From the NCBI GenBank assembly GCA_017958225.1, contig JAGDDD010000019.1:1-37061 (forward strand): a DNA stretch of 37,061 bases. The letters run 5' to 3'. The notes under the pieces are model-generated. The model saw only the letters and a list, made by a program, of their open reading frames with translations. It was not told the DNA's origin and ran no database searches. The translations under genes and the position numbers were made by a program. Position 1 is the stretch's first letter; each line of letters starts with the position of its first letter. Origin of the DNA: Alphaproteobacteria bacterium. Its GTDB lineage: Bacteria; Pseudomonadota; Alphaproteobacteria; CAAHEQ01; UBA3637. This document shows, piece after piece, positions 1 through 37,061 of this stretch.

Positions 1-1372
1 CAATGACTTTTCCATCCAAATCAATCACCGGATGACCCGCCACAATGACAGCGCCGATGACTTTACCTGTATCAGCTGCCAACACTGTTTTGTCCGCCAA
101 AACACGGCCTAAAATCTCACCTTGTAAAGTTTTTGCCCACTCATTACCGTCGTAATAGCCCAACACTTGACCTTCGGTTGATACCACCGGTCCAACAACC
201 TTACCCGCCTTAAAGCCGGAAACACAACCGATAACCTGGCCGGTAGAAGTATGGACATAACCGTCTGTACCGACAATACCTTTGCCTTCTTTACCTAAAT
301 CAACCAAGGCGCCCATAGGCGTTGCTTTACCGATGACGCTTTTATCTGCACCGACAATCTGACCTTCCGGATTGATATTGCCCACCATTTGCGCCTGTTC
401 GTTGAGCACTTGACCATTGATGTCAATCAAGCCCAACAATTGACAAGCCGGCGTAATGGCCGTTGTTTTAGGAATCACAGAGCCAATCATACGATTTTCG
501 TTATTGACCACGCGACCGGACGGTTGGACCGTTCCCATTCTGACGCCTCGTGCCGAATAGGCACCGCCATCCGGGAAAGTAATGCCCTGCACTTGCAAAT
601 CATAACCGACAACACGTCCTTGTGCTAAAACGCCACCCGTAACACGATCACCGTTTTTGATTAAACCATCAGAGGTGACACAGGCCATCGTTCCGTTGGG
701 CAACGACACTCTTCCTTGCGGGTTGATTTCGCCAACCGGACCATTTTCATTGAAAATCAAGCCTTGACGCACGACTCGCCCTTGCGGAATCGCGTTCATA
801 TCCATCACCAGACCATAAGGCGTTACAAAACCGGTTTGCTGTTGATATTCATTGATGATTTCACCTGTCGGCAATAACTGTCCCAGGCTTTGGCATCCGT
901 CGGCCATAGGCACACCCTTGGGCACAACACCGCCGATAATAGACCCTCTTTGACTGACGACAAAGCCACTGGGCAACACGCGTCCTATGGGCTTTTTGGA
1001 GACCAAATCGATCACAGAGCCGTCTTTCATGGTGACGCCAATCAAGGCGGCAGGCTCCGCATAATTGATGACCAAACCCCAAGGCATCACAACACCGACT
1101 AATTGCTGACCACTGACGACCGATCCATCCGGCAACACGTAGCCAATCAGCTGATCTTGCGCATTGACAGCGCGCACAAACTCTGAATTGTCCGGCTTGA
1201 CCTCACCGATAACCTCGCCTTTCGCATTCATGACCGGCAAAATATTCACGGCTGCGCCCAAAACCTTTAAGTTCTCATCCACAACGGTCAAATCGGGCAA
1301 AATCCGACCCACCGTCTTTTTGCTGGGGTTGACAACCTCTGTTCCTTGAATTGTGCCCAGCACACGACCATC
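1..1372 (-). repeat. Protein-level tandem repeat region, about 25 units of 17-20 residues
   Basis: Translated on the minus strand, this stretch gives successive units such as 'LIGYVLPDGSVVSGQQ', 'LVGVVMPWGLVINYAEP', 'MGTVQPSGRVVNNENR' and 'MVGNINPEGQIVGADKS'. Each unit looks like a beta hairpin: a hydrophobic strand ending in IG or VG, a turn with P/D-G, then a strand with VV or VI. The units diverge in DNA and protein sequence, so the array is old and stably kept. It continues past the left edge. Confidence 0.85.
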
Positions 1373-2119
1373 CAAAGCAATCGCCACCTTGTCGGGCGCA
1401 ATAATGTCTTTTACCTTACCGTCGGAAGCGCGCCATACGTTAAATTCGGTATCTTCTACCAGCTTCGGTTCCTTGGCATCGGAGCAACAAACACAATCTT
1501 GCGAATCCCAAGAGCTTTCAGAAACGCGCAACACAAATGTTTGTGAAGAGGCCATCGGTGCATCTTCACTCCAAGCAATCAACAAATCGTTGGATAAAAT
1601 CGCTTTATTTTTCGGCGTCCATACAACTTTGAATTGGCAGGATTCACCCGGACGCAACACTAAATCAAGAGCGCAGGCAGGCATTTGATTCTCGGCGCTG
1701 GCCACAGACTCCACCTGGAAATTATCCGGCGCATCCGCTTGCGACCAACGCATACCACCCAAACGAATCGTTCCATACTCTGCCGTCAACACCACCGTCT
1801 CTTCACTGGTTGTGTTCAAGGGCACCATATATTTGTAGACAAAAGACGGAGAGGCTCTTAAACCCATCTCACCGACGGTATATTCTATTTTGTCCGGTTG
1901 AGTGACATCATACGGATTGGTGCTAGGGCGCAACTCGGGCACAGCCGAAGCCACACCAACGGGCTGATTCGTGCCTCTGAAGAAATCCTGCACATCCGGG
2001 ACAAAATAAAATACGAGCACTAAAAATAAAACGAGCGCAGCAAGCCCTATCACGAATAGGACTTGCGTCGAATGTTTTACATAGAGCTCTGAAGAACCTT
2101 GTAGGTCTTTATCTGCCAT
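1..2119 (-). CDS. VirB10/DotG-position T4SS protein with long tandem-repeat domain (partial, C-terminus off window)
   Basis: An open frame of 706 codons reads from ATG at 2119 to the left edge without a stop. The start follows an AGGAG box just after the virB9-like gene. The protein opens with a short cytoplasmic stretch and one membrane segment (about residues 19-41). An immunoglobulin/ASH-like beta region follows (about residues 80-200), including a 'RPGESCQFKV' motif. From about residue 250 onward it consists of about 25 degenerate 17-20 residue repeats of the form 'hIGxVxPxGxVV'. Its place after virB8 and virB9, and the design of one N-terminal membrane segment plus a long repeat region, resemble VirB10 or DotG/IcmE, the core-complex protein spanning the periplasm. 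A C-terminal VirB10/TrbI domain is expected to the left but cannot be seen, so the family is inferred from position and architecture. Confidence 0.7.
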   Translation of the reverse strand, partial: MADKDLQGSSELYVKHSTQVLFVIGLAALVLFLVLVFYFVPDVQDFFRGTNQPVGVASAVPELRPSTNPYDVTQPDKIEYTVGEMGLRASPSFVYKYMVPLNTTSEETVVLTAEYGTIRLGGMRWSQADAPDNFQVESVASAENQMPACALDLVLRPGESCQFKVVWTPKNKAILSNDLLIAWSEDAPMASSQTFVLRVSESSWDSQDCVCCSDAKEPKLVEDTEFNVWRASDGKVKDIIAPDKVAIALDGRVLGTIQGTEVVNPSKKTVGRILPDLTVVDENLKVLGAAVNILPVMNAKGEVIGEVKPDNSEFVRAVNAQDQLIGYVLPDGSVVSGQQLVGVVMPWGLVINYAEPAALIGVTMKDGSVIDLVSKKPIGRVLPSGFVVSQRGSIIGGVVPKGVPMADGCQSLGQLLPTGEIINEYQQQTGFVTPYGLVMDMNAIPQGRVVRQGLIFNENGPVGEINPQGRVSLPNGTMACVTSDGLIKNGDRVTGGVLAQGRVVGYDLQVQGITFPDGGAYSARGVRMGTVQPSGRVVNNENRMIGSVIPKTTAITPACQLLGLIDINGQVLNEQAQMVGNINPEGQIVGADKSVIGKATPMGALVDLGKEGKGIVGTDGYVHTSTGQVIGCVSGFKAGKVVGPVVSTEGQVLGYYDGNEWAKTLQGEILGRVLADKTVLAADTGKVIGAVIVAGHPVIDLDGKVI

Positions 2120-2134
2120 AACATCGCACTCCTG

Positions 2135-3712
2135 TTACTGCGTTCTGATCACAGAGCAAGACACACCTTTTCTGGACAATTTTTTGCACAAGGCATCGCC
2201 CGTCTTGACATCCTCAACAGGACCAATCCGCAATCTGAACAGATCCGGCATGCCGCCTTCGGCAACGGTATCCATTGAGTAGTAAGGATTATATCCTTTG
2301 AGCAAGGCTTTGTTTTGCGCCTGAATATTTTCCCAGGTCTCTTCCAAAGCACCCAAATCTGTGCCCATACCTAACTCAACCGCGATGTTATCCACAGTGG
2401 CCGGTTGGACAGCGGTGCCTTTGGTCATGCTGTTCATCACATCCAAAATGCCCGCAGATGCTTGAGTCGATTCGCGCGCTCCCGAAGGAACAGGCTGCAA
2501 ATTGCTTGTTACGGCAAACTGACGTGAAGCTCTGTCCGCATCTTCAGCGGTCGCATACGGATTCGAAACTTGACCTTCGGCGCCCATCACCATCGTCATC
2601 GGGGCTGCCGCAACCGTGGAAGGTTGTTCGGCTTTCCAGATTCGTTCGTTCGAGCCGGAATAATCTATGTTTTCCAGGCCTTGAGCCGGGTCTCTGCGCA
2701 ACTTCAGGCAAACGACTCGCTGTCCGTTACGCAACACCATGTCGCCAATACCTTCGACAACCAACAAGCGGCTGTGTTCGCCTTTTGTTCTAAAGCCGAC
2801 AGGCGTCTCTGTATCCTGGACCAACAATTGCACCACCGGACGTTGCGTCATTGTCAAGGCTTTAGGTCCGAAATCAATGTAAGTGAAGATGTCATCACGC
2901 CATACGCGTTCCGGCGCAATTTCTAAATCTTCCGGATTCGGAATATACACATCGATGTCAAAGCGGAATTTTTCCGGATCCACAGGGATGTTCTCTAACC
3001 AGTTTTTAGGACCGTTGGCTGCTGTCGCCAAACCCATGGTCGGATTCTGCGGACCACCGGCTGTCAATGTGCTACCGCCGGATTTGCCCACCCATTGAGA
3101 ATTGGCGGCCGACACCGTCACACCATTACCGCCCTGCGATTGTCCGCCGGCTGCCACGGGCGTATATTTAGGGCTGACCAACACATCCACCACCGCATTT
3201 GTGATACGGTCTGTGTTGAAGGTCTCACTCCTTAAATAGAACACATATCTGTTGCCGGAACGGCCAAAGATGATTAAGTTACTGTCCACACCGATAAAGG
3301 CCGGATCTGCATATAACAACAAAGAGTTCGGGGCTGCAATTTCACCGCCAAAAGATTCGGGGGAGCCAATATGCACTTTTTCAATCAATTCCCAAGTCGG
3401 CAGGTTAATCAAGGTCATCATACCTTCACGCAAACGCAACGGCAACACCACATCCGGCGTCCACACATAGCGCGAATATCCAGGTTTTAATTGACCTTCG
3501 CCCAAGTGTTGTAGGGGGTCGTTCCAGGCTTTCTGTTGCATGCCCAAAGACGTCAAGTAACCCAAATCCATGGAGTCGAAGCTGCCGGATGTTTGAGCCA
3601 TGGCATCCGTCAATTGGCCATACTCTGAACTGTTCTGTTGTGCAAGCACAGGCCCAGATAATAAGCACATCGCCGCACTGCAAAGAAAAAGAGAATTTTT
3701 AAATTTGAACAT
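2135..3712 (-). CDS. virB9: VirB9/TrbG-family T4SS protein with C-terminal SPOR domain
   Basis: A 525-residue periplasmic or outer-membrane core component of a type IV secretion system. The signal peptide is residues 1-24 (cleavage after VLA). Residues 80-178 carry the VirB9/TrbG N-domain signature: 'LREGMMTLINLP', 'GEIAAPNSLLLY', 'GVDSNLIIFGRSGNRYVFYLR'. Residues 265-340 match the C-terminal VirB9/CagX beta domain (W-R-D-D-I-F-T-Y-I, then LLVVEGIG and VVCLKLRR). After a Ser/Ala/Pro linker, residues 455-523 look like a SPOR domain: 'FRLRIGPVEDVKTGDALCKK' followed by a conserved G-x-x-C-x-V ending. SPOR domains bind denuded peptidoglycan and are not part of ordinary VirB9. An AGAGGG box precedes the start. 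The next gene downstream is the VirB10-position repeat protein. Confidence 0.88.
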   Translation of the reverse strand: MFKFKNSLFLCSAAMCLLSGPVLAQQNSSEYGQLTDAMAQTSGSFDSMDLGYLTSLGMQQKAWNDPLQHLGEGQLKPGYSRYVWTPDVVLPLRLREGMMTLINLPTWELIEKVHIGSPESFGGEIAAPNSLLLYADPAFIGVDSNLIIFGRSGNRYVFYLRSETFNTDRITNAVVDVLVSPKYTPVAAGGQSQGGNGVTVSAANSQWVGKSGGSTLTAGGPQNPTMGLATAANGPKNWLENIPVDPEKFRFDIDVYIPNPEDLEIAPERVWRDDIFTYIDFGPKALTMTQRPVVQLLVQDTETPVGFRTKGEHSRLLVVEGIGDMVLRNGQRVVCLKLRRDPAQGLENIDYSGSNERIWKAEQPSTVAAAPMTMVMGAEGQVSNPYATAEDADRASRQFAVTSNLQPVPSGARESTQASAGILDVMNSMTKGTAVQPATVDNIAVELGMGTDLGALEETWENIQAQNKALLKGYNPYYSMDTVAEGGMPDLFRLRIGPVEDVKTGDALCKKLSRKGVSCSVIRTQ

Positions 3713-3761
3713 CTGCCCACCCTCTATCTGTTAATAACTGTTTTCATCATAATCTCGTATA

Positions 3762-3780
3762 TTTTAACAATTTGTTAAAA
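3762..3780. promoter_or_regulatory. Perfect AT-rich inverted repeat upstream of virB9
   Basis: TTTTAACA, then ATT, then TGTTAAAA forms a perfect 8-bp inverted repeat about 50 bp ahead of the virB9-like start, in the 112-bp gap behind the second virB8-like gene. It lacks a GC-rich stem and directly attached T-run, so it looks more like a protein-binding site than a terminator. It shares the 12-mer TTAACAAATTGT with the region ahead of the pilL-like gene. I could not identify a convincing -35/-10 pair here. Confidence 0.4.
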
Positions 3781-3824
3781 AAGCTACATATTTCGTTTTA
3801 TATTTGCCTGTTTTTCCTTTTTTA

Positions 3825-4562
3825 CTACACAGCATCCTGACGCTGCATTGTATAATCTCTGACCTTAAAGCCTAACGGGTTTTTCAACCGGTCCGCCCAA
3901 ATAACATCACGCGGTTGGTAAGCAACTTGCAAAACCACCGTCCAATGTGTTTCTTTGGGCTGTGGCGAATCATCCGACATTTCTGTCAAAGTAACGGATG
4001 CTACCCAAAGCTCCACGCCTCTGTAATCTGTTTGTTGCTTCAAAACACTGGCAATCTTAATCTGCCGCGTCAAATGACTTTCTTCAATGCGTTTAAGCAC
4101 GGATTGCACTTCTGACCGAAATTCGGCAAAGACAGCATCCGACGACATCCAACGCACAGGACCTTCCGCGCTCCACCGCGCTGCCAATTCAACGGTATCC
4201 GATGGAATATCGTGGCGCGCAACCAAATATTGCCTAATCATGTTTTCCGTAATGGTCGGCAAGATAGATTCGCCAATGTTCGGCTTTTCTATAGTAACGA
4301 CTTGCGCATTTTTATTTTGAAAGGTTAAAAAGAACGGATTCGTTCTGACCAGAGGGGATAAATTAAATAACGCTATCAACAAAATAATATTCGTGCAAAA
4401 GCTGCCCACAGCGACCACGGCGGCCGCACGCGCCGTCCACAGATAACGACGCTCCCGCAGATTCTCTTCTGAGGTTTCGTCTATCGTCTGCGCTTCAACA
4501 GCAGCCTCTTCCTTAACGGCAGAGGCCTTCTTGGGCGCCATTTTTTTGACAGCAACTTTCAT
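3825..4562 (-). CDS. virB8: VirB8-like T4SS inner-membrane protein (copy A)
   Basis: A 245-residue bitopic protein. A charged N-terminal cytoplasmic tail rich in Lys, Ala and Glu (residues 1-42) is followed by one membrane segment (about 43-70) and a periplasmic domain. The end 'NPLGFKVRDYTMQRQ' is the hallmark of the VirB8 NTF2-like domain, in which an 'NPLGF.V..Y' strand closes the fold. VirB8 is an inner-membrane scaffold linking VirB4, VirB6 and VirB10. The start follows AAGGAACGGCGGG. It lies just downstream of the small lipoprotein, giving a virB7-virB8-virB9-virB10 order. A second, diverged VirB8-like gene precedes it. TraM, TrbF and DotI/IcmL share this fold, so the exact subfamily is unsettled. 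Confidence 0.85.
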   Translation of the reverse strand: MKVAVKKMAPKKASAVKEEAAVEAQTIDETSEENLRERRYLWTARAAAVVAVGSFCTNIILLIALFNLSPLVRTNPFFLTFQNKNAQVVTIEKPNIGESILPTITENMIRQYLVARHDIPSDTVELAARWSAEGPVRWMSSDAVFAEFRSEVQSVLKRIEESHLTRQIKIASVLKQQTDYRGVELWVASVTLTEMSDDSPQPKETHWTVVLQVAYQPRDVIWADRLKNPLGFKVRDYTMQRQDAV

Positions 4563-4577
4563 CCCGCCGTTCCTTTT

Positions 4578-4757
4578 TTACGAGAACCATTCAGGCAGTC
4601 CGGGGGCCAATTCGACCTCCAAACATGCACACGGAGACTTTTTCAATTCCGAATAATCCGTGCCGATTCCGACAGGAGGTTGCTCATAAATCGATCCGCA
4701 AGCTGCCAACACAGCCACAACGGCAATGATTGATAAGAATAACCATACTTTTTTCAT
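4578..4757 (-). CDS. Small VirB7-like lipoprotein
   Basis: A 59-residue protein with a signal sequence 'MKKVWLFLSIIAVVAVLAAC', whose last four residues are a lipobox (LAAC), so it should be lipidated on Cys20. The mature part is only about 40 residues, with two further cysteines in 'PCACLEVELAPG'. The ATG at 4757 is chosen because AGAGGTGG lies 5 nt ahead; a GTG three codons earlier overlaps that box. Size, lipidation and position before virB8-virB9-virB10 match VirB7, the lipoprotein that stabilises VirB9 in the outer-membrane core. Sequence identity with known VirB7 is not claimed. A good promoter lies directly upstream. Confidence 0.7.
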   Translation of the reverse strand: MKKVWLFLSIIAVVAVLAACGSIYEQPPVGIGTDYSELKKSPCACLEVELAPGLPEWFS

Positions 4758-4789
4758 GTTTTCCACCTCTTTTATTGTTAGATAAGATG

Positions 4790-4818
4790 ACTATAGCAGT
4801 TTTATTTTTATAAGACAA
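4790..4818 (-). promoter_or_regulatory. Sigma-70-type promoter ahead of the VirB7-like gene
   Basis: Reading on the minus strand, TTGTCT (4818-4813) is followed by a 17-nt spacer and TATAGT (4795-4790). Both hexamers are close to consensus and spacing is optimal. The site lies in the 75-bp gap between the first virB8-like gene and the VirB7-like lipoprotein, so virB7-virB8-virB9-virB10 could be transcribed separately from the upstream secreted-protein genes. Confidence 0.6.
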
Positions 4819-4832
4819 CGATTTTTATCAAA

Positions 4833-5495
4833 TTATTTTTGAATACGTTCATCATATTGCCCGATAATAAAGCCCAAGGGGTTAGCTAACTCTGATGTCA
4901 AGCGCTCCCAGTCATCGATGTGAGAGACCACAAGGGCCGCCGTATAAGGCACACGACGCACGATTTGTCCGTTATTGCCGGGGAAAACTTTATCAAACTC
5001 GACCTGCCACACGTCTTGGCTGCGTGTCACTTTTTTAAACTCCACCGTAGAACGGGGTTGTTGCGTGTAAATACGCGGCAAATCTTCCGCGTCCGCGGCT
5101 TTTGTATACTGTTTGGCAAAATCACGATAAATCCAGGGCGCCGTCAAGGAGGCTAACTCACCACGCGGACCGACGCGCAACATAGCCGAAGCTTCATCTT
5201 TGAAATTTTCATGCCGCAAAATAATAAACCGACGCACAAGCAACTCGTCCAATTCCAGTTTAAATAACATATCCTGATTGATGGCGTCAGAAAACACAAA
5301 ATCTTCGGAAGCCTGCATATCTTTCGGAATGAGCTGCGATAAGACCTGCACTTGGGATGCCGCCCGCATCAATGTCACACACAAAACAAAGCCTATACTC
5401 AAGAATAACACCGCAAAAGCTTCGCAAATCCATGACAATTTGCGGGCGCGGTTGATTCTTTTTTCATACTCTATAGATAAGGGGATTTGCTTCAT
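4833..5495 (-). CDS. virB8: VirB8-like T4SS inner-membrane protein (copy B)
   Basis: A 220-residue bitopic protein with a short cytoplasmic tail, one membrane segment (about residues 20-46) and a periplasmic domain ending in 'ANPLGFIIGQYDERIQK', again the VirB8 closing motif. It is diverged from the copy at 3825-4562 outside this motif. Its start overlaps the stop of the upstream 520-residue protein gene by 4 bp (ATGA) with little Shine-Dalgarno, so translation is probably coupled. Having two VirB8-type proteins suggests a heteromeric scaffold, or that one is a TrbF/DotI-like partner. The division of labour is unknown. Confidence 0.8.
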   Translation of the reverse strand: MKQIPLSIEYEKRINRARKLSWICEAFAVLFLSIGFVLCVTLMRAASQVQVLSQLIPKDMQASEDFVFSDAINQDMLFKLELDELLVRRFIILRHENFKDEASAMLRVGPRGELASLTAPWIYRDFAKQYTKAADAEDLPRIYTQQPRSTVEFKKVTRSQDVWQVEFDKVFPGNNGQIVRRVPYTAALVVSHIDDWERLTSELANPLGFIIGQYDERIQK

Positions 5496-7054
5496 AACTT
5501 CAATAGATCCGATATATTAAATGTGTTGGCGTTCAAGATACCGTCCCCCAAGCATGTGTCTTCATCCAAAGGTTTGGTTTGCTCGCTCCACCGCTCTTCC
5601 ATTTGTTGAGGCAAGGTTGCATTGATTTTTTGTTGCAGCTTTTGTAACTCGTTACCTTCCACAGCCGACTTGATACGCGTATCAATATCTTTGGCTGTCT
5701 CGGCCGTCACCAACACGTCGGCGTTTTTATCCTGTTCCAACGCATACATCAACAATTGAATATCCGAGGGATGTTCCGCATTGACAGGCGCATAATCCAC
5801 TTGTTGCTGTTCCAGCTCGGTTTTTAATTTTTTCATCAAGGCATCTTTTTTGGACAAGATGGCCGCGCGCACGCTGTTCCAATCATCTTCATCCGTCACC
5901 TTGGCCCATTGTTTTCTATCCCACTTGGTGACGCCTTGTGTCTTCAAAGACGTGGGGAAAGGCAAATCCTGCTGACTGGCCTCATCAATGGTGTTTAACA
6001 GAAAATCAAAGTAACCTTTGGCCGAGCGCAACACATTGTTCGCCTGTTCCTGCTCGTTTTCCAACACAATCTCTTGAGACAAACGGTTGGACGCCAAAAT
6101 GGCTTCTTTGTTATCCTTTAAAGAAATCGTTGAGCCCAAGACCAAGAACCAACGTCCCATTTCCCCATTGGGTGTATACGGATCATATTGCAGCTCTTGA
6201 TACACTTTCCAAGGGAACGGCGCTTTCGGGTAAAAGGTAAAGCCCGCCGCATCATCCGGCAACACCAAAACAATTTCCTGTTGGAAAGGCAACGGCTTGC
6301 TCAACTCCACCGTCCACGCCGGATTCCAACGCTTTTTCTTGATAAGTTCCGGCTGATGCAACAACAAGAAATTGGCGTCCGTCCACAAAGGAAATTTAGC
6401 TTTCGGATTGCCCCACTTTTCCGGAGTGCTATACAAATCTAATAAAATTTCGCGACCGATTTCCCACGTTCCGATATTTTGACGTATAGCAGCGCGTTTA
6501 CTGGTCGTCGGAGAGGCCAATTTGCTGATATACTTGTTCGTGGCATATTGTTCTTTTTCCTCATTTGACATCTTGGCCAATTCTAACGCAGGGATACCGG
6601 ACAAGGCCGCAAAATCATCGTCCGTCAAATTGCCGTTGGCCGCCTCTTGCAAAAGTTGTGCCGTTTCACGCGGCATGCGACGTTTCATCTCATCGACCAG
6701 CTTTTTCCATACCTGTTTCGGATCGGTAAAATAACGACCTAACAAATTGACATTACATTTTGTAAAATCATCCATACGGCGATTGTTGATTTCGGCAGAT
6801 ATTTTGGCTGTTTTATAGGAGGACAATCTGCCCATAAACATAGTAAAATTATAGGCCGCATTGTGCAGATCAACCACCTGTTCCAGTAAGTTTTGATAGG
6901 TTTGCTCCGGCTTTTCCTGCTCAGGTTTGACAGGACGATCTATGCCCTCACGCACAAAAACAGGCCGGTAAGACGTCGCTTGCGAAACCCCTTCATACGC
7001 CTGCGCACCAAAGGAACATAAAGCCAAAAGGCCAAAAGCAACCTGTTTTAACAT
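5492..7054 (-). CDS. Secreted 520-residue protein of the T4SS operon, function unknown
   Basis: The start at 7054 is chosen for a clean signal peptide ('MLKQVAFGLLALCSFGAQA', cleavage before YEG) and an AGGAGA box; the frame opens 33 codons earlier but inside the preceding gene. I do not recognise the family. The mature protein has no further membrane segment and is rich in charged helices, with a Trp/Pro-rich middle (about residues 230-310, with 'FPWKVYQELQYDPYTP'), a helical C-terminal third, and cysteines near both ends that could form a disulfide. It sits between the VirB5-like genes and the first virB8-like gene with a 4-bp overlap, so it is probably a periplasmic or exported part of the same machine. 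It is not VirB6, which is polytopic. Confidence 0.75.
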   Translation of the reverse strand: MLKQVAFGLLALCSFGAQAYEGVSQATSYRPVFVREGIDRPVKPEQEKPEQTYQNLLEQVVDLHNAAYNFTMFMGRLSSYKTAKISAEINNRRMDDFTKCNVNLLGRYFTDPKQVWKKLVDEMKRRMPRETAQLLQEAANGNLTDDDFAALSGIPALELAKMSNEEKEQYATNKYISKLASPTTSKRAAIRQNIGTWEIGREILLDLYSTPEKWGNPKAKFPLWTDANFLLLHQPELIKKKRWNPAWTVELSKPLPFQQEIVLVLPDDAAGFTFYPKAPFPWKVYQELQYDPYTPNGEMGRWFLVLGSTISLKDNKEAILASNRLSQEIVLENEQEQANNVLRSAKGYFDFLLNTIDEASQQDLPFPTSLKTQGVTKWDRKQWAKVTDEDDWNSVRAAILSKKDALMKKLKTELEQQQVDYAPVNAEHPSDIQLLMYALEQDKNADVLVTAETAKDIDTRIKSAVEGNELQKLQQKINATLPQQMEERWSEQTKPLDEDTCLGDGILNANTFNISDLLKL

Positions 7055-7055
7055 C

Positions 7056-8036
7056 CTATTTCTCCTTTTTGATGAAGCCCGCTGACGAAGAGCCGTCTTT
7101 GGCGCCCTCCGCGCCTGACAGATAATCGGCCACAGAAGGCAGAGGGTTATCACTGTATTGATTCGCTAACTGTCCGGATTTCAGTTGTAATCTTTGAGCC
7201 ATAATCAATTCTTCCAACGTCAATAATTTATCCCATATGTCATACAACTGCGCATTCACGGAAATATCACCCGTAATGCTGGGGCTGCTTTCCCCTTCGC
7301 TGAACGATTGCACCAACTTGTTTTCGTCCATTTTGTTGAGCTCTTCCAGCAAGTCTGTCAGCTCATTCAGGCGGTAACGCATTTCCATCGCATGCGCCAA
7401 CACCGCAATCGCCGACTCTTGTTTGAAGAAATCTGTTTTAGAAAACTCATAAATCGTGCCTGCGTGCGTGCTGTCCAAAGATACCACAACGTTCGTTTCT
7501 ATTTTACGTTCAATGTCTTTTTGTTCGGGTTCGGCAATATCTACGTAAGACACATACGTCTTTAGCTTGAGTTGCTTACCTTTGGAGCCAGAGCCCCCCG
7601 CGCCGCCGGCCTTGCCGACCGAGGACACCGCCGACTCGACTTTTGATCTGACACTATTGACCTGTTTCGCCATTTTTTGCATAGGCTCAATGATGCCGAC
7701 CTGCGCTTCTTTCGTCAAATCACGGGCCGAGGTCCATAAATTTATCAAGGCAGTTGCCGTTTCATCTTTGCCACCCATCAACTCAAAAGCGGTCTTACCG
7801 GCGGCGACCACACCATCTACGCTTAAATAACTGGAAAAGTTTTCATGCTCGGCCAACAAAGATGACACTTTTTGTTGTAAATAACTGAGAATCAATTTCA
7901 TCCAGGAACTGGAATCGTCCACGGGCAACGGCGTAATCATGATATCCAACATCTTAAACCACAGCACGTCGGCACGCGCCGGAACCGGAGCTCCCAGGCA
8001 TAAAGTAAACAATACGATGAAAAGAAATTTCTTCAT
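7056..8036 (-). CDS. Secreted helical protein of the T4SS operon (possibly VirB5-like)
   Basis: A 326-residue protein with a signal peptide (residues 1-22, 'APVPARA' before DVLW) and a strong GGAAGG box. The mature chain is mostly alpha-helical, with a Gly/Ser hinge at about residues 142-152 (GKAGGAGGSGSKGK) separating two helical halves. No family motif is recognised. Its place in a string of four secreted helical proteins, linked by 4-bp overlaps or short gaps, suggests a VirB5/TrbJ-like role as a minor pilus or tip component, but that is inference. It overlaps the upstream gene by 4 bp and ends 1 bp before the next start. Confidence 0.7.
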   Translation of the reverse strand: MKKFLFIVLFTLCLGAPVPARADVLWFKMLDIMITPLPVDDSSSWMKLILSYLQQKVSSLLAEHENFSSYLSVDGVVAAGKTAFELMGGKDETATALINLWTSARDLTKEAQVGIIEPMQKMAKQVNSVRSKVESAVSSVGKAGGAGGSGSKGKQLKLKTYVSYVDIAEPEQKDIERKIETNVVVSLDSTHAGTIYEFSKTDFFKQESAIAVLAHAMEMRYRLNELTDLLEELNKMDENKLVQSFSEGESSPSITGDISVNAQLYDIWDKLLTLEELIMAQRLQLKSGQLANQYSDNPLPSVADYLSGAEGAKDGSSSAGFIKKEK

Positions 8037-8926
8037 TTTTCCTTCCCCTTTGTTGCTTTCTTTGTGGGATCTTGCATCAAAACGACTTCTTGCTCAGCCA
8101 GCGCATTGACGGCTTCTTGTTCCAGCAACCTTTGTTCCAAAACAACTCTGACCATGGTTTCCTGGACCGCATTTCTCAAGGCCAATGTGTTCACGGCCCA
8201 CGCCTTGGCTTCCGAAGCGACCCCCGCTTCTTTAGCTTCCTCTTTTGAAGCGGCTTTGCCACCCTCTTTGGGTTTATTTTCTTCCGCCAGTTGTCCCATA
8301 CGTTTTACAAAATCTTCCTGCCCGTCTGTTTTCACTGTTTGAGCATACGCATAATTTTCCGCATAGACTTCTTTTTGAATTTGCAAACGTTTTTGAGAAA
8401 GATCTTGCGCGCGGAGCGGGGTCAACTGTTGCGCCGTTGGCGTAAAGAAAGTCGAGCGCACATATTCAATCGCTTCAGCATGCGTCGGAAATGCACGGAA
8501 TAAAACGCCCTCTTCCGTCATCTCTGAATCTTTTTGTTCGGATTGTTTTAAGACGCTTTTGGACACATCCGTCGGAAAAGCGACCAAACCACGAAATTCT
8601 TGTGGAATGAATCCATTATCGGCCAAATCTTCAAAAAAGCGTTTTGTGCCGTTGACGTCATCCGATAATTTCTTAATGTCTTTGCCCAACTCTTTCATTG
8701 CCGGTATTTCTTTGATAATCGGGCCCAGATATTCATTTTGTTTGGCTAATTCTTCCGCCTTTTTCATCCATTGTTCCGCATATTTGACGGCGCGTTCTAC
8801 TTCCGTCAGCTGGCGCATAGTCTTGATTCCGACCATAATCATATCGCGAACAGGAATGCCCGCCGCCTGTGCCGAAGAGACAGACAAAATGGCAGAGAAT
8901 GCAATAACCCATCCTATTTTTCTCAT
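8033..8926 (-). CDS. VirB5/TrbJ-like secreted helical protein
   Basis: A 297-residue protein with a signal peptide (residues 1-21, 'SSAQA' before AGIPV). The mature N-terminus 'AGIPVRDMIMVGIKTMRQL' followed by long amphipathic helices is typical of VirB5/TrbJ proteins, minor components at the tip of T4SS pili. The C-terminal third is Lys/Glu/Ala-rich. AGGAG lies 7 nt before the ATG. The gene overlaps both neighbours by 4 bp (ATGA), a tight operon arrangement. Sequence is too degenerate for firm assignment. Confidence 0.72.
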   Translation of the reverse strand: MRKIGWVIAFSAILSVSSAQAAGIPVRDMIMVGIKTMRQLTEVERAVKYAEQWMKKAEELAKQNEYLGPIIKEIPAMKELGKDIKKLSDDVNGTKRFFEDLADNGFIPQEFRGLVAFPTDVSKSVLKQSEQKDSEMTEEGVLFRAFPTHAEAIEYVRSTFFTPTAQQLTPLRAQDLSQKRLQIQKEVYAENYAYAQTVKTDGQEDFVKRMGQLAEENKPKEGGKAASKEEAKEAGVASEAKAWAVNTLALRNAVQETMVRVVLEQRLLEQEAVNALAEQEVVLMQDPTKKATKGKEK

Positions 8927-9714
8927 TTTTTGTCTCCTTTTTGTCCCTCGTCTTCTTCCAATTCAACATCGTCCAGCTGCATGGCTTCCAGAGCGGCCAA
9001 TTCACTTATTTTCGCTTTAATTTTATTGACCTCGTTCACGCGCGTCGTAATACGTTTTTGCAAACTTTCCAATGCTTTCAATTTTTCCGCTTCAGTTTTG
9101 GCCTTAGAGATGGTTTCCAAGGCGCTTTTTTCTTCATCGGACGACATATTTTCCAAGCGCAACTGCACCATCACGGCATAGGCATAGTTGGTAACGGCGG
9201 CCGCATTGCGCATATTGTTGAGCAATTTGCGTTTTTCCTCCCAAACTTCCTGTTCGGTCGGCTGATCGCTATCTTTCGTGCGCTCGTTAGAGAACAGTTG
9301 TTTGTTGACCCATTTTGTAATCGTCTCTTTACCGGCGAATCCTTGTTTAGCTGCCTTCACGACCGTATCTTTGCCCTCGGGTTTATAAGGTTGCGTCGGC
9401 AAGGCAGGCAACGAATCTTCCTTCCCCGTAAAGGAACCGCCAGCCTTTCCTGGCTGAATGGCTTTACCGGCCTTCATGGCTTTGTCTATAGCTGATTGCG
9501 TGTTATCGGCAATGTCCTTGACATCATCCAAAAATTTCAACACGCCGACTTCTTCGGCGCGGCGATACATATCTTCCATGGTATGCACGCCTTCCTTGAA
9601 CTGTTCGACGTATTGGGCCATATTCTCCATCAATCGGACACAGTCGATGACCGCATAGGCATTATGGGCCATAACTACGATGGACAAAATGGCGAGTGAA
9701 CACCTTTTCAGCAT
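8923..9714 (-). CDS. VirB5/TrbJ-like secreted helical protein
   Basis: A 263-residue protein with a signal peptide ('MLKRCSLAILSIVVMAHNAYA', then VIDC) and a nearly all-helical mature chain. It has a Gly/Pro-rich loop at about residues 85-115 and an acidic C-terminus (DDVELEEDEGQKGDKK). A GGGGGA box precedes the start. The helix-loop-helix design and position between two other VirB5-like genes suggest the same class, without a diagnostic motif. Confidence 0.68.
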   Translation of the reverse strand: MLKRCSLAILSIVVMAHNAYAVIDCVRLMENMAQYVEQFKEGVHTMEDMYRRAEEVGVLKFLDDVKDIADNTQSAIDKAMKAGKAIQPGKAGGSFTGKEDSLPALPTQPYKPEGKDTVVKAAKQGFAGKETITKWVNKQLFSNERTKDSDQPTEQEVWEEKRKLLNNMRNAAAVTNYAYAVMVQLRLENMSSDEEKSALETISKAKTEAEKLKALESLQKRITTRVNEVNKIKAKISELAALEAMQLDDVELEEDEGQKGDKK

Positions 9715-9723
9715 AACGTCCCC

Positions 9724-10608
9724 CTACTTTGACTGCTTGTCCGAGTCATTTTTATCATTGTCCTTTTTGTCGTCTTGCGCGGAAAGATAAGACGCCGGCA
9801 TATTCGCAATGGCTGATGACGCTAACACCTCCAGGTTAGAAGCCGACAACAGGTTGCCCATGTTGATTTGTGTGGCAATGGACATCAAAGCCCCCGTATT
9901 GTTACGAATTTGTTTGACAACGCTGTCCGCCTTATCACTGCCTTTGGAATTAGAGGACAATTTGTCTTGCGGCAAGGAAGCGGCCTCCTGTTGAGCCGTT
10001 AGCGCCAACGCATAACCGGCCGACGTTGCGTGCTTGAGCGCCTCGTTTCGACGCGACAGCAAAGCCTCCAAGCCATCCGGGCTCAAATCTTGCAAATCTT
10101 TGGCAAACAGGTTGTTTTTAATAATTTTTGTGCCCAAAGAGACCGCGCTTTTACCATTGATTTTGCGGAACTGACCGGCCAAACCTTTACCCTTTTTAAT
10201 CGCACCGTTGACATCTTTCCAAATGCCTTTGCCGTCTTTGTAAAGCTGCATACCTTGCTTGCCTAATGCTTTCAGTTCGCGCCAATCCGCGCCCCCCAAA
10301 AAGCCACTTAAAGCCTCGGCGTCTATACCAAACGTCGGTAAATAGTCTTTCAAAAGTTCGTCGCCCAAAATATCTTCCAACTGATCCAAGCCGGAAAAGT
10401 TGCCGGACATCAAAGCCGAGGCCACTGATGTTGTGGATTTAATCAATTGCGTCAATTGGAGCAATTGCGCCATGGTGTTTTTGGTTTGCTCCATCAAACT
10501 TTCTTCGTTCTGCACGTCCATCACAGGCACGCCGGCCCATACAGTCGTGCTCATGCTCAACCCAAAGCAGGCCATGCAAAACGTCTTGACTATGTTATGA
10601 TTTTTCAT
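9724..10608 (-). CDS. VirB5/TrbJ-like secreted helical protein, first gene of the operon
   Basis: A 294-residue protein with a signal peptide ending 'STTVWA' before GVPVMDVQN. The start at 10608 is preferred over one 7 codons upstream because GGAGG lies 6 nt ahead of it. The mature N-terminus and the following Gln/Leu-rich helix are VirB5/TrbJ-like. A Gly/Lys-rich middle (about residues 110-150) and a charged Asp/Lys tail follow. It is the first gene after a promoter with an embedded inverted repeat, and begins the T4SS run. Confidence 0.72.
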   Translation of the reverse strand: MKNHNIVKTFCMACFGLSMSTTVWAGVPVMDVQNEESLMEQTKNTMAQLLQLTQLIKSTTSVASALMSGNFSGLDQLEDILGDELLKDYLPTFGIDAEALSGFLGGADWRELKALGKQGMQLYKDGKGIWKDVNGAIKKGKGLAGQFRKINGKSAVSLGTKIIKNNLFAKDLQDLSPDGLEALLSRRNEALKHATSAGYALALTAQQEAASLPQDKLSSNSKGSDKADSVVKQIRNNTGALMSIATQINMGNLLSASNLEVLASSAIANMPASYLSAQDDKKDNDKNDSDKQSK

Positions 10609-10639
10609 CCATTTCCTCCGTAACTGCAACCCTATTGTG

Positions 10640-10657
10640 AAGTATTGTGCAATACTT
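10640..10657. promoter_or_regulatory. Operator-like inverted repeat over the T4SS promoter
   Basis: AAGTATTG-TG-CAATACTT is a perfect 8-bp inverted repeat with a 2-nt centre that covers the proposed -10. The geometry fits a dimeric helix-turn-helix or ribbon-helix-helix repressor that blocks RNA polymerase. The regulator is not identifiable; an RHH protein is encoded at 36136-36351, but no link is shown. Confidence 0.5.
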
Positions 10658-10672
10658 TATCTGCCGCGTCAA
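10644..10672 (-). promoter_or_regulatory. Candidate promoter of the T4SS operon
   Basis: On the minus strand, TTGACG (10672-10667), a 17-nt spacer and CACAAT (10649-10644) form a plausible sigma-70 promoter in the 71-bp gap between folD and the first VirB5-like gene. The -10 is modest, as is common for regulated promoters, and lies inside a perfect inverted repeat. Confidence 0.55.
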
Positions 10673-10679
10673 GCATTTT

Positions 10680-11549
10680 TTACAAAAGAGCGATATCCGT
10701 ATGCCCGCTTTTTTGCCTTTGCGTCGCCAACCAGGTATTTTGTAGCAACATCGCCACCGTCAAAGGCCCGACACCGCCGGGCACAGGCGTGATACAGCCG
10801 GCATGATTCAACATTTCCAAAAACAGAACATCGCCGACAATTTTGCCGTCAGACAAGCGGTTGATACCGACATCAATCACCGCAGCACCGACTTTCACAT
10901 CCTCTTTGTGCAGCAAGCCCGGTTTGCCCGCAGCCGAAATAATAATGTCCGCCGTTTTCAAAATATCCGACATATGCTGACTGTGAGAGTGTGCCACCGT
11001 TACCGTGCAATTGTGTTGCAGCAATAAACTGGCCAACGGACGCCCCACCAAGGCCGAGCGACCCAAAATGACCGCATGCAAGCCATCCAAAGTCGGCAAC
11101 GCTTTTTGTAACAGATAGAGGCAGGCGCGCGGTGTGCAAGGCACAAACAGTTGTCGTCCGGACAACAAGCCGCCCGCATTATATGAGGTCAGGCCATCTA
11201 CGTCTTTTTGTGGAGAAATCGCCTCAATTAAAACTGTCGGATTCAAATGCTCCGGCACCGGCAGTTGCAACAAAATGGCATTGACTTTTTCACTTTCGTT
11301 CAGTTCCTGTATCAAAGCCACAATACTTTCCTGTTTTGTATCGGCGTTCAAATGATATTCCTGCGTTTGAATACCGACATCCTGCGCGGCTTTGCGTTTA
11401 TTGCGCACATAGACCTGACTGGCCGGGTTGTCGCCCACCGTAATCACCGCCAACAAGGGCGTTACGCCGCTGTTTTTAATCGTTTCCGCCAAAGTTTGAT
11501 TTAACTCTTGCGCCAATTCTTTTCCGTTTAAGATGATGGTATCAGGCAT
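10680..11549 (-). CDS. folD: Bifunctional methylenetetrahydrofolate dehydrogenase / cyclohydrolase FolD
   Basis: A 289-residue cytosolic enzyme that interconverts 5,10-methylene-THF, 5,10-methenyl-THF and 10-formyl-THF with NADP. Signatures: 'YVRNKRKAAQDVGI' from residue 47 (Tyr and catalytic Lys51 of the Y-x-x-x-K motif), 'PQKDVDGLT', the nucleotide-binding 'GRSALVGRPLASLL', and the closing 'PVPGGVGPLTVAMLLQNTW'. Length is normal for the family. GGGGGAG precedes the start, which lies inside the DUF167 gene (22-bp overlap). It is the last housekeeping gene before the T4SS operon. Confidence 0.97.
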   Translation of the reverse strand: MPDTIILNGKELAQELNQTLAETIKNSGVTPLLAVITVGDNPASQVYVRNKRKAAQDVGIQTQEYHLNADTKQESIVALIQELNESEKVNAILLQLPVPEHLNPTVLIEAISPQKDVDGLTSYNAGGLLSGRQLFVPCTPRACLYLLQKALPTLDGLHAVILGRSALVGRPLASLLLQHNCTVTVAHSHSQHMSDILKTADIIISAAGKPGLLHKEDVKVGAAVIDVGINRLSDGKIVGDVLFLEMLNHAGCITPVPGGVGPLTVAMLLQNTWLATQRQKSGHTDIALL

Positions 11550-11827
11550 TGTCTATACTCCCCCTTTTGTTGAGAATCTGTGGTTATAATTTTAATTTGT
11601 TTGGTGCGTTGTTTATGTCCGCTGACCAAAATAATTTTTTGTTTGGATGTGTGCAAATAGTCGGCTAAAAACTCGACCAGCGCTTTGTTGGCTTTGTCGT
11701 CATGCGCCGGCGCCCGCAAGGCAATTTTCAAATGTGTGTCGTTCCAAACACCCGCGATTTCCTCTCTTTTCGCATTCGGCACAACACGCACCGCCAGCAA
11801 TAAACCGTCCTCACAATCTGTCAGCAT
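11528..11827 (-). CDS. DUF167/YggU-family protein
   Basis: A 99-residue protein of the widespread DUF167 (YggU) family, function unknown. The core motifs are visible: 'LLLAVRVVPNAKREEI', 'LKIALRAPAHDDKANKALVE' and 'VSGHKQRTKQIKI'. The start at 11827 is chosen because it overlaps the rsmA stop (ATGCTGA) with AGGAG 8 nt ahead; the frame extends further up but inside rsmA. The gene sits between rsmA and folD and its 3' end overlaps folD. Confidence 0.9.
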   Translation of the reverse strand: MLTDCEDGLLLAVRVVPNAKREEIAGVWNDTHLKIALRAPAHDDKANKALVEFLADYLHTSKQKIILVSGHKQRTKQIKIITTDSQQKGEYRQCLIPSS

Positions 11828-12639
11828 AGCTTGTTCTCCTGCACAAAACGCGCCATGCGACAAAAAGCCTCGACCGACACATCTTCCGCGCGCAATGACG
11901 AAGGCACACCGGCGGCCTGGCATAACTGTTCCGGATCGCCCAACGATTTCAGCGACGAACGCAACATCTTGCGTCTTTGCGAAAAGGCAGCGCGTGTCGT
12001 TTTTTCCAACGCCTCAAACGACACATCAAACGGATGCGCTTTTGGTATCAGCTGCACAAAAGACGAATAAACTTTCGGCGCCGGCGTAAAAACGGAAGGT
12101 GGCAACGTCGTCAGGACAGACACATCACATAGCCACTGCACAAGCACGGACAGACGGCCATAGGCTTTCTCGCCCACTTGAGCCGTCATATGCTCAGCGA
12201 CCTCTTTTTGAAACATCAACGTCAAGCGCTCAAATAAGTCAATTTCTTTGAGCCATTTGACCAACAAAAGTGTGCCCACATTATAAGGCAGGTTCGCTGC
12301 CACAACGATTTTTTGACCCAATTGCGCCTCAGAGAAAGTCAAAGCATCTTGTGCATAAACGGTCAGGCGTTGCGGATATTGCGCCGATAATTCCTGCAGT
12401 GCTTGCACACAACGGTCGTCTTTTTCCACCACATAAACAGGCGCCTTGCTGTTGTCCAACAAAGCACGCGTCAGCCCGCCGGGCCCGGCACCGACTTCAA
12501 AAATGCACTTCGGTTGTGTTTGCCCCAAGGCCAAGCGCGCCAATTTGTCCAGCAATTGCGTATCTAAAATGAAGTTCTGCCCCAATGATTTTTTGGCTCG
12601 GAGTTGATATCGGGTAATGACTTCATTTAAATAGGACAT
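11821..12639 (-). CDS. rsmA: 16S rRNA (adenine1518/1519-N6) dimethyltransferase RsmA/KsgA
   Basis: A 272-residue enzyme that dimethylates two adjacent adenines near the 3' end of 16S rRNA late in small-subunit assembly, using S-adenosylmethionine. Motifs: 'LGQNFILD' at 19-26, 'FEVGAGPGGLTRALL' (SAM site, from residue 47), 'QDAL' and catalytic 'NLPYNVGT' at 116-123. The C-terminal helical domain includes 'FSQRRKMLRSSLK'. It follows surA after a 3-bp gap; in many alphaproteobacteria pdxA lies between these two genes. Confidence 0.97.
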   Translation of the reverse strand: MSYLNEVITRYQLRAKKSLGQNFILDTQLLDKLARLALGQTQPKCIFEVGAGPGGLTRALLDNSKAPVYVVEKDDRCVQALQELSAQYPQRLTVYAQDALTFSEAQLGQKIVVAANLPYNVGTLLLVKWLKEIDLFERLTLMFQKEVAEHMTAQVGEKAYGRLSVLVQWLCDVSVLTTLPPSVFTPAPKVYSSFVQLIPKAHPFDVSFEALEKTTRAAFSQRRKMLRSSLKSLGDPEQLCQAAGVPSSLRAEDVSVEAFCRMARFVQENKLC

Positions 12640-12642
12640 AGG

Positions 12643-13821
12643 TTACTCTATCACCGCTTGTTGTCTCAATTCTTTCAGCAAGTCGTTGGATTGTTTTTCC
12701 AAAGATTCCATTTCCAACCGCTGACGCAAGACTTTATCATCCGGCATCACGGATATTTGACGTTGGTCGCATTTCATAAAAATAACAAACTCTGTCGGCG
12801 TCTGTATCGGCTCTGACGCTGTCCGCATCGGCGTTTGCTCCAAAATTCCGGCCATTTCCGGCGGCACGCGTTCCACGACGACATCGCCCACAGGCCCCGA
12901 CCCGGGCGCACCGTATTGTTTGGCCAGCTCGTTGAATTGTTCGCAATTTTGCGCCATCTTGACCGCATTAGCCACCATGTCGATTTGATCTTTAGGCACC
13001 AAAATCTGACTTAAAACGACCGAGGTCATTTCTGATGAGGTCATCCCGGGCATTTTTTCACGCAACAGGGCAATATAATAACCGGACTTGCCGGCCACAG
13101 GCTTTGACAATTGACCGACATTCATCACCGCCACCACTTTTTGCAATAGGGCATCCAACGTATCGGCCTTCACCCAACCTAAATCACCACCGGCTTTGGC
13201 ATGCACGCCCGACGAATATTTTTGTGCAATTTGAGAAAAAGATTCGCCCTGCACAACGGCATTAAAAGCCTCCTGTGCTTTCTGTTCGGCCTGCTCTTTG
13301 TTTTTCCCATAAGGAATATAAATCACGCTCAGCAAATACCGATCTGCACTCATATCCTTTTTAATACTGTCCCGCAATTTTTTAATTTGCTTGGCGGAAA
13401 TATCCTCGGCTTTAACCTGTTGATGTTGCATATAGCGCAACCATAACAAGTCCGCGCGCGTTTGTGCCTGCAAGGTTTCCATCGCAACGCCCTGTTTGGC
13501 TAAATTCGCCTTGAGCTTTTCCGGCTGTATCTGATTTTGCCCGGCCAAATAGACAATCGCCTGTTCCACTTCGGCATCCGACACTTCTAGGTTGAGTTGC
13601 TTGGCGGCCTGTATTTTCAGTTTTTCATCCACCAAATCTTCCAACACTTTTTGACGTGTGGCTTTGTTGTCTTTGACTTGCGGATCAAAGGCGCGGCGCA
13701 TGGCTAACCGTTGCGACACATCGTAATCAGAAATCACCTCGTCATTGACCAGGCGCAAAACCTCGCCCGCGAAGGCACATTGTGCCATTAAAAAACCGAC
13801 AAATAAAAAAACATAACGCAT
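12643..13821 (-). CDS. surA: Periplasmic chaperone / peptidyl-prolyl isomerase SurA
   Basis: A 392-residue periplasmic protein with a signal peptide (residues 1-18, 'QCAFA' before GEVL). The SurA N-domain (about 20-150) begins 'VLRLVNDEVISDYDVSQRLA'. A parvulin domain follows at about 160-260 with 'SSGVHAKAGGDLGWV'. The second parvulin-like region (about 265-355) is less conserved. SurA escorts outer-membrane beta-barrels, LptD among them, to the BAM complex, which fits its place directly after the LptF-LptD gene. The two genes overlap by one base (TAATG), implying coupled translation. Confidence 0.94.
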   Translation of the reverse strand: MRYVFLFVGFLMAQCAFAGEVLRLVNDEVISDYDVSQRLAMRRAFDPQVKDNKATRQKVLEDLVDEKLKIQAAKQLNLEVSDAEVEQAIVYLAGQNQIQPEKLKANLAKQGVAMETLQAQTRADLLWLRYMQHQQVKAEDISAKQIKKLRDSIKKDMSADRYLLSVIYIPYGKNKEQAEQKAQEAFNAVVQGESFSQIAQKYSSGVHAKAGGDLGWVKADTLDALLQKVVAVMNVGQLSKPVAGKSGYYIALLREKMPGMTSSEMTSVVLSQILVPKDQIDMVANAVKMAQNCEQFNELAKQYGAPGSGPVGDVVVERVPPEMAGILEQTPMRTASEPIQTPTEFVIFMKCDQRQISVMPDDKVLRQRLEMESLEKQSNDLLKELRQQAVIE

Positions 13822-16800
13822 TACATACCACCCAATGTCTTTAAGAATACTCTAAAAAAGAAAGAGGTATCCCCCTTGTAATCAGAATCTTTTGTGAACT
13901 CTTTTTCCCCTGTAAATGCTAAAATAAGGCACTCGTTCTCATATTGCAAACCCCCTTCGGCTTTAATAGGCGATCCACCGTTGGCAAAGTTGTATTGATA
14001 CCGGCCGAACATGGACCAATCTTGCGTCAATTTAGACACCACCGCCACCGTGATTTCTTCCATTTTTTCCCGTTCAAATGCACTGGAAGGCTGATACAGA
14101 TATTCCACACTCACGCGCAAAGGATCACGCCCGACCGACAAGCCTAAAGAACTTCTTTCCTGTGTAAAATTGTCTTGATTAAAGCGGAAACGATAAGTCA
14201 AACGCACATCTTTGTAATCGACATAAACGCGACCGACATAAGAGGAAAAATAATTATCAAGCCCACTGTTGCGTGGCGGTTTTTCGCCTTCACGAATACG
14301 ATACGATTGTCCGACCATGGCCGATATGGACAAACTGTCCGGGCCGAAATAACTCCACTGCATACCATAATTGACGCGAGAGCCCGTTTCCACGCGGTCA
14401 AAGCCGGCATACCGATTGGGTAAGAACAAATTGGCATCGTCTAATTCAAAATCAACGCTATCTTCGTTAGGAATGACCCTGCGCGTTTTTGTGTTGGGCG
14501 CAAACACACCCATCACAATCGGCTCTAAAACTTGCGAATAATTGTCGCCGCTTTGCATCCACGGATAGCGCAACTTTGCGGATATATTGGAATATAAGCG
14601 GCTGGCCTGTGTATCGTCGTTACGCGCCACATGCACGGAATAACCGTCGGCACGACCGAGCAACACCGTGTCCATCAAAAGTCCGTTATCAAAAACATAA
14701 GGCAAGGTAAAAGATTGTTGTAACGTCAGGCGTGACGAGTCCGGGTTTTGTTGTGTATAAACACCGGCGCCGTTGACCAAAGTGGTGGCATACAACCCGT
14801 TCCAGAAAGGCTTGGTCGTGTATTGGTAATTAAATTGCGGCACATAAGGCATCGTGTCTGAAGAAATATTGCGACGCAAACTTTGGAAAGATAAAAAGCG
14901 CGCATATGCATAATCTTGTTGTCCGAAGTAATCTAAATGCGCATAACTGGCAATCCAGGGATCTTCATCATCTATGTCGCGCAACGGATAGCGTCTGAAA
15001 TAACTGTTGGAGCTTGTCCGAAACAACTGCCCTTTAAAGCGGAAAGCGTCGTTGATATCCCACTCATAGAAAGCGTCAATATGGCCCTGGTTCGCCCCGT
15101 CTTTGTCCTGAGTGCCCGAAAAATTGACATTGAGTGTGCTTTCATTATACAAACCGCGATACGTGCCTTGCATCAAAGGTGTATGTGTTACGGACCATGT
15201 CGGATACAGCGTCACATCCTGCGCATCTGTCAAGGCCCAAAAGAACGGCGTTTCAATGCCCATGCCCAACTCACGCCCATGAGATAAGCTAGGGAACAAA
15301 AAGCCCGTTTTGCGTTTAACTTGAAAATCCGGATAACGCAGATAAGGCCAATAAAACACCGGCACTTTTTTCGCATACAACAGCGCGTGTTTATAGGTGA
15401 ACTCCTGCTCCTGCTTATCGTGAATAATTTCGCTGGCATCCACACGCCACAAAGGCGATTTCCCGCAACAATAAGTGCAAGGCGTAAAGGACACATCCGA
15501 CAAAACCGTCGTATTGCCCGCATCTTCACGATGAATATTTTGCGCAATAAATGTGGAGCCGTCGGCCAGGCGCATTTCTGTTGCCGAGACCGCACCTTGC
15601 TTCAAATCGCCCGACAATTCCAATTCATCCGAAGACACCCGCACACCGTCAGGGCGCGTCAATTCTACATGACCTTTGGCCATCATGCGATCTGTCTTTT
15701 TTTGATAAATCAATTCATCAGCGGTTAAAACCGTAGCGCCTTGACGCACGATGACATGTCCGGACGCCGTCACAATTTCTTTTTTTTCATCATAGGAAAC
15801 CGCGTCCGCTTCAAAATCGACCGGCATCGTTTTATCCATCGTCGTATCTTGCACGAACTCGTTTTGGCCTTTGTGGATGGTGTTCGGCAATAGGCTGTTG
15901 GACGCCGCTTGCGCCTGCGTTCCTGCCACAATCAAGGCCAGGCACATAAAAGCCTTAAACCAACGTTTCAAAAGGCGTTCCGGATGCGCGCACAAGATCC
16001 ACACGCCCAAGCCGATAGGCACTAAAATGTTCAACACCATCAGCGACAGACACCACAGATTCTTTTGCGACAAATTAGAAAAGCCGATGGCAAACGATTG
16101 CAGTAAAATAACCGAAATGACCGCAAAATATATGCGCGAGGCCTGCCCTCGTCGATTATAATACCCCAATAAAAGCGGGAACAAGCCCACGAACAAATAC
16201 ACATACGCATAAAGCGGTCGTGTCAAGCGTTCTACCGCTTCCACACGATATTCGCGCACGTCTTTGGCGGACAGCCCGTTGCCTTTTTCCGTTGCGGTTA
16301 AAAGCACATGCAGTGGCAATTCTGCCTCGCCGGGCATCCGTTGGCGCACACTTTCTTTGTTTTCCAACGCCATGGTTTGCTTATCAAAACTCAATGACGA
16401 AAAGATGCCTTTTTCTTTGTCATATTCAAAGCGTTTGCCATGCGTCATTTGAATATGAATAGCCTCTTCCGTCGGCATAAAAATACCTTCCTGCGCGGAC
16501 AAAACGACATGCTTTTGTGGGTTTCTTCTGTCGTAAATTAAAATGCCTTTTAACTCGCCCGACGGCTTGAACACGCGCGTATAGACAACAAAATTGTTCG
16601 GCAGAACATTGAAAATACCTTCCTGAATCGACACATGGACCAACCCGTTACGGATCTTGAACTGCAAGTGCTTAAATTGGGTGATAGAACTGGGAATCAG
16701 CCACAACGTCATAATATAGCCGCACACCACCAAGACCGTCGCTAACCAAAAGGCCGGACGAATAAGTTGCCACAGATTCATACCGCACGCCTTCATCACG

Positions 16801-17060
16801 ACCAATTCTTTATCGGACAACAGACGATGATACACAAACATCACCGTCACAAAAAAGGCAATCGGCGTAATGATGGCCACAAAGTTGGGTAACGCCAACA
16901 AAGTCAAATGAATAAACAGGCCGATGGCCACGCCTTTATTGACGATCCAGTCAATCATGCGCAAACTTTGGGACAGCCAAATCAGCGTCGTCAAGCCCAA
17001 GGCTATCAACAAGAAGCCGACCACAAGTTGTTTGAAAATGTATCTGTCCAATATGTGCAT
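13821..17060 (-). CDS. lptF-lptD: LptF-LptD fusion: LPS-export permease joined in frame to outer-membrane LPS translocon
   Basis: One uninterrupted 1079-codon frame. Residues 1-363 are LptF, the inner-membrane permease of the LptBFG transporter: 'MHILDRYIFKQL' start, 'SDKELVVMKACGMN' coupling helix, a periplasmic beta-jellyroll (about 130-260) and later membrane helices. Residues 400-1079 are LptD: an N-terminal OstA beta-jellyroll ('FEADAVSYDEKKEIVTASGH'), the cysteine motif 'FTPCTYCCGKSPLWRV', then the barrel ('PVFYWPYLRYPD' onward) with a late Cys in 'NECLIL'. The join carries a signal-peptide-like segment (residues 364-385) with possible cleavage after AQA. Normally lptF, lptG and lptD are separate; lptG is not here. 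Two products could arise by signal-peptidase cleavage or by internal initiation at TTG 15971 or ATG 15947. A lost lptF stop, by assembly error or real mutation, is the alternative. Confidence 0.9.
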   Translation of the reverse strand: MHILDRYIFKQLVVGFLLIALGLTTLIWLSQSLRMIDWIVNKGVAIGLFIHLTLLALPNFVAIITPIAFFVTVMFVYHRLLSDKELVVMKACGMNLWQLIRPAFWLATVLVVCGYIMTLWLIPSSITQFKHLQFKIRNGLVHVSIQEGIFNVLPNNFVVYTRVFKPSGELKGILIYDRRNPQKHVVLSAQEGIFMPTEEAIHIQMTHGKRFEYDKEKGIFSSLSFDKQTMALENKESVRQRMPGEAELPLHVLLTATEKGNGLSAKDVREYRVEAVERLTRPLYAYVYLFVGLFPLLLGYYNRRGQASRIYFAVISVILLQSFAIGFSNLSQKNLWCLSLMVLNILVPIGLGVWILCAHPERLLKRWFKAFMCLALIVAGTQAQAASNSLLPNTIHKGQNEFVQDTTMDKTMPVDFEADAVSYDEKKEIVTASGHVIVRQGATVLTADELIYQKKTDRMMAKGHVELTRPDGVRVSSDELELSGDLKQGAVSATEMRLADGSTFIAQNIHREDAGNTTVLSDVSFTPCTYCCGKSPLWRVDASEIIHDKQEQEFTYKHALLYAKKVPVFYWPYLRYPDFQVKRKTGFLFPSLSHGRELGMGIETPFFWALTDAQDVTLYPTWSVTHTPLMQGTYRGLYNESTLNVNFSGTQDKDGANQGHIDAFYEWDINDAFRFKGQLFRTSSNSYFRRYPLRDIDDEDPWIASYAHLDYFGQQDYAYARFLSFQSLRRNISSDTMPYVPQFNYQYTTKPFWNGLYATTLVNGAGVYTQQNPDSSRLTLQQSFTLPYVFDNGLLMDTVLLGRADGYSVHVARNDDTQASRLYSNISAKLRYPWMQSGDNYSQVLEPIVMGVFAPNTKTRRVIPNEDSVDFELDDANLFLPNRYAGFDRVETGSRVNYGMQWSYFGPDSLSISAMVGQSYRIREGEKPPRNSGLDNYFSSYVGRVYVDYKDVRLTYRFRFNQDNFTQERSSLGLSVGRDPLRVSVEYLYQPSSAFEREKMEEITVAVVSKLTQDWSMFGRYQYNFANGGSPIKAEGGLQYENECLILAFTGEKEFTKDSDYKGDTSFFFRVFLKTLGGM
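15906..15971 (-). other. Internal signal-peptide-like segment between LptF and LptD
   Basis: Codons 364-385 read 'LKRWFKAFMCLALIVAGTQA' plus QA, with basic residues, a hydrophobic core and a likely signal peptidase I site (A-Q-A before ASN). LptF ends with its C-terminus in the cytoplasm, so this segment would insert with its cleavage site in the periplasm, as a real LptD signal peptide would. A TTG (15971) and an ATG (15947, with AAGG just upstream) could serve as internal starts. Confidence 0.7.
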
Positions 17061-17072
17061 AGCCGGATTATA

Positions 17073-17957
17073 TCAAATTTTATGCGCCTTTGACAAGGGA
17101 TGATTTTGGGTAAGCATTTTTTGCAATCTTTCCTGCAAGACGTGCGTATAAATCTCGGTGGTGGAAATGTCCGCATGCCCTAGCATTTTTTGGACAGAGC
17201 GCAAATCAGCATCATGCGCAATCAGATGGCTGGCAAACGAGTGGCGCAACACGTGTGGAGACACGCGGGCGGGGTCGATACCCACCAACATGGCCCGTTT
17301 TTTTAACTCTTTGAAAAAGGTATCCCTCGTCATATAGCCTTGGCGCGCCGACGATGGGAACAGCCACTTGGACGGACGGCTCAAATGGGCTTCCCGCTCC
17401 ACCAACCATTGACGCAACGCCTGTCGCGCCGGCTCGTTCAAAGGCACCATGCGTTGTTTTGACCCCTTGCCCGTTACTGTCAAAACAGAACTGTCTTTGA
17501 GCACAGCCGACAAAGGCAGAGATACCAACTCGGACACACGCAGGCCGGATGCATACAACATCTCTAATTGTGCCTTCAAACGCAAAGGCTCACAGCCTTC
17601 CAGCAACAAAGTGACCTCGTCTTCGGATAAATATTTCGGCAAAGATTTTTCGGCTTTAGGCGCATCCACCAAATCAACAGGGTTATCTTTGCGCACATTT
17701 TCCGAATACAGATAACGGTAAAACTCGCGCAGGGCCGACAACCGCCGTGCTTGTGTTTTAGAGGAAATATGATGTTGAGCGGTTGCCCGTAAATACGCTT
17801 GAATATCCGCGCTGTCTGCGCTCAATAAGGTCGCGTGGCGCGGACGCAAAAACTCGGCAAAGTGGTCTAAATCAGATTTATAGGCGGCAATGGTGCAGGC
17901 ACTGGCTCCCCGTTCTGCCACCATGACTTGTAAAAATGCTTCTGTATAATCCGCCAT
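17073..17957 (-). CDS. xerD: Tyrosine recombinase XerD-like (XerC/XerD family)
   Basis: A 294-residue site-specific recombinase that resolves chromosome dimers at dif. From the start at 17957, the N-terminal SAM-like DNA-binding domain covers about residues 1-85. The catalytic set is complete: Arg140 ('ASGLRVSEL'), Lys164 ('TGKGSKQRMVPL'), His235 and Arg238 ('SPHVLRHSFASHL'), His261 ('MLGHADISTTEIY') and nucleophile Tyr270. The start was chosen by alignment to the family ('MADYTEAFLQVMVAERGAS'); no strong Shine-Dalgarno precedes it, and the frame is open about 40 codons further upstream. LptF-LptD begins 12 bp downstream. Whether it is XerC or XerD needs the partner gene. Confidence 0.92.
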   Translation of the reverse strand: MADYTEAFLQVMVAERGASACTIAAYKSDLDHFAEFLRPRHATLLSADSADIQAYLRATAQHHISSKTQARRLSALREFYRYLYSENVRKDNPVDLVDAPKAEKSLPKYLSEDEVTLLLEGCEPLRLKAQLEMLYASGLRVSELVSLPLSAVLKDSSVLTVTGKGSKQRMVPLNEPARQALRQWLVEREAHLSRPSKWLFPSSARQGYMTRDTFFKELKKRAMLVGIDPARVSPHVLRHSFASHLIAHDADLRSVQKMLGHADISTTEIYTHVLQERLQKMLTQNHPLSKAHKI

Positions 17958-17986
17958 CGCACGTTCGTGTGCCGAAAACACACGCC

Positions 17987-18133
17987 TTATTCGTTCTGCA
18001 ACACTTCTGCGGAGAAAGTTTGCGTTTGGGTGGTCTGTTGGACGGGAATATCCCAAAATGCCACATACAGCGCCCAAGCGACAACCAATAAAATGACTAT
18101 TTTGAATAATTTGCGTTTATTTTGTTTTTCCAT
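17987..18133 (-). CDS. Small single-pass membrane protein, function unknown
   Basis: A 48-residue frame, ATG at 18133 and TAA at 17987. It starts 'MEKQNKRKLFKIVILLVVAW', with a basic N-terminus and a membrane helix (about residues 10-27), followed by a polar periplasmic tail rich in Gln and Thr. A weak AAGAGTG box and a good promoter lie upstream, and xerD follows after 29 bp. The family is not recognised; it would be missed by a length cut-off. Confidence 0.6.
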   Translation of the reverse strand: MEKQNKRKLFKIVILLVVAWALYVAFWDIPVQQTTQTQTFSAEVLQNE

Positions 18134-18162
18134 TTTTCACTCTTTTACTGGACAAGTTTCTT

Positions 18163-18192
18163 TTGTCGTAGTATTGTAATAACAAATAGATT
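18163..18192 (+). promoter_or_regulatory. Candidate aroK promoter, overlapping the divergent one
   Basis: TTGTCG (18163-18168) and TAGATT (18187-18192) with an 18-nt spacer match 4 of 6 at each hexamer. A transcript would start near 18199, about 15 nt before the ATG at 18214, leaving almost no room for a ribosome-binding site. Confidence 0.4.
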
Positions 18193-18202
18193 ATTTTGTC
18201 AA
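18173..18202 (-). promoter_or_regulatory. Promoter for the small protein-xerD-lptFD-surA-rsmA-folD operon
   Basis: On the minus strand, consensus TTGACA (18202-18197), an 18-nt spacer and TACAAT (18178-18173, 5 of 6 to consensus) form the best promoter match I noticed in the window, 40 bp ahead of the small membrane-protein gene. It overlaps the weaker divergent promoter for aroK, so the two may compete. Confidence 0.65.
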
Positions 18203-18213
18203 TAGATAAACAC

Positions 18214-18762
18214 ATGTTCAAACTGGCACATAACAAGATTATTTTATTGGTCGGCATGATGGGGTGCGGCAAGACCACGTTGGGCAAACAGTTGGCCAAG
18301 AAATTAAACCTGCCCTTTGTGGATAGCGACAAGGAAATTGAAAAAGCTTCCGGATGCAGTATATCTGACCTGTTTGCCACCTATGGCGAAGATGAATTTC
18401 GCGCCGGAGAAGAGCGCATTATGGCGCGCTTATTAAAGGGAGAGCCGTGCGTTTTGTCTTCCGGTGGCGGGGCTTTTCTGTCGGAAAAAACACGCAAACT
18501 GGCCAAACAATACGCGATTTCCGTTTGGATTCGCGCGGATGCCGATTTAATCAGCAAGCGCACACAAGGACGCAATCACCGCCCCTTGATTCCCGCGCAA
18601 GACAATCAAAAAGCCGTCGCGCATCTGATACAGGAGTATTACCCGCTCTATGCCAAAGCCGATTTGGTGTTGGATTCGAAGCAAGAATCGATCACTTACA
18701 CCAGCCGGCGCTTATTATCCCTGTTGGAAAAGGCGCATTTTATACAAAGAGAACCTAGATGA
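18214..18762 (+). CDS. aroK: Shikimate kinase
   Basis: A 182-residue cytosolic enzyme that phosphorylates shikimate at the 3-hydroxyl in aromatic amino-acid synthesis. Signatures: P-loop 'GMMGCGKTTLG' from residue 14, 'VDSDKEIE' (shikimate-binding Asp), 'SSGGGAFL', and the lid 'RTQGRNHRPLI'. The ATG at 18214 is chosen; a TTG six codons earlier keeps the frame and neither has a clear Shine-Dalgarno. The stop overlaps the next start by 4 bp. Usually aroB (3-dehydroquinate synthase) comes between these two genes in alphaproteobacteria; here it is absent. Confidence 0.95.
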   Translation: MFKLAHNKIILLVGMMGCGKTTLGKQLAKKLNLPFVDSDKEIEKASGCSISDLFATYGEDEFRAGEERIMARLLKGEPCVLSSGGGAFLSEKTRKLAKQYAISVWIRADADLISKRTQGRNHRPLIPAQDNQKAVAHLIQEYYPLYAKADLVLDSKQESITYTSRRLLSLLEKAHFIQREPR

Positions 18763-20036
18763 CCACGCCGATACTTGTTTTAATCATCTGCATTGTCCTG
18801 TCTTTCTTCTTTTCCGCTACAGAAACCGCTTTTACCGCAGTATCGGACATACGTATGCGGGCGTTAGCCAAAGAAGGCAGTCGCTCGGCAAAAACCGTGC
18901 TGAAATTGCGGCAAAATCCGGATCGCTTTCTTAGCGTGATTTTGTTTGGCAATAATGTCGTCAATATTACGCTGACGGCGGTGTGCACAGCCTTGTGCGT
19001 TTCTTTGTTCGGACGGTATTGGGGCGTCTTGGCGGCCACCTTTGGCGTCAGTTTTTTGGTGCTGATTTTCTGTGAAATTATCCCCAAAAGTTTTGCTATT
19101 CGCAATCCCAATCGTATTGCTCTGTTTGGCGCACAACCTTTGGCGGTTTTTACCTATATTCTGGCGCCGATTTTGGTTTTTCTGAACGCTTTGGTGCGCA
19201 GTTTGATGAAAAGTTTAGGCCTGTTGCGCCGCGAACATTTTGCCACCTCGGCCAAATTGGAACTGAAAGGCGCCTTGGAACAGCACAATGGTGCCGACAT
19301 TAAATCTCAACGCCCGATGTTGAAAAGCGTGTTGGAGTTGGATGAGGTCATTTTGGACGACATTATGACGCACAGAAAGCAGATGGTGTCCTTTAACATT
19401 GACACACCTTTGAGCGAGTTAAAACAGCAAATTGCCGCCTGCCCTTATACGCGTGTGCCTATGTGGGAAAAATCGCCGGACAAAATTGTCGGTGTTTTAC
19501 ACGCTAAAGTCTTTTTCCGCCTGTTGTCCGATCCGCGCACGCAAGATCAGTGTTTAGAAAAAGCCCTGATGGCCCCTTGGTTTGTGCTCAACACAACTTC
19601 TGTTTTAAAGCAACTTCAGGCGTTCAAACAGCGTCGCGAGCACTTTGCTTTGGTGATAGATGAATATGGTGTTCTGCAAGGCTTGGTGACATTGGAAGAT
19701 GTGTTGGAAGAAATCGTCGGCGACATTGTGGATGAGACGGATCGCACCAGCAACAATGGCTTGTTTGCGCAAATGCAAAAGGATGGTAGCGTTATTGCGG
19801 ATGGCAGTTATCCTTTGCGCGATCTCAATCGTCAATTCGGATGGAACTTGCCGGATGAGCAAGCCTCGACCTTGGCCGGCCTTCTGTTATATGAAACAGA
19901 GCGGATTCCCCGACAGGATATTCCTTACAGTTTTTATGGCTATACTTTCCAAGTCATCAATAAACAAGGAAATCAACTGGTCAGTATTCGCATTACGCCG
20001 CAACAGCCGGCGCCTTCGCCCGTCGCCAAAGATTAG
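18759..20036 (+). CDS. CNNM/CorC (HlyC/CorC) family membrane protein with CBS domains
   Basis: A 425-residue inner-membrane protein of the DUF21-CBS-CorC_HlyC family, linked to Mg2+/Co2+ export or homeostasis. DUF21 (about residues 1-180) has membrane helices, 'FFFSATETAFTAVSDIRM', 'GNNVVNI' and 'CEIIPKSFAIRNP'. A CBS pair follows at about 205-330, with 'YTRVPMWEKSPDKIVGVLH' and 'VIDEYGVLQGLVTLEDVLEE'. The C-terminal CorC_HlyC domain (about 345-420) includes 'ADGSYPLRDLNRQFGW'. It starts on the aroK stop and its own stop overlaps the convergent pilR stop by 3-4 bp. Confidence 0.92.
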   Translation: MTTPILVLIICIVLSFFFSATETAFTAVSDIRMRALAKEGSRSAKTVLKLRQNPDRFLSVILFGNNVVNITLTAVCTALCVSLFGRYWGVLAATFGVSFLVLIFCEIIPKSFAIRNPNRIALFGAQPLAVFTYILAPILVFLNALVRSLMKSLGLLRREHFATSAKLELKGALEQHNGADIKSQRPMLKSVLELDEVILDDIMTHRKQMVSFNIDTPLSELKQQIAACPYTRVPMWEKSPDKIVGVLHAKVFFRLLSDPRTQDQCLEKALMAPWFVLNTTSVLKQLQAFKQRREHFALVIDEYGVLQGLVTLEDVLEEIVGDIVDETDRTSNNGLFAQMQKDGSVIADGSYPLRDLNRQFGWNLPDEQASTLAGLLLYETERIPRQDIPYSFYGYTFQVINKQGNQLVSIRITPQQPAPSPVAKD

Positions 20037-21136
20037 ACACCCATGCTGGATGTAAGTTGATCTTGCATGGAGAAGGTGCCCATGACGACCCACGCCACGA
20101 CCAAAGCGATGAACAAAATAGCGATAGAGTTTAACAAGGCTGCCTTTTGCTCAATAGAACGGATACTGTCTTCCAACCACTCGTTAGCCATTTGATCCAA
20201 CGCGGCCGCGAAGTTATCCAATTCTGAATAAATCTGCAAGTCACCGACCACTTCTTTATCCGGGAAGTTTAAACCCGTCATGGCCAACGCATCACCCAAG
20301 TTTTCACCGTTGCTGACGTAAGCCAATGTTCTGTCAATTCTGTAAAGCAAATAAGGCGAAGCGTCTGAACGCAAAATACGCAACGATTTGGACACCGGTG
20401 TTCCGGATTTGACCAAAGCGGCCAAAGACATCAACCACGACACACCGACCATGATACGATACAACGACCAAGGCGGAATATTATCCATGGAAGCGCGCAA
20501 ATGCCCTTTCCAACGTGGCAATGTCAACGCAATCAAGATGACGAATATCGGCAAGATAGAGAACAAGACCAATGTATTTTCGCGCACCCAAGCAGACAAC
20601 GCCACCAAAGTCGCACCTTGTCCTCTCCACACCAAGTTCGGCACGGCCTCCACCATCGGCGGCACCATGAATTCACCCACGGCCCAAATAATCAAGGTGG
20701 TCGCGAACATCAAGAACAACGGATAAGCAATAGCACCAACGATAGGCTCTTTCATACGCTTGACGCTTTCCACCACTTTCACCAGGTTGTCCAAAGCATC
20801 ATCCAAGTTGGCAATATCACCGACGGACAACATCAACAATTCGTTTTGAGGCGCCCAACCACGCAAAGCCATAGAAAAACTTTCACCGTTTTGAACGGCG
20901 CGCATCCAAGCCGAAATCGCCACCGCCATCGAATCGTGGATATTTTTTCCGTTATCGGAAGCGATGTTATACATACGTTCTAACGCATCCATCAAGGAGA
21001 AGCGGTTTCTTAGCAAAGACGCCAACTTACGATACACACGCAAGCGTTCAGAAATACTGTGCTTGACCATAAATTGTGCATAAGTTATCTCAAAGCGTTT
21101 GGCGTTTTTATGCGGCTTAGGGCTTTTTCCTACCAT
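20033..21136 (-). CDS. pilR: PilR-like inner-membrane platform protein (type II secretion F / type IVb pilus)
   Basis: A 367-residue T2SF-family protein. Two cytoplasmic helical-bundle domains are separated by a membrane pair in the middle (about residues 145-215), and a C-terminal membrane helix lies at about 335-358. 'LLRNRFSLMDALERM' and 'LVKSGTPVSKSLRI' are the paired T2SF motifs that hold the platform against the assembly ATPase. AAGGAG precedes the start. It is the last gene of the pilL-N-O-P-Q-R-like operon, 11 bp after the ATPase. Length and order match PilR of IncI plasmid thin pili. Confidence 0.88.
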   Translation of the reverse strand: MVGKSPKPHKNAKRFEITYAQFMVKHSISERLRVYRKLASLLRNRFSLMDALERMYNIASDNGKNIHDSMAVAISAWMRAVQNGESFSMALRGWAPQNELLMLSVGDIANLDDALDNLVKVVESVKRMKEPIVGAIAYPLFLMFATTLIIWAVGEFMVPPMVEAVPNLVWRGQGATLVALSAWVRENTLVLFSILPIFVILIALTLPRWKGHLRASMDNIPPWSLYRIMVGVSWLMSLAALVKSGTPVSKSLRILRSDASPYLLYRIDRTLAYVSNGENLGDALAMTGLNFPDKEVVGDLQIYSELDNFAAALDQMANEWLEDSIRSIEQKAALLNSIAILFIALVVAWVVMGTFSMQDQLTSSMGV

Positions 21137-21147
21137 GTGTCGTCTCC

Positions 21148-23295
21148 TTAATATACTGGGGGTTCATCAAGCAACCCCGTCCAACGTTCAACTTCTTCAA
21201 TATCTATTGTGCCATTTAGCATACGCGTTATGGCATTATCTTTCAAGGTTTTTCCGCCTAAATCAGAAATCCAGTGTTCAATCGCCTTATAAGTCTCGCC
21301 TTTTAACATCAACTTGAGGAAGGTTGAATCCGGCAACAAGAACTCACCAACCACGGTTCGACCAATCACACCACGGTGGGCACAATGCGGGCATCCGACG
21401 CCACGCAGATAGGCTTTTTCCATACCGATATCACCCAAGGCGGTCCGCAACCTTTGCACCGACGGATGTTTCGGTTGTTGAGACACCGGCACACGACAAT
21501 GCGGGCACAAAGTTCTAAACAAACGTTGAGCCATCAAGCCGCGCACCAGGCTGGGATCTTCCAACTTAAAGTCTTCCACACCGATATCTTTCAAACGGCT
21601 TAACGTCGCCGGCGCACTGTTCGCATGGACGGTTGTCCACACGCCATGGCCTGACAAAGCGCCTTGGAAAGCCAAGTTCGCTGCTGACAGGGTTCGAATT
21701 TCACCGATCATCATCATATCCGGGTCAGAACGCAACGCCGCTGACAAGGCCTTTGTGAATTCGCGTTCCTTGACTTCTTCCACAGTCGCGTTCGTCACAG
21801 GCATTTGCCGCGCACCCGGAATAGGATATTCAGGCGGGTCTTCCACTGTAATCAGGTTGATTTCATTATTACGTTCGCGCAACAAGTTAATCATATTGCG
21901 TTGTAAGGTTGTTGATTTACCGGAACCGGTCGGACCGGACACGAACACCAAGCCAATAGGAATCGCCCGCAGACGATAGAACATATCATTTTCTTCCGGC
22001 GTAAAGCCTAACGCCAACAGATTGCTCGCCGGATCGTTGATAGAGCCTGCCGTATCCGCATACAACAAACGCAAGACGACATAGCGAGAGCCGAAAGCAA
22101 TCGGGTTAAACTGCATACGAATAGCCAAGACTTCTCGGGGCAAACGCAACCGCCCTTGAGAGCCACGCAAAGGCGTATCGCCTGACTTTTGAGCCGCCTG
22201 ATATTCATTTTGTGCGTAGTTCGCATCGGAAATATCCGCCGACGCAAAGGCCGCACGCACGAAGGCTTCTCCCCACTCGGCTTTGTATTCCATCGCCAGT
22301 TGAAGCATACCGTCTACACGATACAGAATTGTTGTCACGTCTGTGGACACAATCACGTGAATATCGGAAGCGCGTAACTCGGCCGCTCTTTGCACCACCG
22401 TCACAAAGTTTTGCTGCATCACGATTTGATCGTCAATCGCTTCGGCACGCGTTACCACAACATTTTTCTTGGCCGCATAATCGTAAATGGCGCTGATAAC
22501 GGCCATCGTCACAATTTCGGGCTCGCCTATCTGTAAGCGATGCTTTTTGGCATAGGCCTTAAAGGACATGACACGACCATCATTTTGATATTGGTCGGCC
22601 ACCAAGAAACGCCCGTTAGAGAACAAGGCTAACAACAAGCGCAAATCTTCACGCAAAGGCACAGCCCCGCCCGGCGCGGTCACACACTCGTTACCATCGG
22701 CAAACAATGAAGACACCGAGATTTCTGATGTCGTCACCAAACGAGTCGTTCGACCGGTCGTATCACGAGCCGGCGGCATAATACCTTGTGGCGTTTGTTT
22801 GTCTTTGCCTTCTGCGGCTGGAGCGTCTTTTGCTACGTCTTCCGCTTGTGGCTCTTTTTCAGCCTCTTTAGGTTTGCGTAATAATTCTGCAGGAATCTTG
22901 TCCATCGGCAAGGATGTCTCTTTGCGACGCGGTCCGACTTCTTCTGTTACGGTCGACGGAACCGACTCCACAGGCACTTTTTCCGGCTCTGTTGGCACAG
23001 ACGGCGTTTCATCCTTGTGCGCGGCCACAATATCGTCTTTGGCTATCTCTGGTTGCTTTTCTTCAACAGGAGGCACATCTTTGGCCGGCGATTCGTCCGC
23101 CGGTGCTGTCTCCACAGGGGTAGAATTATTTTTTTGGGTAGAATTGCCTTTGCGTTGAGGGGCGACAGATCCTTTGAAGCGTGGAGCGACAGAGCCACCA
23201 CGTGCCGGCGCAACCGACCCCTTCACAGATGGTTTATCGGAAACCTCTGACATGGGGCTCGTTGCCTGCGTATTTGGGCTTTGCAGATCCGCCAT
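21148..23295 (-). CDS. pilQ: PilQ/PilB-type secretion ATPase with long low-complexity N-terminus
   Basis: A 715-residue GspE/VirB11 superfamily ATPase. Walker A 'GPTGSGKSTT' at 454-463, Asp box 'LITVEDPPEYP' at 481, Walker B 'RSDPDMMMIGEIRT' from 522, His box 'TTVHANSAPATLSRLK' from 554. Two CPHC pairs (597-600, 635-638) form a zinc site as in PilB. Residues 1-190 are an unusual Pro/Glu/Lys/Ala-rich extension that includes an exact 8-residue triple repeat. The enzyme should power subunit extraction or secretion from the cytoplasmic face, docking on PilR. As no VirB11 gene is visible, it may also serve the T4SS; that is inference. GGGGGA precedes the start. Confidence 0.92.
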   Translation of the reverse strand: MADLQSPNTQATSPMSEVSDKPSVKGSVAPARGGSVAPRFKGSVAPQRKGNSTQKNNSTPVETAPADESPAKDVPPVEEKQPEIAKDDIVAAHKDETPSVPTEPEKVPVESVPSTVTEEVGPRRKETSLPMDKIPAELLRKPKEAEKEPQAEDVAKDAPAAEGKDKQTPQGIMPPARDTTGRTTRLVTTSEISVSSLFADGNECVTAPGGAVPLREDLRLLLALFSNGRFLVADQYQNDGRVMSFKAYAKKHRLQIGEPEIVTMAVISAIYDYAAKKNVVVTRAEAIDDQIVMQQNFVTVVQRAAELRASDIHVIVSTDVTTILYRVDGMLQLAMEYKAEWGEAFVRAAFASADISDANYAQNEYQAAQKSGDTPLRGSQGRLRLPREVLAIRMQFNPIAFGSRYVVLRLLYADTAGSINDPASNLLALGFTPEENDMFYRLRAIPIGLVFVSGPTGSGKSTTLQRNMINLLRERNNEINLITVEDPPEYPIPGARQMPVTNATVEEVKEREFTKALSAALRSDPDMMMIGEIRTLSAANLAFQGALSGHGVWTTVHANSAPATLSRLKDIGVEDFKLEDPSLVRGLMAQRLFRTLCPHCRVPVSQQPKHPSVQRLRTALGDIGMEKAYLRGVGCPHCAHRGVIGRTVVGEFLLPDSTFLKLMLKGETYKAIEHWISDLGGKTLKDNAITRMLNGTIDIEEVERWTGLLDEPPVY
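23152..23223 (-). repeat. Triple 8-residue repeat (x-GSVAP-xx) in the ATPase N-terminus
   Basis: Residues 25-48 read KGSVAPAR, GGSVAPRF, KGSVAPQR, three consecutive 24-bp units. Basic, disordered repeats like this may bind acidic partners or act as a linker. Confidence 0.85.
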
Positions 23296-23316
23296 ACCAA
23301 GTCCCCCTATACCCTA

Positions 23317-24261
23317 TTAGTCTACATTGACAGGTATTGTGGGTTGTCCCATCCGCAAAACTTCTTCCTGATCGCCATACACAAAGACAACTTCATTTTT
23401 GGTGATGTCTTTGACGACATAATCTATGCCGAAGATATCGCCTTTCTTCAAGGTGAAAATCTTGCCGGATTTGTCATAGACGCGCGCTGTCAGTTTGTTC
23501 TTGACACCCTTGATGTCCAAGATGGTCAATTCTGACAAGAAGGAAGGAACCACAGGAGAAACAAAAGAGTCTTCAACGTCGGTATCCACCTCGGTCACTT
23601 CCGGAGCGGACGGATCTGATGCATCCACCGTGATGTTTTTCGGTGTGGTTGTCTGCACAGGCGTGCTCGGGCGTTTTTGAGACAACGCCATCAAACGTTC
23701 TGTTTTTTGCAAATTGGCCACTTCACGTTGTTGATCCAACAGGTCTAACTGCTTTTGTTTTTCCAAAATCTCTTGGCGGATACGTTCTTGTTCCTGCATC
23801 CATTCCACACGGGTCCGAATCACGCTTTCGCGTTTTTCGATTTCGTCCAAACGGGCTTGACGATATTTGGCTTTCAAGGCTTCCAAATCGTTCTTCAAGG
23901 TTTCACGTTCCGTTTGCAATTTCAAGAACACGTTACCACGTTCCAAGTCCGCCATTTCATGGAAGACCTCACTGGTAATACGACCCAACAACTGTTCAGA
24001 CGGGGTGGCGTTCTTGCTTGTCGAAATCTCCATCGGAGAGGGCTCACGAATCGGGCTGTCCGTCAAGCTGGGCAATTCGGCTTCGACCGGCGTGCCTAAA
24101 GAAGGACGCAACGGAAAATCCACACGCTCTTGTGTTTCCTCACGCAGATAGGGCTCAGCAACATCAATGCTTTCGCTTTCTTGCGCTTGAACAGAAAAGG
24201 CACCCATCGCTGCACATGCCACAACGGCTGCAATGCATAATTTATTGTCCTTATTTTTCAT
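23317..24261 (-). CDS. pilP: PilP-like periplasmic protein of the type IVb-pilus-like system
   Basis: A 314-residue exported protein. The start at 24261 is preferred (GAGGGAAG upstream; signal peptide 'AAMGAFSVQA' before QESE). An acidic linker follows, then a coiled coil (about residues 100-190, with 'RQEILEKQKQLDLLDQQREV') and a C-terminal beta domain (about 235-314: 'LTILDIKGVKNKLTARVYD', 'LKKGDIFGIDYVV', 'VFVYGDQEEVLRMGQ') resembling PilP, the inner-membrane linker to the secretin. It overlaps the PilO2 gene by 11 bp. Confidence 0.82.
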   Translation of the reverse strand: MKNKDNKLCIAAVVACAAMGAFSVQAQESESIDVAEPYLREETQERVDFPLRPSLGTPVEAELPSLTDSPIREPSPMEISTSKNATPSEQLLGRITSEVFHEMADLERGNVFLKLQTERETLKNDLEALKAKYRQARLDEIEKRESVIRTRVEWMQEQERIRQEILEKQKQLDLLDQQREVANLQKTERLMALSQKRPSTPVQTTTPKNITVDASDPSAPEVTEVDTDVEDSFVSPVVPSFLSELTILDIKGVKNKLTARVYDKSGKIFTLKKGDIFGIDYVVKDITKNEVVFVYGDQEEVLRMGQPTIPVNVD

Positions 24262-25741
24262 AGATTCTTCCCTCATAACTCCAGTTATTGTTCAAAGCTG
24301 ATTCAGATCTTGGTTGATAGGTAATCTTCACCAGCTCCATTGCTGTAAATTTCTCGAAAAAGGTTTCCCAAGCGGGCGGATCAAATGGCGACGAGAACGA
24401 GAACGCCAAATATCTGTAACTCTGTCGAGCCGGAATCACATCTTCTGATTGTTTCTGTGTTTCCTCGGCAGGACCGATTCGTTTTTCGCCCACGGACAGC
24501 TGCATCGGCACGCTCAACGCTTGCGAAATATCCACCATCTCTTGCTCCAACTCTTTCAAAGGAGCGGTAGGTGTAGATGCGTCTGTCGGCAACGGTGTTG
24601 CATAATGGACAACGACTTCTGCAGAAGTTCCGGTTTCATTGATGCGCTTTTCAACAACTTTGGCATCAATCTTGTATTCTTTGTAAGCGGACTCTAACCA
24701 CGCCAGACGACCACCTTTTTCCCAGGTTTTATCCCAACGAGTCGTGATTTGTTCCGGCGTGCAGACGATTTCGCCCAAGCCCCATCCCGGGACGATCAAA
24801 CTCTTTAACTGCATCGAATAATTCAGGCAGCGTTCCAAGAAGGGTTCGATTTTGACCAATTGTTCCCAAGGCTTCGCCTCGTCTTGCTGAGGCGCAACAG
24901 GTTTAATATCTGTCTGTGCCGGCGCTTCCGGCTTAAAATCAACCTTTTCGGTCGGCGTAATCTGCAACAATCTGTAAAGACCATAAACAACGCCGCACAA
25001 CAGGATAATGATAATCAAGGCCACACCAATCAAGATTTTGGTGCTGCGCATAGCGCCCAAACTCATCAGATGGACTTGCAAAGAATTGCGCAACAACTCT
25101 TCCAAATCCATTTCTTCGGTGCCCTCAACATGCCAAGACTGCGGCGCAATTTTATAGCCCCAATCAGGCACGGACAACATAGAGAAGAAAGCGTTCTTGG
25201 CATCTTCTTCCGATGTATAGAGCACATCGTTTTCCGCCAAGATCAAATCGTTACGAGCGGCGATAAACCACCAACCCTCATCAACTTTGAAAACAGCCAA
25301 GAAGGACGACTGATCCGACAAAGCATCCAACAGAGCAATACCCGCCACGACCTGACGTTCGGAATGCCCTCTGGAACGTTTACCAATCGCATACTGCGGG
25401 GCGCGACCAAAATGTGTGCAATACAGGTCAAACTCCGGATCTGTTTCCATCGTCTGACTGATTTCTTCAATCGGGTCGTCCGCATCTTGAATAGGCTGCC
25501 AAAACAGGCCTACAGCGTAATTGGTCTTGCCGACTTTAATCACCAGTTTGGTGTCTTCCGTCTCTTCCTCGGGCACATCTTCCGCCAGCTCAGGCACAGG
25601 AGCCGCCGGAGGCTCAGCTTGCGCTGCAGCAGACGGCGTTTCCGGAGGCGTTTGCTCAACTTGAGCGGGCGCCTCTCCTGCCTGTGTCGGCAGGGCGAAA
25701 CGATATGTCCGTTCAGATGAATTGTCTTTCATCTCAGCCAT
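24251..25741 (-). CDS. pilO: PilO2-like inner-membrane alignment protein
   Basis: A 496-residue bitopic protein. The N-terminus is Pro/Ala/Glu-rich (residues 1-60). A cytoplasmic domain (about 65-225) contains 'YAVGLFWQPIQ', 'YAIGKRSRGHSERQVVAGIA' and 'GWWFIAARNDLILAENDVLY', as in type 4b pilus PilO2. One membrane helix follows (about 235-262), then a periplasmic domain. It likely forms the inner-membrane ring joining ATPase and secretin. AGGAG lies 8 nt ahead of the start. Confidence 0.85.
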   Translation of the reverse strand: MAEMKDNSSERTYRFALPTQAGEAPAQVEQTPPETPSAAAQAEPPAAPVPELAEDVPEEETEDTKLVIKVGKTNYAVGLFWQPIQDADDPIEEISQTMETDPEFDLYCTHFGRAPQYAIGKRSRGHSERQVVAGIALLDALSDQSSFLAVFKVDEGWWFIAARNDLILAENDVLYTSEEDAKNAFFSMLSVPDWGYKIAPQSWHVEGTEEMDLEELLRNSLQVHLMSLGAMRSTKILIGVALIIIILLCGVVYGLYRLLQITPTEKVDFKPEAPAQTDIKPVAPQQDEAKPWEQLVKIEPFLERCLNYSMQLKSLIVPGWGLGEIVCTPEQITTRWDKTWEKGGRLAWLESAYKEYKIDAKVVEKRINETGTSAEVVVHYATPLPTDASTPTAPLKELEQEMVDISQALSVPMQLSVGEKRIGPAEETQKQSEDVIPARQSYRYLAFSFSSPFDPPAWETFFEKFTAMELVKITYQPRSESALNNNWSYEGRIYEK

Positions 25742-25752
25742 CTTTTATGCTC

Positions 25753-27405
25753 CTAGAAATGCTCCATTCTTGATTCAGGCGCCAACGGAGAGACCAAAAT
25801 CTCAGGCGTTAACAGGATGACTAACACATTTCTGTCTTCCTGGGCATAGGCTTGTCCGCCCAAAATTGACAACTTCGGTTGGCCAATACCTGATGTGGTT
25901 GTTCTGGCTTGAATGGTTTCGAAACCGGTCAAGACCAAGGTTGAACCAGAGCGCATGGCGATTTCTTGGACGAAGCCGCGTGTCTGTAATGTCGGCAATT
26001 GAACTGTTGTCACAGAACTATCTGTCTCCGCAGTCGTTTCGCCTTCTTCACTGCTATCGCTACCGGAAGAGCTGTCGCTGTTGGGCACATCCGGGTCAAC
26101 AGAAGAACCGTCGGATGAGAAGTTTTCCAAGGATACCAAGTCTGTCAAGGTCATTGTGAACAACAAGATCAAGCGACCGTTATCCAAAATGCGCGGCAAC
26201 AATTCCATGGTGAAACCATAGTTCAACACTTCCGGTGTCAATTGGACCGTTACGTCGTAACCACCATCACCGTTGGAATCTTTTTGAATTTCCGTGCTGG
26301 CAACATAACTCTTTTGTGTCGTTACTTGCACCGGCGCGACTTTGTTGTTTAAAGTCGTCACAGAAGTGCTGGTCAGCAAAGCGGTTTTTCCTTGTGTGGA
26401 AATCGCTTCAATAATGCCTTCAGTTCCATACCACTTGCTCTTCGGGTCAATCAACTGCATGCTCAAAGAACCCGGCAAGTTTGCACCAGCCACAAAGGAC
26501 GAACTAAAGTTAGCGCCTAATTTGTGGTTTTTGAAGGCCGCTGTCAAATCTAAGCCGTATTTATCATCAGAGGACAAGGACACAGACAACACCTTCACAG
26601 AAATGGCCACCTGACGTGACATTTTCTCGTTCAAGTCTTGAATATAACGAGCCACCTTTTGAATAACAAACGGAGGCGCCGTCACTGTGATTGTGCCTGA
26701 TGTTTTGTTGATGCTCTTTTGATCGCTGAAGGAGCCCATGACCAAGGTCAAACCTTCTTCAATTTGCTCCCAAACGCTCAACGCCACCGAGGTGCTCATC
26801 GACAATGTGGAGGCGGAGCCTTCGCTGGAGTTCGGCGTTCCGGACAAACTGGCCGACAAAGACGTATCGCTTACCGGCAAAGCATACACAGTAAAGACGC
26901 GTGTTTCTTGATCATAGAAGGACACTTCGCCTTTGCGATAACGCCACCAAATCGAATATTTGTTGGAGATATAGTCTAACAAGCCGGACAACGTGCCTTC
27001 ATAATTGACGGTAATTGTCTCGGTCGGTAACTTATCAGCCGCGCGCAACTCTTCGATTGAGTAACGCAGGCCTGTTACATTGCGCAATTCATCAACCAAG
27101 GTCACTAAATCGACGGGGTCGTTGATGGCAATTGTAATGGAGTCTTGCGAATCGAGTTCGGCCGGCAATTTTTCACCGCCGACAATCTTGAAGCTGTCTT
27201 GGCCTAACCAAATGTCTTCTTTGGTAACAACCGTATCCACAGGCTCTGCACGATCAGGGATCTTGGCGACTTCCACCAATTCGCTGACATCGCCATAGAC
27301 TGTTTCGACATATTCTGCCGTCTCGTCCACGTGCTGCACAGGGATACAACCCGCCAACGCGACAAGCACAGCCCCTAACAAGCAAAACTTTGTATTACTC
27401 TGCAT
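25753..27405 (-). CDS. pilN: PilN-like outer-membrane secretin lipoprotein
   Basis: A 550-residue secretin. The start at 27405 has GGGAGG 6 nt ahead (an ATG two codons upstream abuts the box). The lipobox 'LVALAGC' puts lipid on the Cys ahead of IPVQHVDE. N-domains (about 80-270) include an STN-like region ('LVDELRNVTGLRYSI'). The secretin core (about 290-550) has 'VTTLNNKVAPVQVTTQKSYV', 'NYGFTMELLPRILDNGRLIL' and the closing 'GSTLVLTGFETIQARTT' and 'NVLVILLTPEILV'. A Ser/Asp/Glu-rich insert lies near 435-470. Lipoprotein secretins of this kind form type IVb pilus channels. It overlaps the pilL-like gene by 11 bp. Confidence 0.92.
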   Translation of the reverse strand: MQSNTKFCLLGAVLVALAGCIPVQHVDETAEYVETVYGDVSELVEVAKIPDRAEPVDTVVTKEDIWLGQDSFKIVGGEKLPAELDSQDSITIAINDPVDLVTLVDELRNVTGLRYSIEELRAADKLPTETITVNYEGTLSGLLDYISNKYSIWWRYRKGEVSFYDQETRVFTVYALPVSDTSLSASLSGTPNSSEGSASTLSMSTSVALSVWEQIEEGLTLVMGSFSDQKSINKTSGTITVTAPPFVIQKVARYIQDLNEKMSRQVAISVKVLSVSLSSDDKYGLDLTAAFKNHKLGANFSSSFVAGANLPGSLSMQLIDPKSKWYGTEGIIEAISTQGKTALLTSTSVTTLNNKVAPVQVTTQKSYVASTEIQKDSNGDGGYDVTVQLTPEVLNYGFTMELLPRILDNGRLILLFTMTLTDLVSLENFSSDGSSVDPDVPNSDSSSGSDSSEEGETTAETDSSVTTVQLPTLQTRGFVQEIAMRSGSTLVLTGFETIQARTTTSGIGQPKLSILGGQAYAQEDRNVLVILLTPEILVSPLAPESRMEHF

Positions 27406-28336
27406 TTTCATCCTCCCTTGTGCTGACAACTAACACTTTGTTGCCTTGGTAAAAGACCGCTTTCGGTGCAGGTGTCGCTCTGGCGAAGGAACGGACCAAA
27501 GCCGAGGCCACATCCACGAAACGGCCACGGAAAGTCGCACTGGCTTCCAGTGTGTAGTCACGATCCATATTCCAGATCACGCGCCAACCGGCAGCGTCAC
27601 CCCACTCTGTCAACAGTGTCCGCAAGGTCACACCCTCGGCGGCCACCCAATCTCTGACGGTAACAGAAGTTTTTTCTGTCGTCTTGTAACTCTTTAATTG
27701 AGCCTCTAACTGTGCTTTTTCTGCAGATAAAGCCTCTCTTTGTGCTTGTAATTCTTGCATTTCTTGCAAAATCTTGTCTTGTTCCGAAGGTTCAGCCTTC
27801 ACTTCCGGCTTGGCTTCCTCGGGTTTAGCGCAACCGCACGGAGCGGCAGGCGCTTGAGGAGCCGGCGCACAAGCGGTCGCATCTTCCGGACACGGGCAAG
27901 GCGCTGTGCACAAGCAAGACGGTTTTTGTTGGCATGGCGTTGGAGATTGTTTGATAACCATGGGTTCAACTAACGCATCTTCCGGCACATCTTTGGCATC
28001 AACAGGTTGGACACGCGGGGCAACCAACGGTTGAGCCACCGGCGCGGGGGCTTTGGGTGCGGCGGCCACTGTCACAGGCGCTGCACAAGCCGACGTTCCA
28101 CTCTGCAAATCAACAGGCGCCGTGCAAGGAGCTTTGGCCGGTTGAGATACGGCAATGTCTTCACGCACCAACGCAGGCGCGGGCTCTACATAAACAGACT
28201 GTGTCGTTGTTTTCACCTCAATCACGTCTGCATCTTCCGAGCAAAAACCGGAAGCGCACCGCGGTTGCGTGCTATAACAGCCCGACAGCACAGCCATAAC
28301 CAACATTGTAGGAACGGTTAACAAGTGTTTTTTCAT
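27395..28336 (-). CDS. pilL: TcpQ/PilL-like Cys- and Pro-rich lipoprotein
   Basis: A 313-residue lipoprotein (lipobox 'VLSGC', Cys20). Residues 30-185 are Ala/Pro-rich with a cysteine cluster (eight Cys between 135 and 169). A short coiled coil follows (about 186-220), then a TcpQ/PilL C-terminal domain (about 224-305: 'VRDWVAAEGVTLRTLLTEW', 'GWRVIWNMDRDYTLEAS', 'FRGRFVDVASALVRSF'). TcpQ domains help assemble the secretin and may touch peptidoglycan. GGAGAG precedes the start. It heads the run of secretin and inner-membrane genes and has its own promoter. Confidence 0.82.
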   Translation of the reverse strand: MKKHLLTVPTMLVMAVLSGCYSTQPRCASGFCSEDADVIEVKTTTQSVYVEPAPALVREDIAVSQPAKAPCTAPVDLQSGTSACAAPVTVAAAPKAPAPVAQPLVAPRVQPVDAKDVPEDALVEPMVIKQSPTPCQQKPSCLCTAPCPCPEDATACAPAPQAPAAPCGCAKPEEAKPEVKAEPSEQDKILQEMQELQAQREALSAEKAQLEAQLKSYKTTEKTSVTVRDWVAAEGVTLRTLLTEWGDAAGWRVIWNMDRDYTLEASATFRGRFVDVASALVRSFARATPAPKAVFYQGNKVLVVSTREDENAE

Positions 28337-28409
28337 AATTTACTCTCCAACTTTCTGTTTAATGTCAATTCGGATATTTCTACCCATTCATGTTTATTCC
28401 TTTTATAGA

Positions 28410-28432
28410 ATACAATTATTAACAAATTGTAT
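28410..28432. promoter_or_regulatory. Inverted repeat over the pilL-like promoter
   Basis: ATACAATT, a 7-nt spacer and AATTGTAT form a perfect 8-bp inverted repeat covering the -10 and part of the spacer of the proposed pilL promoter. It contains TTAACAAATTGT, also found ahead of the virB9-like gene. Confidence 0.45.
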
Positions 28433-28444
28433 ATATTTTGGCAA
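28415..28444 (-). promoter_or_regulatory. Candidate promoter ahead of the pilL-like gene
   Basis: On the minus strand, TTGCCA (28444-28439), an 18-nt spacer and AATAAT (28420-28415) match consensus at 5 of 6 each. It sits in the 117-bp gap after the OmpA-like gene, about 80 bp ahead of the pilL-like start. Confidence 0.55.
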
Positions 28445-28453
28445 GTCTTTTTT

Positions 28454-30346
28454 TTACCATTGATATACCACCTGTTTTATTTTTTGTCCTGTTTGCGTGT
28501 CTACCTGTTGCAAATCAACGTCTTGGACCAAAGGAATCACACGCAAAATAACTGAATCATTATCTCTGTTTGTCAGCGTGAAACGAATCTGTCGAGGCGA
28601 GACACCATTATTTAATAAGGCTGCTTTCAGCAAAGCGAATCGTCTGGCCTGTAATTCAAGTTGCTGCATACCCAGACGAATCTCTATCGCATTTTGCGCT
28701 TTATGCTTCATCGCTGCCGAGAACACACGTATCCACTTCAAAGCCTGCGCAGACAAATCAGCCCGTCCGGGTTGGAAATTGATCTTGATTTCGTTCGGAA
28801 TCGTTCTCAACATCACGTCGTCAGCATAGGTGGCCGCCGTGCGATTCTTTTCGAACCGATCGATTGCCTGCAAAACGCGATCCACATAAGTATCTTTGAC
28901 CGTCGGGATGTTCGCCGCAATTGTATTGTCTTCCGGCGTATCCGAAGCCTCTTCCTCTATAGCCTCTACCGGCAACAACCAAGGACGTTTCGGCGGGCAA
29001 GGCGCCGCCACTGCAAGATTCGTTTCACGTGGCGATGTGGCGTTTAAACGCGCCTCTAAAGCCTCTAGGCGTGCTGTTGCGTTAGCCAAAGCCTCGGCCG
29101 CATTTTGAATCTGGGCTGCCGTAGCGTCGGCCACCTGCATGGTCGGCAAAGTCTTTTGAGCTGTTGCGGCCCGCTCTTGCGCTAAGATTTCTTTTTGTTG
29201 TTCCACAGCGCGGGCACGGCGTCCATACGGGTCAAAGGCAGGCGTTGTCTCGGCCGTCGCCTCAACCGCTGCCTCTTTTGTCTTTTCCGCTTCTAATTTT
29301 TCTTTCAGCTCGTTTTCCTGCGCATCCAAAGCAGCCATTCGCTTTTCCACAGATTCCAGTTGAGCCGTCGTTACCGTCAGCAATTCGGCCGTTTTTTGAC
29401 GCTGATCTTCAACCAGTTTGGCTTTCTGCGTATCCGCCTCTGTTTGTTTGAGCTGCGTCAAATCGTTTTCCAGATTTTTCAACTTTTTGGCTGTATTGTT
29501 CAGCAAAGCCGTAGTATCCTGATAAGCCACCTGCAAGCCGGCATATTCGACGGTTTGTTGCAGTTTGGCAATTTTTTCTTTGGTGTCTTCGATTTGTTCT
29601 TTTTGCGCCTCAACTTCACCCTCAGCCGCCGCCACTTCAGCACTGGCTACTTTTGCGACCTCTTGCGGTTGAGCCGGTTGCGCCACCACTTCCTCAACCA
29701 CTTCCTCGGCCACCGGTTCTGCCGGCTGTGCTTTAGGCAAAGCCTCGGCCAACCGTTCTGTTTCGGCATCGACCGCATCTTGCGTTGCCTGCGCCATTTG
29801 AGCATTCATCGCCTGCAAGTCACGAATACGCGCCTCGATGGTTTCCAGTTGCGTAGATGTTTGCGCAAGCAGATTTTCTGTCTGTGCGTATTGCTGTTCC
29901 ACATTCTCCAAAGTCGGCGTCTCAACAACCGTCGCTTCTCCAACGACTACACCATCCTGTCTCCAAGGATTAGACCCATCAACCACCGCCGGTTTTGCCA
30001 CATTGGCGCGCGCATCGGCTTCCGGTAAAATATAGGTCGGCAAAATAAAACTGCCTTCCGCGGTCAATGTCGGGATATCTTCATCTGTTTCCAAAGCAGA
30101 CGACACTTCTACATTTTGCAAAGCTTCAGACCAAAACTCATCTTCCAACTGATTCGTTTCCACCGGTTGAGGATCTATCACATTATCGGCCACCTCTGTT
30201 ACATCGGCATCTCCTTCTGCCTGCAAAGAGTCCACCACCAGCCAACGTGTATGTGCCTGTGCCAGAGAGGTTGTTGATAACAACACACCCAAACAGGACA
30301 CGACCCAGAAAGCATGTTGATAAATAATGTTGGTCTTCTGTTTCAT
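28454..30346 (-). CDS. Exported coiled-coil protein with C-terminal OmpA-like domain
   Basis: A 630-residue protein. The start at 30346 has AGGG 7 nt upstream. The signal peptide ends 'TTSLAQA' before HTRW. An acidic region follows, then a long Gln/Glu/Ala/Lys coiled coil (about residues 135-450) broken by a Pro/Val/Glu-rich segment. The C-terminal domain (about 500-600) reads 'IPNEIKINFQPGRADLSAQA', 'IEIRLGMQQLELQARRFALL' and 'VSPRQIRFTLTNRDNDSVIL', an OmpA-like fold that normally binds peptidoglycan; the usual Asp/Arg contacts are only partly kept. It heads the pilus-like operon opposite virB3. I infer a periplasmic strut anchoring the machine to the wall. Confidence 0.75.
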   Translation of the reverse strand: MKQKTNIIYQHAFWVVSCLGVLLSTTSLAQAHTRWLVVDSLQAEGDADVTEVADNVIDPQPVETNQLEDEFWSEALQNVEVSSALETDEDIPTLTAEGSFILPTYILPEADARANVAKPAVVDGSNPWRQDGVVVGEATVVETPTLENVEQQYAQTENLLAQTSTQLETIEARIRDLQAMNAQMAQATQDAVDAETERLAEALPKAQPAEPVAEEVVEEVVAQPAQPQEVAKVASAEVAAAEGEVEAQKEQIEDTKEKIAKLQQTVEYAGLQVAYQDTTALLNNTAKKLKNLENDLTQLKQTEADTQKAKLVEDQRQKTAELLTVTTAQLESVEKRMAALDAQENELKEKLEAEKTKEAAVEATAETTPAFDPYGRRARAVEQQKEILAQERAATAQKTLPTMQVADATAAQIQNAAEALANATARLEALEARLNATSPRETNLAVAAPCPPKRPWLLPVEAIEEEASDTPEDNTIAANIPTVKDTYVDRVLQAIDRFEKNRTAATYADDVMLRTIPNEIKINFQPGRADLSAQALKWIRVFSAAMKHKAQNAIEIRLGMQQLELQARRFALLKAALLNNGVSPRQIRFTLTNRDNDSVILRVIPLVQDVDLQQVDTQTGQKIKQVVYQW

Positions 30347-30398
30347 TTGCATACCCTACATTTTTACAGCCAAATCCAACCCGCACAGGACAGGTCAA

Positions 30399-30428
30399 TT
30401 TATATTCTTTTTGCATTTTAAAAGGCAA
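30399..30428 (-). promoter_or_regulatory. Candidate promoter of the pilus-like operon
   Basis: On the minus strand, TTGCCT (30428-30423), an 18-nt spacer and TATAAA (30404-30399) fit a sigma-70 promoter about 55 bp ahead of the OmpA-like gene. The 207-bp divergent region 30347-30553 holds no gene and is AT-rich. Confidence 0.5.
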
Positions 30429-30502
30429 AAAATGAATATATGGTTAATAAAATGCTTTTTTATCGTTTCTTTTCATTAGATTTTTGACCTAAATAAAAAA
30501 AC

Positions 30503-30530
30503 TTGTATTCACAGAAAAAATGTTTATGAT
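30503..30530 (+). promoter_or_regulatory. Candidate virB3-virB4 promoter
   Basis: TTGTAT (30503-30508), a 16-nt spacer and TATGAT (30525-30530) give a plausible promoter about 25 bp ahead of the virB3 start, with AAGGGAAG as ribosome-binding site after it. Confidence 0.5.
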
Positions 30531-30553
30531 ACGATATAAGAAAGGGAAGAATC

Positions 30554-30844
30554 ATGGATGAGCCTATTTTAAAGTCAGTTGCTATGCCGCCGCGTTTCCT
30601 GTGGGCGCCGCAAGTGCCCGCCTTGGCAAATATCGGCCTACAGTTCCCCATAGCCTTATTGACGATTGCTATTTTTGATATGAACCCTTTAGTCAATCTG
30701 ATTTCTATTGTCATTGTGCATTTGCTGTTGATTGTCGCCGGCTTAAAGGAACCACACTTATCCACCATGTTAAAAAGCCAAGGGCGCTTCATACGCGTCT
30801 ATCATGCTATTTACAAACAACCAGGGCGAAAGTTGGCCCCTTAA
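30554..30844 (+). CDS. virB3: VirB3-like T4SS inner-membrane protein
   Basis: A 96-residue protein with two closely spaced membrane helices (about residues 22-42 and 44-64), a cytoplasmic start with 'MPPRFLWAPQVPALANIG', and a polar tail. Size, topology and position directly before virB4 match VirB3/TrbD, a small partner of the VirB4 ATPase at the inner membrane. AGGGAAG precedes the ATG. The virB4 gene begins 18 bp downstream. Confidence 0.82.
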   Translation: MDEPILKSVAMPPRFLWAPQVPALANIGLQFPIALLTIAIFDMNPLVNLISIVIVHLLLIVAGLKEPHLSTMLKSQGRFIRVYHAIYKQPGRKLAP

Positions 30845-30862
30845 ATATAAAGAGAGAATACT

Positions 30863-33286
30863 ATGGATGAAACAAGCATCATTGCTATGATAACCAATAC
30901 AGCCGCCGGGCCGACCATGCTCGTAACCGCCATCGGCGTTTTGTCTGCTGTTGCCTTTGCTGCTGCTTTGATTACCAAAATAGGCGCCTTGCTGTTGCCC
31001 TACCCCAAAGAAACACGCGTTGCCGACTTTCTCCCCTTTTCCAGCCTTGATCCCGACGGCGCCACCATCCATTGCAAAAATGGCTCTTTAGCCCGCGTGT
31101 TTGAAGTGCGCGGCCTGGATTTGACACTTTTAACACCGGAAGATAGACAAAACCTGGTCGAGATGCGCAAACGTTGGCTGGACTCCATGGCTGAAACGGA
31201 AATCATTGCGCGCGTTATCACGATGCGTGAATTGGTCAAGTTGGACAAGACCAACACGCAAAAGAACTTCGTGACCAAAACCATTTCTAATATGTGGATG
31301 AATGCCTTGGATCGTGTGTTCACAAACAAACACTATATTATATTGTCTGTGAACGACCGTAAAAGTGCCATGCGCGATTTGGCTCAAGCTTCGGATGCTC
31401 TGACCTCTATTTTGGCCGACTATTCTCCCGTCTTGATTTCTGAAAAGACGCCACACAAGCATCGGGATAAAAGCCCGTTCTGGTTGTTTGCGCGTTTAGC
31501 TAGTCCGGTCACGCGTCCGCAACCGGTCATCGGCAACAACACCGGCGACCTGCTGAACTCGTTGCTGACCGCGGATGCTATTCATTTTACAAAAGATGAG
31601 GGACTGATTCGTTTCTTTTCGGGAGATCGCGAAAAATATTGCGCGGTCATCGGTATTCGCAAGCCCGGCGATTTTATGAACGAACAAATGATTGAATCGT
31701 TGTCCAGTTTGGATGTCGAATTGACCATCACGCATAACATCAACCCGATGCCTTACGCTAAAGCCAATGCGTTGCTGATGCAACAACAGACACAGGCCCG
31801 CATTACCAGCCCGTCTGTCGGTGTTTATCAGCAATATTCCAAAGCCTTAACTAAATTGGATCCGTCGGATGAAGATGCGCAAACGCTTGACCGTTATGCC
31901 ATGACCATCTATCTGTTCGGCTCAAAAGAGGAAGTCCAATACGGGCAAGAAGAGGTGGAACGTATTTGCCGCCTGTTTGATATCACGCCTTCCCGCGAAA
32001 GCTGGGGGGCTCAACCGGCCTTCTTTGCTCAATTCCCGACCTATGATGTGTATCCTAAAACATTTTTATATCTGTCCCGAGTGGTCGCTTGTGCGCTTGG
32101 TTTAAACACCACCGCTACCGGTTTGATGAAATCTGACTGGGGTAATGTGCCGGTCTCGTATTTCAGCACGGTGATGGGCACGCCTTACGCTTTCCAATTC
32201 CACGTGTCGTCCGAGCCTTATGCCACGGCCCACGCGGTTGTTATCGGTCCGACGGGTAAAGGTAAAACAACGTTGTTCTCGTTCTTGGCCGGCCAGGCGA
32301 TGCGCTTCCCCGACCTGAACGTTTATTTCTTTGACCGCGGTAATGGTGCCAAGATTTTTGCTCTGGCGTTAGATGCGCCCTATATTCGTTTTGAAGGCGA
32401 CGAAGCCGCCACAACCTTGAACCCATTTGCTATGGAAGATACACCGTATGCCCGTGCCTTCTTGCGCAGTTGGTTGAGCAACATCACAGGCCGCACCGAC
32501 GATATGTCCTTACAGGAAATTGCTCGCGCGGTTACCACTTCTTACGATTACTTGCGCCCCGAAGAACGTGTGTTAAAGAACCTGCACACCAGTTGCTTTG
32601 CGCCAACTTCGCCTATGCGTTCCGCCTTGACCCGTTGGGTGCAAGATGATGTTTATGGACGTATTTTTAACTCGGTGGAAGATAACCTGGACGTCAATGC
32701 TTATCAGTATATGGCCTTTGACTTTACCTATATTTTCCAAGATCCCGTCTTGGCGCCGGCCGTCATCAGTTACCTGATGTATCGTATTCAAGCAGTTGCG
32801 ACAGCCAAAGGCACACCGTCTTTGGTGATGATCGACGAAACTGCGCCAATGTTGGAACACCCGATGTTTAAAGACGAGTTCATCAAAGGTTTGCGCGAAG
32901 GTCGTAAAAAACGTCAGGCCTTCCTGTGCGCCTTCCAGCAGCCCAGTTTCTTGGAAAATGCCGGCTTGGGTGATGTGGTGCGTGGTCAATGCCCGACAAA
33001 GATTTTCTTCCCGAATGACCAGGCTATGCCGGCCGACTATGCCGGTTGGTCGCTGACTCCGCGTGAGTTGAGCTTTATTTTGGGTAAAGAGTTCAATATG
33101 CCGCATGGTATTTTGATTAAACGCGATCAAGAGTCTGTGATTTTAGATATTGATTTGTCCGGTTTAGGCCCGTATCTGCGCCTGTATTCTTCGGGTAACA
33201 AAGACGTGTTATTGGCCGAACAATTGAAACGCCAATTCCCCGAACAGCAACAGTTCGTCAAGGCCTTCCTGGACCACTTTCAATAA
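30863..33286 (+). CDS. virB4: VirB4-family T4SS ATPase with N-terminal membrane segment
   Basis: An 807-residue ATPase, the universal energiser of T4SS assembly. Residues 12-48 form an extra hydrophobic N-terminal segment. The N-domain (about 60-430) is typical of VirB4/TrbE. Walker A is 'IGPTGKGKTTLF' from 461 and Walker B 'PSLVMIDETAPML' from 652; 'RKKRQAFLCAFQQPSFLE' and 'CPTKIFFPND' follow as in other VirB4 proteins. The gene is divergent from the pilus-like operon, and its stop overlaps the convergent comEC stop by 7 bp. Matching core genes lie 20 kb away at 1-10608. Confidence 0.95.
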   Translation: MDETSIIAMITNTAAGPTMLVTAIGVLSAVAFAAALITKIGALLLPYPKETRVADFLPFSSLDPDGATIHCKNGSLARVFEVRGLDLTLLTPEDRQNLVEMRKRWLDSMAETEIIARVITMRELVKLDKTNTQKNFVTKTISNMWMNALDRVFTNKHYIILSVNDRKSAMRDLAQASDALTSILADYSPVLISEKTPHKHRDKSPFWLFARLASPVTRPQPVIGNNTGDLLNSLLTADAIHFTKDEGLIRFFSGDREKYCAVIGIRKPGDFMNEQMIESLSSLDVELTITHNINPMPYAKANALLMQQQTQARITSPSVGVYQQYSKALTKLDPSDEDAQTLDRYAMTIYLFGSKEEVQYGQEEVERICRLFDITPSRESWGAQPAFFAQFPTYDVYPKTFLYLSRVVACALGLNTTATGLMKSDWGNVPVSYFSTVMGTPYAFQFHVSSEPYATAHAVVIGPTGKGKTTLFSFLAGQAMRFPDLNVYFFDRGNGAKIFALALDAPYIRFEGDEAATTLNPFAMEDTPYARAFLRSWLSNITGRTDDMSLQEIARAVTTSYDYLRPEERVLKNLHTSCFAPTSPMRSALTRWVQDDVYGRIFNSVEDNLDVNAYQYMAFDFTYIFQDPVLAPAVISYLMYRIQAVATAKGTPSLVMIDETAPMLEHPMFKDEFIKGLREGRKKRQAFLCAFQQPSFLENAGLGDVVRGQCPTKIFFPNDQAMPADYAGWSLTPRELSFILGKEFNMPHGILIKRDQESVILDIDLSGLGPYLRLYSSGNKDVLLAEQLKRQFPEQQQFVKAFLDHFQ

Positions 33287-35262
33287 GCTGACCAGTAACG
33301 ATGTGACAGGCCGTCTTTAGCGGTTGTAATGTGAATGTCCTGATTTTTCAGCCATACCGCATGCGTGCCTTTTTTCCATAAGGCGCGCCGGCCGATGACC
33401 TGTTTGGCATCGCAAGGTTGCTCGTTCCATAAAAACACCAAATCTTCCCCCTGACATTGAGCCGGATTGAAAGACACGCGCCTGCCTTGAATCGTATAAG
33501 GACCGGGTGCGACAGAGGCATCCACAGCCTTGTCCGGATCTTTGCCTAAACTTTCTAACCAGGCACGACGCGTTGCCTTTTCTTTTGTTGCCGAGGAAAA
33601 ATGCCACACATCGGCATCATCACGAAAGGCAAATAACTGGCCGCCCTGGCTGACCAAAATATCGGGCGCTTGATACGACAGGCCAGGCACAAAGCCGAGC
33701 AAGATAAGGAGCACGCCCAAATATCTTTCGCGACTGCGCCACAAACACAGCCACAATATACCCACCAGAAAACACACCAGCGATAGTGTCGGCAATTGAG
33801 GTATGCGCCACAGGGCAGACGGCAATTGTGCTACCCACTCGGCCAGGCTATTGACCCAACCCAGCGCCTTACCCGCCAACAACAGCAAATAGGTATCCGC
33901 GTGCAACGGCATCAGGATGACAGCAAAGAACAACAAGGGCATAATGACAAAGCCGAACAGGCAACTGGTCAGGAAATTGCCCAAAATACTGTAAACCGCC
34001 AATTGATGAAAGTGATACAAAGCTACCAGGCCTGTCGCAGCACCGGCGGCAATATTACTGATAAAAAAGCCCATAAAAAGCAAAGCCAGCCACCGCAACC
34101 ATGCCGGACCATTGGGCATAAAACTTGCGATTGGCTTTTGCAGGCGCTCATACACAGCAATCAACACAAACACGGCCGCAAACGACATTTGAAAGCCTGC
34201 CGAAACCAAACTTTGCGGCGCTATACACAAAATCAGAAAACAGGCCCAACAGGCGGTGCGCATCGACAAGGCTTGACGATCTAGCAACACGGCCAAGAAC
34301 ACCACCAATAACATCAAAAAGGCACGTTGTGCCGGAACCGCCATGCCGGATAAAAGCAGATAGCCGAACACCGCGCAAAGTGCCACCAAGGCGCTGATTT
34401 TCTTGACCGGCAGACGCAAGGCCAACCAAGGAATAAGTGTCAAAAGAAAGCGGGTCAGCATAAACACAAAACCGCCAATTAAACTTAAATGCAAACCGGA
34501 CACAGACAGCACATGCGCGATGCCGGCGTCTTTATAGATACGATACGTTTTGGGCAGAACCGTGCCTTGCTCGCCGACAACCAAAGGAATAGCCACGCCG
34601 GCTTGCTCTTTGGGTAACACCTCGCGCATACGCCGTAAAATACGCAAACGCGTATTGGATAAAGACGGACGTGTTTGACTGCGCACCACTTTGGGCGTTG
34701 CCGTCCCATAACCGACCGCACCTACTTTTTGAAACCAAGCCTGACGCGAGAAAGCATAACCGGACGGGATAAAGGGTAACGCGGGCGGCATCAGTGTGGC
34801 CTGCATTTGCAGAATATCACCCTTGTGATAATCATGCGTTCCATTGACGCGCACACGAATCCTTTCCGGCGTGCTGTCTTTTCCCAGCCCGTCAATATGC
34901 ATTACCTGAAGCGTCAGCCTTTGCGCGTTGGGCAAAATATCTTGCGTCAAGATCTTACCTTCCACTGCGACATGATGATGACGCCAATGGACCATTGGTG
35001 CTTTCGCTTGATAGGCAGCTATCTGCGCCCAACCGAAACCAGCACACAGCAAGATGGCACACCACAAAACAGGCCAGCGCCGCACGAATATCAGACAGCC
35101 CAAGACAACCAGGCTCAAGGCGATGACCCAACTTAACGCCGGCTCAAAAGGCACAGCAAAATAGGCGGCAATACCAAAACAAAAGCAACAGGCAACCCAT
35201 AAATTATATCTGGAACTGTTGTCGTTATGAAAGCGTTCCCACCAGTTGCGTAAAATATGCAT
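33280..35262 (-). CDS. comEC: ComEC/Rec2-family DNA-uptake channel
   Basis: A 660-residue polytopic inner-membrane protein. An N-terminal DUF4131 region (about 20-180) is followed by the Competence domain (about 215-490): 'AGIAHVLSVSGLHLSLIGGF', 'LSGMAVPAQRAFLMLLVVFL', 'AGFQMSFAAVFVLIAVYERL'. The C-terminal part (about 515-660) is soluble with no metallo-beta-lactamase histidine motif, as is common in alphaproteobacterial ComEC. It would carry single-stranded DNA across the inner membrane during transformation. The start at 35262 follows GAGGG; an in-frame ATG 8 codons upstream lacks a box. A secretin-based pilus operon nearby could supply the outer-membrane step, but the link is inference. 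Confidence 0.93.
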   Translation of the reverse strand: MHILRNWWERFHNDNSSRYNLWVACCFCFGIAAYFAVPFEPALSWVIALSLVVLGCLIFVRRWPVLWCAILLCAGFGWAQIAAYQAKAPMVHWRHHHVAVEGKILTQDILPNAQRLTLQVMHIDGLGKDSTPERIRVRVNGTHDYHKGDILQMQATLMPPALPFIPSGYAFSRQAWFQKVGAVGYGTATPKVVRSQTRPSLSNTRLRILRRMREVLPKEQAGVAIPLVVGEQGTVLPKTYRIYKDAGIAHVLSVSGLHLSLIGGFVFMLTRFLLTLIPWLALRLPVKKISALVALCAVFGYLLLSGMAVPAQRAFLMLLVVFLAVLLDRQALSMRTACWACFLILCIAPQSLVSAGFQMSFAAVFVLIAVYERLQKPIASFMPNGPAWLRWLALLFMGFFISNIAAGAATGLVALYHFHQLAVYSILGNFLTSCLFGFVIMPLLFFAVILMPLHADTYLLLLAGKALGWVNSLAEWVAQLPSALWRIPQLPTLSLVCFLVGILWLCLWRSRERYLGVLLILLGFVPGLSYQAPDILVSQGGQLFAFRDDADVWHFSSATKEKATRRAWLESLGKDPDKAVDASVAPGPYTIQGRRVSFNPAQCQGEDLVFLWNEQPCDAKQVIGRRALWKKGTHAVWLKNQDIHITTAKDGLSHRYWSAY

Positions 35263-35334
35263 CTGCCCTCTTGTGTTTTTTTTCAAAATATGTTACAGAG
35301 TATATAGCAATAAATTATATTTGGATATGTATTT

Positions 35335-36174
35335 ATGCAGTCGCTGGCGTCTTTTTTTACTTCGGATACTCTGATTTTATCGGCAATCCAAAGCGTTGCG
35401 GAGTTTCTGCCCATCAGTTCGACCGCTCACTTGCGCTTAGTTCGCGCCTTTCTGTCGCCCAGCAGTCTTGACCCGACATCTCCACAGGTTATTTTACAAG
35501 ATTTAGCCATGCACCTGGGCACCGTCTTGGCGGTTATGGTGTATTTTAAAAACTATTTCTTCCAGTTTTTCAAATTATCGCTCAAGCCGTCCTGGTCGCA
35601 AACTTTGCGGTTACAGTTGGCGGTCGCGACCTTGCCCATTATCTTTGCCGCTCTGTTTATTCGCCAGGATATCTTGGTATCGTCCATACAGCACAATACA
35701 TTACTCATGGCATGTAATTTTATCGGTTTTGGTGTGTTGTTGTATTTCAGCGACCTGATCGGGCCCGAAACAAAGCAACTGGAAAGCATGACCTATAAGG
35801 ACGCCTTCTTCATCGGTTGCGCACAATGTTTATCCATTTTCCCCGGGGTCAGTCGTTCCGGCATTACCATGACGATGGGCAGATTCTGCGGCCTACAGCG
35901 CAAAGACGCCACGCGCTTTTCTTTGATGTTGGCTGTGCCGACCGTATTAGCGGCGACGGGCTGGGCTTTTGTTCAATTGTCTTATCAAAAACACACCTAT
36001 CCGTGGCATCTGGTAGATACGCAATTTTATGTATCTGTCGCGCTGACATTTATCGGCGGCCTGATGTCGATTCATATTCTGGTTAGTTGGATTAAAGAGC
36101 ACTCTTTTGCGGCCTTTATGCTTTATCGCATAGGCTTAGGCCTTGTGCTTTTGAAAACGTTGGGCGTCATTTAA
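35335..36174 (+). CDS. uppP: Undecaprenyl-diphosphatase UppP/BacA
   Basis: A 279-residue polytopic membrane enzyme that dephosphorylates undecaprenyl pyrophosphate to recycle the lipid carrier for peptidoglycan and LPS. Both signature loops are present: 'AEFLPISSTAHL' (residues 22-33) and 'FPGVSRSGITMTMGRF' (169-184). Length is normal. The Shine-Dalgarno is weak (GGATATG). It is divergent from comEC across 72 bp, and its 3' end overlaps the convergent RHH gene by 39 bp. Confidence 0.95.
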   Translation: MQSLASFFTSDTLILSAIQSVAEFLPISSTAHLRLVRAFLSPSSLDPTSPQVILQDLAMHLGTVLAVMVYFKNYFFQFFKLSLKPSWSQTLRLQLAVATLPIIFAALFIRQDILVSSIQHNTLLMACNFIGFGVLLYFSDLIGPETKQLESMTYKDAFFIGCAQCLSIFPGVSRSGITMTMGRFCGLQRKDATRFSLMLAVPTVLAATGWAFVQLSYQKHTYPWHLVDTQFYVSVALTFIGGLMSIHILVSWIKEHSFAAFMLYRIGLGLVLLKTLGVI

Positions 36175-36351
36175 GACATACACGCGCAAAGCACTGGACA
36201 GTGATTCCGTTCGCTGCGCATCTATGTGTGCCACTAACGCACTCACCGACAGATTTTGACGTTGCGCACACGCCTTGAGAGCTTCCCAAAAAGCATCTTC
36301 CAAAGAAAAACTGGTGGCATGACCGGCAATGACAACGGAGTGTTTTTTCAT
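36136..36351 (-). CDS. Ribbon-helix-helix (RHH_4-type) protein
   Basis: A 71-residue protein with 'KKHSVVIAGHATSFSLEDAF', 'FWEALKACAQRQNLSVSAL' and 'DAQRTESLSSALRVYVLNDA', the pattern of a small ribbon-helix-helix family common in alphaproteobacteria and often next to sspB. RHH folds usually bind DNA as dimers. The start overlaps the sspB stop (ATGA), so the two are likely co-translated. Its target is unknown. Confidence 0.88.
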   Translation of the reverse strand: MKKHSVVIAGHATSFSLEDAFWEALKACAQRQNLSVSALVAHIDAQRTESLSSALRVYVLNDAQRFQKHKA

Positions 36352-36749
36352 TTGCGTAACTTGTCCAGATGAATAATTTCCGCTTGTTTCGGCTCGGCGG
36401 GCTCGGTCGGCACATCCATAAACTGCAAGGCAAAATGGACAGACGGATCAATAAAGGCCAAAATAGAATTAAACGGGATGTCCAATTTATAGAAAACACC
36501 CTTAAAGGCCAATTCCACAGAAAAACTGTCGTCTTTGACCGTTAAATCGCGATACTCATGTTGTAAAATCAACGTAATGTTATCGGGGTATTGCTGATAC
36601 AAAAAATCGGGCATTTTAACGCCCTTGGCCTGTGTGGCGATGGTCAGCATAAAGTGATGGCCATCACGCAGCCCGTTCTGTTGAGCCTCTTGTAAAGCTC
36701 TTTTCACAACACCGCGCAACGCATCTTGGACCCACTGATGATAATTCAT
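36348..36749 (-). CDS. sspB: ClpXP adaptor SspB (alpha-type)
   Basis: A 133-residue adaptor that binds the ssrA degradation tag and delivers tagged proteins to ClpXP. The SspB fold is clear: 'YHQWVQDALRGVVKRALQEA', 'HHFMLTIATQAKGVKMPDFL', 'ITLILQHEYRDLTVKDDSFS', 'IPFNSILAFIDPSVHFALQF'. The short tail 'QAEIIHLDKLRK' fits the ClpX-binding end of SspB. AAAGG precedes the ATG. It lies directly downstream of the tmRNA gene on the same strand, so the tag and its adaptor are encoded side by side. Confidence 0.93.
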   Translation of the reverse strand: MNYHQWVQDALRGVVKRALQEAQQNGLRDGHHFMLTIATQAKGVKMPDFLYQQYPDNITLILQHEYRDLTVKDDSFSVELAFKGVFYKLDIPFNSILAFIDPSVHFALQFMDVPTEPAEPKQAEIIHLDKLRK

Positions 36750-36774
36750 AAATCGACCTTTCTAAAGGGACTTT

Positions 36775-37061
36775 TCTGTTGCTGGGAAAGCCCCAAACCC
36801 CACCTTAAACGCTCAAATGTTCAAGGGATTGAAGTGGCGCTAGGCTACATTAAGCAGCCAAAGCAACCGGAGCGAAATTATCATTCGCATTTATAAAAAC
36901 AGCCCGATAACGGTGGTACTATACCGGATACAAGAAAAAGCCTTTACGACGCGTGTCGAAACTTGTTCACCCCCGTAAATGGTGGAGGTGTCGGGTACCG
37001 CCCCCGAGTCCACAGCGTATATTTCGCTTCCCGTTTAGCATCATAGTTCCTTAAAGGAACA
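36775..37061 (-). ncRNA. ssrA: Permuted two-piece tmRNA (alphaproteobacterial ssrA)
   Basis: In transcription order the acceptor piece comes first. It has a T-arm-like part (GGGGGCGGTACCCGA) and an acceptor strand CACCTCC followed by ACCA (36990-36980). The coding piece then starts GGGGGTGAACAAGTTTCGAC at 36974. GGGGGTG pairs with CACCTCC, one G-U pair included, forming the acceptor stem. Only 5 nt (TTTAC, 36979-36975) separate the CCA end from the coding-piece 5' end. The tag frame follows, then pseudoknot-like GC stretches. Gene order (3' part before 5' part) is the alphaproteobacterial permutation. The acceptor 5' end is close to or beyond the right edge; the coding-piece 3' end near 36775 is approximate. 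Confidence 0.93.
36850..36888 (-). other. tmRNA tag reading frame, ANDNFAPVALAA-stop
   Basis: Codons GCG AAT GAT AAT TTC GCT and onward encode ANDNFAPVALAA, then TAA. The N-terminal AND-N half fits SspB recognition and the LAA end fits ClpX recognition. At 12 residues it is near the usual tag length. Confidence 0.95.

Follow-up and report, generated by a model that had tools for sequence, protein, structure and literature searches.

A fused lptF-lptD gene in a family of gut Alphaproteobacteria, with a predicted signal peptidase I site at its join

Lpt genes and polyproteins closest to the fusion

Lipopolysaccharide (LPS) is exported by the seven-protein Lpt pathway, of which LptF is an inner-membrane part and LptD the outer-membrane gate. 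In E. coli, Caulobacter and most Pseudomonadota, LptF and LptD come from two genes as two primary products. A polytopic inner-membrane protein that is made in one piece with an exported protein is known from FbcH of Bradyrhizobium japonicum, a cytochrome b/c1 polyprotein whose signal peptide is cut. An internal signal peptide within a membrane protein has also been described for the Streptomyces Rieske protein, where it is of the Tat type (PMC13186574).

The locus analyzed here lies in a window of 37,061 nucleotides (the whole stretch of DNA that was analyzed: positions 1 to 37,061 of contig JAGDDD010000019.1, assembly GCA_017958225.1, from an Alphaproteobacteria bacterium). Both of its halves are full-length homologues of the separate LptF and LptD with matching folds, but here a single frame encodes them, and the LptD signal peptide lies within it. 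As in FbcH, the two parts are fused via the signal peptide of the exported partner, cleavage being predicted here; whereas both FbcH products remain in one inner-membrane complex, one of the products here would go to the outer membrane. The Rieske protein differs in using Tat and also in what follows the signal: there it is the C-terminal domain of a single membrane protein, not an outer-membrane protein in its own right. No description of a natural LptF-LptD fusion was found in the open-licence literature, in line with the earlier note on this DNA, whose reader knew of none. Internal signal peptides in membrane proteins are an established principle; the joining of Lpt parts destined for two membranes is new as far as we can tell.

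One frame for LptF and LptD, and its distribution

The fused gene occupies 13821–17060 on the minus strand, from an ATG at 17060 to a stop that ends at 13821, and has 1079 codons with no in-frame stop (translation table 11). The earlier reading of a single frame holding a full LptF and a full LptD is borne out by this clean open reading frame and by its Pfam and NCBIfam matches. On the same strand, the LptF permease domain (PF03739, E 1.7e-67) covers residues 6-356 (15993–17045), the N-terminal jellyroll of LptD, LptD_N (PF03968, 5e-9), residues 417-552 (15405–15812), and the LptD beta-barrel match (PF04453, 2.7e-44) residues 666-1015 (14016–15065), the barrel continuing to the C-terminus. The permease half was rightly named LptF rather than LptG, because it reaches 231.7 bits against the LptF equivalog TIGR04407 (cut-off 230) and only 95.5 bits against the LptG model TIGR04408. 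In an AlphaFold model of the fused protein (mean pLDDT 76.6, pTM 0.47), the LptF half forms six membrane helices (2-42, 46-82, 96-143, 265-298, 307-333 and 335-356), with the periplasmic jellyroll between TM3 and TM4, and a seventh helix (360-381) is added after them. The model matches both LptD (top) and LptF structures in Foldseek, and profile comparison with solved structures finds the LptF chain 6s8h_F (1.8e-26) and the LptD chain 5iv9_A (8.8e-48). The jellyroll N-domain and the C-terminal beta-barrel of LptD are both recognized by Pfam and Foldseek. Cysteines C528 and C531 of LptD_N and C1044 of the C-terminal barrel are invariant; they are candidates for linking the N-domain to the barrel, and their presence would fit an exported LptD.

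A xerD-type recombinase gene (17073–18077, minus strand; Phage_integrase and SAM-like domains) lies directly upstream, in the same order in relatives. Downstream follow surA (12643–13821, minus strand; SurA_N and rotamase domains), which overlaps the stop of the fused gene by one base (TAATG), and then the genes for KsgA and FolD. Elsewhere, the window holds a type IV pilus-like cluster (20033–28336, minus strand; PilO, TcpQ, secretin, T2SSE ATPase and T2SSF protein). Around the lpt and pilus genes there are type IV secretion-like genes (2135–5495 and 9724–10629, minus strand; 30863–33286, plus strand), comprising a CagX/VirB9-like gene, two VirB8-like copies, a weak T4SS (VirB5-like) match and a CagE/TrbE/VirB4-like ATPase.

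An intact frame of about 1080 codons is present in 33 of the 38 LptD-bearing genomes (13 genera) of the window's family (43 genomes sampled), and in none of the 38 is there a stop at the join. The five interrupted frames are explained by contig ends (G009, G032, G064), a run of N (G027) and a frameshift inside the barrel (G063), none of them at the join. A scan of named genomes (records titled 'Alphaproteobacteria bacterium', partly the same genomes as the 38) gave 36 loci of the same clade, fused wherever the join is spanned; these are metagenome-assembled genomes, many from the gut of ruminants, yak, deer and rabbit, and also from the rumen. In outgroup loci (L108 and L113-L120, for example), lptF, lptG and lptD are separate genes. 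The window's genome comes as a draft of 42 contigs at 85% completeness, and an assembly or sequencing error might have been suspected of fusing two genes; that explanation is refuted, its remaining probability being practically nil, because relatives from 13 genera and many hosts, assembled independently, share this frame. The alignment of relatives proposed in the earlier note therefore went in favor of the fusion: the full-length fused frame is conserved, and neither a stop or frameshift at the join nor a uniform separation of the two genes, which the note had named as grounds for giving it up, occurred among the 38. Five family genomes rated 97-100% complete (G002, G003, G005, G007 and G018) lack not only lptF-lptD but also surA and the close xerD homologue. 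Because all of these are missing together, the whole neighborhood is absent from the available sequence (unassembled, masked or lost), and a loss of lptF-lptD as such was rejected and the five left uncounted.

The fused sequences form one clade with a support of 100 both in a tree of LptF and in a separately built tree of LptD, which on this phylogenetic evidence shows a single origin of the fusion. The nearest outgroups, from sister families (G034, G053 and G194), share the gene order xerD-lptF-lptD-surA, lptG having moved away from between lptF and lptD, but keep the two genes separate: in G034 they are adjacent, with LptD starting a few bases past the LptF stop, and in G053 the two genes overlap briefly, the start of lptD lying in a different reading frame from the end of lptF. 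In both, LptD starts with a signal peptide at a place equivalent to the join, and a small frame-changing indel in such a layout would fuse the genes, with the signal peptide ending up within the protein. Searches for LptD in 190 genomes of the class and 120 of the phylum (overlapping sets) also returned, among the matches listed, 11 LptD frames of at least 1000 residues elsewhere (G084, G210, G109, G163, G106, G129, G204, G086, G070, G276 and G294); they were rejected as fusions, with no LptF match in frame, and in most of them an LptF/LptG match occupies a different, overlapping frame. LptG-LptD fusions suggested by protein-search frame lengths in G048, G042 and G051 were likewise discarded, because those lengths evidently run through some stops and the genes are in fact separated by them. 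Within the sampled class and phylum genomes, and among the matches listed, the fusion appears confined to the window's family.

The join and its predicted processing

After TM6, a positively charged cytoplasmic loop (residues 357-369; 15954–15992, minus strand, as for all features of the join), with a net charge of +2 to +9 across 36 sequences, leads into a signal-peptide-like segment at residues 364-385 (15906–15971) that ends in A-Q-A at 383-385. A signal peptidase I cut is predicted at 385/386 (AQA^AS; 15903–15908), followed by a probably flexible linker of residues 386-412 (15825–15905; AlphaFold pLDDT <50). The AlphaFold model gives the same order, with helix 360-381, a disordered stretch at 380-412 and then the LptD jellyroll. 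Under a home-made cleavage-site matrix built from 28 signal peptides, this segment ranks first in the whole protein of the window with a score of 16.1, the next best site elsewhere reaching 1.9. The join was thus found at the positions where it had been placed earlier. LptD has no N-terminal signal peptide of its own; its signal is internal to the fused frame, and therefore the whole product would be a polyprotein of which only the cut half is a standard LptD.

In each of the 36 sequences that cover the join (35 named loci plus the window's own), a small-X-Ala motif ends the hydrophobic stretch, whereas in segments of equal width elsewhere in the protein the same motif is found in a median of 33% and a maximum of 91% of sequences, never in 100%. 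The features of a signal peptidase I substrate (a positively charged n-region, a hydrophobic core, a small residue at -3 and Ala at -1) are present in 36/36, though in 73-85% of sequences a loose form of this grammar also fits LptF around TM5. By the home-made matrix, the junction comes first among cleavage-like sites in 27/36 proteins and no lower than fourth in 35/36. The join keeps its grammar of positive loop, hydrophobic helix and small-X-Ala while sequence and length drift. Such a conserved signal-peptide join supports processing by signal peptidase, as the earlier note had proposed; it has the look expected of a signal peptidase I site within a polyprotein, and cleavage there is predicted.

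Were the product left uncut, LptD would be held covalently to LptF through the seventh helix as one trans-envelope protein. The join could serve as a membrane anchor, the matrix scores at the join are low in some relatives (2.9 in L081, 2.1 in L092), and the same family keeps LptC and LptA joined (see below). An anchor would have no need of a small-X-Ala motif, however, and the motif is kept in all 36 sequences. From the predicted site to the LptD fold there are only 11-27 residues (median 14), about 4-9 nm when extended, which falls below the usual width of the periplasm. Such a tether is considered very unlikely.

A different possibility, raised in the earlier note, is that translation starts anew within the join, so that LptD would carry its signal peptide at the N-terminus in the usual way and the open frame would be incidental. 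The two codons named there sit as described, in frame within the join (TTG 15971 at residue 364, ATG 15947 at residue 372), many relatives have some ATG, GTG or TTG in the join, and the outgroups that resemble the ancestor begin LptD at an equivalent place. Initiation within the join is nevertheless disfavored: no start is conserved in position, many relatives are without an ATG, and in L093 the frame lacks ATG, GTG and TTG altogether from the end of TM6 to the hydrophobic core. In addition, the stop-free join of the 38 genomes is accompanied by a signature of translation. Pooled pN/pS in close pairs is 0.47 from the end of TM6 to the cut site, 0.21 from the cut site to LptD_N and 0.11-0.13 in the domains, with pS equal across join and domains (0.52-0.57), and the length of the join varies from 37 to 55 residues across the family, in frame in every case. 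Because pN/pS is below 1 and length changes are always in frame, the join is translated and constrained, loosely. Initiation in the join as the source of LptD is therefore judged unlikely, and it would not do away with the long product; extra starts at the TTG or ATG are possible in the window's own genome.

The reading preferred here, with good though not full confidence, is that lptF-lptD is a single gene for a polyprotein that is cut by signal peptidase I, the LptD half being exported. LptF would insert in the inner membrane, its C-terminus facing the cytoplasm, and the former LptD signal peptide would act as a seventh segment, N-in/C-out, that starts Sec export of the LptD half. Signal peptidase I would then cut after A-Q-A (385/386); LptF would remain part of LptB2FG, the ABC transporter for LPS, and keep the used signal segment as an additional C-terminal helix, and LptD would be released to SurA, encoded by the next gene in the operon, and to BAM. 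The consequence would be 1:1 synthesis of the two proteins. With one gene and a conserved signal-peptide-like cut site, components of both membranes apparently come from a single message.

The rest of the Lpt machine and what the fusions may mean

LptC and LptA are also encoded together, in one 348-codon frame of the window's genome (G000:C42:63383-64426; L061:2384-3427, minus strand), after which an LptB-type ABC ATPase gene adjoins. Matches to LptC and LptA share one frame across the window's family; in the other families tested no such fusion was seen among LptC frames, which have about 200-260 codons there apart from a single frame of 313. No description of an LptC-LptA fusion was found in a search of open-licence papers. 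None of the nine relatives examined has a hydrophobic segment at the LptC-LptA join, and because that join is without such an internal signal, the pair should stay joined, anchored by the LptC helix, and probably forms a permanent bridge.

A separate LptG-like gene lies on another contig (G000:C29, L062), scoring 206.6 bits against LptG, below the cut-off of 240, and LpxC, a marker of lipid A synthesis, is present (1.5e-96), so that LptA, LptB, LptC, LptG and lipid A synthesis are all represented in the window's genome. LptD is present as well; LptE (PF04390) was not detected by profile search in this genome (85% complete) or in G004, G010 and G014, is weak in most relatives and is above the cut-off in family member G023 and outgroup G053. 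Near lptG there is also a lipoprotein-like open reading frame of 187 residues without a Pfam match (L062:6083-6643).

Taken together, the balance leans modestly towards a lineage that rebuilt its Lpt system from fused genes, with a cut LptF-LptD that would force co-translational export and equal synthesis, and a permanent LptC-LptA bridge of fixed length with one LptA per LptC. If this is true, cells deliver a barrel protein of the outer membrane as the tail end of a protein of the inner membrane. It then becomes testable whether LptD export comes to depend on the membrane-protein (SRP) route, whether the machine works with inner-membrane transporters and outer-membrane gates in a ratio of one to one, and whether the LptC-LptA fusion sets the bridge at one LptA. 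The family would then offer a natural experiment on the limits of simplification of the Lpt bridge.
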